Assembly (NCBI RefSeq): GCF_014201905.1
Contig: NZ_JACHFM010000005.1
Location: forward strand, 248,001 to 312,000
Source: Amaricoccus macauensis
GTDB lineage: Bacteria; Pseudomonadota; Alphaproteobacteria; Rhodobacterales; Rhodobacteraceae
Length of the DNA: 64,000 nt
Direction: 5' to 3'
Positions 1 through 64,000 of the stretch are shown one piece after another. Position 1 is the first letter of the stretch; the number at the start of each line of letters is the position of its first letter. Under the pieces are notes generated by a model, which was not told where the DNA came from, ran no database searches, and was given only the letters and a program-made list of their open reading frames with translations. The translations under genes were made by a program, and so were the position numbers.

Positions 1-105
1 GGCCACATCGGCGTCCACGTCGGCGTCGGCCTCGCGCTTCTGGGCCAGAAGAGCGGTGAAGCGGGCGCTGAAATCGGGATCGCTTGTGGCAAGGTACTGG
101 GGCAT
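1..105 (-). CDS. hisD: Histidinol dehydrogenase, N-terminal part (cut by window edge)
   Basis: Only the first 35 codons are present; the gene runs off the left edge. The reading frame starts MPQYLATSDPDF and continues ARFTALLAQKRE, the typical beginning of Rhodobacterales HisD, the zinc enzyme that oxidises L-histidinol to L-histidine in the last two steps of histidine synthesis. A purine-rich stretch (GAGGAGACACC) precedes the ATG. It is the last visible gene of the minus-strand run murA, DUF2948, hydrolase, hisD. The identification rests on a short segment plus gene order, so the catalytic region cannot be checked. Confidence 0.8.
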   Translation of the reverse strand, partial: MPQYLATSDPDFSARFTALLAQKREADADVDADVA

Positions 106-152
106 CGCGGTGTCTCCTCGGCGGCGAGCCATAGCGGCTCGGCGCTTCCCGC

Positions 153-932
153 TCAACTGTCCGTGAGGAAGCGGCGGAGCATCCCGGCCACGACCTCCGG
201 CGCATCTTCATGCAAGTCGTGCCCCGCCCAGGCGAGGTTCAGCAGCCGCGCCCCGGGGATGCGGTCGGCGAGTGCCACGGTTTCGGCGCGCGTCGCGAAG
301 GGATCACCGTCACCGCGCATCAGAAGGACGGGGCATCTGATCTCGCGCACGGACTCGCCCGGATAACCATCGGTGCCGGGGTCGAGCCAGAGACGGCGGA
401 TCTCCGCGATCAGCCGGGGAAAATCGGGCTCGGGGTTCGCCGCGTGATAGATCGCCCAGCTGTCGGGGAACTTGTCCTGACAGACTTCCGGGGTGATCCC
501 GTCGAGAAGCCCCTCCACCGGGTCGTCCGGCAGGAGGCGCCAGGTCGCGCCGATGGTCGCGAGCCGCCGCAGGCCGGGCCAGCCCGCCGCCGCCAGCCGC
601 AGGCCGGTGATGGCGCCATCGCTGTAGCCGAGGATCGTCACGCCCACGAGGCCGAGCGCGTCGCAGACCGCCATAACGTCGCTCGCAAGGCGCGCATAGC
701 TGAGCGGTGCGCCCCCGAGCGTCGAGCCGCCGTGGCCCCGGCTGTCGAGGCCGATCAGGCGAGCGTGCGGCGCGAGGAACGGCGTCAGTGCGTCGAAGTC
801 GTTGATGGTGCCGAGCCCGCCCGGCAGGAGCAGGACCGGCGGGCCGTCGGGTCGGCCGATCTCCTCCACCCAGAGGCGGGCGCCCCCCACCTCGACGTGG
901 CGTCCCTCGGAATGGGTGAAGCGGTCCTTCAT
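153..932 (-). CDS. Alpha/beta hydrolase
   Basis: A 259-residue alpha/beta-hydrolase-fold protein. Visible landmarks are the oxyanion-side LLLPGG near residue 35, DSRGHGGS, the nucleophile elbow GYSDGA (Ser), an acidic MRGDGDPF segment and the C-terminal AGHDLHED carrying the putative catalytic His. I chose the ATG at 932 (MKDRFTHSEGRH) because the longer open frame overlaps the DUF2948 gene with non-hydrolase sequence. It sits between the DUF2948 gene (18 bp upstream) and hisD, so it is probably co-transcribed with murA. The substrate cannot be read from the sequence; esterase or lactonase activity is possible. Confidence 0.85.
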   Translation of the reverse strand: MKDRFTHSEGRHVEVGGARLWVEEIGRPDGPPVLLLPGGLGTINDFDALTPFLAPHARLIGLDSRGHGGSTLGGAPLSYARLASDVMAVCDALGLVGVTILGYSDGAITGLRLAAAGWPGLRRLATIGATWRLLPDDPVEGLLDGITPEVCQDKFPDSWAIYHAANPEPDFPRLIAEIRRLWLDPGTDGYPGESVREIRCPVLLMRGDGDPFATRAETVALADRIPGARLLNLAWAGHDLHEDAPEVVAGMLRRFLTDS

Positions 933-949
933 GCCCGGAGTGTCCGCCC

Positions 950-1470
950 TCAGCCTTCCGGGTGGCTCGGCGCCCGCCCGGAGGGCGCCTCGTAGGGCCG
1001 CGTCACGTCGGTCAGCGTCACATCGAGGCACTCGACATCGAGGGCGATCTCGCCATGGCCGGCAAAGATCAACCGCACCCGGCCGCTCGCATCCTCTCCC
1101 GGCTCGAAGACGATGGAGAGCAGGTCGAGGACGGTCGCCTTGTCAGCCGGATCCACGCCGTCGCTTCGCGCCGTGAGCACGTCGTCAAAGACCAGCAGCG
1201 TGCGCACCCGCTCGAACGGCCGCCCCTGCCGTCGCGCGTGATCGGCATCCTCCCAGCGGAAACGGTTCAGCAGCAGCGTGAAGCGGCGGCGGCGCCGCGC
1301 CCAGGCGATTTCGCCGGTCTCGGCCACCGCATCCTGCAGAAGCGCCGAGACGATGGCGAGATCATCGGGCGATTCGGCCTTCAGCCGGAGCGGCCGCTCG
1401 ACACCATCCTCGAACCGGGCGTCCTCCGGCTGGGCGGCCCCGGCACCTTCGGGCAGCTTGCGCTCGCCGC

Positions 1471-1474
<4 letters not shown>
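950..1474 (-). CDS. DUF2948 family protein
   Basis: A 174-residue protein matching the DUF2948 family of alphaproteobacteria by its core: [20 protein letters not shown] near residue 30, then the Arg-rich [19 protein letters not shown] and a C-terminal [19 protein letters not shown]. The function of this family is unknown. Its ATG overlaps the murA stop by 4 bp (ATGA), implying translational coupling, and the murA-DUF2948-hisD order is the normal Rhodobacterales arrangement. No signal peptide or membrane segment is visible, so it is probably cytoplasmic. Confidence 0.9.
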
Positions 1475-2745
<1,271 letters not shown>

Positions 2746-2758
2746 GCTCTGCCTCTCG

Positions 2759-2950
2759 TCATTCTTCCTGGGTCTCGTCCGCGACGTCGATTGCCGCTCG
2801 CGCCCGCCCCTGTGCCTTGCGCCGCGCCAGATTGGCCCGGAGCGCCGCCGCCAGCCGCTCGTCCCGGCTCGAGCCTGCCTTCGCCCGCCGGGGCTCGCTC
2901 GGGTCGGAGGGCACGGAAGGGATGTCGCCGGGGGCGCGGTTCTCACTCAT
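2759..2950 (-). CDS. Small charged hypothetical protein upstream of murA
   Basis: A 63-residue protein, acidic and Pro-rich at the N-terminus and with a basic centre ([20 protein letters not shown]). Short proteins with the same ALRANLxRRKAQ core are commonly found immediately before murA in Rhodobacterales; their function is unknown. It ends 13 bp before the murA ATG on the same strand and would be the first gene of the operon. There is no cysteine motif, signal peptide or membrane segment. Its small size means this is supported mainly by the familiar context. Confidence 0.7.
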
Positions 2951-3042
2951 CGGAGTTTTCTCTACCCGATGGCGGCGGTACGGTCCAGAATGCCCGTTGA
3001 AGCCGCCTCACGGCTCGGCTATGAGGCCCGGCATCGGGATTC

Positions 3043-3117
<75 letters not shown>

Positions 3118-3271
3118 TCCCCGGAACCCCCGGACATCTTTACTTGCAGGAACGGCCCGCCCGCCGGGGGTCGGTGACCGCTGTTCCGAGTGCAGGCGGC
3201 CGCCGGGCGAGGGTCGGGCGAGCACCGACCATCGGATTTGCACCGGGCCATCAACACAGCAACAGAAGTGT

Positions 3272-3301
3272 AGCATCCACCTTGAGAACAAGGTGGATGC
3301 T
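3272..3301. promoter_or_regulatory. Perfect 12-bp hairpin between tRNA-Thr and the RTX gene
   Basis: AGCATCCACCTT at 3272-3283 and AAGGTGGATGCT at 3290-3301 are exact reverse complements with a 6-nt loop. No T-run follows, so a simple Rho-independent terminator for the tRNA transcript is not clear; it could be a processing/termination hairpin or an operator upstream of the RTX gene. Confidence 0.6.
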
Positions 3302-3325
3302 CGGAATACTGTTTCTTGGCTTATC

Positions 3326-3367
3326 TGCAAAACATAGTCTTGCCAACGCGTTGTTCATTTGCAAAAC
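3326..3367 (+). promoter_or_regulatory. Repeated TGCAAAAC boxes upstream of the RTX gene
   Basis: The octamer TGCAAAAC occurs at 3326-3333 and 3360-3367, 34 bp apart and both on the plus strand, inside an unusually AT-rich stretch ending 31 bp before the RTX start codon. This is where promoter elements or activator sites would lie. No factor can be named. Confidence 0.35.
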
Positions 3368-3398
3368 GTGATTTATCTCACCTGATTGGAATAATAGT

Positions 3399-4826
3399 AT
3401 GGCGATCATTTTTGGAACGAATGGCAACGAACTCAATGGCTGGACGGCGCTCACGGGCACGCGCAAGGCCGATGTGATCTACGGCCTTGGCGGCGATGAC
3501 TACCTTTCAGGTGGTGGCGGCAACGACACGCTCTACGGCGGTGAGGGCAATGACACCCTGGTGGGAGGTGATGGCCGCGATCTGCTCGATGGCGGCGAGG
3601 GCCTCGACCTCGTCTCCTATTCCCCGAACTCCGGCCCCGTGCGGGTGGACCTGCAGAGCGGCTTCGCCAGCTTCCCCGGCACGAACTGGCCGCGGGAAAC
3701 CCTGATCAGCATCGAGGGAGCGATCGGTGGGCAGGGCCGGGACACGTTTATCGGCAATGGCGCCGGAAACCTTTTCTATGGCGAACAGGGCAACGACACG
3801 CTGATCGGCAACGTGGGTGCCGACACGCTTGATGGCGGCAGGGGCAACGACAGCCTCGACGGCGGCAATGGGCTTGATCTGCTGATCGGCGGGCTTGGCA
3901 ACGACACGATGCGGGGCGGCCTTCACAATGACACCTTCCTGATCGACGGCCACAGCAACTGGGACGGCAGGGAGATGTCGTTCACCGATACCGGCGCCGA
4001 TCTGATCGACGGCGGCGCGGGCACGGATACGCTCTACATCCCCGTGGAGGTCGTCTGGCCTGACGTGGACGTCAGTGAATATTACCCGGCCTTCGCCACG
4101 GTGACGGCCAATCTCGGCACGGGTACGCTCAGGATCACCGACGGCAGCCTGTCGCGCCTCGTCTCCATCGAGAACATCGAAACGGGCGCCGGCGACGACA
4201 CGATCACCGGCAGCGCCGCGGACAACCTGATCATCGCAGGCGATGGTGCGAACACGGTCGACGGCGGCGCGGGCAACGACACGATCATCGGTGGGGAATG
4301 GGGCTTTGCCGGCTACACCGAGGTGCTGCGGGGCGGCGCGGGTGATGACCTGATCTACGGCAATGGCTCGCAGATTGAAGTGGAAACCGTCTACTACACC
4401 GAACTTGGCACTGACAGGCTGATCGGCGGTGCGGGCAACGACACGCTGCACGCCGGAAACGGGCAGGTCGAGATGACTGGCGGCACGGGTGCCGACACCT
4501 TCATCTTTACCGACGAGATGACTTTCATTCAGGCGTTCGCGCCTGAATACTGGTCCTTTGCCAGCAAGACCATCACCGATTTCAATCGGCAGGCTGGGGA
4601 CATGATCCACTTCGAGACCGAGGAGGACTTCACGTTCGTGGGGCAGACGCGAGCGAACCAGATGGATGTGGGTGAGATCGGCTGGCATCGCGACGGTCGC
4701 GATGTGGTGATCCAGGCCCACGTCAATGAACCCGAGATGTCGCTCTATCATGAGGACGAGTTCCTCGAGATCCGCCTCGCCAACTACTCCGGCACCCTGA
4801 ACGCGAACGCCTTCGACCTGGGCTGA
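3399..4826 (+). CDS. RTX calcium-binding repeat protein, probable type I secretion substrate
   Basis: A 475-residue acidic protein made almost entirely of hemolysin-type nonapeptide repeats (GGxGxDxLx). Dense blocks occur near residues 30-70 (for example [11 protein letters not shown]), 125-180, 265-300 and 345-365, and a serralysin-like C-terminal segment contains [17 protein letters not shown]. Such repeats bind Ca2+ in a beta-roll and fold after export through a type I system; there is accordingly no N-terminal signal peptide. No enzymatic domain is visible, so it may be a structural or adhesive exoprotein. No T1SS ABC/MFP genes are nearby, so an exporter would have to be encoded elsewhere. 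Confidence 0.93.
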
Positions 4827-4851
4827 GGCTCCCGATCGCGACACGGGGGGC

Positions 4852-4873
4852 GGGCCGGACAACCGTCCGGCCC
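4852..4873. terminator. Bidirectional terminator-like hairpin
   Basis: GGGCCGGAC (4852-4860), loop AACC, and GTCCGGCCC (4865-4873) form a perfect 9-bp stem between two convergent genes: the RTX gene ends at 4826 and the fmdB-like gene ends at 4890. There is no T-run on the plus strand, so termination is inferred from position and stem strength. Confidence 0.6.
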
Positions 4874-4889
4874 CACTCCCCCCCCGATG

Positions 4890-5183
4890 TCAGTGGCCGA
4901 TCTTCCAGCGCGACGCGACCGACGGCGCGCTGGGGCGGCACATCGAGCAGCCACAGCCCGCGAGGTGTGAGCGTTTGACCACCTTCGGCTCGTCGATGCT
5001 GCGCTCGGATCGAGCCATGGCGGATCGCAGCGCGACATGCATCGTGCTGATCCCCGGCGCCGAGAGCATCCGGGAGCAGCCGGTGCCGCAGTCGGGGCAC
5101 TCGGCGGCGGCGTCGCTTGCCCGGATCACCGCCCAGGCGCGAAACGGGCCGCAGTCACCGCAGACGAAATCGTAGAGAGGCAT
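4890..5183 (-). CDS. fmdB: FmdB-family zinc-ribbon protein
   Basis: A 97-residue protein starting MPLYDFVCGDCG, with a second pair CPDCG near residue 36: the two CxxC knuckles of the FmdB/Zn_ribbon_8 family. FmdB was named as a putative regulator in the Methylophilus formamidase/acetamidase gene cluster; its biochemical role is uncertain. The C-terminal half (CGCSMC) adds more cysteines. It lies 31 bp downstream of amiS and forms the end of the minus-strand run fmdA-amiS-fmdB, exactly the expected partner set. Confidence 0.88.
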   Translation of the reverse strand: MPLYDFVCGDCGPFRAWAVIRASDAAAECPDCGTGCSRMLSAPGISTMHVALRSAMARSERSIDEPKVVKRSHLAGCGCSMCRPSAPSVASRWKIGH

Positions 5184-5214
5184 AGGGTCCTCCTCAGGGA
5201 ATAAGCGGGGCGGC

Positions 5215-5727
5215 TCAGAGCCGCCCGTCGAGCAGCAGGAAGCCGGGGATCCAGCCAGTGGCGATGCCGGCGAAGATCGTGAAACTCGCGGTCGGGGAGA
5301 GGATGTTCTTCTTCAGCGCCAGCAGCAGGAAGTACATGAACCAGAGCACGCCCCAGATCACCCAGTTGATCGCCATCCAGACATCGAGCGAGGTCTGCAT
5401 CGTCGCGAACCCACCGAGGGCAACCGGCACGGTCGTGATCGCGACGAAGAGGCTGAACCAGCCGAGACCGCGTCCATCGACGGCGACGACGCGGTTGTAG
5501 GCCACCCAGAAGTAGGTCGTCGTGAAGAGCAGCGTGAGCGCCGCGCCGCGCACCGAGGCGAGGTTCGCGCCCGGCCCGAAGGCCGTGTAGATCACCACCG
5601 CCAGCGTCGCGAACCCCGAGACGACATTGATGACGACAATCTCGCGGTCCTCGATCTTGCCGTGCAGCCACAGGCCGTTCAGGAACAGCACCGCGCCGAC
5701 GTAGAGCAGAGCGAATCCGAGAAGCAT
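5215..5727 (-). CDS. AmiS/UreI family urea/amide channel
   Basis: A 170-residue integral membrane protein with about six hydrophobic segments, matching the AmiS/UreI family in length. It begins MLLGFALLYVGAVLFLNGLWL; the central TTTYFWVAYNR segment and the late INWVIWGVLWFMYFLL helix fit the family. Members are inner-membrane channels for small neutral amides or urea. Placed between formamidase and FmdB genes, it most plausibly admits formamide or another short-chain amide. It is separated from fmdA by 55 bp that include a hairpin. Confidence 0.9.
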   Translation of the reverse strand: MLLGFALLYVGAVLFLNGLWLHGKIEDREIVVINVVSGFATLAVVIYTAFGPGANLASVRGAALTLLFTTTYFWVAYNRVVAVDGRGLGWFSLFVAITTVPVALGGFATMQTSLDVWMAINWVIWGVLWFMYFLLLALKKNILSPTASFTIFAGIATGWIPGFLLLDGRL

Positions 5728-5748
5728 TGGTGTTCTCCGGAGATTGGC

Positions 5749-5771
5749 GGGCCTGCCCTGACGGACAGGCC
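5749..5771. terminator. Intercistronic hairpin after fmdA
   Basis: GGGCCTG (5749-5755) pairs with CAGGCCC (5765-5771), with two more possible CC/GG pairs inside the loop. On the minus strand it lies between the fmdA stop and the amiS start, so it could partially terminate transcription or protect the fmdA message. Confidence 0.45.
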
Positions 5772-5782
5772 CCGGGGGGTCC

Positions 5783-7009
5783 TCAGCTCGTGGTGGCGAC
5801 GGCGACGTCGGGCACCATCTTGCGGGGCCCGTCGGCGTTCGGACGGATATCGAAATCGAAGATCGCCGTCGGGATCGCGAGGGTGGCGCAGACGTTCGGG
5901 ATGTCGACGATGCCGGCGATCCGCCCCTCGACGGGCGCCGTGCCGAGGATCATGTAGGCCTGTTCGCCGGAATATCCGAACTTCTTCAGGTACTCGATGG
6001 CGTTCAGGCAGGCGCGGCGATAGGCGACGTGGGCGTCGAGGTAATACTGCTCGCCGGTGTGCTCGTCGACCGAGATGCCCTCGAAGATCAGGTAGTCGTC
6101 GAAATGCGGGTCCACCGGGCTCGGCTTGAAGATCGGATTGGTGATCGCGTACTTCGCCATGCCGCCCTTGATGATGTCGACCTTGATGTCGATCCAGCCG
6201 GCCATCTCGATCGCGCCGCAGAAGGTGATCTCTCCGTCCCCCTGCGACCAGTGGATGTCGCCCATCGAAAGGCCGCCGCCCTTCACGTAGACCGGGAAGT
6301 AGACCTTGGAGCCGCGCGACAGGTTCTTGATGTCGCAGTTGCCGCCATGCTCGCGCGGCGGCACCGTGCGCCAACCCTCGCCGGCCGCGGCCTCGGCGGC
6401 GGCGCCCTTCATCTGGCCCATCAGCGCGGTCGGGGCGTAGGGCGGCGCGGCGAGCGGCGGCACCCGGTTCGGGTCGGTCGCGATCAGCGCCGCCTCGCGC
6501 CGGTTCGCCTCGGCGAGGAGCTTGTGGTCGGGCAGGCAGCCGATGAGCCCGGGATGGACGAGGCCCGGATAGCGCACGCCGGGAATGTGCCGCGACGTGG
6601 TATAGATCCCTTCGAAGTCCCAGCACGACTTGACCGCGTTCGGATAGTGCTCGGTCAGGAAGCCGCCGCCGTTCTCCTTGGCAAACAGACCGTTGAAGCC
6701 CCATTCCGAGCCCTGGAGCGCGCCGATGTCGAGGATGTCGACCACGAGCAGATCACCGGGCTCCGCGCCCTCGACGCCGAACGGACCCGACAGATAGTGC
6801 ACGCGGGTCAGATCCACGTCGCGGATGTCGTTGGCGCTGTCGTTGTTGCCGATCTGGCCACCGGTCCAGTCGTAGCACTCGACCCGGAACACGTCGCCGG
6901 GCTTGAATGTCTCGACCATGGGGATGTCGGGATGCCACCGGTTGTGGGTCTTGATGTCCTGCTCTTCCGGCGCCTTGTTCAGGTCGATCTTGAACGCGGT
7001 CTTCGGCAT
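5783..7009 (-). CDS. fmdA: Formamidase (acetamidase/formamidase family)
   Basis: A 408-residue FmdA_AmdA-family amidohydrolase, which cleaves formamide to formate and ammonia in the cytoplasm. Diagnostic segments include HNRWHPDIPMVETFKPGD near residue 22, GDLLVVDILDIGALQ, the PREHGGNCDIKNLSRGSKVYFP block near residue 220, and IHWSQGDGEITFCGAIEM. Its length is normal. It is the first gene of a minus-strand run with an amide channel and FmdB, and is transcribed divergently from an OmpR-type response regulator whose promoter region it shares, so amide-responsive control is likely. Confidence 0.95.
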   Translation of the reverse strand: MPKTAFKIDLNKAPEEQDIKTHNRWHPDIPMVETFKPGDVFRVECYDWTGGQIGNNDSANDIRDVDLTRVHYLSGPFGVEGAEPGDLLVVDILDIGALQGSEWGFNGLFAKENGGGFLTEHYPNAVKSCWDFEGIYTTSRHIPGVRYPGLVHPGLIGCLPDHKLLAEANRREAALIATDPNRVPPLAAPPYAPTALMGQMKGAAAEAAAGEGWRTVPPREHGGNCDIKNLSRGSKVYFPVYVKGGGLSMGDIHWSQGDGEITFCGAIEMAGWIDIKVDIIKGGMAKYAITNPIFKPSPVDPHFDDYLIFEGISVDEHTGEQYYLDAHVAYRRACLNAIEYLKKFGYSGEQAYMILGTAPVEGRIAGIVDIPNVCATLAIPTAIFDFDIRPNADGPRKMVPDVAVATTS

Positions 7010-7093
7010 TTCAGTCTCCTCCCTGTCGTCGGCGTCCGCCGCTGTTGGCGGATCGCGGAAGGAAGCGTATGGAGCGTGTGTAACCTTGTTCCC

Positions 7094-7111
7094 GTCACCG
7101 GAGGGTCACCG
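7094..7111 (+). promoter_or_regulatory. Candidate OmpR-type binding box between fmdA and the regulator gene
   Basis: GTCACCG occurs twice in direct orientation (7094-7100 and 7105-7111) with an 11-bp period, the spacing typical of winged-helix OmpR/PhoB tandem binding. TGTAAC is also repeated at 7079-7084 and 7122-7127. All lie in the 183-bp divergent region between fmdA (start 7009) and the response regulator (start 7193). Binding by that regulator is an inference. Confidence 0.45.
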
Positions 7112-7192
7112 CGTAATCTTTTGTAACGCGGGTGCGGCGCAACCGGCCCACTTGCGGCATAGTCGGATTGCACAATTTGGGAGGACGAGCCG

Positions 7193-7909
7193 ATGCAGGG
7201 CAGAATCCTGGTGGTGGATGACGATCGCCGGCTCTGCGGGTTCCTCGCGCGCTTTCTCGCCGGCGAAGGCTTCGCTCCGACCCAGGCGCACGATGGTGCA
7301 GCAATGCGCCGCGCTCTGGCTGATCTGCCCTACGATCTGGTGCTTCTCGACCTCGGCTTTCCGCGCGGCGACGACGGGCTGGCACTCGCGCGCGCCCTGC
7401 GATCGCAATATGACGCGGCGCTGATCGTGGTGACCGGCAAGACCAGCACGATCGACAAGGTGGTCTGCCTCGAACTCGGGGCGGACGACTATGTCACGAA
7501 GCCGTTCCAGCCGCGCGAACTGCTCGCCCGCATCCGAGCGGTGCTGCGTCGCGTGACCCGTTCCGCGGTCGTGCCGGAGACCGAGGCCGACACGATCCGT
7601 GTCGACGGGTGGCGGGTCGATCTCGCGCACCGCGAGGTCTACGCGCCCTGCGGAGTCGCCGCCGGCCTCACCAGCAAGGAGTTCGACATCGTCGCAGCGC
7701 TCGCGCGCCGACCCGGGCGGGTGCTGTCCCGGGACCAGCTGCTCGATCTCGTGGCGAACCGGGCGTGGACGCCGAGTGACCGGAGCGTCGATGTCCTCGT
7801 GGGCAAGGTGCGGCGCAAGATCGGCGACGAGGGGCCGAACCACCGCATCATCCGCACGGTCCGCGGCATCGGCTACGTCTTTGCGCCGGAATCCGTTGCG
7901 CGCGGCTGA
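7193..7909 (+). CDS. OmpR/PhoB-family response regulator
   Basis: A 238-residue two-domain regulator. The receiver domain (about 1-120) has the acidic pocket VVDDD, the phosphoacceptor Asp53 in VLLDLGF, the VVTGKTS switch segment and the conserved Lys in VTKPF. A winged-helix output domain follows (about 135-232) with LTSKEFDIVAAL, RDQLLDLV, RSVDVLVGKVRRKI and TVRGIGYVF. A good ribosome site (GGGAGGA) precedes the ATG. It is divergent from fmdA and convergent with a hybrid kinase gene whose end overlaps its own by 37 bp. Its likely role is control of the amide genes in response to the adjacent kinases. Confidence 0.93.
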   Translation: MQGRILVVDDDRRLCGFLARFLAGEGFAPTQAHDGAAMRRALADLPYDLVLLDLGFPRGDDGLALARALRSQYDAALIVVTGKTSTIDKVVCLELGADDYVTKPFQPRELLARIRAVLRRVTRSAVVPETEADTIRVDGWRVDLAHREVYAPCGVAAGLTSKEFDIVAALARRPGRVLSRDQLLDLVANRAWTPSDRSVDVLVGKVRRKIGDEGPNHRIIRTVRGIGYVFAPESVARG

Positions 7910-9402
7910 AGCGCGGCGCGCAACGCGCGCGACAGGGTGGCGAGATCGACGGGCTTCAGGAGGCACGCGACCCCGGCGACCGGACTGCCCGGCGCCCGTG
8001 CCGTGTCGGCGGTGAGAAGCAGCGCTGCGAGGTCCGGCAGCCGGGCGGTCGCCTCCCGCAGCAGCTCGACCCCGCTCCGTCCCCCGCCGAGGCCCACATC
8101 GGTCACCATCAGGTCGATGGCGGAGGCGCCGATGATCCCGAGCGCCTCGTCGCTGCTCGCCGCCACGGCGACCCGGTAGCCGAGATGCGCGATCTGACGG
8201 CGCAGGGTGCGCCGGACGTCGGGATCGTCCTCGACGACAAGCACCCTCTCTGATCGGCCTCCCGACACGGGAGCCGCGACCCGAGCGGCCGTCGCGGCAC
8301 CGCCCTCCGCCGGGGCCACCGGCAGCCGGATCGTCGCTGTCAGGCCAAGCCCCGGCGGGCTCGCGAGCAGGAGCGCGCCGCCTGATCGCTCGGCGAAGCC
8401 CGCGACCATCGTGAGCCCAAGACCGAGACCCCGGCCGGAGGACTTGGTGGTGATGAACGGCTCCACCGCCCGCGTGAGCAAGTCCCGGGGCATCCCCGGC
8501 CCGGTGTCGGACAGCGCGAGATCGACGAACGCTTCGTCAGATCGCACCGTCACCGTCAGGGTGCCGTCTCCGGCCATGGCGTCGCGGGCATTGATCGCAA
8601 GGTTGATCAGGCTCGCCTCGAGCTGACTGCGGTCGACCAGCACGGCAGGCACCTCGGGCGGGATGTCGAGCACCACCCGGACGTTGGCCCCGAGCGCCCG
8701 TTCGAGCAGCCGCCAGGTCGCGGGAAGCGTCCCACCGAGATCCGTCGGCTCCGTGTGCAGCGGAGCGGCCCGGGCGTGCGACAGCAGCCGGCTCGTCAGC
8801 TCCATGCCGCCCCGGACCGCCCCGAGTGCGTCGTCCACCAGCTCGCGCAAGACCGGCTGGCCCTCCAGCCGCTCGTCGAGGAGTTCGAGGTTGCCGAGGA
8901 TCACCGCCAGCGTGTTGTTGAACTCATGCGCCACGCCCGCGCCGATCTGGTCCAGTGCATCGAGCCGCTGGGCCTGCCGCAGCCGGTTCTCGGCCGCATC
9001 GCGCTCCGCGACCAGCCGCAGGCGCTCGAAGCACCGGGCAAGCGTCCGGTCGAGGTCGTAGGAGAAGAACGGCTTGATCAGGAAATCGTAGGCGCCTGCC
9101 TTCAGCGCCTCGACGGCGGTCTCCATCGAGGCATACGCCGTGACCATGACGACGATCATGTCGGGCGCCATCCCATGGAGCTTCCCGACCAGCGCGACGC
9201 CGTCCTCCCGCCCGAGCCGGACATCCACGAGCGCAACGTCCGCGGTCCAGTTCGCGAGGATCTCGCAGGTCGAGACCCCGTCGTGGGCGACGCGCGCCTC
9301 GTGCCCGTCGAGCGCGAGGAGGCGGACGAGGCTTTCCGCGAAGTCCACGTCGTCATCGACGACCAGCAGCCGCCACGGCCGGCCCGGAAACTCAGCGGGC
9401 AT
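7873..9402 (-). CDS. Hybrid histidine kinase, REC-HisKA-HATPase-REC
   Basis: A 509-residue soluble hybrid kinase. An N-terminal receiver (about 8-125) has phosphoacceptor Asp60 in LVDVRLG and KPF. The kinase core carries the H-box His159 in AHEFNNTLAVI, an N-box INARDAM and G-boxes DTGPGMP and GRGLGLGL. A second receiver (about 385-505) has VVEDD, VTDVGLGG and KPV. No sensor or membrane segment is present, so input probably arrives through the N-terminal receiver. The ATG at 9402 overlaps the end of the permease-kinase gene by 11 bp, suggesting coupled translation and a phosphorelay between the two proteins. Confidence 0.9.
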   Translation of the reverse strand: MPAEFPGRPWRLLVVDDDVDFAESLVRLLALDGHEARVAHDGVSTCEILANWTADVALVDVRLGREDGVALVGKLHGMAPDMIVVMVTAYASMETAVEALKAGAYDFLIKPFFSYDLDRTLARCFERLRLVAERDAAENRLRQAQRLDALDQIGAGVAHEFNNTLAVILGNLELLDERLEGQPVLRELVDDALGAVRGGMELTSRLLSHARAAPLHTEPTDLGGTLPATWRLLERALGANVRVVLDIPPEVPAVLVDRSQLEASLINLAINARDAMAGDGTLTVTVRSDEAFVDLALSDTGPGMPRDLLTRAVEPFITTKSSGRGLGLGLTMVAGFAERSGGALLLASPPGLGLTATIRLPVAPAEGGAATAARVAAPVSGGRSERVLVVEDDPDVRRTLRRQIAHLGYRVAVAASSDEALGIIGASAIDLMVTDVGLGGGRSGVELLREATARLPDLAALLLTADTARAPGSPVAGVACLLKPVDLATLSRALRAALQPRATDSGAKT

Positions 9403-12016
9403 CGGCCGGCCCCGACTGTTGCCGCGGGATGTGCAGTGCGATCGTGGTCCCCTCGCCCGGCCGGCCGCCAAGCTCGATGCGGCCGCCGTGGACAGTGACC
9501 ACCCGCTGGACGACCGACATGCCAAGGCCGACCCCGTAGGCCTTGGTGCTGTAAAGCGGCTCGAAGACCCGCTTCCGCTCCGCCTCGGAGAGGCCGACCC
9601 CATTGTCGGACACCGAGAGAACGACGGTGCTGGCATCGGCCCGGGTGCGAACGACGATCCGCCCGCCGCCTTCCGGATGGGCCTCGATGACGGCGTGCCG
9701 GGCATTGTCGAGCAGGTTCACCACCGCCTGCCGCATGAGTTCGGCATCGGCCTCGATCGTGCAATCGACCCCGAGATCGAGCTCCACGAGCGCGGCTGCC
9801 GCGTGTTCGCCCACCTGCGCCGCCAGCCATCGGTCCACGGCGAGCGGGGCAAACGCCGACTCGCGCCGGCGCGAGAAGTCGAGCAGCTCGTCGATGATGC
9901 GCGAGCATCGCTGAACGCTGCGACGGATGCGGGTGAATTCAGGGCCCTCGCGCGCCTCCGCGGGGAGTGACCGGTCGAGGACGTCCACCGAATTGGCGAG
10001 GGCCCCGAGAGGATTGCGCAGCTCGTGACTGACGCTGGCGGTCAGCGTGCCGATCGCCGCGAGGCGCTCCGTGCGGGCCAGTTCCGCCTGTGTCTCGCGC
10101 AGCTCCTCCAGCGACGCGACGAGCTCGCGTTCGGCAAGCTCCCGGCTTTCGTGGGACAGCACGATCCACCAGGCGCCGATCCCGAGCAGCGGCAGCAGCG
10201 CGACGAAGACCCTGAGGAGCATCTGGTCGTTGGTGTAGGGCGCGGGATCAATGTGCAGATCGGCCATGCGGTAGGTCAGCAAGAAGACCGCGGCCGACAC
10301 CGTCCAGAGCACCAGCGTCACGCCGGTCACCTTGGCCACCCGCTGCATGGGGCGGAGCGCGAAGCGCTGCCGCAGCGCGTTCCCCGGAGCGACGCTCGGC
10401 CGTCCGTGCGACGGCGCCTTGCAGACGTCGTGGCAATGCGTGTCGAGACTGCAGCAAAGCGAGCAGATCGGACCGTCGTAGAACGGACAGAAGGCCATGT
10501 CCGGCTTCTCGTAGGCGTGGTCGCAGATCCGGCACTGCACGAGCGCCCCGCCGCGCTCGGCATAGTCGATCGGCCGGGCGAGATAGGTCTGGCCCCGCGT
10601 CACGACGCCGATCAGCACCGCCGACGCCAGCGCGACGACGAAGGCGAGCGGCGCCGACCATGCCTGCAGCATGGGGCCGGCGACGCCCGCATAGCAGGAA
10701 AGCCCGACGACCGAGGCGAGCGCCATGGAGCCGCAGCCGACCGGGTTGAAGTTTCGCAGGTAGGCCCGCTTGAACTCCGGCACCGCGGGGCTGATCCGCA
10801 GCGGCTTCAGGATCGCGAGATCAGCGACCAGCGACCCGAGCCAGGCGGTGGCAATGTTGCCATAGACCGCCAGCACCAGTTCCAGCGTGTCGAAGATGCC
10901 GAGGAGCATCAGCAGGAGCGAGATCAGGATGTTGAACACCAGCCAGGCCACGCGCCCCGGGTGGTAGTGCGTGACCCGCGAGAAGAAGTTCGACCAGGCG
11001 AGCGAGCCCGCGTAGGCATTCGTCACGTTGATCTTGATCTGCGACACCAGCACGAAGACCGTGGCGGCCGCGAGTGCAGTCTCGGGGTTCGCGAAGATGT
11101 ACCCGTAGGCGAGCGCGAACATGTGGATCGGCTCGAGCGCCTCGGCGGCGGGGCGGCTGGCCGAGAGGACCATGACGGCGAGCAGGCTGCCCCCGAGCAT
11201 CTTCAGGCCGCCGACCACGATCCAGCCCGGACCCGCCGACAGCATGGCCACCCACCAGCGCCGTCGGTTCGCGCGCGCGAGGTCGGGCAGGAAGCGGAGA
11301 TAGTCGACCTGCTCGCCGACCTGCACCGTCAGCGAGCAGAGCACGCCGATCGCGCCGCCGAAGGCCAGCACGCTGAACCCTGTCTCGGCCCCGGTGAACG
11401 CGGACCACTCTGCCAGAACCCCGGGCTCGCGTGCGAGGATGAAGAGAAAGGGAGCGACCAGCATGATGATCCAGAGCGGCTGGGAGATCATCTGCAGGCG
11501 ACTGAGGACAGTCACGCCCATCGCGGTGAGCGGGATGATGACGAATGACGAGACGACATAGCCGATCACGATCGGAACGTCCGCATAGACCCGCATGGCC
11601 TGCGCCATGATCGCCCCTTCGAGGGCGAAGAAGATGATGGTGAAGGTGGCATAGATCAGCGAGGTGATCGTCGAGCCGATATAGCCGAACCCGGCCGCCC
11701 GGGTCAGCAGGTCCATGTCGATGTTGTATCGGCTCGAGTAGTAGGCGATCGGCAGGCTGGTGACGAAGATGAACAGCGACACGCACACGATTGCCGGGAT
11801 CGCGTTCGCGAAGCCGTAACGCAGCGTGATCACCCCGCCGATCGTCTCGAGAGCGAGGAAGGCGATGCCACCGAGTGCGGTGTTCGCGATGACGAACGGC
11901 GTCCAGCGGCGGAACGACCTCGCCGCGTAGCGCAGCGCATAGTCCTCGAGGGTCTCGTTCGCCACCCATGATCTGTAGGATCGGATCGCCGGCCGTTGCT
12001 CGGCCGTGCGCGACAT
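9392..12016 (-). CDS. NCS1 permease / Cys-rich cluster / histidine kinase fusion sensor
   Basis: An 874-residue membrane sensor. Residues about 1-480 form a complete NCS1-type purine/cytosine/hydantoin permease (many hydrophobic helices, including a FALEGAIMAQAM segment). A Cys-rich cluster follows from Cys495 (CRIC, then CPF, CSLCC, CHDVC), resembling a zinc-binding domain, then two more membrane helices and a kinase core with H-box His664 in SHELRNPLG, N-box LLDNARHA and G-boxes DNGVGLS and GVGLGMS. The start at 12016 (MSRTAEQR) is supported by an AAGGGGGG ribosome site. Transporter-kinase fusions are known (CbrA uses an SSS transporter); here an NCS1 permease beside formamidase suggests sensing of an amide, hydantoin or nucleobase. 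It probably phosphorylates the adjacent regulators. Confidence 0.88.
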   Translation of the reverse strand: MSRTAEQRPAIRSYRSWVANETLEDYALRYAARSFRRWTPFVIANTALGGIAFLALETIGGVITLRYGFANAIPAIVCVSLFIFVTSLPIAYYSSRYNIDMDLLTRAAGFGYIGSTITSLIYATFTIIFFALEGAIMAQAMRVYADVPIVIGYVVSSFVIIPLTAMGVTVLSRLQMISQPLWIIMLVAPFLFILAREPGVLAEWSAFTGAETGFSVLAFGGAIGVLCSLTVQVGEQVDYLRFLPDLARANRRRWWVAMLSAGPGWIVVGGLKMLGGSLLAVMVLSASRPAAEALEPIHMFALAYGYIFANPETALAAATVFVLVSQIKINVTNAYAGSLAWSNFFSRVTHYHPGRVAWLVFNILISLLLMLLGIFDTLELVLAVYGNIATAWLGSLVADLAILKPLRISPAVPEFKRAYLRNFNPVGCGSMALASVVGLSCYAGVAGPMLQAWSAPLAFVVALASAVLIGVVTRGQTYLARPIDYAERGGALVQCRICDHAYEKPDMAFCPFYDGPICSLCCSLDTHCHDVCKAPSHGRPSVAPGNALRQRFALRPMQRVAKVTGVTLVLWTVSAAVFLLTYRMADLHIDPAPYTNDQMLLRVFVALLPLLGIGAWWIVLSHESRELAERELVASLEELRETQAELARTERLAAIGTLTASVSHELRNPLGALANSVDVLDRSLPAEAREGPEFTRIRRSVQRCSRIIDELLDFSRRRESAFAPLAVDRWLAAQVGEHAAAALVELDLGVDCTIEADAELMRQAVVNLLDNARHAVIEAHPEGGGRIVVRTRADASTVVLSVSDNGVGLSEAERKRVFEPLYSTKAYGVGLGMSVVQRVVTVHGGRIELGGRPGEGTTIALHIPRQQSGPADAR

Positions 12017-12323
12017 CTGCCCCCCTTCGCCCGGCACCAAGGGAATCACCACGCCGACTGGCCGGAGCGCGGAAATTCTCAGTCAGGCCCGCCGGCAAGT
12101 CGAGGTTTTCGTCACGGTCGCAGGGAGCGCTTCGGGGCGAGGGAGTGTCTCGCCTCGCTCGCCGAGGCCGTTCCCGCTCTCTCCGGACCTGACCCGGTGA
12201 GGAACGGTCGTCGCTGACCTGTCGGCTCCGGCGCAGAGGCGAGTGATTCGGCCAGTCAGACAACAGACCAATCCGCTTTCTCCGTGCTTCTCACCCGACC
12301 ACCGCGCCATCACCGGCCTCGCC

Positions 12324-12415
12324 GGTATACCATGTTTGGCAAAATCATTGCATTTTCTCCGTTATCAGCGTCCATTTCAAAACCGTTTGCGCCATTCCCA
12401 GTTTTTCGGTATACC
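12324..12415. promoter_or_regulatory. Paired GGTATACC palindromes, candidate FCD-regulator operators
   Basis: The 428-bp divergent region 12017-12444 carries two identical perfect palindromes GGTATACC at 12324-12331 and 12408-12415. Their starts are 84 bp apart, eight helical turns at 10.5 bp. The second lies 29 bp before the ATG of the adjacent GntR/FCD gene. Palindromes centred on GTATAC are typical operators of this regulator family, so autoregulation and loop formation are plausible. Nothing else recognisable was seen in this gap. Confidence 0.5.
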
Positions 12416-12444
12416 AAGATCAACAAGAAGACGGGGAGGAAGGG

Positions 12445-13218
12445 ATGAGCGTCAGGACCGCTGAGACGCGGGCGAACGGGGTGGCGATCCCTTCGGGGGC
12501 GCAGAGTGCCCGCGCGCTCATCGATCTTCGGAATCTCATCACTGAAGGCGAAATTTCGCCGGGAGAACGTTTCACCGAAGCGCAGCTGGCCAAGCGGCTC
12601 GGCATGTCGCGCACGCCGATCCGGGCCGCGATCCAGCACCTGCGCGAGGAGGGGATGATCGAAACCCTGTCGGCAGGCGGCTACACCGTCCGCGGCTTCC
12701 AGATCCTGGAGATCGGCGAAGCGATCGAGCTTCGCGGCATGATCGAGGGCCTGGCAGCGCGCCTGCTGGCGGAGCGCGGCACGAAGCCGGAGGACATGGC
12801 GAGGCTCGAGGGGATCGTTGCCGGCATCGACAGCCTACTCGACCAGCCGAGGTTCACCGCGACCGACATCGCGACCTATACCAAGCTCAACGCCGAGTTT
12901 CACGACTCGCTGGCGGAGGCAACCGCAAGCACGCTGCTGATCCAGGAGACGCGACGGGCCAATTCGCGCCCCTTCGCCTTCGCGAGCGCGCTCGTGCACG
13001 TCCACCAGGACGAGGAAACCGCCCGGCGCCACCTCGTCGTGGCGCAGGACCAGCATCGGGCGGTGGTCGAGGCCATCCGCGGCCGGGAAGGCGCCCGTGC
13101 GGAGGCGATCATGCGCGAGCACGCGCGCCTCTCATACCGCAACCTGACGACCGCGCTGAAGTCACGCGCCGCCATCGGGAGCATCAAGGGAGCGGGACTG
13201 ATCCAGCGGATCGGATAG
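12445..13218 (+). CDS. GntR/FCD-family transcriptional regulator
   Basis: A 257-residue regulator. The N-terminal winged helix (about 22-92) contains ALIDLRNLITEGEISPGERF, EAQLAKRLGMSRTPIR and LREEGMIE; the C-terminal FCD domain (about 105-235) contains the ELRGMIEGLAARLLAE helix, a KLNAEFHDSL metal/ligand motif and QHRAVVEAI. The last His-containing helix is MREHARLSYRN. A GGGAGGAAGGG ribosome site precedes the ATG. It sits directly before the ABC/P450 operon on the same strand, so it most likely controls that operon and itself through the GGTATACC sites upstream. Confidence 0.92.
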   Translation: MSVRTAETRANGVAIPSGAQSARALIDLRNLITEGEISPGERFTEAQLAKRLGMSRTPIRAAIQHLREEGMIETLSAGGYTVRGFQILEIGEAIELRGMIEGLAARLLAERGTKPEDMARLEGIVAGIDSLLDQPRFTATDIATYTKLNAEFHDSLAEATASTLLIQETRRANSRPFAFASALVHVHQDEETARRHLVVAQDQHRAVVEAIRGREGARAEAIMREHARLSYRNLTTALKSRAAIGSIKGAGLIQRIG

Positions 13219-13276
13219 CCGCTTCCTGCAATCACCACGACGCGGCAGGAATAGCCGCCTTCTCCGGGGAAATCGT

Positions 13277-14455
13277 ATGAATCGACGCAACCTGCTTTGC
13301 GGCGCGGCACTCGCTGTATCCGTCGTCATGTCCGGCTGGCCCGCCCTCGCGGCGGAGCCCCTGAAGGTCGGGCTCATCCTGCCGATGACCGGCCCCTTTG
13401 CCTCGACCGGCCGCCAGATCGAGGCGGCGGCGAAGCTCTACATCGCCGAGCACGGCAGCGAAGTGGCCGGCCGCGAGATCGAGCTCATCGTGAAGGACGA
13501 TGCCGGTGTCGCCGATGCGACCAAGCGCCTCGCGCAGGAGCTGATCGTGAAGGAGAAGGTCGAGGCGATCGCCGGCTTCGGCCTGACGCCGCTGGCGCTC
13601 GCCGCGGCGCCGCTCGCCACCCGCGCCAAGGTGCCCGAGATCGTCATGGCGGCGGCGACCTCCTCGATCACCGAGCAGTCGCCCTATGTGGTGCGCACCA
13701 GCTACACCACGCCTCAGGTTACCTCGAAGATCGCCGAGTGGGCCGCGAAGGAGGGGATCAAGTCGGTCGTGACGGTCGTGTCGGACTATGGCCCCGGCAT
13801 CGACGCGGAAACCACCTTCGCCAAGACATTCGGCGCGACCGGCGGGCAGGTCGTCGAGTCCCTGCGGGTTCCGCTTGCCAACCCCGACTTCTCGCCTTTC
13901 CTGCAGAAGGTGGCCGACGCCAAGCCCGACGCGATCTTCGTCTTCGTGCCGTCGGGCGTCGGCGCCCCGTTCATGAAGCAGTACGTCGAGCGCGGTCTCG
14001 ACACGACCGGCGTCCAGCTGCTCGCCGACGGCGGCATCACCGATGACGACATCCTGAACTCGATGGGTGACCCGGCGCTGGCGGCAATCACCGGCTTCCA
14101 CTATTCGGCCGCTCACGACAGCCCCGAGAACAAGGCCTTCGTCGAGGCGTTCAAGGCGGCAAACGACGGGATGCGACCGAATTTCATGGCGGTCGGCGGC
14201 TACGACGGCATGCACCTGCTCTATGCGGCGCTCGAGAAGACCGGCGGCAAGTCGGACGGCGAGAGCCTGATCGAGGCGATGAAGGGCCTGGCATGGGAGA
14301 GCCCGCGCGGTCCGATGCAGATCGACCCGGAGACCCGTGACATCGTTCAGAACGTCTACATGCGCAAGGTCGAGCGCGGTGCGGATGGTGAACTCTGGAA
14401 CGTCGAGATCGAGACGTTCCCCGCCGTGAAGGATCCGGTGAAGGCAGGCCTCTGA
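13277..14455 (+). CDS. ABC transporter substrate-binding protein, branched-chain amino-acid type
   Basis: A 392-residue periplasmic binding protein of the Peripla_BP_6 (LivK-like) family. A Sec signal peptide runs from MNRRNLLCGAALAVSV to about residue 25 (cleavage near PALAAEP). The mature protein opens VGLILPMTGPFASTGRQIE, typical for the family, and includes AATSSITEQSPYVVRTSYT and VGGYDGMHLLYAALE. With two permeases and two ATPases downstream it completes an importer. The interspersed P450 genes suggest the ligand is an aromatic or terpenoid carboxylate rather than an amino acid; this is inference. Confidence 0.93.
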   Translation: MNRRNLLCGAALAVSVVMSGWPALAAEPLKVGLILPMTGPFASTGRQIEAAAKLYIAEHGSEVAGREIELIVKDDAGVADATKRLAQELIVKEKVEAIAGFGLTPLALAAAPLATRAKVPEIVMAAATSSITEQSPYVVRTSYTTPQVTSKIAEWAAKEGIKSVVTVVSDYGPGIDAETTFAKTFGATGGQVVESLRVPLANPDFSPFLQKVADAKPDAIFVFVPSGVGAPFMKQYVERGLDTTGVQLLADGGITDDDILNSMGDPALAAITGFHYSAAHDSPENKAFVEAFKAANDGMRPNFMAVGGYDGMHLLYAALEKTGGKSDGESLIEAMKGLAWESPRGPMQIDPETRDIVQNVYMRKVERGADGELWNVEIETFPAVKDPVKAGL

Positions 14456-14461
14456 CCCGCC

Positions 14462-14475
14462 GGCCGCTTGCGGCC
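14462..14475 (+). promoter_or_regulatory. Hairpin directly after the binding-protein gene
   Basis: GGCCGC-TT-GCGGCC forms a 6-bp hairpin starting 7 bp after the stop codon of the substrate-binding-protein gene and before the first P450 gene. Such intra-operon hairpins often protect the abundant binding-protein message or attenuate downstream genes. Confidence 0.4.
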
Positions 14476-14555
14476 ATCGCTCGGCAGCCAATTACCGGGT
14501 TCGCGCGGAGGAGCATTTCCTTCAAGCGGCCCGGAAGCTCCCCAGGAGGAAAACA

Positions 14556-15758
14556 ATGCGTGTCACGGCGGCGGAAACGCTCCCCACCCTCGATTTCGAT
14601 CCCTTTGACATCTCCTATTTCGCTGACCCCTACCCCGACCAGGAGCGCCTTCGCGAAGCGGGGCCGGTGGTCTGGCTCTCGCGCTACGGTGTGCGGGCGG
14701 TCGCGCGCTACACCGAGGTTCACGCGGTCCTGAATGACTGGCAGACCTTCTGCTCCAGCCGCGGCGTCGGGCTGAGCGATTTCGCGGTAGAGAAGCCGTG
14801 GCGCGACCCCAGTCTCGTCCTCGAGACCGACCCGCCGGAGCACGACCGCGCCCGCGCCGTCCTGCAACGGGTCGTGTCACCGATCGTCATGCGGCGGCTG
14901 CGCGACAACATGGTCGCGAAGGCCGATGCGCTGGTTGCCGAGCTGGTCGCACGGCGCGAGATCGACGGCATCCGCGACCTCGCGCAGGCTTTCCCGCTTT
15001 CGGTCTTTCCCGACGCGGTCGGCCTTGTCCACGAGGGCCGGGAGCACCTGCTCCCCTACGCCGGCCTCGCCTTCAACGCCTTCGGGCCGGACAACGAGCT
15101 CCGGCGCGAGGCGCTGGCGCGCGCCGCACCGCATGTGGCCTGGGTGACCGAGCAGTGCCGGCGCGAGAATCTTGCGCCCGACGGCTTCGGCGCGCAGATC
15201 CACGCCGCCGCTGACACCGGGGAAATCACGGCCGACGAGGCTCCGCTTCTGGTGCGCTCGCTCCTGACGGCCGGCCTCGACACGACGGTGAACGGCATCG
15301 GCGCGGCGCTCTACTGCATGGCGCGCTTCCCCGACGCCTTCGCGAGGCTTCGCGAGAAGCCGGCGCTGGCACGGGGGGCCTTCGAGGAGGCGATCCGCTT
15401 CGAGAGCCCGGTGCAGACGTTCTTCCGCACCACCACCCGCGAGGTCGAGCTCTCCGGCGCGGTGATCCCCGAGGGCCAGAAGATCATGATGTTCCTCGCT
15501 GCCGCGAACCGCGATCCACGGCACTGGCAGGATCCCGACACCTACAACATCGAGCGGCGCACCTCCGGCCACGTGGGGTTCGGGTTCGGAGTTCATATGT
15601 GCGTGGGTCAGCTTCTGGCACGGCTCGAGGGCGAGGTCCTGCTCGATGCGCTTGCACGCCGTGCCTCTGACATCCGGCTGGCCGGCGAGCCGGTCCGGGC
15701 TTTCAACAATACCCTGCGCGGTCTGGATAGCCTGCCGCTGGTCCTGACCCCGGCCTGA
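14556..15758 (+). CDS. Cytochrome P450 (first of two)
   Basis: A 400-residue soluble bacterial P450 monooxygenase. The I-helix motif TAGLDTTVNG carries the canonical acid-alcohol pair (Asp-Thr) for O2 activation; the K-helix shows EEAIRFESP; the heme loop FGFGVHMCVG places the thiolate at Cys349. The length is normal and there is no membrane anchor. It lies inside an importer operon, between the binding protein and the permeases, and probably takes electrons from the ferredoxin/reductase pair encoded 5 kb downstream. The substrate is presumably the imported compound or a derivative. Confidence 0.95.
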   Translation: MRVTAAETLPTLDFDPFDISYFADPYPDQERLREAGPVVWLSRYGVRAVARYTEVHAVLNDWQTFCSSRGVGLSDFAVEKPWRDPSLVLETDPPEHDRARAVLQRVVSPIVMRRLRDNMVAKADALVAELVARREIDGIRDLAQAFPLSVFPDAVGLVHEGREHLLPYAGLAFNAFGPDNELRREALARAAPHVAWVTEQCRRENLAPDGFGAQIHAAADTGEITADEAPLLVRSLLTAGLDTTVNGIGAALYCMARFPDAFARLREKPALARGAFEEAIRFESPVQTFFRTTTREVELSGAVIPEGQKIMMFLAAANRDPRHWQDPDTYNIERRTSGHVGFGFGVHMCVGQLLARLEGEVLLDALARRASDIRLAGEPVRAFNNTLRGLDSLPLVLTPA

Positions 15759-15828
15759 GCCGCGGGCTCGAACCTTCACTTCACATGTAACGGGCTGGCT
15801 CGCGAAGACGGGCACCAGGGGAATTCCC

Positions 15829-16683
15829 ATGCTCACGATCCTCATAGACGGAATCGCCTACGGCATGCTGCTGTTCGTCCTCGCGTCCGGCCTTGCCGTG
15901 ACGCTCGGACTGATGAACTTCATCAATCTCGCCCACGGCGCATTCGCCATGGCGGGCGGTTACGTCACCGCCCTCCTGATGAACCGCTGGGGCGTGCCGT
16001 TTCTCGCGACACTGCCCTTCGCCTTCCTCGTCCCCGCGCTTGCCGGTGCCTTCGCCGAGAGAACGCTCTACGCCCGGCTCTACCGGCGAAGCCACCTCGA
16101 CCAGGTGCTGTTTTCGATCGGGCTCGTCTTCATGGCGGTGACGGCCACCGACTATCTCTTCGGCTCGCAGCAGCAGCTCGTCCAGTTGCCCGGCTGGCTT
16201 CAGGGCCGTTTCGATCTCTTCGGAATCCCGGTGGGCCGCTACCGCGCCTTCCTGATCGTCGTGTGCAGTGTCCTCGTCATCGGGCTCCAGCTCATCCTGA
16301 ACCGCACCCGCTTCGGCAGCCAGCTCCGCGCGGCGGTCGATGACCAGCGGGTCGCGCGCGGACTCGGCATCGGCGTCGCGGGCATCTTCGCCACGACCTT
16401 CGCGGTCGGCTCCGGTCTTGCCGGGCTCGGCGGGGCGCTCGGCATCGAGATCCTCGGGATGGAGCCGACCTTCCCGCTCAAGTTCATGGTCTACTTCCTG
16501 ATCGTCGTGACGATCGGCGGCACGACCGGCCTCATCGGGCCGTTCATCGCAGCCCTCATCATCGGCGTCGGCGACGTGGCGGGGAAGTACTACGTCCCCG
16601 AGGTCGGCGCCTTCCTCATCTACCTGCTCATGATCGTCATCCTGATCCTGCGGCCCCAGGGGCTCATCGCCCGCGCCCGCTGA
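15829..16683 (+). CDS. ABC permease, LivH type
   Basis: A 284-residue inner-membrane permease with about eight hydrophobic segments. It begins MLTILIDGIAYGMLLFVLASGLAVTLG, and the MNFINLAHGAFAM motif is characteristic of LivH; later come IGGTTGLIGPF and the C-terminal ILRPQGLIARAR. It pairs with the LivM-type permease encoded 26 bp downstream to form the translocation pore of the importer whose binding protein is encoded upstream. Confidence 0.94.
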   Translation: MLTILIDGIAYGMLLFVLASGLAVTLGLMNFINLAHGAFAMAGGYVTALLMNRWGVPFLATLPFAFLVPALAGAFAERTLYARLYRRSHLDQVLFSIGLVFMAVTATDYLFGSQQQLVQLPGWLQGRFDLFGIPVGRYRAFLIVVCSVLVIGLQLILNRTRFGSQLRAAVDDQRVARGLGIGVAGIFATTFAVGSGLAGLGGALGIEILGMEPTFPLKFMVYFLIVVTIGGTTGLIGPFIAALIIGVGDVAGKYYVPEVGAFLIYLLMIVILILRPQGLIARAR

Positions 16684-16709
16684 CCCCAAAGCCCCGAGGA
16701 CTCCCCACA

Positions 16710-17750
16710 ATGCCGACAGACACCCTCACTCAGCCTCCCACCGCGGTCGCGCCGACGACGCAGGGCCTTCACGAACGGGCGCTTCGCAACCTCGGCCGCA
16801 CCGGACGCTGGCGGCCAGCCGAGTTCGTCTTCTGGGCGCTCGCCGCCGCGACGTTCTTCTTCCTGCCTGACCAGCACCTGCTCCTGGGCGAGATCGCCAT
16901 TCTTGGGCTTTTCGCGCTCTCGCTCGACCTGATCCTTGGCTACGCGGGGATCGTCTCGCTGGGTCACGGCGTGTTCTTCGGGGTCGGGGCCTATGTGGCC
17001 GGCCTAATCTCGATCCACATGACCGGCGAGCCCATCACCGGCCTCTTGCTCGGTGGGGTGGCCGCGGCCATCCTCGGGCTCGCGACCGCGCCGCTCCTCC
17101 TGCTGCGCGCGTCCGACCTGACCCGGCTCATGGTGACGCTCGGCATCGCCATGCTGTTCTACGAGGCGGCGAACAAGGCCGCCTGGCTGACCGGCGGCGC
17201 CGACGGCCTGCAGGGCATCTGGATCGACCCGATCTTCGGCCGCTTCGATTTCGACCTCATGGGCACGACTTCCTATGCCTATGCGCTGGTCGTTACCTTC
17301 CTGCTCTTCCTCGTCGCCCGGCGGATCGTCACGTCGCCGTTCGGCCTGTCGCTCGCGGCGATCCGGGACAACCCCATGCGGGCCAACACCATCGGCATTC
17401 CGGTCGGAAAGCGGCTCGTGGCCATCTACACGATCTCCGCGCTCTACGCCGGGATCGCGGGTGCGCTGCTGGCGCAGACGACGATGTTCGTCTCGCTCGA
17501 TGTCCTCGCCTTCCACCGCTCGGCGGACGTGCTGCTCGTCCTCGTCCTTGGCGGGGTCGGCTATCTCTACGGCGGCCTGATCGGCGCGATCGTCTTCAAG
17601 CTCCTGCAGGACACGCTCTCCACCCTGACGCCGCAGTACTGGATGTTCTGGCTCGGGCTCATCCTCGTCGTGATCGTCCTCATCGGCCGCGAGCGCATCA
17701 CCGGCGCGCCGGCCACTCTCTGGAACCGCGTGCGGGGGATGGGCAAATGA
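16710..17750 (+). CDS. ABC permease, LivM type
   Basis: A 346-residue inner-membrane permease. A hydrophilic N-terminal tail of about 45 residues precedes the hydrophobic core; the LilGYAGIVSLGHGVFFGVGAY-like block near residue 75 is the LivM hallmark (GYAGxxSLGH). The AAIRDNPMRANTIGI segment contains the coupling (EAA-type) loop that contacts the ATPases. The stop codon overlaps the LivG-type ATPase start by 4 bp, indicating coupled translation. Confidence 0.94.
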   Translation: MPTDTLTQPPTAVAPTTQGLHERALRNLGRTGRWRPAEFVFWALAAATFFFLPDQHLLLGEIAILGLFALSLDLILGYAGIVSLGHGVFFGVGAYVAGLISIHMTGEPITGLLLGGVAAAILGLATAPLLLLRASDLTRLMVTLGIAMLFYEAANKAAWLTGGADGLQGIWIDPIFGRFDFDLMGTTSYAYALVVTFLLFLVARRIVTSPFGLSLAAIRDNPMRANTIGIPVGKRLVAIYTISALYAGIAGALLAQTTMFVSLDVLAFHRSADVLLVLVLGGVGYLYGGLIGAIVFKLLQDTLSTLTPQYWMFWLGLILVVIVLIGRERITGAPATLWNRVRGMGK

Positions 17751-18499
17751 GCGTGGCCCTGGAGACCATCAACCTCGAGAAGCGCTTCGGCGGCCTCGTC
17801 GCCACCAACAAGGTGAGCTTCCGACTCGCACAGGGAGGCCGCCACGCCCTGATCGGACCGAACGGCGCGGGCAAGACCACGTTCATCAACCTTCTGACCG
17901 GAGTCCTGCCGTCGAACGGCGGACAGGTTCTGCTCAACGGCGAGGACGTGACCCGTCTCAGCCAGCAGCAGCGCGCCCGGCGCGGGCTCGGCCGGACCTT
18001 CCAGATCAACCAGCTCTTCGCGGCCATGACGCCCGTCGAGTCGATCGGGCTCGCGGTCTCCGAGCGGATGGGCGGCGGTGCGGACTTCTGGCGCGGCCTC
18101 GGCACGCGGACGGACATCATCGACGAGGTGCTGGAGCTGCTGGAGCGTTTCCGCCTCACCGACGTGATGGACCATCCGACCGCGCGCCTGCCCTATGGCA
18201 AGCAACGGCTGCTGGAGATCGCCGTGGCGCTCGCGGGCAACCCGCGCGTGCTGCTGCTCGACGAGCCCGCCGCCGGGGTACCGGAAGCCGAACGGCAGGA
18301 GCTTCTCGACACCCTCGCGGCACTGCCAAAGGACGTCTCGATCCTGCTCATCGAGCACGACATGGACCTCGTCTTCACCTTCGCCGACCGGATCACCGTG
18401 CTCGTCAACGGCACCCACTTCGCCGAGGGCACGCCTGCGGAGGTCATGGCCGACCCGCGCGTCCGCGAAGTCTACCTTGGGGAAGAAGAACATGCCTGA
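17747..18499 (+). CDS. ABC transporter ATP-binding protein, LivG type
   Basis: A 250-residue cytoplasmic ATPase of the importer. It shows Walker A GPNGAGKTT near residue 39, the LivG-specific Q-loop region RRGLGRTFQIN, a signature LPYGKQR, Walker B LLLDEPAAG and the H-loop LIEHDMDLV. The C-terminus ends GEEEHA. It overlaps the LivM-type gene by 4 bp and the LivF-type gene by 8 bp, so all four transport genes are tightly coupled. Confidence 0.95.
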   Translation: MSVALETINLEKRFGGLVATNKVSFRLAQGGRHALIGPNGAGKTTFINLLTGVLPSNGGQVLLNGEDVTRLSQQQRARRGLGRTFQINQLFAAMTPVESIGLAVSERMGGGADFWRGLGTRTDIIDEVLELLERFRLTDVMDHPTARLPYGKQRLLEIAVALAGNPRVLLLDEPAAGVPEAERQELLDTLAALPKDVSILLIEHDMDLVFTFADRITVLVNGTHFAEGTPAEVMADPRVREVYLGEEEHA

Positions 18500-19232
18500 G
18501 CTTCTGGAGCTGCGGAGCCTTCGCGCCGGCTATGGCGAGGCGCTGGTCATCCGCGATCTCTCGCTCTCGCTCGCCGAGGGTGAGGCACTGGCGGTGCTCG
18601 GCCGCAACGGCGTCGGCAAGACGACGCTTCTCGACAGCATCATCGGCGTCACCCGCCGCTTCAGCGGCAGCGTCCATCTCGCGGGGCGGGACCTTTCGGG
18701 CCTCCCGCCCGAGAAGCGCGCCGCCGCGGGAATCGGTTGGGTGCCGCAGGAGCGCAACATCTTCCGCTCGCTGACCGTCGAGGAGAACCTTCTCGCCACC
18801 GCCCGGCCAGGGGCCTGGACCCTTGTCCGCGTCTACGAGATGTTCCCGCGCCTCAAGGAGCGCCGTTCCAACATGGGCAACCAGCTCTCGGGCGGCGAGC
18901 AGCAGATGCTCGCCGTCGGAAGGGCGCTCATGCTGAACCCGCGGGTGCTCCTGCTCGACGAGCCGACCGAAGGGCTCGCGCCGATCATCGTCGATCACCT
19001 TCTCGCCTCCATCCGCCGGATCATCCGCGAGGAAGGGATGGCGACGATCATCGTCGAACAGCACGCGAAGAAAATACTCGGGGTGACCGACCGCGCCATC
19101 ATCCTCGACCGCGGCGCCATCGTCCACGAGGCCCCGAGCCGCAGCCTGATCGAGGACCCCTCGCAGCTCGACCTGCATCTCGGCGTCATTGCCAAGTCCT
19201 CCCGCAGCCAAGGAAACATCCATGTCCGCTGA
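18492..19232 (+). CDS. ABC transporter ATP-binding protein, LivF type
   Basis: A 246-residue second ATPase. It has Walker A GRNGVGKTT, the LivF-type GIGWVPQERNIFRSLTVEEN block, the signature LSGGEQQM, Walker B LLLDEPTEGL and the switch region IIVEQHAKK. I chose the ATG at 18492 (MPELLELRSLRAGYGE), since the longer open frame would run deep into the LivG-type gene. Its end overlaps the second P450 gene by 11 bp, which makes that P450 part of the same transcript. Confidence 0.95.
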   Translation: MPELLELRSLRAGYGEALVIRDLSLSLAEGEALAVLGRNGVGKTTLLDSIIGVTRRFSGSVHLAGRDLSGLPPEKRAAAGIGWVPQERNIFRSLTVEENLLATARPGAWTLVRVYEMFPRLKERRSNMGNQLSGGEQQMLAVGRALMLNPRVLLLDEPTEGLAPIIVDHLLASIRRIIREEGMATIIVEQHAKKILGVTDRAIILDRGAIVHEAPSRSLIEDPSQLDLHLGVIAKSSRSQGNIHVR

Positions 19233-20412
19233 GACCGGAACGCTCGCGCCCGTCGACGAGCAGATCACGCTCAAGGATCTGCATGTCGATCCCTACCCGA
19301 TCTACAAGCGCCTTCGGGCCGAAGCGCCGGTGCTGCGCGTGAAGGCCGCCGGACGGACGTTCCTCACCAAGGCCGCCGACACGAAGTTCGTAAAGGACAA
19401 TCCGGCGATCTTCTCGTCGAACGACCCGAACACTCCGATGAAGCCGGCGTTCCAGGCGCACACCCTGATGCGCAAGGACGGGGCGGAGCACCTCTCCGAG
19501 CGGATGGCGATGGCGCCGGCGCTCCTGCCGAAGACGATCCAGGAGGTCTGGCAGCCGCTCTACCGCCAGTATGCCGCCGAGTACCTCGACCGATTGCCCC
19601 GTGGCGAGATCGTCGATCTCCACAAGCAGCTCTCCGCCCCGATCGCGGCGCGTATCCTCGCGCATATCCTCGGCATCCCCGAGGCGACCGACGAAGAGAT
19701 GATCTTCTGGTCGCAGGCGCTCATCGACGGCGCCGGCAATTTCGGCTGGGAGCCCGGTCCCTTCGCAGTGTCCGATCACGCCAATCTCGAAATGAACGCG
19801 CTTCTCGGGAAGGCGGTCGAGCGGGTGCGTGCGGTGCCCGACCACTCCGCACTCTCTGTCATGGTGAATGCCGAGAACCCGATCCCGATGAGCCAGATCG
19901 TCGCTAACATCAAGATCGCGATCGGCGGTGGCATCAACGAGCCGCGCGACGCGCTCTCGACAATCGTCTTCGGCCTGCTGACCGAGCCGGAGCAGCTCGA
20001 GGAAGTCCGCAGAACCGGCAAATGGGGGCAGGCGTTCGAGGAGGGAGTGCGCTGGGTCGCGCCGATCCAGGCTTCGTCGCGCCTCGTCACGGAAGATGTG
20101 GAAATCCGCGGCTGCCACATCCCCCGGGGCGATACGGTGATGACGATTCAGGCGTCGGCCAATCACGACGAAGACCTCTACGATCACCCCGAGCGCTACG
20201 ACGTGTTCCGCACCAGGAATCCGCACCAGGCGTTCGGCTCCGGGCCGCACCACTGCGCCGGCACCCACGTCGCACGGCGGACCGTGGGCGCGGTCATGAC
20301 CGAGATGCTCTTCGAGCGCTTCCCCGGCATGACGCTGCCCGACCCGAGCGTCGTGCAGTGGCGCGGCTTCGGGTTCCGCGGACCGATCAACCTTCCCGTC
20401 ATCCTGAACTGA
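19222..20412 (+). CDS. Cytochrome P450 (second), with unusual I-helix
   Basis: A 396-residue soluble P450. The heme loop FGSGPHHCAG gives Cys345 as thiolate ligand, and a K-helix-like EEGVRWVAPIQ is present. The I-helix reads IAIGGGINEPRDA: aligned on the usual GGxDT motif, Asp becomes Asn and the oxygen-activating Thr becomes Glu, so proton delivery must differ from textbook P450s. The start at 19222 (MSAETGTL) overlaps the LivF-type gene by 11 bp. It is followed 15 bp later by a ferredoxin gene, which makes it the most likely direct partner of that ferredoxin. Confidence 0.94.
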   Translation: MSAETGTLAPVDEQITLKDLHVDPYPIYKRLRAEAPVLRVKAAGRTFLTKAADTKFVKDNPAIFSSNDPNTPMKPAFQAHTLMRKDGAEHLSERMAMAPALLPKTIQEVWQPLYRQYAAEYLDRLPRGEIVDLHKQLSAPIAARILAHILGIPEATDEEMIFWSQALIDGAGNFGWEPGPFAVSDHANLEMNALLGKAVERVRAVPDHSALSVMVNAENPIPMSQIVANIKIAIGGGINEPRDALSTIVFGLLTEPEQLEEVRRTGKWGQAFEEGVRWVAPIQASSRLVTEDVEIRGCHIPRGDTVMTIQASANHDEDLYDHPERYDVFRTRNPHQAFGSGPHHCAGTHVARRTVGAVMTEMLFERFPGMTLPDPSVVQWRGFGFRGPINLPVILN

Positions 20413-20427
20413 ATCGAGAGGTTTCCC

Positions 20428-20748
20428 ATGAAGATCACCTACATCACCGCCGATGGGACCGAGACCGTCGTTGAGGCCCGCGAGGGCGACAGCGTCATGC
20501 AGGTTGCGATCGCCAACGACATCGACGGGATCATCGGCGAGTGCGGCGGCTCGATGATGTGCGCCACCTGCCACTGCTACGTCGATGATGCATGGGCCGA
20601 GAAGACCGGGCCGCAGAACGACGGTGAGAGCGACCTGCTCGACTGCGCGGCGTCCGAGACGAAGCCGACCAGCCGGCTCTCGTGCCAGATCAAGATGAGG
20701 CCCGAATTGGACGGTCTCGTCGTCCACCTGCCGGAAACGCAACTCTGA
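20428..20748 (+). CDS. Putidaredoxin-type [2Fe-2S] ferredoxin
   Basis: A 106-residue adrenodoxin/putidaredoxin-like ferredoxin. Cluster ligands are Cys39, Cys45, Cys48 and Cys86 (CGGSMMCATC ... RLSCQI), the same spacing and numbering as putidaredoxin. It carries electrons from the FAD reductase encoded immediately downstream to one or both P450s. The stop overlaps the reductase start by 1 bp (TGATG). Being soluble and small, it is expected in the cytoplasm as the middle component of a class I P450 system. Confidence 0.96.
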   Translation: MKITYITADGTETVVEAREGDSVMQVAIANDIDGIIGECGGSMMCATCHCYVDDAWAEKTGPQNDGESDLLDCAASETKPTSRLSCQIKMRPELDGLVVHLPETQL

Positions 20749-21971
20749 TGTCGCGGATCGTCATCGTCGGAACCGGGCAGGGCGGCTTTCAGGCGGCCGC
20801 CAGCCTCCGACAGGAGGGGTTCGAGGGCGAGATCATCCTGATCGGCGACGAGCCCGGCCTGCCCTACCAGCGACCGCCGCTTTCCAAGGCGTACATGGCG
20901 GACGGCATGGCGGACCGGCTTCTGCTGAAGCCCGCGGCCTTCTACGAGCGGGCGTCCATCACGCTTCGCGAACGCACGCGCGCCGCCGCGATCGACCGCG
21001 ACCGGCGCGTCGTCACCACCGTCGATGGCGCGGAGTATCCGTACGACCACCTGATCCTCGCGACCGGCGCCAGTACGTTCCGCCCGCCGATTCCGGGCCA
21101 GGAAGCCGACGGCGTCGAGGAACTGCGGACGCTTGAGGATGCCGCCCGGCTGCGCCAGCGTCTCGCGGACACCCGTCAGGCCATCGTCATCGGCGGCGGC
21201 TTCATCGGCCTCGAGTTCGCCGCAGTGGCGCGGGCTGCCGGGGTCGCTGTCACGGTGCTCGAGGCGGCGCCGCGGCTGATGGGCCGGGCGCTCTCGCCCG
21301 AGATGTCGGCCTGGTTCCTCGAGGCGCACCGCGCCATGGGAACGGATGTGCGCCTCGGCGCCGGCGCGCGGCGCATCGAGTCCGCGGACGGCAAGGTCAC
21401 CGGCGTCGACACGTCCGACCAGAAGGTGATCCCCGGCGATCTGGTGCTGATCGCGACCGGGGTCCGCCCGAACGTCGGGCTCGCCGAGGCCGCGGGTCTC
21501 ACGGTCGGGAACGGGATCGTCGTGGACGGCACGCTTCTCACCTCCGACCCGGCGATCTCGGCGCTTGGCGACTGCTGCTCGTTCCCGCTGCCGGACGGTT
21601 CGCCGGTGCGGCTCGAGTCGGTACAGGCCGCTGTCGACCATGCCCGCCACATCGCCCGCCGGCTTGTGAAGGGCACGACCGACTCCTATGCGGCGGTGCC
21701 GTGGTTCTGGAGCGATCAGGGCAAGCACAAGCTGCAGATTGCCGGCCTCGGCACCACCGCTGACGAGGTGGTCCGCGCACCCGGGCCTGACGATCAACCG
21801 GTCTTCCTGCTCTTCCGCGACAACCGCCTCGTCGCCGTCGAGACGGTGAACGCGGCCGGCGAGCACATGGCTGCCCGGCGGCTGATCGGCACGCCGAAGG
21901 CCGTGCTGGAAGCGGCAGGCTTCGGGCTCAAGCAGGCACTGAACGCGGCCAAGGCCGCCCCGCCCGCCTAG
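20748..21971 (+). CDS. FAD-dependent ferredoxin reductase (putidaredoxin reductase type)
   Basis: A 407-residue pyridine nucleotide-disulfide-type oxidoreductase. FAD binding is shown by VIVGTGQGGFQAAASLR at the N-terminus and the second GD motif ISALGDCCSF; NADH binding by VIGGGFIGLEFAAVAR near residue 145. The PYQRPPLSKAYM segment is characteristic of ferredoxin reductases of the putidaredoxin/rubredoxin group. It transfers electrons from NAD(P)H to the ferredoxin encoded just upstream. It is the last gene of the importer/P450 run and is followed by a strong hairpin. Confidence 0.95.
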   Translation: MSRIVIVGTGQGGFQAAASLRQEGFEGEIILIGDEPGLPYQRPPLSKAYMADGMADRLLLKPAAFYERASITLRERTRAAAIDRDRRVVTTVDGAEYPYDHLILATGASTFRPPIPGQEADGVEELRTLEDAARLRQRLADTRQAIVIGGGFIGLEFAAVARAAGVAVTVLEAAPRLMGRALSPEMSAWFLEAHRAMGTDVRLGAGARRIESADGKVTGVDTSDQKVIPGDLVLIATGVRPNVGLAEAAGLTVGNGIVVDGTLLTSDPAISALGDCCSFPLPDGSPVRLESVQAAVDHARHIARRLVKGTTDSYAAVPWFWSDQGKHKLQIAGLGTTADEVVRAPGPDDQPVFLLFRDNRLVAVETVNAAGEHMAARRLIGTPKAVLEAAGFGLKQALNAAKAAPPA

Positions 21972-21981
21972 CGCCGACCCG

Positions 21982-22011
21982 GAGGGGCGGAAGCAACCGC
22001 TTGCGCCCCTC
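21982..22011. terminator. Terminator-like hairpin at the end of the P450 operon
   Basis: GAGGGGCGGAAGC (21982-21994), loop AACC, and GCTTGCGCCCCTC (21999-22011) form a 13-bp stem with one mismatch. It lies between the reductase gene (ends 21971, plus) and the SRPBCC gene (ends 22042, minus), so it could end both transcripts. No T-run is present. Confidence 0.6.
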
Positions 22012-22041
22012 AGCAGGCGTCAGCGCCGGGCGGATCGAGCC

Positions 22042-22515
22042 CTACATCAGCCCCTTCGCATAGGCCTCGAGTTGGGTGACGACCGTGCCCCAGCCGTCGT
22101 AAAAGCCCATGTCCTCGTGGGTCTTGCGGGTCTCGGGCGAGCGGTGGCGGGCGATGGCGGTGTAGGTCGTGCCGCCGTCGGGCGCGTCCTCAAGGAGCAG
22201 GATCGCAGTCATGAACGGCTCCGCCGCCGGCTTCCAGCCCTCGGTATAGGTGTCGGTGAAGACCAGCTTCTCACCCGGCACCACCTCGAGATAGACGCCC
22301 TGATTGTCCATCGTCTGCCCTTCGACCTCGAAGGTCGTGTTGAAGCGGCCGCCGACCCGCAGGTCGATGTCGACCGCCGTCACCTTGTGCGGCGCCGGTA
22401 TGAAGAAGTGAGGGATGTGCTTCGGGTCGGTCCAGCATTCCCAGACCAGTTGCCGCGGCACGGCGAGCGTGCGCGTGAAGCTCAGGTCGGTGGTCGGGTC
22501 CAGCTCCGGGGTCAT
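22042..22515 (-). CDS. SRPBCC / AHSA1-like domain protein
   Basis: A 157-residue START-like (activator of Hsp90 ATPase 1-like) protein. It begins MTPELDPTTDLSFTRTLAVPRQLVWECWTDP, has the typical VDLRVGGRF-type strand (IDLRVGGRFNTTFEVEG) and ends with the helix FYDGWGTVVTQLEAYAKGL. Proteins of this type bind small hydrophobic ligands; the specific role is unknown. Its start overlaps the end of the ArsR-type regulator gene by 4 bp. ArsR plus SRPBCC is a common bacterial pair in which the regulator controls the ligand-binding protein. Confidence 0.9.
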   Translation of the reverse strand: MTPELDPTTDLSFTRTLAVPRQLVWECWTDPKHIPHFFIPAPHKVTAVDIDLRVGGRFNTTFEVEGQTMDNQGVYLEVVPGEKLVFTDTYTEGWKPAAEPFMTAILLLEDAPDGGTTYTAIARHRSPETRKTHEDMGFYDGWGTVVTQLEAYAKGLM

Positions 22516-22853
22516 TGGCTGCGTTCCTTCATCAGGTTCATCACGTAGTCGTCGAGCCGGTCGAGGCGGCCCTCCCAGAGGGCGCGTTGCTCGTCGAGCC
22601 AGGTGCGCACGGGCTCGAAAGCCGCGGGCACCACCGCGCAGGAGCGAACCCGTCCGTCCTTCGACGTGGCGATCAGCCCCGCCTCTTCCAGCACCGCGAG
22701 GTGCCGCATCACCGTGGGCAGTCGCAGTCCGGTGGGGCCGGCAAGTGCTGTCACCGGCGCCGGCCCCTCCGCCAGCCGAGTCAGGATCCCGCGACGCGTC
22801 GGGTCCGCCAGAGCGTGGAAGAGCCGGGAGAGGTCGGGATCATGGTTAGCCAT
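22512..22853 (-). CDS. ArsR-family transcriptional regulator
   Basis: A 113-residue winged-helix repressor. FHALADPTRRGILTRLAEGP near residue 11 and LRLPTVMRHLAVLEEAGLI are the ArsR HTH hallmarks; RVRSCAVVP is the wing. No Cys-based metal site (CxC) is visible, so the signal is probably not a heavy metal. It is the first gene of a two-gene unit with an SRPBCC protein. An inverted repeat GTTAG-N8-CTAAC overlaps its own start codon, consistent with autoregulation. Confidence 0.92.
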   Translation of the reverse strand: MANHDPDLSRLFHALADPTRRGILTRLAEGPAPVTALAGPTGLRLPTVMRHLAVLEEAGLIATSKDGRVRSCAVVPAAFEPVRTWLDEQRALWEGRLDRLDDYVMNLMKERSQ

Positions 22854-22914
22854 ACGTCTAACTATACCTCCTTTTGGTCTCAGGCAAGGAAAACTTCGCC
22901 ATCCGGCTAACTAT
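22845..22914. promoter_or_regulatory. Candidate ArsR operator region
   Basis: GTTAG-N8-CTAAC spans 22845-22862 over the start codon of the ArsR gene, and the octamer CTAACTAT recurs at 22858-22865 and 22907-22914. The AT-rich stretch around 22862-22870 would be the promoter of the ArsR/SRPBCC unit. Confidence 0.4.
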
Positions 22915-23003
22915 CTGGACCTGCAAGCGGCCGGCACGCTGATTTACCAGTTTCGAGTCGATGCCTTGAACCGGGCCCGGGCAGACGGCAGGTTGCAGCA
23001 ACC

Positions 23004-24197
23004 ATGCGCTTTCTCCACGCCGCCGATCTTCACCTCGATTCCCCGCTCCGCTCGCAGGCGCTGCGCGATCCTGATCGCGCCCGACGGCTGCAGGGTGCCT
23101 CGCGGCTCGCGCTCGCCCGGCTGGTCAGCGCGGCGATCGAGGAGGACGTGGCGGCCGTCCTTCTCGCCGGCGACATCTTCGACAACCGGGTCGGTGACGT
23201 GACGAGCCGCGTCGCGCTTGCGACCGAGCTTCGTCGTCTGTCGCGGGCGGGTATCGCGACGGTGATGATCCGCGGCAACCACGACGCGCTGCTCGACTAC
23301 ACGCGCTACGGCCCGCTGGAAGAGGGTGTCGTCATCCTCGATGCCGCCCGACCGACGCTGCATGTCCGCGGCGTCGCCATTCACGGCATCGGCTTCGAGG
23401 AGCGGCATGTCGCATCGAGCCTGCTGCCGCGCTACCCGGCGGCCGAGCCGGGGCTCGTCAACATCGGGCTGATGCACACCTCACTCGGCGGCGCCGAGGG
23501 CCACGACCCCTATGCCCCCTGTTCCGAGGCGGATCTGCTCGGCCATGGCTATGACTACTGGGCGCTCGGCCACATCCACAAACGCTTCGAGCGGCGCTCC
23601 GAAACCACGCTCGCGGTGATGCCCGGCATCCCGCAGGGCCGGCACGCCGGGGAGACCGGGCGCGGCTCGGCGACGCTGGTCGAGATCGACGCGAACGGCG
23701 TCCGGGCCCGCGAGATCGCGCTCGGTGCCGTGGCCTTCGAGACGATCGAGGTCGACCTCGCCCGGGCGGCGAGCCTCGGGGAGCGTCAGGAGCTCATCGC
23801 CCGCGCCCTTCGCAGTGCCGCGCGGCCGGATCACGAGATTGCCGCGCGCCTGCGCATCCGCGGGGCGGGCACGCTCGCGGCGAAGGCCGCGCTGGCGCAG
23901 CGGCTGGCGGAGGAGGCCTGCGAGGAGATCGAAGGGGTGCACGTCGAGGCCGTCCGGCTCGTCTCCGCACCGGAACGGATCGCCCCGGGCGTCGTCGCCG
24001 AGCTTGCCGCACTCATGAAGCAGGACGCGGAAACCGTCGGATTTCGCGATGCGGCGCTGGCGCTTCTCGACGACTGGCGCACGGCGATGCCCCCCGATGT
24101 GGCCGAGGCCTTCGACCCTGACGACATCGATGCCCTGATTGCCGAGGGACTGGACGCCGTCATCGCGCGGCTGACGATCGAGGACGAACCGGCATGA
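23004..24197 (+). CDS. DNA repair exonuclease, SbcD/Mre11-like (YhaO type)
   Basis: A 397-residue calcineurin-like phosphoesterase. Metal-binding motifs appear in order: AADLHLDSP, AGDIFDNR, RGNHDALLD and GHIHKR, with HTSLGGAEGH between. A C-terminal capping domain of about 150 residues follows. YhaO-type proteins are Mre11/SbcD relatives thought to act with an SbcC-like ATPase on DNA ends. The stop overlaps the start of the large ATPase gene by 4 bp (ATGA), so the two subunits are translated together. Confidence 0.93.
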   Translation: MRFLHAADLHLDSPLRSQALRDPDRARRLQGASRLALARLVSAAIEEDVAAVLLAGDIFDNRVGDVTSRVALATELRRLSRAGIATVMIRGNHDALLDYTRYGPLEEGVVILDAARPTLHVRGVAIHGIGFEERHVASSLLPRYPAAEPGLVNIGLMHTSLGGAEGHDPYAPCSEADLLGHGYDYWALGHIHKRFERRSETTLAVMPGIPQGRHAGETGRGSATLVEIDANGVRAREIALGAVAFETIEVDLARAASLGERQELIARALRSAARPDHEIAARLRIRGAGTLAAKAALAQRLAEEACEEIEGVHVEAVRLVSAPERIAPGVVAELAALMKQDAETVGFRDAALALLDDWRTAMPPDVAEAFDPDDIDALIAEGLDAVIARLTIEDEPA

Positions 24198-27100
24198 GGC
24201 TGAACCGGCTCGACCTGATCCGCCACGGCCGCTTTCAGGACTTCGCCCTCGACTTCGGTCAGGCGGAGCCGGGCCGGCCCGATGTCACCGTGGTCTATGG
24301 CGCCAACGAGGCGGGGAAGAGCACGGCCTTCATGGCGTGGCTCGATTTCCTCTTCGGCTTTCAAGGCGCCTCGCCCTACGCCTTCCGCCACGAGCGGCGG
24401 GAGCTGCTGGTGGGCGCGCAGATCGAGACGCCGGACGGCCGGCTGGACCTGCGGCGCTCCACCGCGACGGCGGGATCGCTGACCGATCCGAACGGCAACA
24501 TCATCGCCGACCGTCGAATGACCGACTGGCTCTTCGGGCTCGACCGCGACGCCTACCGGACGCGGTTCTCGCTCAACGACACCGTTCTCCGCGAGGGAGG
24601 CAAGGAGATCGCGCAGGCGCAGGGCGACCTTGGCCAGCTCCTGCACGCCGGCGCCTCCGGTCTCTCCGGCCTGTCGGACGCGCTCACGGCGATCGAGGGC
24701 GAGGTGGCGGGCTTCCACAAGAAGGGTGGGAAGAAGACCACGGCGAACGAGGGGCGCAACCGGCTCAAGGAGCTCGATGCGGAGCTTCGCAACGTCCGCC
24801 TCGATCCGCGCGCCTTCGACCGTCTGGCCAAGGCCCGCGACGATGCGGATGCGGCCTTCTCCCACGCCGATGCCGCGCTCGCCGATGCCCGGCGCGCGCT
24901 GAAGCTGCGCGAGGCGGCGGATCGCAGGCGGGACATGGCCCGCCGGATCGCCGCGATGGAGGCAGAACTCGCCGACGCTCCCGACGGCCCCGACCTCCCG
25001 GCCGAGGCCGTCGCACGCGTGGCGAGTGCCGCCGAGAAATGCGCCGGGGCGGAGGAAAGCCTCGCCAGAGCCCGCGCCAACACCGACGCCGCCACAGCCC
25101 GGCTGGCGGTGCTCTCCGAGGATCCGGTCGGTCAGCAGGTGGCGGCGCATCTCGCAACGCTCGATTCCGCGGTGTTCGCTGAGGGCGAGCCGCTGGTGCC
25201 GCGGGTGCTGACCAATCTCAGCGATCTTCCACGGCGCCGGGGAGACCTTGCCGGGATCCGCGACGCCATGGCGGGACTTGCGGCGCGTCTCACCGGCACG
25301 GACGCCGATCCGGGTCCGATCGTCCTCGCGAAGGGTACCCTCGGCGCCCTGCGCCTCGCGGCCGATGACGTAAGGACCAGCCGCGCCGCGCTCGACGGCG
25401 AGACCCGCGCGCGCCTGAGCGCCGAGGCCGATCAGGGCGAGCGCACCGACCCGCCGGAAGGGCTCGACCGGCTCGCCGACGCGCTGCAACTCTGGCATCA
25501 AGCCCCCGACCCGCACGACAGCCTTCTGGCGCTGGAGGCGGCGCAAGCGGCGGTCGCGCATCAGACCGCCGGCCTTCCCGCCGGCTGGCGCGAGCTGGCG
25601 GAAGCCGGATTGCCCGAGGTTGCCGAGATCGAGGCTGTGACTGAGGCGGTGCAGCGGGCAGAGAGCGACCGCACGGCACGCGCTCGCGCCGAGCAGGAGG
25701 CCGCGAACGCGCGGGAGGCGGCGCTGAAGGCGCGCGACACCCTCGCCGGGCGGCCCGATATCGTGCTCGACGTCCGGGCGGCCGAGAGCCGCGCCCGCCG
25801 GGATCAGGCGTGGGACGCCCACCGCGCCGGACTGAATGCCGAGACCGCCGATACCTTTGCTGCCGCGATGCGAGACGATGACGCCATCCAGTCGCGCCAC
25901 GCCTCGACCGCCGAGGCCCGCCTGCGCCACAGCGCGAGCGAGGCGGAGCTCGACGCACGGACCACGGCCCACGCGGAAAAGCACGCGGCCCTCGTGGCGG
26001 CAGAGGTTGCGGCAGGAGAGGCCGCGGATGCAGCCGCGGCGATGGCCGTGCGGCTTGGTCTGCCCGCGACGGCACCGGTGAAAGCGCTCCGCCCGCGACG
26101 GGACGGGCTCGCCGAGGCGTTGCGTGCGGCGCGCCAGGCGGAAGCCGCGCGGGACACGGCCGACAAGCTCGGAGCGGAGCGACTCGCCCGCCTTGGCGCG
26201 CTGCGCGAGGCATTGGGGGCCAGTGAGGCGTTGCCGCTCGATGACCGGCTGCCGGCCATCGCCGAACGGGCGCTCGTGAAGCTGAAAGACCAGAAGACCG
26301 CGGCGGACGGCTGGCGCAATGCGCGGAAGACGATCGACCGGATGACCGCGTCCGAAGCTGATGCGGCGGAACGGCTTTCAGGATTCCAGACGGCACTTGC
26401 AACTCTGCTCGCCGGTCTCTGGTGCGCGGACTTCGATGCCGGTCGCGTGCTCGGCTGCCTGCCGGATATGGAGAAACTGGCCGAGCTCGACGAACAGCGA
26501 CGGCAGCTCGACCACCGGATCGAGGCGATGGAGAGCGCCATCGCGAGCTTCGAGCCGCTGGTCCGGCCGCTCCGCGACCTGCTCGGGCTGACGGACGTCG
26601 CCCACCCGAGCGAACTGCTCGCGATGGCGCGGCAAAGGGCGGCGCAGGCAGAGAAGACGGCGCAGGCCGTCGCCGCGGAGCGAAAGCAACTCGACGCCGC
26701 CAGCGATGCCGGGCGGGGCGCCGAGGCAGCCCGCGCCGCCGGGCGGGCGGAGATCGCCCGCATCCTCGCTGGTCACGCATGCGATGCCGCCGCCGACCCC
26801 GTCGACATGGTCAACCGCCTCGAGGCGCGCGACCGCCTGCGCCGGAGCCTGCGGGAGGCGCGGGCGGCGTTTGACGCGGAGGGCGGCGACTTCGACCCGG
26901 ACGCCCTCGCCGCCGAGGAGGCCGACCACGATCCGGTCCGCACCGACGCCCTGCGGGAAGACGTCGGGGAGGCCGATCGCCAGCGTGACGCCGCGCTGGA
27001 GCGACGCTCACAGGCGAAGCAATCGCTCGAAACGGCGCTCGCCGGGGATGGCGGGACTGCCCCGGATCAGGAGCGTGCGGCACTGGTGGAAACCCTGCGG

Positions 27101-27583
27101 CAGGGCGGGCGGGAGGCGCTTGCCCGGCAGTTCGGGCTTCTCGCGGCACGCAGCGCGCTTCGGCGATTCCGGCAGGCCCACCGCGGCGCCATGATCGAGG
27201 CGACGGAACAGGCCTTCGCCGGGATCACCGGTGGCAGCTGGCCACGCCTCGACATCCAGACGGTCGGCGCCAACGAGCGGCTGGTCGGCCTCCGGCACGG
27301 CGAGCCGGTCGCGGTCGGCGCGATGTCGACGGGCACGCAGGGCCAGCTCTACCTCGCGCTGCGCATCGCCGGCCACGCCCAGTTCGTCGCCGAGCATGGG
27401 CCGCTGCCGTTCGTCACCGACGACATCCACGAGACCTTCGACGACGACCGGGTCGGGGCGGCGCTCAGGCTCGCGGCGTCCATGGGCGAGCGCGGTCAGA
27501 CGATCCTCTTCACGCACCACCGGCACGTGGTCGGGCTCGCGCGGTCGGTGATCCCCTCGGTCAACGTCCTCGAGATCGCCTGA
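24194..27583 (+). CDS. SbcC/Rad50-like AAA ATPase (YhaN type)
   Basis: A 1129-residue protein with a split ATPase head. The N-terminal half-head has Walker A YGANEAGKST near residue 33; the C-terminal half-head has GAMSTGTQGQLYLALR (ABC-type signature) and Walker B LPFVTDDIHETFDD. About 800 residues of Ala/Arg/Glu-rich sequence between them should form long coiled coils. A zinc hook (CxxC) is not evident. It is the partner of the SbcD-like nuclease encoded upstream, with a probable role in repair or processing of DNA ends. Its length fits the YhaN group. Confidence 0.93.
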   Translation: MRLNRLDLIRHGRFQDFALDFGQAEPGRPDVTVVYGANEAGKSTAFMAWLDFLFGFQGASPYAFRHERRELLVGAQIETPDGRLDLRRSTATAGSLTDPNGNIIADRRMTDWLFGLDRDAYRTRFSLNDTVLREGGKEIAQAQGDLGQLLHAGASGLSGLSDALTAIEGEVAGFHKKGGKKTTANEGRNRLKELDAELRNVRLDPRAFDRLAKARDDADAAFSHADAALADARRALKLREAADRRRDMARRIAAMEAELADAPDGPDLPAEAVARVASAAEKCAGAEESLARARANTDAATARLAVLSEDPVGQQVAAHLATLDSAVFAEGEPLVPRVLTNLSDLPRRRGDLAGIRDAMAGLAARLTGTDADPGPIVLAKGTLGALRLAADDVRTSRAALDGETRARLSAEADQGERTDPPEGLDRLADALQLWHQAPDPHDSLLALEAAQAAVAHQTAGLPAGWRELAEAGLPEVAEIEAVTEAVQRAESDRTARARAEQEAANAREAALKARDTLAGRPDIVLDVRAAESRARRDQAWDAHRAGLNAETADTFAAAMRDDDAIQSRHASTAEARLRHSASEAELDARTTAHAEKHAALVAAEVAAGEAADAAAAMAVRLGLPATAPVKALRPRRDGLAEALRAARQAEAARDTADKLGAERLARLGALREALGASEALPLDDRLPAIAERALVKLKDQKTAADGWRNARKTIDRMTASEADAAERLSGFQTALATLLAGLWCADFDAGRVLGCLPDMEKLAELDEQRRQLDHRIEAMESAIASFEPLVRPLRDLLGLTDVAHPSELLAMARQRAAQAEKTAQAVAAERKQLDAASDAGRGAEAARAAGRAEIARILAGHACDAAADPVDMVNRLEARDRLRRSLREARAAFDAEGGDFDPDALAAEEADHDPVRTDALREDVGEADRQRDAALERRSQAKQSLETALAGDGGTAPDQERAALVETLRQGGREALARQFGLLAARSALRRFRQAHRGAMIEATEQAFAGITGGSWPRLDIQTVGANERLVGLRHGEPVAVGAMSTGTQGQLYLALRIAGHAQFVAEHGPLPFVTDDIHETFDDDRVGAALRLAASMGERGQTILFTHHRHVVGLARSVIPSVNVLEIA

Positions 27584-27586
27584 CGC

Positions 27587-29017
27587 TCATCGGCCGGCTT
27601 CGTCCCGGATGACCTCGGCCATGGGCCGGCTCAGCATGGCGTCGAGGAGCGGCACGGTCTCGGCGCGAAGCGGGGCCGGGATCGGGACGAGGGCCGAAAC
27701 GGCGTCGTAGAGGGCTGCGGCGTCCGTCCCCCTCGCCGCCGCCGCCGTGAGTGCCTCGGCACGGGGGTCGCGCAGGACATAGGCCGGCCCGTCGTGGCTC
27801 CGGCCGCTGACATGGCGCAACCATGCGGCGGTGGCGAAGGCGAAGGGACGCAGGTCCGTGGCGTAAGGTACGGCCGCGAAGATCCGCTGCGGCAGCTTCT
27901 CGGAGCCATCCATGGCGATCTGGAACGTCTCGTGCGCGATCGCCGGGTTGGCAAAGCGCGTGGCCAACTCGTCGGCATAGCGGCCGAGGTCGATGCCCGG
28001 CATCGGCGGCAGGGTCGCGGCGGCGGCGGTGAGGTGGCGTCGCACCAGCCGTGAGAGCGCCGGGTCAGCCATGACGTCGCGCACGCAACGCAGCCCGGCG
28101 TGGAAGCCCGCATAGGCCAGCATCGAGTGACTGCCGTTCAGCATCCTGAGCTTCATCGCCTCGAAGGGCGCGACATCGTCGGCAAAGATCGCCCCGGCGG
28201 CACCCCAGTCGGGCCGGCCGAGCGGAAAGCGGTCCTCGATCACCCACTGGGTGAAGGGCTCGGTCTCGACGGCGGCGAGATCGACGAGCCCGGTCAGCGC
28301 CTCGGCGGCGGCGAGCGTCGCGGCTGTCGAGGCCGGGGTGATGCGATCGACCATGGTCGAGGGAAAGGCGACCTCGGCCTCGATCCAGCCGCCGAGCGAC
28401 GGCTCGACGCGCCGGGCGAAGTCGATCGTCGCCGCCCGAACCAGCGCGCCGTTCTCCGGCAGGTTGTCGCAGCAGAGCACGGTGAAGGGCGCGGTCCCCG
28501 CCTCCCGCCTCCGGCGCAGCGCCTCGACCAGCAGCCCGAGCACGCCTTGCGGTCGACGGGGCGCGAGGAGATCCGCCGCCACCGCCGGATGGCTCGGGTC
28601 ACAGGCACGATTGGCGCGGTCGAGACCGTAGGCCTTTTCGGTGACCGTCAGGCTGACGATGCGGCAGCTGACACCAACCATGGCCGCGAGCGCCGGTTCC
28701 GGGTCGCCGGCCGAACAGAGCGCCGAGGCGATCGCGCCGATGACCCGGCCCGTTGTGGCGGCCGGCTCCCTCACGACGAGGGTGTAGAGCCCGTTCTGTG
28801 GCCCGATCTCCTCCGCGGCTTTCGGCGAGCGCAGCGAAACCCCGAGGATGCGCCAGTCGCCCCCCGACGCCGCGAGCGCCCGGTCGGTGTAGTCGGCCTG
28901 ATGCGCCTTGTGAAAGGCGCCGAGGCCGAGATGGACGATCCCGACCCCGTGCGCCTCCGGCACGTAGCCGGGGCGACGGGAGGCGGGGACGTCCTCGAGG
29001 CGGGCAAGGCGGGTCAT
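27587..29017 (-). CDS. uxuB: Fructuronate reductase / mannitol dehydrogenase family
   Basis: A 476-residue polyol dehydrogenase-family protein. The Rossmann region IVHLGLGAFHKAHQADYTD lies near the N-terminus, the conserved TEKAYG segment near 130, and the catalytic-region KLRMLNGSHSMLAYAG with its Lys/Asn/His set near 290. With UxaC and UxuA encoded nearby, the expected reaction is reduction of D-fructuronate to D-mannonate with NADH. The ATG at 29017 is preferred because it lies just after the preceding permease gene; an in-frame ATG at 29038 would overlap it. It is the last gene of the minus-strand importer operon. Confidence 0.9.
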   Translation of the reverse strand: MTRLARLEDVPASRRPGYVPEAHGVGIVHLGLGAFHKAHQADYTDRALAASGGDWRILGVSLRSPKAAEEIGPQNGLYTLVVREPAATTGRVIGAIASALCSAGDPEPALAAMVGVSCRIVSLTVTEKAYGLDRANRACDPSHPAVAADLLAPRRPQGVLGLLVEALRRRREAGTAPFTVLCCDNLPENGALVRAATIDFARRVEPSLGGWIEAEVAFPSTMVDRITPASTAATLAAAEALTGLVDLAAVETEPFTQWVIEDRFPLGRPDWGAAGAIFADDVAPFEAMKLRMLNGSHSMLAYAGFHAGLRCVRDVMADPALSRLVRRHLTAAAATLPPMPGIDLGRYADELATRFANPAIAHETFQIAMDGSEKLPQRIFAAVPYATDLRPFAFATAAWLRHVSGRSHDGPAYVLRDPRAEALTAAAARGTDAAALYDAVSALVPIPAPLRAETVPLLDAMLSRPMAEVIRDEAGR

Positions 29018-29021
29018 GGGC

Positions 29022-29855
29022 TCACTGCTGCTTGGCACGGGCGACGATCTGGGTCGGGCTGACGAACTGGAGCGCGAGCACCAGCCAGATCAGCGTCGTC
29101 ACCATATAGACCACCGCCATGGCGTCGATCGACTGCGACGCGCGCACGCCCGAGGCGAAGACAGCGTAGTAGAGCGAGACGACGAGGGTCTGGGTGGTGG
29201 GCCCGGCAATGAGGAAGGTGAGCTCGAACATCGCGACGGTGCGCACGAGCACCAGAAGCAGCGCGGCCAGCATCCCCGGCAGGAGCAGGGGGAACAGGAC
29301 ACGGATGAAAAGACTCGTGGTGCCCGCGCCGAAGACCCGCGCGGCCGCCTCGATGCGCGGGTCGATCTGCTCGACGAAGGGGATCATGACGAGGACGACG
29401 AAAGGCACCGAGGGCACGAGGTTGATGAGCACCGCCCCCCAGAAGGTGCCGCCGAACCCCATCTTGTAGAGGAGCGTGGCCAGCGGAATGCCATAGGTCA
29501 GGGGCGGGATGAGCAGTGGCAGGAGGAACATGAGGATGATCGCGCGCTTGCCCGGAAAATCACGACGGGCCAGCGCGTAGGCCGTCATCACCCCGATGAG
29601 GCCGGAAATCAGCACGACGGCGAAGGCGATCTGGAAGGTGACGAGCACGATCGAACCGAGTTGGAACTCCTTCCAGGCGCTGAAATACCAGCGCGTGGTC
29701 CAACCCGCCGGCAGCCATGTGCCGAGCCAGCGGGTGGAGAACGAGTTGATGATCACGACCACGATCACCGCGAGCAGGTTCAGGACGAAAAGCCCGACCA
29801 CCGCCCAGACCGCGAAGCGCCAGATCTTCGAGAGAAGCCCCTGATCCCGGATCAT
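29022..29855 (-). CDS. ABC transporter permease (PotC-like position)
   Basis: A 277-residue inner-membrane permease with six predicted helices. The EAA coupling motif reads EAARVFGAGTTSLFIRVLFPLLLPG. I chose the ATG at 29855 (MIRDQGLLSK) because the longer frame would overlap the other permease gene by 74 bp with no helix; this start leaves a 7-bp gap. It forms the channel with the permease encoded upstream. The uronate-gene context suggests that the importer carries a hexuronate or oligouronide. Confidence 0.92.
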   Translation of the reverse strand: MIRDQGLLSKIWRFAVWAVVGLFVLNLLAVIVVVIINSFSTRWLGTWLPAGWTTRWYFSAWKEFQLGSIVLVTFQIAFAVVLISGLIGVMTAYALARRDFPGKRAIILMFLLPLLIPPLTYGIPLATLLYKMGFGGTFWGAVLINLVPSVPFVVLVMIPFVEQIDPRIEAAARVFGAGTTSLFIRVLFPLLLPGMLAALLLVLVRTVAMFELTFLIAGPTTQTLVVSLYYAVFASGVRASQSIDAMAVVYMVTTLIWLVLALQFVSPTQIVARAKQQ

Positions 29856-29862
29856 TCCCGTG

Positions 29863-30807
29863 TCAGCCTTTCGTTCCGGCCACCGGGCCGCTGTAGAAGA
29901 GCGATCGGAGCGCGAGAACGCCCGCGACGATGACAAGCTCCACCCCGCCCATGATGATGGCGATGGCGGTGCCGTAGGCGTGGTCCGATTGCTCGAACGC
30001 GGCCTGATAGGCGGCGATCGAGATCACCCGGGTTGGTCCGGACGGCGCGCCGAGCAGCACGGCGGAGGGGAAGACCGCGTAGGCCTGCACGAAGGCGAGG
30101 CAGAACGTGACGGCGAGCCCCGGCACCAGCAGCGGCAGGAAGATGTGCCAGAACCGCCGCCGCGGCCCCGCCCCGAGCGTCGCGGCCGCGTGCTCGATCG
30201 CCGGGTCGATGCCGGTGACATAGGAGAGCACCAGCAGGAACGAGAAGGGAAAGCCGGTGATCAGCAGCGAGGCGAAGACGCCCCAGTAGTTGTTGGTGAG
30301 CTTCACCGGCGAGTCGAGGATGCCGAGGCCGATCAGTGTGTGGTTGAACCAGCCGCGGGGCCCGAGAAAGGTCAGGAGCCCGTCGGCGACGAAGACCGTA
30401 CCGAGGGTGATCGGCAGGACGAGGATTGTGGTGAGGAGCCGCTGGCGCTTCATCAGCCGCACCCGGAAGGCGATCGGCACGGCGAGCGCGAGGTTGACCA
30501 GCGTCACGGGCAGCGCCAGCCAGAGCGTCGCGGCGATGGTGCGCGACTGGAACGGATCGCCGAAGAACTTCGCGTAGTTCGCGTACCACGGGCCTTCCGC
30601 CGGGCTGAGCGAGTCGGCGATGCCGTAGGCGAACGGGTAGATGAAGAGCAGCAGCATCAGGAGCAGGCCCGGCAGCACGAGGAGCGTGGTGCCGTCGATG
30701 CCGCGCGCCGCGAGCCGGGCGCGGAAGGAGACGCCGCCTTCGCGGCTCCCCATCCGCTCGCGCCCCATCCGCTCGCTCCCCGTCCGCTCGTTCCCCGGCG
30801 CACTCAT
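29863..30807 (-). CDS. ABC transporter permease with repeat-bearing N-terminus
   Basis: A 314-residue inner-membrane permease with six helices and an EAA-type loop EHAAATLGAGPRRRFWHIFLP. Its first 25 residues are hydrophilic and repetitive (ER-M/T-G-S/R units), encoded by three tandem 15-bp repeats. The start at 30807 overlaps the ATPase stop by 4 bp; internal ATGs within the repeat offer alternative starts. It pairs with the permease encoded downstream. Confidence 0.92.
   Translation of the reverse strand: MSAPGNERTGSERMGRERMGSREGGVSFRARLAARGIDGTTLLVLPGLLLMLLLFIYPFAYGIADSLSPAEGPWYANYAKFFGDPFQSRTIAATLWLALPVTLVNLALAVPIAFRVRLMKRQRLLTTILVLPITLGTVFVADGLLTFLGPRGWFNHTLIGLGILDSPVKLTNNYWGVFASLLITGFPFSFLLVLSYVTGIDPAIEHAAATLGAGPRRRFWHIFLPLLVPGLAVTFCLAFVQAYAVFPSAVLLGAPSGPTRVISIAAYQAAFEQSDHAYGTAIAIIMGGVELVIVAGVLALRSLFYSGPVAGTKG
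30746..30790. repeat. Three tandem 15-bp repeats inside the permease N-terminus
   Basis: CTCCCCATCCGCTCG, CGCCCCATCCGCTCG and CTCCCCGTCCGCTCG follow each other at 30746-30790, differing at two positions. In the permease frame each unit encodes five residues of the type ERMGR. The copy number could vary by slippage without breaking the frame. Confidence 0.8.
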
Positions 30808-31889
30808 GCCCGGGCCTCCCCGAAGACGAGGGCCGACCCCGGCGTCGGTGTCAGCGTGGTGGCCGCGCCGCGCGGCAGCGCCTCGCCGGAGCGGAAATAG
30901 AGGCGGGTGCCGTCCGGCGCGCTGGCGAGGCCGAACCAGGCACGGCCGCGATATTCCATGCTCTCGACCGTCGCGGGGATCCCCTCGCCCGGTGTCGCCA
31001 CCAGATCCTCGGGCCGCACCGAGAGGGTCGCGGCGTCGCCTGGACGGATCGCGCCGCGGACCGTCGCGCGGACCCGGCCACCTTCGATGTCGAGCTCCGC
31101 CTCGCTCCCCGCCACCGAGACCACCCGACCGGGGATGCGGGTACGAAAGCCCATGAAGTCGGCGACCGTCAGGTTGTCCGGCCGCTGATAGAGCTCCTGC
31201 GGCGTGCCGATCTGCTCGATGCGCCCCTCACTCATCACCACGATGCGGTCTGCCATCGACAGCGCTTCGTCCTGATCGTGGGTGACGTAGATCGTCGTCG
31301 ATCCGATCTGGTCGTGGATGCCGCGGATGTCGGCGCGCATCTCCAGGCGCAGCTTCGCGTCGAGATTGGAAAGGGGCTCGTCCATCAGCACGACCGGTGG
31401 GCGGATCACCACGGCGCGGGCGATTGCCACCCGCTGCTGCTGGCCGCCCGAGAGCTGACCGGGGAGCTTCTCTGCCTGCGACTCGAGGCGGACGAGGCCG
31501 AGGGCATCCTGAATGCGGCGGTTGGCCTCAGCGCCCCGGATGCCCTGCATGGCGAGACCGAAGCCGACGTTCTTGCGCACGTTCATGTGCGGAAACAGCG
31601 CGTAGCTCTGGAAGACCATGCCGAAGCCGCGCCTTTCCGGCTCGAGCTGGTCGATGCGGGCGCCCCCCAGACGGATCTCGCCACCCGTCAGCGCGAGGAG
31701 GCCGGCGATGCAGTTGAGGGCCGTCGACTTGCCGCATCCGGAGGGCCCGAGAAGCGCGATGAACTCCCCCGGCTCGATCGTCAGGTCGATGCCGTCGAGC
31801 GCGTTGAAGGAGCCGAACGAACGGCGCAGATCCCGGAGTTCCAGACGCTCCCGGCCCCTGTCAGGCGTCGTTGTCGCGGGCACTCGCAT
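30804..31889 (-). CDS. ABC transporter ATP-binding protein (PotA/UgpC-like)
   Basis: A 361-residue ATPase. It carries Walker [10 protein letters not shown], the signature [14 protein letters not shown], Walker [12 protein letters not shown] and the H-loop [11 protein letters not shown]. After residue 240 there is a TOBE-type regulatory domain, including [13 protein letters not shown]. The long form with TOBE is typical of sugar and polyamine importers. Its stop overlaps the permease start by 4 bp; it follows the binding-protein gene after a strong hairpin. Confidence 0.95.
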
Positions 31890-31911
31890 CTCCAGGATCG
31901 TGAGAAGGTGA

Positions 31912-31935
31912 CCGGCGCGCCGGGGGGCGCGCCGG
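31912..31935. terminator. Strong hairpin between binding-protein and ATPase genes
   Basis: CCGGCGCGCC (31912-31921), loop GGGG, and GGCGCGCCGG (31926-31935) form a perfect 10-bp GC stem, just after the binding-protein stop (31949) on the minus strand. It probably acts as a partial terminator or 3' protector, giving more binding protein than membrane subunits. Confidence 0.6.
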
Positions 31936-31948
31936 CAAGTGTCAGGCG

Positions 31949-33127
31949 TCAGCCCTTCTGCGCGCCGATCCGTTCGTCCCAGATGCGGAATGCCTCGACC
32001 ATCTTCTGGGCGTCGAGCGGGACTTCCATCGGGTTGTTGGCGATCCAGTCCTCATACTCCGGACGGCCGAACTCCTCGATGACCTGCTGGCTTTCTTCGG
32101 GGGCCATGTCGAGCGTCACGCCCTGTACCGCCGGGCCGGGGTAGAAGTAGCCGGCATCGTAGGAAATCGCCTGCTGCTTCGGCTGCAGGATGAAGTTCAG
32201 GATGTCGAGGATCACCGGGATCTTCTCCTCGGCGACGCCCTTCGGGATCACGGCGTAGTGGGCGTCCGTCACCCAGTGGAAGCCGTCGAGCCTTCCGACC
32301 TTTGCTTCGATCGGCACGATGCCGAGGGCGCGCGGATTGATGTCCCAGCCGGTGGTGGAGACGATGATGTCACGCGTGCCCTCGCCGAGCTCCTTCATGG
32401 TGACGCCGGTGCCGGTCGGGTAGTACTCGATGTATTGCCCGAGTTCCTCCAGATACGCCCAGGTCTTGTCCCAACCGGCGGCCGGGTCCATCGGATCCTT
32501 GTCGCCGAGGATGTAGGGCAGCCCCATGAGGAACGTGCGCCCCGGGCCGGAGTTCGCCGGACGGGCGTAGAGGAACTTGTTCGGGTTCGCCTTGGCCCAC
32601 GCGAGCAGTTCCTCGGCGGACGTCGGCGGCGTCGCGACCGTGTCGGGCATGTACTCGATCAGCGGCCCGGACGGATAGTAGGAGATGACGACGCCCTGAT
32701 CCTTGGCGAGCGCCTGCATCTTGAGCGCCTGCGGCAGGAGGATCGTCGCGAGATCCGGCAGCTCGCCCATGTGGCTCTTGAGGTCGATCCAGATGCCCTG
32801 ATCCATGCCGGCGGACAGCGCATCGGTGCCAGTCAGCACGAGGTCGATATCGACCTTGCCGGCCGCCTGCTGCGCCTTGATCTTGGATGGCAGCTCGGGT
32901 GCGGGCGCCTTGGTAAACGCGAAGCCCGACACCCAGTCGGGCTTCTCGGCCGCATAGTTCTCGAACATGCCCTGAGTGAGCGCGAGGTTTCCGGCCACGT
33001 CGGCAACGGTGATCGCGACCGGGCTCGCCGGTTTCGTCGGAGCGGCCCAGCCCCGCGACGTCATCATTCCGAAGGCCGCCATTCCGGCCGCGGTGGCCAT
33101 GAGCCGGCGGCGGGTGATCTCTGCCAT
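31949..33127 (-). CDS. ABC transporter extracellular solute-binding protein
   Basis: A 392-residue periplasmic binding protein. The N-terminus TRRRLMATAAGMAAFGMM is a Tat-like signal (twin Arg plus hydrophobic stretch, cleavage near GWAAP). The mature part has the two-lobed extracellular-solute-binding pattern, with IDLVLTGTDAL and VVISYYPSGPL segments. It starts the minus-strand importer operon that ends with uxuB and is divergent from uxaC, so its ligand is probably a uronic acid or uronate oligomer. The family (type 1/PotD-like) does not by itself fix the ligand. Confidence 0.9.
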   Translation of the reverse strand: MAEITRRRLMATAAGMAAFGMMTSRGWAAPTKPASPVAITVADVAGNLALTQGMFENYAAEKPDWVSGFAFTKAPAPELPSKIKAQQAAGKVDIDLVLTGTDALSAGMDQGIWIDLKSHMGELPDLATILLPQALKMQALAKDQGVVISYYPSGPLIEYMPDTVATPPTSAEELLAWAKANPNKFLYARPANSGPGRTFLMGLPYILGDKDPMDPAAGWDKTWAYLEELGQYIEYYPTGTGVTMKELGEGTRDIIVSTTGWDINPRALGIVPIEAKVGRLDGFHWVTDAHYAVIPKGVAEEKIPVILDILNFILQPKQQAISYDAGYFYPGPAVQGVTLDMAPEESQQVIEEFGRPEYEDWIANNPMEVPLDAQKMVEAFRIWDERIGAQKG

Positions 33128-33168
33128 CTCGATGTCCCTCCCTGGACTTGATTGTCATTTGGCTACTA

Positions 33169-33282
33169 CCATTCCAGTTATTCTGTCAATACGGCCCGGC
33201 CATTCCAGATCCGCCCGTACAGCCGGTGCAGGATGGGCAATGTCCGCTTGACAGCTTAACTTTCTCCACCATACCAGTATGG
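33169..33282. promoter_or_regulatory. Divergent promoter region with three CCAT(A/T)CCAG operator-like boxes
   Basis: Between the importer operon (minus, start 33127) and uxaC (plus, start 33325), CCATTCCAG occurs at 33169 and 33200 and CCATACCAG at 33269. The last belongs to a perfect palindrome CCATAC-CA-GTATGG (33269-33282). A TTGACA -35 box lies at 33248-33253, and 17 bp further the palindrome covers the -10 position of the uxaC promoter. On the minus strand a TTGACA at about 33184-33189 is followed by the 33169 box, so both promoters could be shut by one repressor, probably the GntR/FCD protein encoded at 34731. Confidence 0.55.
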
Positions 33283-33324
33283 CAGATCGGCGGCATTCAC
33301 CGCCAATCCGAGGGAATCCTGCCC

Positions 33325-34731
33325 ATGCCCGTGCTTGACGACGACCGTCTGTTTCCGCTCGACCCCACCGGCCGCAGCATCGCACGCGACCTCTTTGCCG
33401 AAGTGCGCGACCTGCCGATCGTCAGTCCGCATGGCCACACCGATCCGCGCTGGTTCGCGGAGAACGAACGCTTCGCCGATCCGGCACGGCTGTTTGTCGT
33501 CCCCGATCACTACGTCTTCCGCATGCTGTTCTCGCAGGGCACGCGACTGGAGGACCTCGGCGTGCCCCGGCGGGACGGCGGACCGGTCGAGACCGATCCG
33601 CGGGCGATCTGGCGCCGTTTCGCGGCGGGCTATCACCTGCTCGCGGGCACGCCCTCCCGGCTCTGGCTCGATCATGCGTTCGCGACCGTCTTCGGCATCG
33701 AGGCGCCGTTCACGCCCGCGACGGCTGACGACTTCTACGATCGGATCGAGGAATGCCTTGGCCAGCCGGACTTCCGGCCGCGCGCGCTCTACGACCGCTT
33801 CGGGATCGAGGTGCTGGCCACCACCGATTCCGCGCTCGATGACCTGCGCTGGCACCGGATGATCGCGGGGTCAGGATGGCGCGGCCGGGTGATCCCGACC
33901 TATCGCCCGGATGCGGTGGTCGATCCCGACGCGGCAGACTTTCGCGGGAACGTCGAGCGTCTGGGCGAGCTTGCCGGCTGCGACATCGGCACGTGGCAGG
34001 GCTATCTCGACGCCCACCGCAGCCGCAGGGCGTTCTTCCGCGAGCATGGCGCGACGGCGAGCGACCACGGACACCCGAGCGCGCGCACCGAGGACCTGCC
34101 GCAGTCCGAGGCGGCCGGGCTTTACCAAAGGGTTCTGGCAGGGAGCGCCTCGTCGGAGGAGGCCGACGCCTTCCGCGGGCAGATGCTGACCGAGATGGCC
34201 CGCATGAGCCTCGACGACGGGCTTGTGCTCCAGATCCACCCAGGGTCTCAGCGCGGGCACTCCAGCCAGATCAGCGCGGCGTTCGGACCGGACAAGGGCT
34301 TCGACATTCCGGGCCGGACCGACTACGTGCGTGCGCTCAGGCCGCTGCTCGAAGCGGTGGGGCTGCAGCCGGAGCTGACGGTGATCCTGTTCACGCTGGA
34401 CGAGACGACGTTCTCGCGGGAGCTCGCCCCGCTCGCCGGCGTCTACCCCTCGCTGCGGCTCGGGCCGCCGTGGTGGTTCCTCGACAGCCCCGAGGGGATG
34501 CGCCGGTTCCGCGAACTCTCGACCGAGACCGCGGGCTTCTACAACACCGTCGGCTTCAACGACGACACGCGGGCCTTCTGCTCGATCCCGGCGCGGCACG
34601 ATGTCGCCCGCCGCGTCGACTGCGCATGGCTCGCGACGCTGGTGGCGAGCGGGCGGCTCGGCCGGGACGAGGCGCCGGCGCTTGCCGAGGCGCTGACCGT
34701 CGGCCTCGCCCGGCAGGCCTACCGTCTTTGA
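33325..34731 (+). CDS. uxaC: Glucuronate isomerase
   Basis: A 468-residue UxaC, which isomerises D-glucuronate to D-fructuronate (and galacturonate to tagaturonate) in the cytoplasm. Typical segments are SPHGHTDPRWFAEN near residue 33 (metal-binding HxH), IEVLATTDSALDDL, LQIHPGSQRGH and the C-terminal GFNDDTRAFCSIPARHD. I chose the ATG at 33325 (MPVLDDDRLF), which matches the family N-terminus. Its stop overlaps the regulator start by 1 bp (TGATG). It is the first gene of uxaC-gntR-uxuA. Confidence 0.96.
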   Translation: MPVLDDDRLFPLDPTGRSIARDLFAEVRDLPIVSPHGHTDPRWFAENERFADPARLFVVPDHYVFRMLFSQGTRLEDLGVPRRDGGPVETDPRAIWRRFAAGYHLLAGTPSRLWLDHAFATVFGIEAPFTPATADDFYDRIEECLGQPDFRPRALYDRFGIEVLATTDSALDDLRWHRMIAGSGWRGRVIPTYRPDAVVDPDAADFRGNVERLGELAGCDIGTWQGYLDAHRSRRAFFREHGATASDHGHPSARTEDLPQSEAAGLYQRVLAGSASSEEADAFRGQMLTEMARMSLDDGLVLQIHPGSQRGHSSQISAAFGPDKGFDIPGRTDYVRALRPLLEAVGLQPELTVILFTLDETTFSRELAPLAGVYPSLRLGPPWWFLDSPEGMRRFRELSTETAGFYNTVGFNDDTRAFCSIPARHDVARRVDCAWLATLVASGRLGRDEAPALAEALTVGLARQAYRL

Positions 34732-35441
34732 TGGATGCGATCATGCCCCCCGACACCCCGGCTCCCGGGCCAGCCGCGCGGATCTCGATCGCCGAGGCGG
34801 CCGCACCGCAGATCTACCGGCTGCTGCGCGACCGGATCGTCGCGGTGGACCTCGTTCCCGGTGAGCGGCTGTCCGAAGCCGAAGTGGCGCGGAGCCTTGA
34901 TGTCAGCCGCCAGCCGGTGCGCGAGGCGTTCATCAAGCTGAGTGAGGACGGGCTCATCGAGATCCGCCCGCAGCGTGGCACCTTCGTGCGGCCGATCTCC
35001 CGCAAGGTGGTGATGGATGCGCGGTTCGTGCGGGAGGCGATCGAGGCCGACACGGTGCGCCTCGTCGCCACCGACCCGGATCCCGCGCTCATCGCCTCGC
35101 TGCGCCGGCAGATGCAGGAACAGGAGGCATTCGCCGGGCCTGACCCCTTCCGCTTCAAGGAAATGGACGAGCGCTTCCACCTCACTTTCGCCGAGGCGAT
35201 CGACAAGCCCTATGCCTGGCGCGTGGTGGGGGACGTCAAGCTGCAACTCGACCGGGTGCGCAACCTCAGCCTCCTCAGCTTCCCGCGCGCGCGGGTGATC
35301 CAGCAGCATCGCGACATCGTCGATGCCGTGGCCGCGGCCGACCCGGAGGGAGCCGACCGGGCGATGCGGCGCCACCTGCGGGAAATCCTGATCGACCTGC
35401 CACGGATCGCCGAGGCGCACCCCGATTACTTCGTCGCCTGA
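34731..35441 (+). CDS. GntR/FCD-family regulator of uronate genes
   Basis: A 236-residue FadR-type regulator. The N-terminal winged helix contains QIYRLLRDRIVAVDLVPGERL, EAEVARSLDVSRQPVREAF and LIEIRPQRGTFV; the C-terminal FCD domain contains RFVREAIEADTV, EMDERFHLTFAEAI and QHRDIVDAV with the usual metal-binding Asp/His residues. It starts at 34731 inside the uxaC stop codon, so it is translationally coupled to uxaC. By analogy with UxuR/ExuR it probably represses the uronate genes until fructuronate or a similar ligand binds. Confidence 0.93.
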   Translation: MDAIMPPDTPAPGPAARISIAEAAAPQIYRLLRDRIVAVDLVPGERLSEAEVARSLDVSRQPVREAFIKLSEDGLIEIRPQRGTFVRPISRKVVMDARFVREAIEADTVRLVATDPDPALIASLRRQMQEQEAFAGPDPFRFKEMDERFHLTFAEAIDKPYAWRVVGDVKLQLDRVRNLSLLSFPRARVIQQHRDIVDAVAAADPEGADRAMRRHLREILIDLPRIAEAHPDYFVA

Positions 35442-35487
35442 GAGGCGGCCAACCGGATGCGCCCCCGGTGTCGGGGCGGGAGGAGAG

Positions 35488-36690
35488 ATGCGACAGACCT
35501 GGCGCTGGTTTGGTCCCGTGGACCACGTCTCGACCGACGACATGCTGCAGGCGGGCGTGGAGGGCGTGGTTTCCGCGCTGCACCACGTGCCGACCGGAGC
35601 GGTCTGGTCACCCGCGGAGATCGCGAAGCGGCAGGGCGAGATTGCCCGGCGGCGTGACGGGACGCCCTCCGGGCTGGCATGGGAGGTGGTCGAGAGTCTG
35701 CCGGTATCGGAGGACATCAAGCGGCAGACCGGCGACTGGCGCGGCCAGATTGCCGCCTGGCAGCAGAGCCTGCGCCACCTCGCGGCGGCAGGCATCGATG
35801 TCGTCTGCTACAATTTCATGCCGGTGCTTGACTGGACGCGCACGGATCTCGCCTGCCGCGTCGCCCATGGCGGCACCTGCATGCGGTTTGATCTCGTCGA
35901 TTTCGCCGCCTTCGACCTCTTCCTGCTCCGGCGCCCCGGCGCGGCGTCAGACTATTCCGAAGCGTTGCAGGCCGTTGCAACGGCGCGGTTCGCCGGCATG
36001 AGCGAGGCCGCACGCACGGCACTGGCCCGCAGCGTCACTTTCGGTCTGCCCGGAGCGGCGGAAACGGTTGGCCTCGGCGATCTGCGCGACCATCTGGCGG
36101 CCTATGGCAGGATCAGCCCGGAGCGCCTGCGGCGCCATCTCATTGATTTCCTCGCCGAAGTGGTGCCGGTGGCGGAAGACCTCGGGATCCGCCTCTGCTG
36201 CCACCCGGACGACCCGCCGTTCCCGCTGCTCGGCCTGCCGCGGGTGATGTCGACCGAACCAGACCTTGCGGCGATGCTCGCCGCGGTCGACCGTCCGGCG
36301 AACGGCGTCACGCTCTGCGCCGGCTCGCTCGGTGCGCGCCCGGACAACGATCTGCCCGGGATGATGGAGCGGCTCGGCGCGCGGGTGCATTTCCTGCACC
36401 TGCGCAATGTCACGCGCGAGAGCCCGGACATCCGCGGCTCATTCCACGAGGCCGAGCATCTCGGCGGCGACACCGACATGGTGGCGCTTGTCGCAGCGGT
36501 GATCCGCGAGGAGCGGCGGCGCGAGGCAAGCGGACGTCGGGACGCCTCGATCCCCATGCGCCCCGACCACGGGCAGGACATCGTCGACGACCTGGGCCGC
36601 GGTGGCCAGCCGGGCTATCCGCTTGTCGGCCGGCTGAAGGGCCTCGCCGAACTGCGCGGCGTGATGGCGGCCACGTCGCGATATCTCTGA
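35488..36690 (+). CDS. uxuA: D-mannonate dehydratase
   Basis: A 400-residue UxuA that dehydrates D-mannonate to 2-keto-3-deoxygluconate. The N-terminus MRQTWRWFGPVDHVS, the YNFMPVLDWTRTDL block near residue 110, LCCHPDDPPFPLLGLPR near 232 and the C-terminal MRPDHGQ with its metal ligands all fit the family. With UxaC and UxuB it completes glucuronate-fructuronate-mannonate-KDG. A GGAGGAGAG ribosome site precedes the ATG. KDG kinase and aldolase are not in this window. Confidence 0.97.
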   Translation: MRQTWRWFGPVDHVSTDDMLQAGVEGVVSALHHVPTGAVWSPAEIAKRQGEIARRRDGTPSGLAWEVVESLPVSEDIKRQTGDWRGQIAAWQQSLRHLAAAGIDVVCYNFMPVLDWTRTDLACRVAHGGTCMRFDLVDFAAFDLFLLRRPGAASDYSEALQAVATARFAGMSEAARTALARSVTFGLPGAAETVGLGDLRDHLAAYGRISPERLRRHLIDFLAEVVPVAEDLGIRLCCHPDDPPFPLLGLPRVMSTEPDLAAMLAAVDRPANGVTLCAGSLGARPDNDLPGMMERLGARVHFLHLRNVTRESPDIRGSFHEAEHLGGDTDMVALVAAVIREERRREASGRRDASIPMRPDHGQDIVDDLGRGGQPGYPLVGRLKGLAELRGVMAATSRYL

Positions 36691-36711
36691 GCCTCCCGGC
36701 TTCCGGGAGGC
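36691..36711. terminator. Bidirectional terminator-like hairpin after uxuA
   Basis: GCCTCCCGG (36691-36699), loop CTT, CCGGGAGGC (36703-36711): a perfect 9-bp stem starting right after the uxuA stop codon and 16 bp before the end of the convergent permease gene. Confidence 0.7.
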
Positions 36712-36727
36712 CCTCGCTTCAGGCTCG

Positions 36728-37564
36728 TCAGTACTTCCACCGGGTCAGGTGGTCGAACAGCTTGCGGAACGCCATGAAGATCACCGTGACGTAGACCACG
36801 ATAAGGCAGGCGATCAGGAACATGCGGTCGAGATAGCCGAACGACTGCGAGTAGACGATGATGTAGCCGAGCCCGGACTGCGCCCCGAGGAATTCGGCGC
36901 CCATGACAGCGGCCCAGCCGGTGCCAAGCGCCAGCATCATCGCCGAGCCGAACTCGGGCAGGATCGAGGGCAGGATGACCGAGCGGTAGATATGGCCCTT
37001 GCTCGCCCCGAACGTCCGCGCGTTGTCGAGGTAGACCCTGTCCACGTTGGTGACGGCGTTGAGGACGGCCGTGAAGAAGATGACGCCCACGCCGTAGGCG
37101 ACGAAGACCACGCCGCCGAGGAAGGAAAGTCCGAACCAGAGCTGAAAGAGCGGGATCATCGCGAGCAGCGGCAGTGCGCGGATGAACAGCATCGGGCCGT
37201 TGACGATCCGCTGGCCCCACTTCGACCAGGAAGCGACCAGCGCCAGCAAGGTCCCGAGCAGCATCCCGAGCACCATGCCGCAGGCCAGCCGCGCGAAGGT
37301 GGCGCCGCTGTGGTAGAGGATCGCGAGCAGCGCGCGGCCGTAGGTCGGCTCGGCGCCTTCCGCGACCGACTGCACCCCGAGGCCTCCCGGCCAGTACAGC
37401 GACAGCGACTTCAGCGTCGAGGTGAAGACCACCTGCCAGCCCGGCACCATCGGCACGCCGGGGGCGATCTCGTATCGGAACCGGATCGAGAGGGCCTGCC
37501 AGGCGAGCACGAGGCAGGCGAGGGTGACGATCCCGATGATGGTATCGCGCTTGTTCCGGGTCAT
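36728..37564 (-). CDS. ABC transporter permease (NitT/TauT type)
   Basis: A 278-residue inner-membrane permease with about six helices; the coupling loop reads NARTFGASKGHIYRSVILPSILPE, typical of the SsuC/TauC group. It starts 4 bp inside the end of the ATPase gene. It is the last gene on the left of the minus-strand block that includes a second permease, an ATPase and a binding protein. Two different permeases imply a heterodimeric channel. The substrate is unknown. Confidence 0.92.
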   Translation of the reverse strand: MTRNKRDTIIGIVTLACLVLAWQALSIRFRYEIAPGVPMVPGWQVVFTSTLKSLSLYWPGGLGVQSVAEGAEPTYGRALLAILYHSGATFARLACGMVLGMLLGTLLALVASWSKWGQRIVNGPMLFIRALPLLAMIPLFQLWFGLSFLGGVVFVAYGVGVIFFTAVLNAVTNVDRVYLDNARTFGASKGHIYRSVILPSILPEFGSAMMLALGTGWAAVMGAEFLGAQSGLGYIIVYSQSFGYLDRMFLIACLIVVYVTVIFMAFRKLFDHLTRWKY

Positions 37565-38376
37565 CGACCTGCCGCCACGAGTTCCGGTGCCCTGGCCCGC
37601 GGCCCTTCGAGGCCGAGATGCCGCAGCAGCGTGTGACGGATCTCGACCATGTCCCGGTCGAGCAGCGCATCCGGCGTGCGGGGCCGCGCCGCCCTGACGG
37701 CGATATCGTCGACGACCCTGCCGCTGCCCATGACGAGGATGCGGTCGCCAAGGGTGAGCGCCTCGTCCACATCGTGGGTGACGAAAAGGATGGTTCGCGG
37801 TGAGGACGTGCCGTCGTCCCAGAGGCCGAGCAGGACATCATGGAGCTGGTGGCGCGTGACGTAGTCGAGCGCCCCGAACGGCTCGTCGAGGAGCAGCACG
37901 CCGGAGCCGTTGGCAAAGACGCCGGCGATCGCGACGCGCTTGCGCATACCGCCGGAGAGCTCCTTCGGCCACGACGTCTCGACCATGCCGAGGCCGACGC
38001 GGGCAAGGTACTCGCGGGCGATCTCGCGCCGCTCGCGCGCGGGCACTCCCCGGCACTTCAGCCCGTACTCGACGTTGTCGATCACCGACATCCAGGGGAA
38101 GACGCTGTCCTGCTGGAAGACGACTCCGCGATCGGCGCCCGGTCCGGTTACCGGGGTGCTTCCGACCAGAACCGTGCCATCGCTCGGCGTGACGAGCCCG
38201 GCGCAGATCTGCATGAGCGTGCTCTTGCCGCAGCCGGACGGCCCGACGATGCACACGAACTCGCCGGCCGCGATGGTGAGGCTCACATTGTCGACCGCCC
38301 GGAAGTTCGGCTGCCCTGCCCGGCGGTAGATCCGGGAGACCTTGTCGAAGGCGATGCTGTTGCCACGAGTCTGCAT
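37561..38376 (-). CDS. ABC transporter ATP-binding protein (NitT/TauT type)
   Basis: A 271-residue ATPase. It has Walker [11 protein letters not shown]-loop GVVFQQDSVFPW, the signature LSGGMRKRVAIA, Walker B LLLDEPFGALD and H-loop LFVTHDVDEAL. I chose the start MQTRGNSIAF at 38376 because the longer frame overlaps the upstream permease gene; a GGGAG stretch lies upstream. It is coupled to the permease downstream by a 4-bp overlap. Confidence 0.94.
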   Translation of the reverse strand: MQTRGNSIAFDKVSRIYRRAGQPNFRAVDNVSLTIAAGEFVCIVGPSGCGKSTLMQICAGLVTPSDGTVLVGSTPVTGPGADRGVVFQQDSVFPWMSVIDNVEYGLKCRGVPARERREIAREYLARVGLGMVETSWPKELSGGMRKRVAIAGVFANGSGVLLLDEPFGALDYVTRHQLHDVLLGLWDDGTSSPRTILFVTHDVDEALTLGDRILVMGSGRVVDDIAVRAARPRTPDALLDRDMVEIRHTLLRHLGLEGPRARAPELVAAGR

Positions 38377-38390
38377 GGTGCGGGGGCTCC

Positions 38391-39200
38391 CTATGCGGTT
38401 TCGGTTTCGTCGCGCGTGCGCCACGAGCTGAGGCCCGAGACCAGCCGCGCGGCTGCAAGATCGACGATCATCGCGGTGAGGCCGAGCAGCAGGAGCGCGG
38501 CGAAAAGCCCCTCGACGTCCATCGCTGTCGCAATGCTGCGGATGGCCTTTCCGATGCCGCGCTGGTCCCCCAGCAACTCGGCGACCGCTTCGAGGCCCCA
38601 GGATCCGGCAAGCGCGATGCGGATGCCGCCAAGGATCTCCGGCAACGTGCCCGGAAGCAGGACATCCCGGACGACCGCCGGCGTGGACGCGCCGAAGGTC
38701 CGCGCGGATGCCTCAAAGACCGGGCTGAGGTTGACCGCCGCCCGCTGGGAATAGACGTAGAGCGTGACGCTCACATAGAACGCGACCACGAGGACGGTGC
38801 TGAGCCGGCCCGACCCGAACCACATGAGCAGGAACGGCGAGGCGATCAGGATCGGCACGTTGCCCACGGTCAGGGCGATCGGATCAGTCCCGGCCCGCAG
38901 CGCCGAAACACGCGCCGAAAACAGCCCGAGAAGAATGCCGACGGCGCTGCCAAAGCCCACCGCGATGAGAACGTTCGAGACCGTGTATGTGAGCGCACTC
39001 AGGAAGCTGTGGTCGGCGAGGCCGAAGTAGCGGAAGTTGGGAGCGTAGAAGAAGCTTTCCGCGAGGTAGCGGACCACCTGCACCGGGCTCGGCAGCATCG
39101 CCCGCGGGGTGAAGGGCAGGAGCACGAACCACAGTCCGATGAGGATGGCAACGCCGAGCAGGCCGAGCGGATCGAGCCGCATTCTGCCGAATTTCAGCAT
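38391..39200 (-). CDS. ABC transporter permease, second subunit
   Basis: A 269-residue inner-membrane permease. It begins MLKFGRMRLDPLGLLG and has the coupling loop EASARTFGASTPAVVRDVLLPGTLPE, very similar in pattern to the other permease of this operon. The ATG at 39200 is supported by an AAAGGA ribosome site 7 bp upstream; the longer open frame reaches back across a strong hairpin and is not membrane-like. It follows the binding-protein gene. Confidence 0.92.
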   Translation of the reverse strand: MLKFGRMRLDPLGLLGVAILIGLWFVLLPFTPRAMLPSPVQVVRYLAESFFYAPNFRYFGLADHSFLSALTYTVSNVLIAVGFGSAVGILLGLFSARVSALRAGTDPIALTVGNVPILIASPFLLMWFGSGRLSTVLVVAFYVSVTLYVYSQRAAVNLSPVFEASARTFGASTPAVVRDVLLPGTLPEILGGIRIALAGSWGLEAVAELLGDQRGIGKAIRSIATAMDVEGLFAALLLLGLTAMIVDLAAARLVSGLSSWRTRDETETA

Positions 39201-39239
39201 GTGTACGTCCTTTCGCGCGGGGAAGGCCCCCGGGAAGTT

Positions 39240-39269
39240 GGAGGAGCGTGCGGGGGGGCACGCTCCTCC
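39240..39269. terminator. Strong hairpin after the binding-protein gene
   Basis: GGAGGAGCGTGC (39240-39251) and GCACGCTCCTCC (39258-39269) are exact complements around a G6 loop. On the minus strand the hairpin falls between the binding-protein stop (39286) and the permease start (39200). Confidence 0.65.
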
Positions 39270-39285
39270 ATGGACCACCGTGCTC

Positions 39286-40590
39286 TCAACCTTGAGAGAC
39301 GGCGGACACCAGGCGATAGGCATCGAGATAGTCGTGCCAGGCATAGAACTGGCGCGCCTTTTCAAGGAGATCCTGCTTGTCCTGCGGGAGCTCGGCGCCT
39401 TCGAGCTTGGCAAAGAGCGCGTCGGCCTTCTCGCGGTAGCCCATCATGTCCTGCCAGAGCGCGCCGCCCCAGATGAAGTCGTCGGCCTCGACGCCTTCAG
39501 GCAGAATCCGGTTCTTCTCGTATTCGTGGATCAGCGCGTCGTAGATGGGTTTGTAGTTCAGGAGAGAGTTGCCGACGTAGTACTTGGCGTTGTCCTCGAA
39601 CGTCGTCAGCGGGTGGAAGTTCTCGAACGTCGCGCGCAGGTCATCACCGGTCAGGCTCGTGCCGGCGACGCTGTTGAGGTAAGGCGCCTGAAGGTCGAGA
39701 AGGCTCCCGTCCCTGGCGATTTCGTCCGCCGTCCGCCAGACCGCGGACATGAAGCGGAGCACGGTCGTCTGGTTGTTGTTCACGAAGTCGGCGTTCGCCA
39801 CGTTTCCGACGATCTGGATCGTCGGCAGCAGCGGCGAATCCGGGGTATGCGGGGCATGTTCGATCAAGTCCTCGGTGCTGACGAGCTGGACCCAGCCGTT
39901 CTGGAGCAGCGAATAGACGATCGGCGCGCCGCCCGGATGCGCCAGCTTGATCTGATCGGCACGCGCGGCGACGAGGATCTGGGCGTCCTCCATGATATCG
40001 AGATCGAAGCTCGAGTCCGCGAGCTTCGCGACGGCGTCCTCGAGGACGCGCTCCACCACCGGCGACGGGGCGTAGAGGGTCTGGCCCCGGGTCTGCTCGA
40101 TCGTGGCGTGCATCGCGTCGGCGAACGGCATGCCCTCGGCAATGAAGTCCCTGAACGTCTTGAAGCCGAGGCTCGGGTGGGCAAGGATCGAGCCGGAGAG
40201 GATCACGTCGGTGAACATGATCTGCTTGATGGCGTCCGACGTGCGGTAGGTCGGCAGGGACATGGGCGGAAACTGCGCGCTGATATCAACATTGTTGTTG
40301 ATGATCATGGCGTTGGTGTTGTCCTCGGTGAGCGAGATACCCTCGGCCGGGGACAGCTTGATGCCGACGTCGTCGAACCAGCCCTTCTTCATCGCGATGA
40401 CGTAGAAGGAGTTGTCCGCGTAGGGCTTCAGGCCGAGGCGGATCGTGCTCTCCGGGATCTCGATCCCGGGCTCCGGTGTGCTCGGCACATAGCGGTCGCG
40501 GTCGGCCGCGGCACCGGGTAGGGCGGCGGCGACCGCCAGCCCGACGGCGAGAGCAAGAGCGCCCGCGCGATGCAGTCTCCTGTGCGTCAT
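39286..40590 (-). CDS. ABC transporter substrate-binding protein (NMT1/NitT-TauT type)
   Basis: A 434-residue periplasmic protein. The signal peptide MTHRRLHRAGALALAVGLAVA ends near PGAAADR. The mature sequence has the NMT1/ThiY-like pattern (LGLKPYADNSFYVIAMKKGWF, where the ligand lobe begins, and IIVNNNVD-like IINNNVDISAQ). It is the first transport gene of the block and lies 29 bp after the serine-hydrolase gene, so the importer belongs to the same catabolic unit. The ligand is unknown; family members bind small sulfonates, nitrate, pyrimidine precursors or aromatics. Confidence 0.88.
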   Translation of the reverse strand: MTHRRLHRAGALALAVGLAVAAALPGAAADRDRYVPSTPEPGIEIPESTIRLGLKPYADNSFYVIAMKKGWFDDVGIKLSPAEGISLTEDNTNAMIINNNVDISAQFPPMSLPTYRTSDAIKQIMFTDVILSGSILAHPSLGFKTFRDFIAEGMPFADAMHATIEQTRGQTLYAPSPVVERVLEDAVAKLADSSFDLDIMEDAQILVAARADQIKLAHPGGAPIVYSLLQNGWVQLVSTEDLIEHAPHTPDSPLLPTIQIVGNVANADFVNNNQTTVLRFMSAVWRTADEIARDGSLLDLQAPYLNSVAGTSLTGDDLRATFENFHPLTTFEDNAKYYVGNSLLNYKPIYDALIHEYEKNRILPEGVEADDFIWGGALWQDMMGYREKADALFAKLEGAELPQDKQDLLEKARQFYAWHDYLDAYRLVSAVSQG

Positions 40591-40619
40591 TGCTTGGTAC
40601 TCCCCTGATGTTTTTTTCT

Positions 40620-41798
40620 TCAAGCGCCCGTGGGCGTCCGGCCGGTCCCGGCGCAGACGATCTCGGCGATACGTGCCGGAAAGCGGCCGCTCATGCCTTC
40701 CAGCGCCGTGTTGGTGAGGACGATCGCGGCGACGTTTCGCTTCGGATCGACCCAGAAGTTGGTGCCGTAGACACCGCCCCAGCCCCACGTGCCGGCGCTC
40801 CGGCCGTCGGGTGCATCCTTGCGCAGGACGGAGACGCCGAGACCGAAGCCCGTATCCGGCCGGTTGATCGGGAGACCTGGGATCTGGTCGCGCGTCATCT
40901 CGCCGGCCTGCCCCGAGGGGAAGCGGCCTGAGCGGACGGCTTCGAGAAACCGGAGGTAGTCCGAGGCATGGCCGATCATGCCGACGCCGCCCGACTGGTA
41001 CGCGGCCGTGTCAAAGGCACGCGACGGCGCATAGCTGATCCGCGAGCCGTCCCCACGGTCGAAGAGGCAGGGCTCGGGCATCCGCTTCGCCCGATCGCCC
41101 GGTGTCCCGGCATCGGCGTAGGCGGTGACGAGTTCGGCCGGCTCGACCGGATTGAACGCGGTGCGGTTCATCCCGAGCGGGCCGGTCACGGTTTGCGCGA
41201 TGGCCTCCCGAAGCGGCGTGGCGCACACCGCCTCAAGGACCGCCCCGAGGACGTCGGCGGCAAGCGAATAGCGCCATTCGCTGCCCGGAATTGCATAGAG
41301 GTCGACCCCGGCGAGGCGTTCGAGGTTCTCCCGCAGGGTTCCCACGGGAAGGTCGATCCCGTCGGAGACACCGGCGGCGATGTAGGGATGGTCCCGGAAC
41401 GCCTCACCGAAGCCGTAGGCGAGGCCACCTGTGTGAGTGAGCAGCTGAAAGATCGTGATCGCAAGCTCGCTGCCCCGATAGCGCGGGCGGAACCATGGAA
41501 GATAGGTCGCGACCGGGGCGTTGAGGGCGAGGCGTCCCCCGGCAACCAGTTCGAGGATCGCGGCCGAAACGATTGGCTTCGTCATGCTCGCGAGCCGGAA
41601 CAGCGTGCGCTCGGTCACCGGGCGCTCCCGCTCGCGGTCCGCCCAGCCGGCGAAACGTGCGTAGACCGGGAGGCCATCCACGGCGACGAGCACCGAGGTG
41701 CCGACCACCGTCTGACTGCCAACCGCGTCGTTGATGAGCGCGTCAAGCTCGGCGGCGAAGGCCGGGGGCTGGTCGTGCAGGACCGCGGCCGGCGTCAT
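40620..41798 (-). CDS. Beta-lactamase-family serine hydrolase
   Basis: A 392-residue class C beta-lactamase/esterase-fold protein. The nucleophile motif SMTK (in RLASMTKPIVSA, near residue 72) and the later LLTHTGGLAYGFG and RYSLAADVLG segments fit the serine-hydrolase branch (EstB-like, lipolytic or amidase). There is no signal peptide, so it is probably cytoplasmic and not a resistance enzyme. The start at 41798 overlaps the stop of a 44-codon racemase remnant (ATGA), implying coupled translation. In this operon it may open an ester, lactone or cyclic amide. Confidence 0.88.
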   Translation of the reverse strand: MTPAAVLHDQPPAFAAELDALINDAVGSQTVVGTSVLVAVDGLPVYARFAGWADRERERPVTERTLFRLASMTKPIVSAAILELVAGGRLALNAPVATYLPWFRPRYRGSELAITIFQLLTHTGGLAYGFGEAFRDHPYIAAGVSDGIDLPVGTLRENLERLAGVDLYAIPGSEWRYSLAADVLGAVLEAVCATPLREAIAQTVTGPLGMNRTAFNPVEPAELVTAYADAGTPGDRAKRMPEPCLFDRGDGSRISYAPSRAFDTAAYQSGGVGMIGHASDYLRFLEAVRSGRFPSGQAGEMTRDQIPGLPINRPDTGFGLGVSVLRKDAPDGRSAGTWGWGGVYGTNFWVDPKRNVAAIVLTNTALEGMSGRFPARIAEIVCAGTGRTPTGA

Positions 41799-41929
41799 TC
41801 CGCGGCCCTTGCCATGAAGGCCCTGCCCGCGAGCCGGCCCTTGCGGGGCCCGGTCAGCGGAAAGGCGAGTTGACCGGCCCTGGAGGTGCGCGTGTCGGCG
41901 CTGTTCGGGTTGATGAGCTTGATCTTCAC
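41795..41929 (-). pseudogene. In-frame internally deleted Asp/Glu/hydantoin racemase remnant (44 codons)
   Basis: A GTG at 41929, preceded by a GGGAGGG ribosome site, opens a 44-codon frame beginning [15 protein letters not shown], the family N-terminus; the full-length racemase at 45783 starts KIKIINPNTTHTVTE. The rest, [18 protein letters not shown], resembles that protein's C-terminal stretch TSKRQSYAFPPSKTYTG, so about 200 codons seem to have been lost in frame. The remnant begins 4 bp after GMC oxidoreductase 1 and overlaps the serine-hydrolase start by 4 bp, so it probably survives as a translational linker. The C-terminal match is short and less certain than the N-terminal one. Confidence 0.6.
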
Positions 41930-41932
41930 GGG

Positions 41933-43603
41933 TCACCCTCCCAGTGACAGGTCGGCGTCTTGCCGTTTCGGGAGTTCGGCGGGCGGCAGACGGCGACCGC
42001 GCATCATATCGGCAGCCTTCTCGGCGATCATGATCGTCGGAGCATTGGTGTTGCCGCCGGGCACGGTCGGCATGACCGAGGCGTCAACGACGCGCAGCCC
42101 CTCGATGCCGCGGACGCGAAGTTCGGTGTCGACCACCGCCATCGGACCTGTGCCCATGCTGCAGGTGCCCACCGGGTGATGCGCCGTCGTCGCAGCCGAG
42201 CGGCAGAAGGCGTCGAGCTCCGCGTCCGAGACCGCGCCGGGCCCCGGAACCAGCTCGCGGCTGATCAGGCCGGCCATGGGGTTCGTGGCGTAGATCTCGC
42301 GGGTGGCGCGGATGCCCGCGCGCAGCGAGGCGAGGTCGGCGTCCGCATCGAGCAGATTGAGCTGGATCCGGGGCGGCGCCAGCGGATCCGCCGATCTGAG
42401 CGTGAGCTGGCCGCGGCTCTCGGGGTGCATGAGTTGCACGACGGCGGCGATCCCCGGAGCACGCGCCGGGCGCACCAGCGGGAACCAGACGCGCTGGTCC
42501 TCCAGCGCGGGAACGAAGAGAACCTGGATATCGGGCCGCTCGAGACCGACGCGGGTCCTGAGCATCAACGAACCGCTCAGGGCCTGCGTGCCGAGAACGC
42601 CCTTGCCGGTGAGCGCCCAGCGGGCGGCGGCGAGCGCCATCCGGTCGAGCCGCAGCATCCGGTTCAGGCCGACCATGTCGCGCGTCAGGAAGTCCATCCC
42701 GAGGCGGGCATGTTCGGAGAGGTTTCGCCCGACCCCCGGCAGATCGAGGCGCGCCCTGATCCCGTGGCCGAGGAGATCATCGGCCGGCCCGACCCCCGAG
42801 AGGAGCAGAAGCTGCGCGGAATTGTAGGTACCGCCGCACAACACCACCTCGCGCGCGGCCCGCACCTCCTCGACCTGTCCCTGCCGCAGGCAACGCACGC
42901 CGACGGCTCTCCGCCCCTCGAACAGGATCTCGCTCGCCTGCGCCCTGACCCGGACGGAGAGGTTGGGGCGATGACGGACCGGGTTGAGGAACGCCTGTGA
43001 GGTGCTCGCCCGGCGCCCGCGAGACACGGTGAGTTCGATCCGGTTGACGCCCTCGGGATGCTCGGCGTTGATGTCTTCGGAATAGGGGTGGCCCGCCGCC
43101 ATCGCCGTCTCGACGAGCTCCTCGTAGAGCTGGCCTTCTGTGTCGACCGGCACCACCTCGATCGGGCCGGAGCCGCCGTAGTAGAAGCTTTCGCCCCGCC
43201 AGTGCCGCTGCGAGCGCTTGAAGTAGGGGAGGACGTCGGCGTAGCTCCATCCGTCGAGGCCGAGCTGACGCCACTCGTCGAAGTCTCGCGGATGGCCACG
43301 GACGTACACCGTGCCGTTGATGGTGGAACTGCCGCCGAGAACGCGGCCCCGCGGCAGGAAGACCCGGCGGCCGCAGAGCGTCGGATCGGGATCGGAGTGG
43401 TAGCTCCAGTTGGAGCTCTCGCGATACCGGACGATCGCGTAGCCGAGGGGGCTTTTGTGGTAGGGATGACTGTCGTTGCCGCCCGCTTCCAGCAGGAGGA
43501 CGCGGACATGCGGGTCCTCCGTCAGCCGCGCCGCCAGAACGCAGCCGGCCGACCCACCCCCGACGATGACGTAGTCGAACTCCCGGTCCACTTCGTGCGC
43601 CAC
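41933..43603 (-). CDS. GMC-family FAD oxidoreductase (copy 1)
   Basis: A 556-residue flavoprotein of the glucose-methanol-choline family. It shows the FAD dinucleotide fold [19 protein letters not shown] signature 1 ([19 protein letters not shown]), signature 2 around [16 protein letters not shown], and the C-terminal catalytic His region [11 protein letters not shown] with VVDASVMP. Members oxidise primary or secondary alcohols. A clear paralogue is encoded 6 kb away (49708-51408). It is preceded by a 174-bp gap with its own putative promoter. Confidence 0.95.
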
Positions 43604-43777
43604 CGTGCTGCCTGCATATTCTGTATGTAGTATGTCGTTCCGTATATAGTCGGACTGCCTAAGTCAAGCGCTCTCTGGCCCACAAGCGCCGCGGCTCGCG
43701 CACGTCCCGCCAGATGCCCGAAAGTCGGTCACTCGTGATCAATGAAGGTGACAGGCACCTGTCCGCGCCCTGACAAA
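43604..43777. promoter_or_regulatory. Putative promoter/operator region of GMC oxidoreductase 1
   Basis: This gap is AT-rich near the gene (43615-43660). Its minus strand contains TACTACATACAGAA (43619-43632), nearly the same as TACTACACACAAAA upstream of the second GMC gene and the iclR-type gene. A palindrome GACAGG-CA-CCTGTC sits at 43750-43763. These are candidate binding sites; no factor is proven. Confidence 0.35.
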
Positions 43778-45028
43778 TCATGCGCTCTCTCCCCGGTAGG
43801 CGAGTCGGTGGAGGCCAGCCGTCAGGACCTCGATTCCCGCGACGATGTCATCAAGGGAGGAGTATTCCTCCGGCGTGTGACTGCGCCCGTCCTTGCTGCG
43901 CACGAAGACCATGGCCGTCCGGGCGATCTGGGCCATCTGCTGGGTGTCGTGCGCCGCGCCGCTCGCCATGACGAGGTGGGGCACCCCCTGGATTGCCGCG
44001 GCGGTCGTCAGAGCCTCGACGATCGCCGGGTCCGACGGGCTCGGCTCGAACTGGATCAGGGTTCGCCAGCGGATGGCGAGATCACGCCGGGCGGCGACTT
44101 CCAGCATGTGGGCTTCGTGCGTCCGGCAGAGACGGTGGAACGAGTCCGGATCCGGGTGACGGGCGTCCACCGTGAAGGTGACGCGCTCCGGAATGACCGC
44201 CGTGCCGTTGGGTGACACGGCGACCCTTCCGACCGTGCTGACAGCGGGACGTCCCCAGCGGTGAGCAGTATCAATCAGGCCTGAGGCGATTTCAGCGAAA
44301 CCAGCCATCGGATCACGGCGCAGATCCATCGGGAAGGCGCCCGCGTGGTTTTGAGTTCCCTCAAGGACGACCTGATAATGCCGGATGCCGGTGATCGCCT
44401 TGACGATGGCCACGGGGAAGCCGGCTTGCTCCAGGATCGGCCCCTGCTCGATGTGCAGCTCGACAAATGCGTCAATGTCGTCGCGACGGGCCTCGAGGAT
44501 CCGCGCGGGGTCGAGACCGACGGCCCGCATGGCGTCACCGATCGCGATGTCGTCGAAATCCCGGACGGAGACGAGGTCATCCTCGGCTATCCGGCCGGTT
44601 ATGGCGCGGGACCCCCAGAGGCCGGCGGCGGGGAACCGGCTCGATTCCTCCTCGCAGAGTGCCACCGCCTCGACCGGCACCCGCGGCGTCCCGGCCTGCT
44701 CCTTCAGCGTGCGGATCGCCACGAGCGCCGCCACCGCGCCGAGCGTGCCATCGAAGCGCCCTCCCGGCGTCTGGCTGTCGATGTGCGAGCCGGAGACCAC
44801 ACAGGGCCCGTCCGTCGCACCCTCCAACCTCGCCCAGACGTTGCCGACCGCATCCCGGCGCGCGGCAAACCCCGCGTCCTCGACCCAGCGCGCATAGGCA
44901 TCGGTCGCCTCGACCCACGCGGGCGAATAGACCGTGCGGGTGATGCCGGTCCCGCCGTCAGAGCCGTATCGGGAGAGATCGTCCATGATCCGCACGACGA
45001 GGCTGCGGTCGATCTCGAACTTCGTCAC
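43778..45028 (-). CDS. M20-family amidohydrolase (N-carbamoyl-L-amino acid hydrolase / allantoate amidohydrolase type)
   Basis: A 416-residue zinc hydrolase. Metal ligands appear in SGSHIDSQTPGGRFDGTLG (His/Asp), EEESSRF (Glu pair), HIEQGPILE and the late SGAAHDTQQMA. The dimerisation domain is between them. The family cleaves N-carbamoyl amino acids or allantoate and ureidoglycolate-type compounds. The GTG start at 45028 overlaps the racemase stop by 4 bp (GTGA), so the two proteins are made together. With a hydantoin-racemase relative upstream, an N-carbamoyl substrate is the best guess. Confidence 0.93.
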   Translation of the reverse strand: MTKFEIDRSLVVRIMDDLSRYGSDGGTGITRTVYSPAWVEATDAYARWVEDAGFAARRDAVGNVWARLEGATDGPCVVSGSHIDSQTPGGRFDGTLGAVAALVAIRTLKEQAGTPRVPVEAVALCEEESSRFPAAGLWGSRAITGRIAEDDLVSVRDFDDIAIGDAMRAVGLDPARILEARRDDIDAFVELHIEQGPILEQAGFPVAIVKAITGIRHYQVVLEGTQNHAGAFPMDLRRDPMAGFAEIASGLIDTAHRWGRPAVSTVGRVAVSPNGTAVIPERVTFTVDARHPDPDSFHRLCRTHEAHMLEVAARRDLAIRWRTLIQFEPSPSDPAIVEALTTAAAIQGVPHLVMASGAAHDTQQMAQIARTAMVFVRSKDGRSHTPEEYSSLDDIVAGIEVLTAGLHRLAYRGESA

Positions 45029-45783
45029 GGCCGTGCTCCGACTGGTCCCGCTGCCGGCGGTCGCGGGGAGAAGCCCTCGAAGCTGCCGGTGTAGGTCTTG
45101 GACGGGGGAAAGGCATAGGACTGGCGCTTGCTGGTCGCGAGACCGAGCGTCACCAGCGTCTCCACCGTCTTCACAGCGGCGGCGACGCCGTCGATGACCG
45201 GGACGCCAACCTCGCGTCCGATCATGTCGGCGTAGGCCCCAAGCCCACCCGAGCCCAGCACGATGCATTCCGCCCGATCCTCGACGACCGCGGCGCGGCA
45301 CGTCTCGATCAGCGCGCGGCACCCCTCGCCATCGAAGTCGAGAAGCGGGATGCCGACCATGCGGATCGACCGGCACCGCTCGCCCATCGCGTTCGCGGCA
45401 ACGACACGGTCAAGCATCGGGCGGACCCGCTCGACCATGGAAATGATCGTGAACGAGGCACCGAGGAACCCCGCGATCTGCATGGCGGCCTCGGCGATGC
45501 CGACGACGGGCCGCGTCGTGAGCTCCCGCGCCGCCGCGAGGCCCGGATCGCCGAAACATGCGATCACATACCCGTCGCAGCCCTCCGCGTCGCCGTTCCG
45601 AACCTCGTCTAGGACGCCGATCGCCGCGAACGCTTCGTCATAGAAGCCCTCGATCGCCGGCGGCCCGAACTGTGGCGAGGCGGCGACGATCGCGGTCCCG
45701 GGGGAAACGATGTCGGCCGCGATCCGCGCCATGGCCTCGGTCACGGTGTGGGTGGTGTTGGGATTGATGATCTTGATCTTCAC
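45025..45783 (-). CDS. Asp/Glu/hydantoin racemase family protein, second Cys replaced
   Basis: A 252-residue protein of the Asp/Glu racemase superfamily, beginning MKIKIINPNTTHTVTEAMA. The first catalytic-Cys region reads VIACFGDPG (Cys present); the second, normally LGCxGM, reads VLGSGGLG, so the partner Cys is Ser. The two-cysteine mechanism of hydantoin or allantoin racemases would then be incomplete; a one-base or non-racemase reaction is possible. It is coupled by a 4-bp overlap to the M20 hydrolase. A deleted relative lies at 41795-41929. Confidence 0.87.
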   Translation of the reverse strand: MKIKIINPNTTHTVTEAMARIAADIVSPGTAIVAASPQFGPPAIEGFYDEAFAAIGVLDEVRNGDAEGCDGYVIACFGDPGLAAARELTTRPVVGIAEAAMQIAGFLGASFTIISMVERVRPMLDRVVAANAMGERCRSIRMVGIPLLDFDGEGCRALIETCRAAVVEDRAECIVLGSGGLGAYADMIGREVGVPVIDGVAAAVKTVETLVTLGLATSKRQSYAFPPSKTYTGSFEGFSPRPPAAGPVGARP

Positions 45784-45962
45784 GTGCGCCTCACTGCGAG
45801 TCGTCAGCCCTTCGGTCGCTGACAGGACGTGGGAACCGGGGCCGCCGGTGCGTTTCGAATGCGGAGCAACTGTTTGGTCTGGCGGCGGATGCGATCAGGA
45901 TGCGGCCGGATGAGAGCCGCCGGCGCTGCGGGAGAGGCTTGTTCGCCTCCCCCGGGGCAATG

Positions 45963-47426
45963 CTACCATGTTACGGCAGTGTACTTTGGCTCAATGTACT
46001 CAAGGATGCCGTGGTGCCCGCCTTCCCGGCCGAGGCCACTGGCCTTCATGCCGCCGAACGGCGCCGCCGGATCGGAAACGACGCCACGGTTCAGCCCGAC
46101 CATGCCGGTCTGCAGCCGCGCCGAGACCCGAAGCCCGCGGGCCAGATCGCCGGTGTAGAGATAGGAGATCAGGCCGTACTCGGTATCGTTCGCCCGCTCG
46201 ATCGCCTCGTCTTCCGTCGTGAACGATGCGATCGGAGCGACGGGAGCGAAGATCTCCTCGCGCATGACCCGGGCGTGCGCCGGGACGTTCGCAAGCACCG
46301 TGGGGGCATAGAAATAGCCCGGCCGGTCGAGCGCCTTGCCGCCGGTCAGGACCGTGGCTCCGACCGCGACGGCATCGCGCACGAGGCGCTCGGTATTCGC
46401 CACCGCTGCCCGGTTGATGAGCGGGCCACACTGCGTCGCCGCGAGCCCGCCGTCGTCCACCCTGAGGGCGCCCATCCGCGCGGCGAGGCCATCGACGAAG
46501 CGCTCATAGAGCGTTTCATGCACGTAGAAGCGGTTGGCGGCGGTGCAGGCCTCGCCGCCGTTGCGCATCTTCGCCACCATCGCCCCGTCGAGGGCTGCAT
46601 TGAGGTCGGCGTCCTCGAAGACGATGAAGGGTGCATTGCCGCCGAGTTCCATCGAGCAGCTCACGACCTGTTCGGCCGCCTCGCGGAGCAGGATGCGACC
46701 GACCTCGGTCGAGCCGGTGAACGAGAGCTTGCGCACCCGCGGATCCCGCAGGATCGCCGAGGTGAGCTTGCCGGCGCTCCGGGTGGTCACGACATTGACG
46801 ACCCCCGGCGGCACGCCCGCCTCCGCGAGGATCTCCGCCAGAACCAGCGCGGTCAGCGGCGTCTCCGTCGCGGGCTTCAGGATGCAGGTGCAGCCCGCGG
46901 CGAGCGCCGGGCCGATCTTGCGGGTCGCCATCGCGGCCGGGAAATTCCAGGGCGTGACGAGCAGCGCGATGCCGATCGGCTCGTGACGGACCATGATGTT
47001 GTAGGCACCAGACGGCGCCGGGCCGAGTTCGCCGGCGAGCCGCATCGCTTCCTCCGCGTACCAGCGGAAGAATTCGGCGGCGTAAGCAACCTCGCCGCGC
47101 GCGTCGGCGAGCGCCTTGCCGTTCTCCCGCGAGATGAGCGCCGCCACGCTCTCCGCGCGGGCCGTCATGATCTCATAGGCGCGCCGCAGGATCTCGCCGC
47201 GCACCCGGGGCGCAGTCGCCGCCCAGCCGGCCGCAGCGGCAGCGGCGGCATCCACCGCGGCGATTCCGTCGGCGACCGATGCATTCGCGACGGAGGCGAT
47301 CACCGTCTCGGTGGACGGATCGATCACTTCGATATCGTCGCCGCCGCGACCGTCGCACCACGCGCCGCCGATCCAGAGGCGGCCCGGCAACGTCTCCGCC
47401 GCGCTCTGGGATGTCTGGATGTTCAT
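45963..47426 (-). CDS. NAD(P)-dependent aldehyde dehydrogenase (succinate-semialdehyde dehydrogenase-like)
   Basis: A 487-residue aldehyde dehydrogenase. It has the NAD-binding TPWNFPAAMATRKIGPALAA, FTGSTEVGRILL, the general-base Glu in MELGGNAPFIVFEDAD, and the nucleophile Cys in GEACTAANRFYV. The C-terminal PFGGMKASGLGREGG block favours the SSADH/GabD-like subgroup. It would oxidise the aldehyde produced by the alcohol dehydrogenases of this operon. It is separated from the racemase gene by about 180 bp in which I see no further gene. Confidence 0.95.
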   Translation of the reverse strand: MNIQTSQSAAETLPGRLWIGGAWCDGRGGDDIEVIDPSTETVIASVANASVADGIAAVDAAAAAAAGWAATAPRVRGEILRRAYEIMTARAESVAALISRENGKALADARGEVAYAAEFFRWYAEEAMRLAGELGPAPSGAYNIMVRHEPIGIALLVTPWNFPAAMATRKIGPALAAGCTCILKPATETPLTALVLAEILAEAGVPPGVVNVVTTRSAGKLTSAILRDPRVRKLSFTGSTEVGRILLREAAEQVVSCSMELGGNAPFIVFEDADLNAALDGAMVAKMRNGGEACTAANRFYVHETLYERFVDGLAARMGALRVDDGGLAATQCGPLINRAAVANTERLVRDAVAVGATVLTGGKALDRPGYFYAPTVLANVPAHARVMREEIFAPVAPIASFTTEDEAIERANDTEYGLISYLYTGDLARGLRVSARLQTGMVGLNRGVVSDPAAPFGGMKASGLGREGGHHGILEYIEPKYTAVTW

Positions 47427-47491
47427 GAGTGTCGTTCCATGTGTCTCGGTTCTGTCGGAGAAGGCAGGGTCCGCGCTCCGGCGCCCGACCC

Positions 47492-48709
47492 TCAGTGCGC
47501 CAGTGCTGCCCGGTCGCCGCGGCAGGCGGCGCGCAGGATCGCCGCCATGTCCCCGACCTCGATCGGCACCGGGTTGTTCGCAACGAGCCGTGCCGCGGTC
47601 ATCGCCTGCTCCGCGGCCCAGTCGATCTTCTCTTCCGCAAAGCCGAGTTCGCCGAGGGTCATCGGGATCCCCACGTCCCGGAACAGGCCCTCGACCGCGT
47701 CGATCGCCGCCACGGCATCGGCCTCCGGGTCGTCGCTCGCGGTGCAGCCCATGGCCTCGCCGATCTGGCGGAATTCCGGGATGCAGGCGCGCAGGTTGAA
47801 CTGCATGACGTAGGGCATCAGCGCGGCGACGCCGACGCCGTGCGGCGTGTGGGTCAACGCGCCGATCGGATACTGCAGGGCGTGCGCGGCCGCGTTGCCG
47901 GCATTCGCGAAGGCCTGCCCCGCCAGCAGCGCGCCAGCCATCAGGCGCGATCTGAGCTCGATATCCGATCCGTTTTTCAGCGCCGCCGGCAGCGCTCCCG
48001 AAATCAGGCGCACGGCCTCGAGCGCCAGATTGTCACTCAGGAAGTTCTTGCCGACGAACACCCGGTCGAGCGGCAGGCCCGGCGTCAAAGGCCGGCGGAT
48101 CGTCGTGAATGACTCGATCGCATGCGTCAGCGCATCCGCGCCGGTCACCGCGGTCAGCGAGACCGGGCAGGTCACGGTGAGCTCCGGATCGCAGATCGCC
48201 ACCGCCGGGATGAGGTGAGGATCGGAGACACCGACCTTCAACGGCTTGTCGGGATCGGAGAGCACCGCCACCGGCGTCACCTCTGACCCCGTTCCGGCCG
48301 TCGTCGGCAGCGCGATCACCGGCAACACCGGCCCCGGTACCCTGAACTCACCGTAGTAGTCCTGCTGCCGGCCGCCGTGGGTGTGCAGGAGTGCCGCGAC
48401 CTTGCCAAGGTCGAGGCAGCTTCCGCCACCGATCGCAACGATGCTGTCGGGCTCGGTCTCCCCCGCCTTCGCCACGGCCGCCTCCACCGACGTGACCGGC
48501 ACGTCGGGCAGCACCTGGTCAAAGACGCTGACCGTGATCCCGTTCGCAGTCATGTCATTCACCAGCGCGGCGAAGACCGGATCCGCGGCGAGGCGCTCGT
48601 CGGTGCAGACGAGGACCCGTTGCCCGAATCTTGCCGCCACCCGCCCCAGCATCATGCGCTGGCCGCATCCGAAATAGACCGCGGCGGGACTCCGAAACGT
48701 TCCGAACAT
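47492..48709 (-). CDS. Iron-containing alcohol dehydrogenase
   Basis: A 405-residue group III (Fe-ADH) alcohol dehydrogenase. The nucleotide-binding GGGSCLDLGKVAAL, the TTAGTGSEVTPVAVL segment, and the metal ligands in DALTHAIES and AGNAAAHALQYPIGALTHTPHG are clear. It starts directly after the Ldh-family gene (48710). It probably interconverts an alcohol and aldehyde feeding the aldehyde dehydrogenase downstream. Confidence 0.95.
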   Translation of the reverse strand: MFGTFRSPAAVYFGCGQRMMLGRVAARFGQRVLVCTDERLAADPVFAALVNDMTANGITVSVFDQVLPDVPVTSVEAAVAKAGETEPDSIVAIGGGSCLDLGKVAALLHTHGGRQQDYYGEFRVPGPVLPVIALPTTAGTGSEVTPVAVLSDPDKPLKVGVSDPHLIPAVAICDPELTVTCPVSLTAVTGADALTHAIESFTTIRRPLTPGLPLDRVFVGKNFLSDNLALEAVRLISGALPAALKNGSDIELRSRLMAGALLAGQAFANAGNAAAHALQYPIGALTHTPHGVGVAALMPYVMQFNLRACIPEFRQIGEAMGCTASDDPEADAVAAIDAVEGLFRDVGIPMTLGELGFAEEKIDWAAEQAMTAARLVANNPVPIEVGDMAAILRAACRGDRAALAH

Positions 48710-49723
48710 TCAGCTCTCCTGGAATTCGTCTGCCGCGAGGCCACGCAGGGCAGCCCAGATCTCGTCGGGCAGCTCGATGCCCTCGACGAGCGCCCCTGCC
48801 TTGCGCATACGCCCGCGATCGCCGGGAACGGCGACCGCGGTTCCCTCGTCGATCGGCGGGCAGCGGCGGATTTCGTCGAGGTATGCGGAGATCGGCGCCA
48901 CCATCCCGTCATCAGGCTGGATCACCATGATGACGTCGCCCTTGGTCGAGGGCTTCGTCGAGTCGAGCGTCCCGGTCACGTCGGTGCCAAGCGCCGATCC
49001 GGTGAGACCGGCCACCAGCAATTCGAACCCGAGCGCGAGGCCGTAGCCCTTGGCGCCGCCGAAAGGGGTTATGGCGCCTTCGCGCGCCCGCCGGGCGTCG
49101 GTCGTGGGAGTCCCGTCGGCATCCAGCGCCCACCCGGGCTCCAACGCCTTGCCCCGATTTGCGTAGTCGTGGACCTTGCCCATCGAGACCACGCCGGTCG
49201 CCATGTCGAGGACGAAGGGATGCGGCTCGGCAGGTACGCCGATCGCCACCGGGTTCGTCCCGATCAGCGCGCGTCGCCCGCCCCACGGATGCACCAGCGC
49301 TTCGCTCGTCGTGACGACGACGGCGATCTGACCGGCGGAGGCGATGCGTTCGGCATACCAGCCGATGGCGCCGAGATGGCCGGCATGACGGATCGCGGCG
49401 AGCGCGATTCCGGTTTCGCGCGCCCGCTCGGACACGTGCGAAATCGCCTCGCATGCGACCACGGGACCGAGACCACCGCCGCCGTCCACCTCCCAGACCG
49501 CGGGGGAGCGCCAGCGCCCGGAGCCGCGCGCCGCGGGATCGGTGACGCCGTTGCGGATGCGCTCGACGAGACGCGGCAGGCGCAGCAGCCCGTGCGAGGC
49601 GACACCCCGAAGCTCCGCCTCGATCAGCGCGGCGACCTGAATATCGGCAAGCTCCGGCGGCGTCCCCGCATTGATCAGCGCGTGACGCGCCACCTGGCGG
49701 GCTTCCGCTACCTCGACGCGCAT
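48710..49723 (-). CDS. Ldh family (malate/L-lactate/ureidoglycolate dehydrogenase-type) oxidoreductase
   Basis: A 337-residue NAD(P)-dependent 2-hydroxyacid dehydrogenase of the Ldh2 fold. It shows ASHGLLRLPRLVERIRNG, the catalytic-His region AIRHAGHLGAIGWYAE, and GTNPVAIGVPAE. This family includes malate, 2,3-diketogulonate and ureidoglycolate dehydrogenases; the last would fit an N-carbamoyl or ureide pathway, but that is inference. The start overlaps the GMC oxidoreductase 2 gene by 16 bp. Confidence 0.92.
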   Translation of the reverse strand: MRVEVAEARQVARHALINAGTPPELADIQVAALIEAELRGVASHGLLRLPRLVERIRNGVTDPAARGSGRWRSPAVWEVDGGGGLGPVVACEAISHVSERARETGIALAAIRHAGHLGAIGWYAERIASAGQIAVVVTTSEALVHPWGGRRALIGTNPVAIGVPAEPHPFVLDMATGVVSMGKVHDYANRGKALEPGWALDADGTPTTDARRAREGAITPFGGAKGYGLALGFELLVAGLTGSALGTDVTGTLDSTKPSTKGDVIMVIQPDDGMVAPISAYLDEIRRCPPIDEGTAVAVPGDRGRMRKAGALVEGIELPDEIWAALRGLAADEFQES

Positions 49724-51408
49724 TCCATCCCCCTCTCTGCAAAGCTCCGGGTGCTGGTCATCGAGAGATCGTCGACGCTCTCCGGGCCGAGTTCGGCGGG
49801 CGGCAGTCGATTGCCGCGGATCATGTCCGCGGCCTTCTCGGCGATCATGATCGTCGGAGCGTTGGTATTGCCGCCGGGCACGGTGGGCATGATGGACGCA
49901 TCGGCGATCCTGAGCCCCTTCAGCCCACGCACCCGCAGGCTGGCATCGACCACTGCCATCTCGCCGGTCCCCATGCTGCAGGTGCCCACGGGGTGGTGCG
50001 CGATATGCCCGGTCTGCCGGCAGAACGCGTTGAGCTCGGCATCCGTGCGCACCGAGGGGCCGGGAGATGACTCGTGGTCGATGAATTCGGCGAGCGGGCT
50101 CGCGGCATAGATCTCCCGCGTGAGGCGCACCCCCTCGCGCAACACCGCGAGGTCATTGTCAGTGGCTAGAAGATTGAGCTGGACCCGCGGCGGTACGGTC
50201 GGATCGGCGGCCCGAAGCGTCACATACCCACGGCTCTCCGGGTGCATGATCACGACACCGGCCGAGAGCCCCGGCGGATGCGGAGGCCGAAGCCCCGGGA
50301 TCCAGACCCGCTGGTTCTCCAGCGCGGAGACGAAGAGCACCTGCAGATCGGGGCGTTCGAGGCCGGGACGAGTTCGCGCCATCAGCGACCCGCTCAGCGC
50401 CTGCGTGCCGAACGGGCCCTTGCCGGTCGCGAGCCACTGCACGACGGAAAGCGCCACCCGATCCGCCCGGAGGAACGCGTTCATCCCGGCCAGCCCGCGG
50501 GTCCGGTACTCCATCGTCACCCGGCCATGCTCGGAGAGGTTCTTCCCCACGCCCGGCAGATGGTGCCGCACGTTGATGCCAAGAGGCTTCAGTTCGTCGG
50601 CCGGCCCGATGCCCGACAGCAGCAGGAGTTGCGCGGAGTTGTAGGTCCCTCCCGACAGGATGACCTCGCGCGTCGCACGGATCTCGTGCACCCGCCCGTC
50701 ACGCAGGTACCGCACCCCGACGGCGCGGTCGCCCTCGAAGATGATCTCGCTCGCAAGCGCCCGCAGGATCACCGAGAGATTTCGCCGGTGGCTGACCGGA
50801 TGCAGGAACGCCCGCGACGTGCTCGCCCGCCGGCCTTGCCCCACGGTAAGCTCGATCCGGTTCACGCCTTCCGGGTTCGCGGCGTTGATATCCTCGGAAA
50901 ACGGATGCCCGGCCGCCGACGCTGCCGCGACGAGTTCGTCAAAGAGCTGGCCACGGGTATCGACCGGCTCAACCGACAACGGCCCGGTCGTCCCGTGGTA
51001 CATGTCGGCCTCGCCGCGCCAGTGCCGCTGCGAGCGGTTGAAATAGGGCAGGACGTCCGCGTAGCTCCACCCCTCCAGCCCCATCTGGCGCCACTCGTCG
51101 AAGTCGCGGGGGTGGCCCCGGACGTACATCGTGCCGTTGATGCTCGAACTGCCGCCGAGCACCCTGCCGCGCGGCAGAAAGATCCGCCGGCCGTCAAGCG
51201 TCGGATCCGGCTCCGAGTGGTAGTTCCAGTTGAAGTTCCTGCGATAGCGCACGAGCGGGAACGCCAGCGGGCTTCTCAGGAAGGGATGCCGGTCGGCGCC
51301 GCCGGCCTCGAGAAGCGCGACAGAGACGTCCGGGTCCTCGCTGAGGCGGGAAGCGAGGACGCAGCCGGCCGAGCCACCCCCTACGACGATATAATCGCAA
51401 GTCCGCAC
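49708..51408 (-). CDS. GMC-family FAD oxidoreductase (copy 2)
   Basis: A 566-residue flavoprotein closely similar to the copy at 41933-43603 along its whole length. It carries [50 protein letters not shown] and [13 protein letters not shown]. It is the first gene of the long minus-strand operon and is divergent from the IclR gene. Two paralogues in one operon suggest either two successive alcohol oxidations or two related substrates. Confidence 0.95.
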   Translation of the reverse strand: MRTCDYIVVGGGSAGCVLASRLSEDPDVSVALLEAGGADRHPFLRSPLAFPLVRYRRNFNWNYHSEPDPTLDGRRIFLPRGRVLGGSSSINGTMYVRGHPRDFDEWRQMGLEGWSYADVLPYFNRSQRHWRGEADMYHGTTGPLSVEPVDTRGQLFDELVAAASAAGHPFSEDINAANPEGVNRIELTVGQGRRASTSRAFLHPVSHRRNLSVILRALASEIIFEGDRAVGVRYLRDGRVHEIRATREVILSGGTYNSAQLLLLSGIGPADELKPLGINVRHHLPGVGKNLSEHGRVTMEYRTRGLAGMNAFLRADRVALSVVQWLATGKGPFGTQALSGSLMARTRPGLERPDLQVLFVSALENQRVWIPGLRPPHPPGLSAGVVIMHPESRGYVTLRAADPTVPPRVQLNLLATDNDLAVLREGVRLTREIYAASPLAEFIDHESSPGPSVRTDAELNAFCRQTGHIAHHPVGTCSMGTGEMAVVDASLRVRGLKGLRIADASIMPTVPGGNTNAPTIMIAEKAADMIRGNRLPPAELGPESVDDLSMTSTRSFAERGMECASR

Positions 51409-51554
51409 GGCAGCGTTGCTCCCCGCTCTCCATCGTCCTATATCCAGTACACCTTACTACACACAAAACGGAGCGAGGCGTCAAGGGGCTGAGATTGCGG
51501 CATTGCCTTCCTCGGCATGCAGCGAGTAGCTCTAGGCCCGAAGAGGAGAACCAC
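51409..51554. promoter_or_regulatory. Divergent promoter region, GMC copy 2 / iclR
   Basis: A 146-bp gap shared by the catabolic operon and the regulator gene. It contains TACTACACACAAAA (51455-51468), matched with two differences upstream of GMC copy 1, and an AT-rich TATATCCAGTAC. A strong AGAGGAGAA ribosome site precedes the GTG of the regulator. Confidence 0.4.
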
Positions 51555-52481
51555 GTGACGAAAGCAATCCCGCCTGAGGTGAAAGGGGACAAGGAGATCG
51601 CTTCGAGGAGCACCGAGTCCCTGCATCGCGACGGCGACCATTGGCTTCTGACCGGCCCGAATAGTCCCGCTGTTCAGCGGGACCGGCTGGGACTCGTCCC
51701 CGCTCTTGAAAATGCGATCGCAATTATTGAGGCGCTTAACAGCGCTTCACCGCAAGTCGCCTCCTTGGCGGACCTGTCGGTTGCCCTGAAGATCTCGCGA
51801 AGTCATTGCCATTCGATCCTGAAGACCCTGACAGGTTACGGCTGGCTTCGCTTTGACGAGCGCACCAAGGTCTATCAGCTGGATATCGGCATTCTCGCCA
51901 GCATCTCGTCGATCTTCCGCTCTGGCCAGCTTGAAACGGTGCGGATCGTCATGAACGAGCTGGTACACCGGCTGAACCTGCCCCTCGTGATCAGCAAGCC
52001 GCAGTCCGACCTCAGCTATCTTCTTGTGGACAAGTTCAACGTCTCCCACGGTCTCGAAGTCGGCCATCCCATTGGATACCGCTATCCGCGCGATGCCGTC
52101 GGCCAGATGCGCGCCTTTCTCGCCTGGCAGCCGCCCAACATCATCGACGCCTGGCTCGATAGCTGGGAGCCAGTCCGTTACACCAGACGCACGAAGACAA
52201 CCCGCTCCGAAGTCCTCGCCGAGCTTCAGAAGAGCCGCGAACGCGGCTACGTGCGAAGCGATGAGGAATTCGCCGAGGGCCTTCTGGCATTCTGCCTGCC
52301 GATATTCGACCACGAATCGAATGTCGCATTCATCGTCAGTTGCACCACCGTCAAGGAGGCGCTGCTGAAACGGGAGGCGAGCATCTCGTCGGATATCTTC
52401 CACGCGGTGAAGCGGATTCATGACCAGACGGGCGCACGGCCCCCTTACGGCTTTCCGACCGCCCTTCCGCACGCCACCTGA
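51555..52481 (+). CDS. IclR-family transcriptional regulator
   Basis: A 308-residue regulator. After a hydrophilic N-terminal tail of about 35 residues comes the winged helix (ALENAIAIIEALNSA, VASLADLSVALKISRSHCHSI, LKTLTGYGWL), then the IclR effector domain with GHPIGYRYPRDAVGQMRAFLA and ERGYVRSDEEFAEGL. I chose the GTG at 51555 because AGAGGAGAA is ideally placed before it; the ATG 60 bp upstream has none. Divergent from the catabolic operon, it is the obvious candidate regulator of it. Confidence 0.9.
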   Translation: MTKAIPPEVKGDKEIASRSTESLHRDGDHWLLTGPNSPAVQRDRLGLVPALENAIAIIEALNSASPQVASLADLSVALKISRSHCHSILKTLTGYGWLRFDERTKVYQLDIGILASISSIFRSGQLETVRIVMNELVHRLNLPLVISKPQSDLSYLLVDKFNVSHGLEVGHPIGYRYPRDAVGQMRAFLAWQPPNIIDAWLDSWEPVRYTRRTKTTRSEVLAELQKSRERGYVRSDEEFAEGLLAFCLPIFDHESNVAFIVSCTTVKEALLKREASISSDIFHAVKRIHDQTGARPPYGFPTALPHAT

Positions 52482-52748
52482 CAGACCGCCGACGTCTCAG
52501 CCGCACCCGGGGAGACGCCCTCGACACCCTTGAAGTCCGGAACCTGAACCGGCTTTCCGGCCCCGCCAGAACCCGCGCCGGGCGATCCGCGCCACGTCTG
52601 TCGCCCAACCCTCGGCGGGCAGGGCACCGGCCCATATCCCGCCCGGCGGCGAGAACCCGCACACCGAATTGTCCGCTGCGCGATCGCTCTGGGAACGCGG
52701 AGGAGATCCCCCTAGTTGGTGAGGTGTGACCCCTACCGGAGCCTGAAA

Positions 52749-53129
52749 ATGAAGCTTATCGCCCCACTTCTCTGTGCCGCTGGCCTGCTCGCCGCATCGG
52801 GACCGCTGATGGCACAGGATACAGATTTCACCCTGACCTATCACGTTGAACGCACTCCTTCCGCTCGGCTCGACATCGACGCCTGCGGTGACGCAGCGAT
52901 GAAGGCGGCAGAAGCGGCCGGTCTGATTTCCACGGTTCAGCGGTTCCCGGAGCAGCTTGTAAGTGTCAGCGGCGGTCGCGAAGGAGAAGGCGCTTACGTC
53001 GTTCAATGCATCGCGGTGGACGATAAGACCGTCTCGGTCGTGCATGGCATCGACTATCGCGACCAGAAGGCCGCCATGGGGGAATTCGCAGACGCGGCGG
53101 CAGAAGCGGTAGCAGCCGCGGCCAAATAA
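52749..53129 (+). CDS. Small exported protein (DUF6180-like)
   Basis: A 126-residue protein with a clear Sec signal peptide (MKLIAPLLCAAGLLAASGPLMA, cleavage near AQD). The mature part contains two cysteines (DACGDAAMKAAEAAG and YVVQCIAVDD) that could form a disulfide, and ends in an Ala-rich helix. The pattern TYHVERTPSARLDIDACG resembles DUF6180 proteins as I remember them; the function is unknown. The start at 52749 is chosen for the signal peptide. The 267 bp upstream hold no recognisable gene. Confidence 0.75.
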   Translation: MKLIAPLLCAAGLLAASGPLMAQDTDFTLTYHVERTPSARLDIDACGDAAMKAAEAAGLISTVQRFPEQLVSVSGGREGEGAYVVQCIAVDDKTVSVVHGIDYRDQKAAMGEFADAAAEAVAAAAK

Positions 53130-53173
53130 GCCGCCCGCACCCTGAGGACGAAGATCGAAGGCGAAAGCGCCGC

Positions 53174-53209
53174 GACCGGACGGATTGTCTCAAGGCCATC
53201 CGTCCGGTC
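53174..53209. terminator. 11-bp inverted repeat between convergent genes
   Basis: GACCGGACGGA (53174-53184) and TCCGTCCGGTC (53199-53209) are perfect complements around a 14-nt loop, between the small exported-protein gene (ends 53129) and the nitroreductase pseudogene (ends 53305). It probably terminates both; there is no T-run. Confidence 0.55.
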
Positions 53210-53304
53210 AAGCGCAAGCCCGGCGGGAGCGCTGCGGTTCCCCACCGCTCCCGCCGCTTGCTCTCCCCATGCGGGATTTTGTCCGGAAAGCGAGCGTTCC
53301 GGTG

Positions 53305-54329
53305 TCAGGGCGCCAACCGAGGATTCAGCGTCAGGCAGCTGTCGAGCGAGCGCCGGTGAGAATGCGGCACGCGGAGACGATCCGGCAACTGACCGAAGCC
53401 GATCAGGACGACGATCTGCGCGCTTTCCGGCAGGTCGGCGAGAGCACGCAGCGCGGCGTCCTGCTGCGGCTCTTCCGACCAGTTGAGCGGGACAGTCCCG
53501 AGACCTTCCGCATGCAGGGCATAGATGAGGCTCATGGCGAACATACCGCCGTCCACATAGCCATTGTAGCGCTCGGCGGCCTCGGTCCAGTTGCGCAGAT
53601 CCGTCCAAACCACCGCGGCGCCGGCGAGCCGATCGCCAAACCCGCGATTGCCGGACTGCAAGGCGAGAACCCGTGCAACCGCCTCGGGCTCGGTCCAGAC
53701 GTGGACCCGGGTCGTCTGCCGGTTGCAGCTCGACGGCGCAAACTGCGCCGCGGCGACGGCACGTCGAACCGTGTCCGCCGGGACGTCTCCCGCGGCATAC
53801 TGCCGGATGGAATGCCGGGTGGCCGCGAAACGCGCGAAATCGATGCTATTCGCAGCGAGGATTTCGGCGCGCGTCACCTCCTCGACACCACCGTGAACGC
53901 CCGCGTCGCTGTTGCAGTCGGGAAGGACCGCAATCCGGTCGGCGAGCCCCCTGGTTTGCGGACCGGAGTTCAACGTCAGCCACGCCCCGAGCGTTCGGAT
54001 CGCGATTGCGGTCTGTTCGTCCGCTCCCCACCGTGTCACATAGTCCTCGACGTCGGAGACGAGGCGCTGGGCCGTGTCCAGACCATGACCAGCGGCGGCG
54101 CCGGGGAGCGCCATTCCGTATTCGAGGAATGCAGATCCATCGCGATCCGCCCCCGCAACTGCTCGCGGTGCCGGGCGCTTCGGGTAAAGGAGTGCCGCCA
54201 GAAGAGTCGTCCGTCCGAGACCAGGGCCGCGATCAGCCGCCGGGCCTGCTCGCGCGAGGAGGATGCCGCTCCTACACCGTTCGACGGCTTGGCGCTGGCT
54301 TGTGAAGTGGTGCCGTCGATCATGCCCAT
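53305..54329 (-). pseudogene. Nitroreductase-family gene with a frameshift
   Basis: The C-terminal 270 residues read as a nitroreductase-fold protein (FAATRHSIRQYAAGDVP, FAPSSCNRQTTRVHV, GTVPLNWSEEP). The matching N-terminus is in another frame, starting at 54329 (MGMIDGTTSQ, then LIAALVSDGRLFWRHSF and AMDLH), and joins at LEYGMALPG. A single missing base near 54121-54132 explains the shift: the amino acids around it continue as AMDLH-x-LEYGMALP. So the product is probably lost, unless the base was missed in sequencing. Family members are FMN-dependent and reduce nitro or quinone compounds. Confidence 0.75.
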
Positions 54330-54494
54330 GAGGCCTCCATCGAATGCTCCCCAGAGGTGGGGCAGACAACGATAGGAGCGGCGGGAAGCGCGGCGGAAGG
54401 GGCATGATCGCCAACCCTATCAACGAAGGCTGACGCGCTTTCTACTATCAGAGGCGAGATTAAGCAGTCGGAAGGCTTCGCCGACCCCGCCAAC

Positions 54495-55517
54495 GCGGGC
54501 AAAGCCGATACATCAGCTCGCCGACGCCGACGATCAGGGGGCCGATGCCGGTGCGGATCAGCGCGCCGCGCAGGACGACGAGCTCTGTGGCGAACCCACG
54601 GACCGACAGTGCGGCAGCGGCCAGCCCGGCGACCTAGCGGCCCGCGAGGAAGGTCGCGAAGGTCACGGCGTAGGTGGTCAGGCGGCCGATATTATCGAAG
54701 AGGCCGCGGATCGCGATGCCGGGCGGACCGGTGCGGCTGGCAATGGCCGCCATTGCATTGGCAACCGCCTCGAGCGCCGGGGCCGCAGAGACGGCCAGCT
54801 GGTTCGAGAGCCCGCGCCAGATCAGCCCGAGCCGGGAGATCGCGTCGTTCGTCCGCTCGATCTGGTCGGCATCCTGCTCCGAGATCACGACCCCGAAGGC
54901 GAGAACGTCCTCGGTCGCCTGGCCCAGCGTCGCGGTGTCGATCCGCGACATGGCGATGGAGCCCTCCTCGCCGAAGAGCTGGCCGGCGACGGCGGCGCGC
55001 TCCGCAGCAGGCAGAAGCTCTCGATGGCGGCGTTGATGGCGCCCACGCGTCGGTCCAGCGGCAGCGCGATCAACTCATTGGCCGAAAGCCCCAGCCGGTC
55101 GAGCGCGTCGGCAGCGGGACCGCTCCCTGCAGCCGCCTGACTGAGACGGCGCGTTAGATCCTTGGTAGCCTGCTCGATGCCGGACATCGACACGCCCGCC
55201 AGTTCGCCAGCCCGCTCCAGGGTCTGGATCGAGGCGACCGTGGTCCCCAGCGATTGCGCCAGCTTAGCCTGCGCATCGACCGACTGTAGGCCGGAGCGGA
55301 CCATGGCGACGCCCGCGGCTGCAGCGGCTGCCACGGCGGCAGCGGCCGCGAGCCGCACCCGCCGCGAGAAGGCCGCGAGCCAGGCGTTGGCCGCCTCCAT
55401 CTCCCGGCTCAGCCGCCCGAAGCCGCGCGACCCGGCCTCACCGACGCCTTCCAACTCGGCGCGAACCTGTCGCCCGCCGACCGCGGCGAGGCGGACGGAC
55501 ACACGCTTTTCAGCCAT
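54495..55517 (-). pseudogene. Phage tail tape measure protein, broken
   Basis: It begins MAEKRVSVRLAAVGGRQVRAEL (start 55517), with an Ala-rich helix and the AKLAQSLGTTVASIQTLERAGELAGVSM segment typical of short tape measure proteins. Near 55013 one base is missing: the frame ...NAAIESF continues as ...ERAAVAGQLFGEEG in another frame. That frame stops at a TAG (54634-54636) after TFLAGR, yet the same frame goes on VAGLAAAALSVRGFATEL, which indicates a former Trp codon. Phage similarity fades near 54500. The normal protein sets tail length; this copy cannot be functional. Confidence 0.8.
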
Positions 55518-55839
55518 CGGGGCGTTCCATCTGTTCGTTGAGCTTGGCCACCATCACCGCTTCGATGACCGGCAATAGTCCGGCCATGGCCAAGGGCGGG
55601 ATGCCGAGGGCGTCCCCGAGCGCCAGCGCCGCCGACATGTCCCAGCCGATCACTGCGCCGGGCAGGACGCGCAGCTGGCCGCCGAGGCGGCCGACAAGGT
55701 CTCAGACCTGCCAGCCCTCATCCGTCCAGGGGCGGTTCAGCCGCGCCGGGCAGTCTTGGCAGGTTTGCGCGCAGGCTTCGCAGTATCGCTCGCCCCCGCC
55801 GAAGGACCATTCGGCGAGAGCGCGGAGGCGTTTTTTCCT
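55510..55839 (-). pseudogene. Zinc-ribbon tail-assembly frame without its own start codon
   Basis: This frame reads RLRALAEWSFGGGERYCEAC, then CQDCPARLNRP (CxxC...CxxC zinc ribbon), GWQV, an in-frame TGA (55702-55704), then DLVGRLGGQLRVLPGAVIGW and ends NEQMERPDG. The continuity across TGA suggests an ancestral Trp codon. No ATG, GTG or TTG exists in this frame between the preceding in-frame TGA and the zinc ribbon, while the tail-chaperone gene overlaps it at an A6 run. It could therefore be the downstream half of a frameshifted G/GT-type gene pair. It is now interrupted. Confidence 0.6.
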
Positions 55840-56173
55840 GCTCCAGCAGCAGGCCCTTGGAGACGTAGGTCAGCTGGAAGGCCTCGAAGATCGGCCAGAC
55901 ATCGAGCAGCGCGTCGATGGCCTCGGGGCTGGGATCGATGGGGTTGCCGTCCGCGTCGCCGATGCCATCCCAGGCGAGCACGGCCCGTCGCGCGAGAGCC
56001 TTGGCGAAGGCAACCGCGCGTTCCTCGTCGGAGGCCTCCTCGGGCACCGCTTCGACGGCCGGGTCGCTGCGCGTCGCCACCATCATCGCGATGGTCAGCG
56101 GTCGCAGCTGCACCCGAACGCCGGAGGCGAGGTCATGCCAGCGCGGCGCGTTCGTCAGGTCGAGCGTCAGCAT
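55718..56173 (-). CDS. Phage tail assembly chaperone
   Basis: It starts MLTLDLTNAPRWHDLASGV (56173) and has the AWDGIGDADGNPIDPSPEAIDALLD and IFEAFQLTYVSKGLLLEQEK segments seen in tail-assembly chaperone (G-like) proteins. At an A6 run (T6 on the plus strand, 55831-55836) the zero frame continues into an Arg/Pro-rich tail ending at 55718. The -1 frame gives a Lys/Ala-rich tail ending near 55737, and the +1 frame leads into a zinc-ribbon domain. Which tail is made is unclear; either programmed frameshifting or a one-base loss is possible. Confidence 0.7.
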   Translation of the reverse strand: MLTLDLTNAPRWHDLASGVRVQLRPLTIAMMVATRSDPAVEAVPEEASDEERAVAFAKALARRAVLAWDGIGDADGNPIDPSPEAIDALLDVWPIFEAFQLTYVSKGLLLEQEKTPPRSRRMVLRRGRAILRSLRANLPRLPGAAEPPLDG

Positions 56174-56175
56174 TC

Positions 56176-57085
56176 TCAATACACCTCGATGTCGTTGATC
56201 AGGGTTGCCGTGCACATCCGGCCGACCACGCTGTCGCGGGCGGCCTGCCAGTTGAACGTCGCCTGCACGCCCTGCGGCCCGGAAATCTCGATGCGCGGGC
56301 GCGGCAGGTAGACGGCATGCACGATGAAGGTGAAGCTCTCGCCGGACGGCAGGACGTAGGCGAACTCCATCTCGCAGGCCTCGCCGTTGATCGCCTGCGT
56401 CACCAGCGTCTGGTCGGCGAAACGCACCTCGATCCGGCCGGTCAGCGCGGCGATGGACGGGTCCGCCCCGTCGATGCGGCCGTCCGAGCGGATTGATCTC
56501 GGCCGAGACCACATTGCCGAGCGGCGAGCCGTTGCGCGTGATTGCCCCGTTGAAATGTCCGAAGCGCTTCAGGTCCAGCGCGGCCGGGGTTCCGGCGCTG
56601 GTGGTCGTCCCGACCGTCTCGCCCTGCGCCACCAGCCGTGCCGTTGCGGTCAGCAGGCCCGAGCGCTGCATCTGCCAGGTGATCTGGTCGAGCACGCAGC
56701 CGGAATACATCGCGTAGCGTGGCACCTCGGGCATGCCGGTCTCGATCGACATGCTGGGCAGCGTCCAGGACCCCGACTGGAACTCGTGGCTGTACGGGGC
56801 CTCTACACCCGTGGTCGTGGGTGTCCCGAGGGCCGCCTTCAGCCAGAAGCCGAACGCCTCAGCGTCGAGCGGCACCACCACGTCGCCATCGGCCGTCACC
56901 GCGTCCTTGATCGGCGCCAGCGGATCGCGGCCGTACCCCAGGAGCTCCGAGTTAAGCAGCGGCTGCTCCGCGCCGAGCGAGGTGCTGGCAAAAGGCATGC
57001 GGGTGAAGCCGCTGGCGGGCGGCGTTCCATAGGTCGTCTCGAACGCAAGCGCCATCAGCGCCCGCGCCCCCTGGGCTCGTGCCAT
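56176..57085 (-). pseudogene. Phage tail tube protein with internal deletion
   Basis: The N-terminal part (start 57085) reads MARAQGARALMALAFETTYGT, PFASTSLGAEQPLL and ALDLKRFGHFNGAITRNGSP, typical of a tail tube protein. After VVSAEIN the frame is lost near 56495. The C-terminal part resumes in another frame with SDGRIDGADPSIAALTGRIE and ends IVHAVYLPRPRIEISGPQG...LINDIEVY. A few codons seem missing at the junction, so a small out-of-frame deletion is likely. Because of this, an artificial open frame runs from here into the chaperone gene. Confidence 0.78.
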
Positions 57086-57109
57086 GGTGTTCTCCTCGGG
57101 TTGTCGGGA

Positions 57110-57529
57110 TCAGCCGAGCGGGCCGGCCGTCGAATAGTGCAGCACGACCGGGATCACGGCGGCCTTCAGGCTCGCCGCGCCCTCGACCGGCAGATCGACC
57201 TGCCGCGGCGCTTCCGCCTCGACCCAGTCGCAGAGGCCGCCCAGCGTGCGGTCGGCGGCGAGCGCCGAGCCGATGCTGGAAATCAACGCGTCGAAGGCGG
57301 CGTCGCGATCGGCGCCCTGCACGACCGCCTCGATCTCGGCCCGGTGCTGGTAGTGGTAGCGCAGCGGCGAGAGCGTCACCTCGGGCTCGCCCGGCTCGCC
57401 ATCGCGCAGGATCAGCAAGCCTTCGGCCGGCACGCGCTCGGGCAGCACCTCGCCGCGCAGTGCGGTGCCGGGCAGCGCCGAGAGCCGCGCGTGCAGCGCG
57501 GCGAGGATGGTTTCGCGTGGGGTGGGCAT
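57110..57529 (-). CDS. Phage tail terminator-like protein
   Basis: A 139-residue protein beginning MPTPRETILAALHARLSAL. The pattern of a short helix, a beta strand GLLILRDGEPGEPEVTLSPLR, then RAEIEAVVQGADRDAAFDALISSIG fits minor tail/tail terminator proteins that cap the tail tube. It lies between the tail tube gene and the cargo gene, in the expected order after DUF6441. The start at 57529 is chosen over an ATG further upstream because the extra residues look unrelated. The frame is intact. Confidence 0.72.
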   Translation of the reverse strand: MPTPRETILAALHARLSALPGTALRGEVLPERVPAEGLLILRDGEPGEPEVTLSPLRYHYQHRAEIEAVVQGADRDAAFDALISSIGSALAADRTLGGLCDWVEAEAPRQVDLPVEGAASLKAAVIPVVLHYSTAGPLG

Positions 57530-57590
57530 TCTCGATATCGTGAGGTGAATGGGTGATTTTCGATCAAGGCACCCGCGCACTGTTGTCCGG

Positions 57591-58352
57591 TTATATGGTG
57601 CCCATTAGGTCGCCGAGAGCTCCCTTGACGCCCAACCGCGCCATTTCACGCTTCTTTCCCTGACCCAATAATTTGTCACCATCCAGGAACTCTCCAAGGG
57701 TTCCGTTTAGCGGAGAGGGATGACCAACATGGACGAAGATGCGTGGGCCAGCGCGAAAAACGACAGGAGAAAGACTTGGATGTTCCTCGTATGCTTGACC
57801 AAAGACACCCTTCATAGTCTTGCTGATTACACGCATATAATTGTCATCGTTACTGAGAAGCACCACCAGCCGCGCTCTTCGCGACAATCGTCCGAGATGG
57901 GAGGCAATGCAATTTGAAAGCCAGACATTCGCCTCCGGCCGCTTCATCGCCGCGATGACTTGCGCGCTGCTTGCTCCAAACGTCCCGTCAGGCTTCAATC
58001 CAGTGAGTGAACAGCGCATGATCGACGCCCAGCCGTACGACAGCTCTGTCGCTTTGATCCGACTTTCGAGACTCTCGACGCCCGGCATCAGCCCAACTGC
58101 TTGAAGCACCTTTAGTAGCCGCAAACGAAAACCCTTGTAGGGGACGTCGTCGTAGTCACCGTTTCTCCAGCTTTCGGACATGGCCTCGCTTTGGGTATTG
58201 CCCTTGGACATTCCTAAGACGAGGACCCTCGGATCCGAAGCGCCCCAATAGCCTGGATCATTTACAATCTTACTTCGCCTGCCATCGCAGAATGTCTGTT
58301 TTTCGTTTGAGTTGCCCCAGCACAGACGGCACTCCATTGGTCCATGAATCAT
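57591..58352 (-). CDS. Putative uracil-DNA-glycosylase-fold protein (cargo gene in prophage)
   Basis: About 253 residues, beginning MIHGPMECRLCWGN; in-frame ATGs at 58415 and 58337 are alternatives. A Cys-containing N-terminus (CRLC ... FCDGRRSKI) precedes PRVLVLGMSKGNTQS, which resembles the first motif of UDG-fold enzymes, and the C-terminal third holds VGHPSPLNGTLGEF, resembling the UDG HPSPLS motif. The identification is by motif only. Its base composition is visibly more AT-rich than the flanking phage genes, and it sits between DUF6441 and the tail terminator, where no gene is usual; its frame is intact while its neighbours decay. This suggests a later, possibly beneficial insertion. 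Confidence 0.55.
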   Translation of the reverse strand: MIHGPMECRLCWGNSNEKQTFCDGRRSKIVNDPGYWGASDPRVLVLGMSKGNTQSEAMSESWRNGDYDDVPYKGFRLRLLKVLQAVGLMPGVESLESRIKATELSYGWASIMRCSLTGLKPDGTFGASSAQVIAAMKRPEANVWLSNCIASHLGRLSRRARLVVLLSNDDNYMRVISKTMKGVFGQAYEEHPSLSPVVFRAGPRIFVHVGHPSPLNGTLGEFLDGDKLLGQGKKREMARLGVKGALGDLMGTI

Positions 58353-58433
58353 TATGCTTGCTTCGCCACGCTTCCCGACAGCTAGCATTTTCGCAGCGGT
58401 TTGGGTCGGCCGCAACGGCTGTGCCCACGGGTG

Positions 58434-59066
58434 TCATCGGAAAGCCCGCTCCACCCAGTTCGTCACGATCAACCCCGGCACGCTGTCCAACGCCCGATCT
58501 GCATCCCGCGCGAGGTCCAGCCGCTTCGGCAGTTTCACCTGCGGCACCAGCAGGAAGATCGGCGCGGTGACCTTGCCGCGCCCGGTCTTGGAGCGAGACA
58601 CGACCGCCTGACCCTTCGTGTTCAGCCGTCCCTCCGCCACCAGCAGGCTCGGCCCCGTCCGCCGATAGACGAAGCGAAGGCGCAGGCCGCGTTGTCGTTC
58701 CCATTCGCCGGGCGTGATCCTGCTCCCCCGCAGGGACTTGCCTGCGGCGGGCAGCGGGATCGCCAGCCAGAACCCATCCTTCGAGCGGATCAGCGGGCCG
58801 GTGTCATGCGCGCCGACGATGACCGGGGCCTTCGACCAGACCAGAGCCGCAGCGTCGAGGCTCTCGCCCGACCTCGGGAAGTTTTGGCTCCGGATCGAAT
58901 TGGCGAGCCGGGGCCCGAGCCCCGCGCCGGTGATCTGCAACCGCCACGCCGCCTTCAGCCCGGTCCCGGCCTCGCGCATGGCGGCCGTGACGGCGCGTTC
59001 GCCCGCCGCGACCTCGGCCGCCATCATCGCGACGATGTCGGGATCGATGTCGAGCTTCAGTTTCAC
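58434..59066 (-). CDS. Phage DUF6441 family protein
   Basis: A 210-residue protein, MKLKLDIDPDIVAMMAAEVAAGERA, with GLGPRLANSIRSQNFP, VIVGAHDTGPLIRSKDGFWLAIPLP and the C-terminal LPKRLDLARDADRALDSVPG. This matches DUF6441 proteins found in tail/connector modules of alphaproteobacterial phages; the role may be head-tail joining or minor tail. Its start overlaps the end of the connector gene by 4 bp. The frame appears intact. Confidence 0.8.
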   Translation of the reverse strand: MKLKLDIDPDIVAMMAAEVAAGERAVTAAMREAGTGLKAAWRLQITGAGLGPRLANSIRSQNFPRSGESLDAAALVWSKAPVIVGAHDTGPLIRSKDGFWLAIPLPAAGKSLRGSRITPGEWERQRGLRLRFVYRRTGPSLLVAEGRLNTKGQAVVSRSKTGRGKVTAPIFLLVPQVKLPKRLDLARDADRALDSVPGLIVTNWVERAFR

Positions 59067-59374
59067 GCGGGCCTCAGATCAACAGTCCAGAGCAGCCGTT
59101 CGCGGTCGCGGACCGGCTCGCCTTGGATGAGGAAGGCCTCGCCGTCGATCTCGATGCGGTCGCCGGGGCGCGGGTTCGCCACCTCGGCCACGCGCAGGTC
59201 GATCCGGGTGGTCTCGGACCAGAGCCGCGCATCGCCGAAGTCGGTGACGGCGTCGGCGCGCCGGGCGACGGCACGCACCAGCACGGGCGCACCGCCCTCG
59301 GGCGTGTAGACCGCGTCCCCGCCGATGTTCGGATCGGCGAAGAGTGCGCCCACGGCGGCGGCGAAGGCGCTCAT
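59063..59374 (-). CDS. Phage head-tail joining protein
   Basis: A 103-residue protein starting MSAFAAAVGALFADPNIGGDAVYTP and continuing with TTRIDLRVAEVANPRPGDRIEIDGEAFLIQGEPVRD, the pattern of small beta-rich head-tail connector proteins. It overlaps the DUF2190 gene by 1 bp and the DUF6441 gene by 4 bp, as in intact phages. It presumably closed the capsid vertex before tail attachment. Confidence 0.8.
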   Translation of the reverse strand: MSAFAAAVGALFADPNIGGDAVYTPEGGAPVLVRAVARRADAVTDFGDARLWSETTRIDLRVAEVANPRPGDRIEIDGEAFLIQGEPVRDRERLLWTVDLRPA

Positions 59375-59709
59375 CAGAACGCCGCGTTGAGGCGCACCCG
59401 GCCGATGGTGTCGCCCGCGCCGCTGGCCACCGCCTCGACGGCCACGCCGATCAGCGTGTTGTCGGTCGCGACCGTGGTGCAGCGCTTGTTGGTGTCGTCC
59501 CAATAGACCTTGGCGCCGACGGTCCAGGCCTGCGAGCCGACCTTGGTGATGTCGAAGATGCCGACGAGCGCGGTCTCGACGGGCTCGCCGAGGGCGGCCG
59601 CCCCGGCGGCGATGCCGAAGATGGAACCTACGAACAGGCCATCGCCGGAGGCGACGGCATAGGGCGCGGTCAGGGTGATGGTGTTGCCGGGCTGGACGTA
59701 GTTTTTCAT
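59374..59709 (-). CDS. DUF2190 family protein (capsid decoration type)
   Basis: A 111-residue protein starting MKNYVQPGNTITLTAPYAVASGDG, followed by GEPVETALVGIFDITKVGSQAW and VYWDDTNKRCTTVATDNTLIG. DUF2190 proteins lie beside major capsid genes and are thought to decorate or cement the capsid. The frame is intact, and a ribosome-site-like GAGGATCACATCC lies upstream. Confidence 0.9.
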   Translation of the reverse strand: MKNYVQPGNTITLTAPYAVASGDGLFVGSIFGIAAGAAALGEPVETALVGIFDITKVGSQAWTVGAKVYWDDTNKRCTTVATDNTLIGVAVEAVASGAGDTIGRVRLNAAF

Positions 59710-59783
59710 GGATGTGATCCTCGTGGAAAGAAAAAGGGCAGCCCGTCAGGACCGCCCGCGTGTCAGGCAGCATGGCGTGCTGG

Positions 59784-60785
59784 TTACGCGCCCGGGTTCT
59801 TGTAGAGGCCGCGCCAGTCGATGGCCGTGGCCCCGAAGTCGAGGCGACACTTGATCTCGACGCCGTCGACGTCGAAGCCGTTGCGGGTCTCAATGTAGGC
59901 GCCCTGCTGGCCCTCGAGATAGGCGTACTCGATGGTGTCGATCTGGTTCGGGCTGGCCGCCAGATACCAGGCGGTCTCGCTGGCGGCGTCGAGCCGGGGC
60001 TCGCTGATCGGCGCCAGCGTGCGGATCGACTGGGGTACCACGCTGGATGTCGCGGCGGGCACGAGGTTCTGCGCGACCAGCTGTTCGGCCTTCAGCTCCA
60101 GCGAGGCGGGCACGATCAGGAAGGCGGGCCGGACGTTCAGCACCGTCTTCTTGTCGAGCCCCGTCTGCTTGGCCATCGCCGCCCGCGCCGCGCCTACGCT
60201 GCTCACGTCGAGCGCCGCGCCGGTGCCCGCGAGGTTCTTGTGCGTGGTGTGGAACAGCGCGTTGCCGTCGGCCATCGCCGGGTTGGCGGTGATGATGCCC
60301 CAGACAACATCCGACTCCAGCTGGGCGATGGAGTTGCCGTACATCGCCGGGATCCGGGTGAAGGCGTCGAGATCGTCGTTGATCAGCGTCTGGCGGGTGA
60401 TCGCGACCACCCGGCCATAGGTCTTGACCTTGTAGCTCTCCTTGCTCTCGCCGAGCGTGCCGCGCTTGAACTCGCCGCGCTCGCCGAGCTGCACCCGGTG
60501 CATCGCCTTGAAGTCGGTAGCGAGCACCTGGCGGCAGAACAGCATGAAGGAGCGGGGATAGGCCTCGTAGGCCTGCCGCAGGGTCTTATTGGTCACCGCC
60601 GACAGGATCTCGGGGAAGTCCGAGGTCTTCGCGGCCCCGTCATAGCCCCGCGTCAGGGTCTCGAAGGCCTGACGCACCATAACGCGGCGGGCGGCCATGC
60701 GCGGCGCGACGGTTCCCACGTCGAGGGCAGCGTCTGCTCGGCGACCTTCGGCGGCCGGTTCGGTCGGCGCCAGCCCATGAAGCAC
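59784..60785 (-). CDS. Mu-like major capsid protein, 5'-truncated
   Basis: The C-terminal 280 residues are a Mu gpT-like major head subunit: AAKTSDFPEILSAVTNKTLR, KAMHRVQLGERGEFKRG, VAITRQTLINDDLDAFTRIP, NALFHTTHKNLAG and the end DFGATAIDWRGLYKNPGA. In many alphaproteobacterial phages this domain follows a ClpP-like prohead protease in one polypeptide; no protease is present. The first about 30 codons of the open frame (60690-60785) are really methylase sequence read in another frame, so this gene was truncated by a deletion joining it to the methylase remnant. Confidence 0.8.
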   Translation of the reverse strand: MLHGLAPTEPAAEGRRADAALDVGTVAPRMAARRVMVRQAFETLTRGYDGAAKTSDFPEILSAVTNKTLRQAYEAYPRSFMLFCRQVLATDFKAMHRVQLGERGEFKRGTLGESKESYKVKTYGRVVAITRQTLINDDLDAFTRIPAMYGNSIAQLESDVVWGIITANPAMADGNALFHTTHKNLAGTGAALDVSSVGAARAAMAKQTGLDKKTVLNVRPAFLIVPASLELKAEQLVAQNLVPAATSSVVPQSIRTLAPISEPRLDAASETAWYLAASPNQIDTIEYAYLEGQQGAYIETRNGFDVDGVEIKCRLDFGATAIDWRGLYKNPGA

Positions 60786-61717
60786 GGCTCATGCTTTCAG
60801 AGGTAGTGCGATCGGGTGAGCACCCCGCGGTCCTTCACCCAGATGATCTGCTGGTGCACGATGGCCCCGGCCTTCTCCCAGCAAGCCTCGAGCATCGCTT
60901 GGCGGCGGGAGGCGTCCCAGCAATACCAGGCGGCATCCTCATCGCCTCGGCAACGGCAGCGGCGATGAAGCCGTCGTAAAGTTCCGCGCCCTGCGAGCTG
61001 TCGTCCCAGGTCACGCCCTAGGACTGCGACCAGTCCTTGTTCCGGGTCGGGTGGTTCGAGCCGTCGTAGTCGACGAGGTACGGAGGATCGGTGGCGAACA
61101 GCACGGCGCGCTCGCCTTTCATCAGGCGACGCACATCGGCAGCGCTGGTGCTGTCGCCACAGAGGAGGCGATGGTCGCCGAGGATCCAGAGATCGCCCGT
61201 CCGAGATGCCGGGTTGCGCGGCGGCTCGGGGATGGTCACCGGAGGCACGGAGCCTCCGGCGCCACCTTCTTCTTCACCGCCCCCGTCCGGATCGAAGGCC
61301 AGCAGCTTGTCCAGCTCGCCGTCGGAGAAGCCGACTAGCGAGAGGTCGTAGTCGTCCGCGAGCAGGTCCTGCAACTCGGCCGACAGCAGTGCCTCGTCCC
61401 AGCTGCCGAGTTCCGTGAGCTTGTTGTCCGCGATCCTATACGCCCGCCGCTGCGCCTCGGTCAGGTGGCCCAGCACGATCACCGGTGCCTCGTCAGCCCG
61501 AGCTGCGTCGCGGCCAGCACCCCCCGTGCCCCGCGATCAGCTCGCCGTCCTCGGCGACGAGGCACGGCACGGTCCAGCCGAACTCGGCCATGCTGGCGGC
61601 GATCTTGGCGACCTGGTCCGGCCCGTGCGCCTTCGCGTTCTTCGCGTAGGGCTGCAGGCGCGACAGCGGCCACGTCTCGATCGCGTCCGGGACGAAGCTC
61701 AGCGTCATGGTGGGCAA
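60690..61717 (-). pseudogene. ParB-domain DNA methyltransferase, multiply disrupted
   Basis: Starts at 61717 (MPTMTLSFVPDAIETWPLSR, then QPYAKNAKAHGPDQ): a ParB-like N-domain followed by an N6/N4-type DNA methylase with LFATDPPYLVDYDG. The frame is lost after AGHG at a G6 run near 61528 and again near 61499. A TAG stops it at 61018-61020 (DWSQS then GVTWDDSSQG), another base is missing near 60940 (before AAWYCWDASRRQ), and a TGA interrupts HYL-KHEPCFMGW near 60800. The rest of the catalytic half is gone, replaced by capsid sequence. Such genes modify phage DNA. Confidence 0.82.
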
Positions 61718-62433
61718 GGTTCCTCGGTCGGGTCGATGCTGGTGGCTTCCGGACTCCGGATGCCGTGCCGGACTCCACCCGGGGTCCAGTGGCCACCAGC
61801 GGTGTCCGGTCGGAAAGGCTCGTGTTTATTGGTGTTTGCGCATGGTGCGGGTGGTTCCGGCTTCCGGGTGGCTTCCCAAAATTCCGGCCCTGTCGCTGGC
61901 GATGTCCCGCGCTTCGCCCGCCAGTATACGAATATCGCCAGGAAGGAACCGCGAACTCGGCCGAGGGGCTTGCAAGCGGCGGACAGCGGCCCGCAAGGAA
62001 AGGATCAGCGCCTTTCCTTTTCCAACGGACCTGCCAACGAAAGGATGGTTTTGCTCGGAACCGCGCCGCGCGCGCGTGTCTCCCGAGCTTATCCCGAACC
62101 TAGGTCATCAACTCATAAACGGGATTCCCCAGAGCGGAATCCGTTCTGATTGAATCTTTGGGATTCCCGTTTGGCTTCCGTTCTGATTCATGTGTGGACG
62201 CCCCCTCTGGCAATGGCTTTTTGTCTTCCGCGCGGATCGGTTGCTTTCATGTGTCCGGCCTGTCGGTGCGGCGCTGTCCTGGCCGCTGGCCTTGATGGAA
62301 ATCCGCCGGCGAGTTCCCTGATCAAACTGGCGCGCTTCGGTGGCGCGGTGAATCAGACGGGCTCCTCTCGCCGTTGGCTCGATCGTTACGCATCAGGAAC
62401 TGCCTTTGCCAATTCGTGGGCCCGGTCGCGAGC
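61718..62433. other. Non-coding gap between prophage remnant and IS110-type gene
   Basis: No credible gene was found in these 716 bp. The AT-rich centre (62110-62190) contains near-palindromic GGGATTCC elements and the decamer TTCCGTTCTGATT twice. A terminator-like hairpin AAGGAAAGG-ATCAGCG-CCTTTCCTT followed by TTCC lies at 61995-62019. Part of this stretch may be the non-coding end of the insertion sequence, which in IS110 relatives can encode a guide (bridge) RNA. Confidence 0.45.
61995..62019 (+). terminator. 9-bp hairpin with short T-rich tail
   Basis: AAGGAAAGG (61995-62003), loop ATCAGCG, CCTTTCCTT (62011-62019), followed by TTCC. This is the only stem here with a T-rich 3' side on the plus strand; it could terminate a plus-strand transcript. 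Confidence 0.4.
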
Positions 62434-63464
62434 TCAGGCGGCGAGGGCAGGTCGGTAAATTTTGCCTCGCGCCAGCACAGCCCATGCGATGCGAGCGAGC
62501 TTGTTGGCGAGCGCGACCGAGACGAGCCGGAACGGCTTCCTGGCCAGCAGGTCCCTGATCCAGTCGGCAAGGCGGGTCGCCTTGTCCTTCGTGTGACGCA
62601 TCACGGCTGTGGCGCCGACGACGAGCAGGCGCCGGAGGTAGCGGTCACCCTGTTTGGAGATGCCGCCGAGCCGGGTCTTGCCGCCGGTTGACTGCTGCTG
62701 GGGCGTCAGCCCGAGCCAGGCGGCGAATTGCCGGCCGGACCGGAACTGCTCGGGATCGGTGACGGTCGCCGCGATCGCGGTGGCGGTGATGACGCCGATG
62801 CCCGGGATCGCCGCGAGCCGCTGGCTCGCTTCATTCTCGGCATGCCAGGCGGAGAGCTCGCGGTCGAGCGTGCCGATCTCGTCCGTCAGCTCTGCGAGGC
62901 GTCGGGCCAGGATCGCGAGGGCCCGCTGGGCATAGGAGGGGAGCCCATCGGGTTCGGCGAGGGCCCTCCCGGGCAGCTTCGCCAGGTTGGCGATGCCAGG
63001 GTTGGCGACAAGCCCGAACTCGGCGAGATGCGCCCGGAGCGCGTTCGCCGCCATCGTCCGCTGGCGTACGAGAAGCGACCGGGTCCGATGGGCCATGAGG
63101 ATCGCCTGCTGCTCGATAGTATTCGTCGGCACGAAGCGCATCGAGCGACGTTGGACGGCCTCACATATCGCCCTCGGCATCGAGGGCGTCGCTCTTGCCG
63201 CGCTTCACGTACCCTTCACGTAGGACGGCGGCATCAACCTCACCTCGTGCCCCATCGCCGAGAGGGTGCGGGCCCAGTGATGCGCCGTGGCGCAGGCCTC
63301 GACGCCGATCAGGCACGGGGGCCGATCAGGCACGGGGCAGCTTGGAGAAGAAGCATCTGTTTTCGATGCAGCTTCTTGACAAGCACGGTTCCGCCACCTT
63401 CGTCAACGCCATGCACCTGGAACACGCTCTTCGCCAGGTCGAGTCCGATCACTGCTATAGTCAT
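62434..63464 (-). pseudogene. IS110-family recombinase, frameshifted
   Basis: Starts at 63464 (MTIAVIGLDLAKSVFQVHGV, the DEDD RuvC-like domain; SD GGGGAG) and ends with the Transposase_20 domain (LAAIPGIGVITATAIAATV, FAAWLGLTPQQQSTGGKTRLG) at 62434. Between them a perfect 17-bp tandem duplication at 63304-63337 shifts the frame after APCLIG. A base is missing near 63214 (PPSYVK then YVKRGKSD) and one extra base lies near 63176 (DAE then ICEAVQRR). So the full-length recombinase is not made. The last 247 codons remain open. Confidence 0.85.
63304..63337. repeat. Perfect 17-bp tandem duplication in the IS110 gene
   Basis: GCCGATCAGGCACGGGG occurs back to back at 63304-63320 and 63321-63337. 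One copy fits the protein (CLIGVEACATAHHW); the second adds 17 bp and breaks the frame. It looks like a recent slippage or repair event. Confidence 0.9.
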
Positions 63465-63525
63465 TGCAACGCTCCCCTTCCTTTCTCCGGATCATCATCG
63501 CCATCCTGCCCGGTGCCGACGGTCG

Positions 63526-64000
63526 GTGGCGGGGGCGTCCACATCATCAAGCTGTCTGCCGGACTTCCAGCGCGGCTGGGTCTGGGACGATGAAGGCTTG
63601 AGGGGGCTTCTGGCCTCGATTTCCCGATCCTTCCCGGTCGGCGCGATCATGACCCTGCAGGCGGGCGGCGAGGTGAAGTTCAAGCCCCGCCCGATTGAAG
63701 GCGCGTCACCTGGCAGCGCAAGTGTCGCGCCCGAGTCGTTGCTGCTGGATGGGCAGCAGCGGCTGACCTCCCTCTATCAGACGACGATGCGCCAAGACGT
63801 TGTCGAGACGATCAACACGAAGAAGCAGAAGATCAAACGCTTCTACTACATCGACATGGCGCGCGCCCTGGACGAGGGCGTTGATCGGATCGACGCCTTC
63901 GTGGGCCTCCCCGAGAGCAAAATCGAGACGCGGAACTTCGGCAAGGAGGTCGTCCGGGATCTGACGACCGAAGAGGCCGAGTTCGAACAGTGCATGTTCC
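63526..64000 (+). CDS. DUF262 (GmrS/GmrD-like) protein, 5' end unclear, cut by window edge
   Basis: From 63556 the frame reads LPDFQRGWVWDDEGLRGLLA, SFPVGAIMTL, FKPRPIEG, LLLDGQQRLTSLYQ and KRFYYIDMARAL to the window end. LPDFQRxWVW and DGQQRLTS are the DUF262 hallmarks, a nucleotide-binding/ParB-like fold found in type IV restriction systems such as GmrSD. The usual N-terminal residues before LPDFQ are not visible: a GTG at 63526 would give only ten unrelated residues. The IS110-type gene starts 62 bp away on the other strand, so the 5' end may have been lost or disturbed by insertion. Confidence 0.75.
   Translation, partial: MAGASTSSSCLPDFQRGWVWDDEGLRGLLASISRSFPVGAIMTLQAGGEVKFKPRPIEGASPGSASVAPESLLLDGQQRLTSLYQTTMRQDVVETINTKKQKIKRFYYIDMARALDEGVDRIDAFVGLPESKIETRNFGKEVVRDLTTEEAEFEQCMF

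Follow-up and report, generated by a model that had tools for sequence, protein, structure and literature searches.

The window, a 64,000-nt stretch of Amaricoccus macauensis DNA (contig NZ_JACHFM010000005.1, positions 248,001 to 312,000; GCF_014201905.1) to which all coordinates here are relative, carries on its minus strand a frame of 874 amino acids that opens at ATG 12016 and closes with the stop at 9392-9394; a GTG 36 bases upstream of this ATG is an alternative start. The frame joins a transporter-like part, a cysteine cluster, two helices and a kinase core, an architecture that an earlier sequence-only reading had described and that proves to be real. The locus consists of the following features:

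9392..12016, minus strand: NCS1-like sensor histidine kinase, 874 aa (frame, domain searches, structure model, fold)
10586..11956, minus strand: NCS1-fold transporter-like sensor domain, residues 21-477
10418..10534, minus strand: eight-cysteine module, residues 495-533 (alignment; complete in 130/130 distinct kinases)
10142..10351, minus strand: two further helices, presumed membrane, approximately residues 556-625 (structure model)
9863..10051, minus strand: HisKA domain, with the phospho-acceptor His664 at 10025-10027 (domain search, alignment)
9419..9748, minus strand: HATPase_c domain (domain search)
7873..9402, minus strand: REC-HisKA-HATPase-REC protein (domain search; presumed start at ATG 9402)
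7193..7909, plus strand: OmpR-type response regulator, convergent (domain search)
5783..7009, minus strand: fmdA, formamidase (NF045496, 758 bits, cut-off 500)
5215..5727, minus strand: amiS/ureI-type amide or urea channel (PF02293, 192 bits)

The presumed ATG 9402 of the REC-kinase-REC gene overlaps the sensor kinase stop by 11 bases, and the OmpR-type gene converges with the REC-kinase-REC gene. The four neighbours had thus been named correctly, with one amendment: the OmpR gene lies on the opposite, plus strand. The gene order recurs in two other loci, L010 and L011. We excluded the ABC-transporter genes to the right of the kinase (12445-19232) from the system: the ones we scanned fall short of the urea-family cut-offs, no such genes were recognised in L010, and L011 shows no more than a distant ATPase and reductase of this kind.

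Both HisKA (residues 656-718) and HATPase_c (757-866) exceed their Pfam cut-offs. His664 is invariant in the 44 rows of the kinase alignment (the window and 43 of 80 fetched loci; truncated rows, X-containing rows and, to keep the set small, some others were left out), as are N767, N771, D804, G808, G828, G830 and G832, which we take to form the N and G boxes. With both domains, the phospho-histidine and these boxes, the protein is a HisKA histidine kinase with the full core previously proposed. Ahead of that core, the structure model places the two expected helices at 556-585 and, as a long helix, at 596-683; the stretch of about 556-625 is presumed to span the membrane.

The transporter-like part had been taken for a complete NCS1 domain. 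For residues 1-579, no Pfam family is recovered at E up to 10, and a PF02133 match is absent; direct Pfam, NCBIfam and PDB-sequence searches with the transporter domain give no NCS1 match either, nor does a PDB-sequence search with the stand-alone permease L147. Taken literally, the failed domain search is the first of the outcomes that the earlier reading had named as refuting it, and the missing matches speak against a straightforward place in the NCS1 family. A profile-profile comparison of the sensor with two NCS1 proteins encoded in the window genome, for which the profiles were thin, was not significant. Homology appears through intermediates: permease L147 (42% identical) reaches 38.1 bits and permease L121 35.9 bits against an NCS1 cut-off of 23.5, and in fold comparison the sensor domain has the NCS1 fold. 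The assignment is kept because of the fold and these intermediate permeases.

Residue counts below concern distinct kinases, defined over all loci surveyed as those whose domains differ within the first 500 residues. There are 131 such long frames. One of them, long because it runs from stop to stop, belongs to a Streptomyces permease and is counted with the permeases; the remaining 130 kinases include close relatives, so that counts do not equal independent events. Their kinase status is deduced from length, HisKA and HATPase_c having been searched in the window protein, L028 and L032, and other examples read as sequence. The seven stand-alone permeases exclude the distant L121, which has no cysteine module.

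The stacking tryptophan of TM3 (Trp108 in CodB, Trp117 in Mhp1), predominant at this position in the NCS1 family according to an excerpt of PMC9379551, is replaced by Phe in 120/130 and by Leu in 10/130 kinases, and by Phe in 7/7 permeases. Its absence leads us to class the receptor as a probable diverged NCS1-like branch. In a low-identity alignment, the Na2-site Ser/Thr of TM8 is also replaced, by Lys328 in 130/130 kinases and 7/7 permeases, with Ile329 in 129/130 and 7/7, respectively; this puts a lysine at the site that binds Na+ in other NCS1 proteins. Sequence alignment with Mhp1, at very low identity, puts Glu133 and Asn333 at the positions of its hydantoin-binding Gln/Asn pair, Gln121 of Mhp1 being changed to Glu. 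The databases label the stand-alone permeases, where they name them, as cytosine or allantoin permease. The two canonical NCS1 permeases of the window genome adjoin a hydantoinase-like ORF, as judged by eye.

The pocket residues examined are identical between kinases and stand-alone permeases, as expected of a true transceptor whose NCS1 part would signal as well as take up the amide; such a role is reported for CbrA, which transports histidine (PMC7096432, excerpt). Against this stand the TM1 acid, Asp56 in 7/7 permeases and Leu, Met or Cys in 130/130 kinases, which all have Glu57 instead, and the separate uptake genes (AmiS, Urt or permease) that often adjoin the kinase; we regard a transceptor as possible and rather doubtful. 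In two trees, built with seven and with six permeases and with outgroups on very long branches, the stand-alone permeases fall inside the kinases. Transporters may therefore even have arisen anew from sensors, although the six-permease tree is also compatible with one kinase clade (p-AU 0.116).

Where about eight cysteines had been counted from Cys495, there are exactly eight (495, 498, 510, 518, 521, 522, 528 and 532), invariant in 53/53 rows of an alignment of the window with 52 of the 80 fetched loci, hand-picked for spread and cleared of truncated, X-containing and surplus rows. Up to four kinases are gapped at Cys columns in alignment, and a motif search shows the motif complete there as in all others. 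PDB-sequence hits of the module to zinc-finger-type proteins were weak (E 3.9 and 2.7) and were not accepted as evidence. All eight cysteines occur in one of the seven stand-alone permeases, five in another, four in each of four more and a single one in the last; because the cysteines also occur there, the cluster is not the kinase-specific insertion it had seemed. The module probably forms two four-Cys metal sites, with zinc as the likely metal. The completeness of the eight cysteines in every kinase would suit a module that is itself the sensor, of metal or redox state (e.g. nickel or iron supply), with the NCS1 part as a mere anchor. This is improbable: the sensor part of the window protein is 53-66% identical to its aligned relatives (88% to the nearest) and keeps its pocket residues, and one permease with eight cysteines has no kinase.

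A relative of the sensor part is encoded in 517 of 554 candidate stretches of the genome collection, so the pattern is no accident. Among 397 sampled Pseudomonadota genomes, 59 (about 15%) have the kinase, including 41 of the 42 with FmdA; the predicted co-occurrence is thereby strongly borne out across the sampled Pseudomonadota and, with the fold, supports the earlier view of a kinase that is joined to a sensor of NCS1 fold and linked to formamidase. Contrary to expectation, the window genome is the only carrier of the kinase among at least 32 sampled members of its own family, where the kinase is thus rare in this sample, though Paracoccus and Thioclava plasmids carry relatives. The plasmid collection also yields 342 Klebsiella records with the sensor domain, and a stand-alone permease is present in at least two of these. 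A Klebsiella plasmid locus with formamidase and a urea/amide ABC transporter carries kinase and regulator as well. Most loci examined contain formamidase, Urt, urease or amidase genes. As the kinase usually lies beside genes for uptake or splitting of formamide or urea, it probably detects these nitrogen compounds in many bacteria.

Several observations count against an amide sensor. FmdA is absent from 18 of the 59 kinase genomes. The flanks of 14 cyanobacterial loci, some of these flanks being short, showed neither a recognisable fmdA nor a complete urt operon; in 13 cyanobacterial genomes, FmdA is found in 5 (4 of these 5 matches contain a stop) and UrtA in all 13 at E up to 1e-100, 11 of them above the UrtA cut-off. 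A Vibrio relative adjoins a REC-GGDEF-EAL protein, and the only annotated Thiotrichales locus, L019, adjoins REC and REC-kinase proteins. No amide gene was found by NCBIfam among eight proteins near an A. baumannii kinase-permease pair, or recognised in the annotated surroundings of the Streptomyces permease. The cyanobacterial copies could reflect a kinase that reads general nitrogen supply, be it ammonium or the flux through neighbouring uptake, rather than the amide itself, and high ammonia represses the fmd genes of M. methylotrophus (PMC10781810, excerpt); the formamidase linkage, nearly one-sided, makes this improbable. Least probable of all is a sensor of nucleobase or hydantoin, ligands suggested earlier, that regulates nitrogen genes by happenstance: the NCS1 fold, the database names of the permeases and the hydantoinase-like ORF point that way, whereas the substitutions at Trp117 and Gln121 of Mhp1 and the urea and amide genes at most loci, with no nucleobase or hydantoin enzyme recognised among the kinase neighbours searched or annotated, make it a poor guess.

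We propose that the protein sits in the membrane and probably senses small amides of the urea type, with a diverged NCS1 transporter domain as its receptor and, in this window, formamide as the most likely ligand. The amide would bind the central pocket of the transporter domain (Glu133, Asn333); movement of the transporter core would pass through the presumably cytoplasmic eight-Cys module and then, by way of the two additional helices, reach the dimerisation helix with His664. The phosphate would go to the first receiver of the REC-kinase-REC product and/or the convergent OmpR-type regulator, a relay through two receivers being plausible, and the regulator would switch on fmdA and amiS. The computations establish the domain architecture, the NCS1 fold, the conserved residues and the gene linkage; ligand, metal, topology, signalling direction, phosphotransfer route and target promoters are deduced from them. 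More tentatively, with somewhat less than even confidence, we suggest that sensor kinases for urea and short-chain amides form a widespread and unnamed family on an NCS1 branch no longer using sodium. In it, a tail with two metal-binding sites, not needed for transport, would be indispensable for coupling to the kinase, and sensor and permease would be told apart by the one-residue shift of the TM1 acid (Asp56 in the permease, Glu57 in the sensor).

To our knowledge, amides are sensed mainly via the cytoplasmic AmiC/AmiR pair, and urea mainly via a Helicobacter chemoreceptor; an amide/urea receptor as frequent among the sampled Pseudomonadota as this one would fill a gap in sensing. The matched permease/kinase pair, with few diagnostic residue differences, would be a clean system for the question of how a transporter is converted to a receptor.

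Formamidase together with a urea/amide ABC transporter is known from fmdCABDEF of M. methylotrophus and the Klebsiella plasmid urea cluster UrtABC/AmiF (PMC10781810, PMC5506382, PMC13060141, excerpts). By its gene content, the Klebsiella plasmid kinase locus would be this published cluster; word searches of the two Klebsiella papers (PMC5506382, PMC13060141) return no "histidine kinase". Formamide and urea induce the fmd genes, and the accessible text of the formamide review describes no sensor kinase, "kinase" occurring there once, for carbamate kinase (PMC10781810).

CbrA of Pseudomonas, an SSS/SLC5-domain sensor kinase, likewise fuses a LeuT-fold transporter domain to a histidine kinase (PMC7096432, excerpt). 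The window kinase differs from it in a domain that, by fold rank, is probably NCS1-type and not SSS, in its eight-Cys module and two extra helices, and in its linkage to amide/urea genes, whereas CbrA is linked to histidine/carbon control. The Amt/Rh fold is presumably distinct from that of the window sensor domain. It serves the Kuenenia ammonium sensor kinase (Amt plus histidine kinase), which resembles the window kinase in using a nitrogen-nutrient transporter domain as sensor and differs in its ligand, ammonium (PMC5764959, excerpt). With the NCS1 permeases CodB and Mhp1 (PMC9379551, excerpt), finally, the sensor shares the NCS1 fold and an Asn equivalent to Mhp1 Asn318; it departs from them by Phe or Leu in place of Trp, by Glu in place of Gln and by Lys/Ile in place of the sodium-site Ser/Thr, by having no Pfam match of its own, and by its fusion to a kinase.

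The analysis centres on one gene of the window:

12016 to 9392, minus strand: sensor kinase, 874 residues.

Pfam detects HisKA and HATPase_c in this protein and matches no family within residues 1-579. Of the NCS1, HisKA and HATPase_c domains named in the sequence-only reading, the domain search recovered the two kinase domains and not the first. An AlphaFold model (mean pLDDT 78.7), for which 44 aligned sequences were used, folds residues up to about 472 as a helical domain and residues 492-524 as a small beta-rich module, followed by a helix (556-585) and a second helix continuing into the kinase. His664 is invariant in all 44 aligned rows. The computed architecture is that of an NCS1-fold sensor domain, a cysteine module and a kinase part.

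The eight cysteines of the module (495, 498, 510, 518, 521, 522, 528 and 532) are invariant in 53/53 aligned rows. The full motif occurs in 130/130 distinct kinases examined (131 long frames were counted, one of them a permease), as well as in the truncated kinase frames L064 and L085. Among the seven stand-alone permeases, kinase-free relatives of the sensor domain, only that of locus L153 has all eight; four retain only CxxC and CSLC, one retains five cysteines and one a single cysteine. Since the permeases keep them wholly or partly, the module is a property of the branch as a whole, and it is complete conservation that accompanies the kinase. Because four permeases keep one set and lose the other, the pattern suggests that Cys 495, 498, 518 and 521 form one putative metal site and Cys 510, 522, 528 and 532 a second.

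In the alignment of 130 kinases versus 7 permeases, the difference is confined to few positions. All 7 permeases have Asp at residue 56, where the 130 kinases have Leu, Met or Cys; at residue 57 every one of the 130 kinases has Glu, and the permeases have Phe or Gln. The modelled helix breaks at residues 52-53, taken here as the TM1 break, which would place residues 56-57 just past it.

A single pass over the genome collection recovered 517 stretches encoding relatives. In the best 80 of these, which were retained and grouped taxonomically from record titles, Burkholderiales and other betaproteobacteria predominate, with 14 cyanobacterial loci, some Pseudomonas and other gammaproteobacteria, one Vibrio and three alphaproteobacteria. 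The sensor domain is present in 59 of 397 Pseudomonadota genomes; except for the distant L121, all matching frames have at least 894 codons, a length that would accommodate the fused protein. Of the same 397 genomes, 42 have an FmdA match above the NF045496 cut-off, and the predicted association of kinase and fmdA holds among them, 41 of the 42 carrying the kinase (kinase and FmdA, 41; kinase only, 18; FmdA only, 1; neither, 337; Fisher p 2e-40). In the window's own family the kinase was found in the window genome only, among at least 32 members sampled. This rarity, together with copies of the sensor domain on Paracoccus and Thioclava plasmids, points to horizontal spread.

The association is also one of position. 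Among the matches listed (21 urtA places were used), fmdA is found within 20 kb of 41 of the 64 kinase genes; a further 16 have a urtA within 15 kb, and 7 have neither gene nearby. For one of the seven, in genome G111, fmdA is on a different contig, so a contig break may conceal linkage. Conversely, 41 of 45 FmdA genes have a kinase within 20 kb. UrtA (E up to 1e-100) is found in 183 of the 397 genomes, 154 above its cut-off; of the 59 genomes with the kinase, 57 have it (Fisher p 2e-19). In 14 of the 18 FmdA-less kinase genomes urtA lies within 15 kb of the kinase, among the urtA matches listed, and UrtA exceeds its family cut-off in all five FmdA-less loci tested (L130, L131, L134, L143 and L144).

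Three gene arrangements recur. The window type, shared by L010 and L011, runs from the kinase through a REC-kinase-REC gene, a convergent OmpR-type regulator and fmdA to amiS, in that order; in the window itself, the REC-kinase-REC gene, counted from its inferred start codon, overlaps the stop of the kinase gene by 11 bases. In the second (for example L013, L016 and L020), the kinase is divergent from fmdA and amiS. In the third, represented by L032, the kinase is a hybrid that bears a C-terminal receiver of its own and is divergent from an operon of fmdA and urt-like genes. A Klebsiella plasmid of this type (L146) has a LuxR-type regulator, and amiF and urtEDCBA are divergent from the kinase and that regulator. 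On this conjugative IncF plasmid (CP023937), formamidase, urtABCDE and sensor kinase lie near the heat-shock gene clpK; database names for the kinase are mostly 'ATP-binding protein'. The plasmid collection has the sensor domain in 342 Klebsiella records; most of those in a spread sample match at 49.0%, and at least two large Klebsiella plasmid records carry a stand-alone permease. The gene content equals that of the urea-transport cluster of ST307/CG307 plasmids (PMC5506382, PMC13060141), from which we infer that the two are the same; a word search of the main texts of both papers returned no 'histidine kinase'.

The best clue to the ligand comes from the stand-alone permeases of the same branch, five of seven of which adjoin urea or amide enzymes. 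In a Klebsiella record the permease closes a run of urease genes, and on an Acinetobacter ursingii plasmid the urease genes come after it. The Moraxella osloensis permease is arranged divergently with fmdA-fmdB, that of Arthrobacter immediately precedes an aliphatic amidase, and a Methylovirgula plasmid groups a permease with fmdB, fmdA, the kinase, its regulator and an aliphatic amidase. The A. baumannii record has permease and kinase adjacent and divergent, and tests of eight nearby proteins recognised no amide gene; the annotated neighbours of the Streptomyces permease include no urea or amide enzyme. Database names for these proteins are cytosine permease, allantoin permease or hypothetical protein. 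Those at L147 (7959-9563) and L148 (7959-9563), annotated as cytosine or allantoin permeases, adjoin urease genes and are more likely urea permeases. In both trees (seven permeases; six) the permeases form one clade adjoining the cyanobacterial kinases, which, if the placement is right, implies kinase loss; in the six-permease analysis, however, a topology with all kinases in one clade could not be rejected (p-AU 0.116).

In the probable mechanism, an amide would bind in the NCS1 pocket from outside and shift the transporter core; by way of the cysteine module and the two extra helices, this shift would reach the helices that carry His664. Phosphate would then be handed on to the coupled REC-kinase-REC protein, the OmpR regulator or both, and fmdA and amiS would be induced. 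Of this scheme, architecture, fold, conservation and gene linkage are computed results; ligand, metal, phosphotransfer and promoter are proposals.

Other contexts weigh against this reading, and ligands may therefore differ within the family. No fmdA or full set of urt genes could be recognised around the 14 cyanobacterial loci, some of whose flanks are short; among 13 cyanobacterial genomes, FmdA matches occur in 5 (with a stop codon within 4 of the 5), and all 13 have UrtA at E up to 1e-100, with 11 of them exceeding its cut-off. The Vibrio relative (L015, 11654-13975) is followed by a REC-DUF3369-GGDEF-EAL protein, REC and REC-kinase proteins adjoin the kinase at the one Thiotrichales locus annotated (L019), and 18 kinase genomes lack FmdA. 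Given the adjoining GGDEF-EAL protein, the Vibrio sensor may feed cyclic di-GMP signalling.

Elsewhere in the window lie two further features:

3399-4826, plus strand: RTX-type calcium-binding repeat protein with eight stretches of repeats.
12445-21971, plus strand: co-directional genes for a GntR/FCD regulator, a urea-like ABC transporter, two cytochromes P450 and a pyridine-nucleotide reductase.

The latter resembles a cluster for the uptake and oxidation of some compound; its ABC transporter genes, where scanned, score below urea cut-offs. The window's own genome also encodes two canonical NCS1 permeases (L089 and L090), 84% identical to each other, each adjoining an ORF named by eye as hydantoinase-B-like.

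Among the papers listed, judged by title and abstract opening and with subscription papers mostly outside, neither an NCS1-type nor a formamidase-linked sensor kinase is described. Transporter-fused kinases are already known in CbrA (PMC7096432) and the Kuenenia ammonium sensor (PMC5764959), and an NCS1 transporter of metformin described in 2026 (PMC13390362) extends the NCS1 family to guanidine-like ligands.
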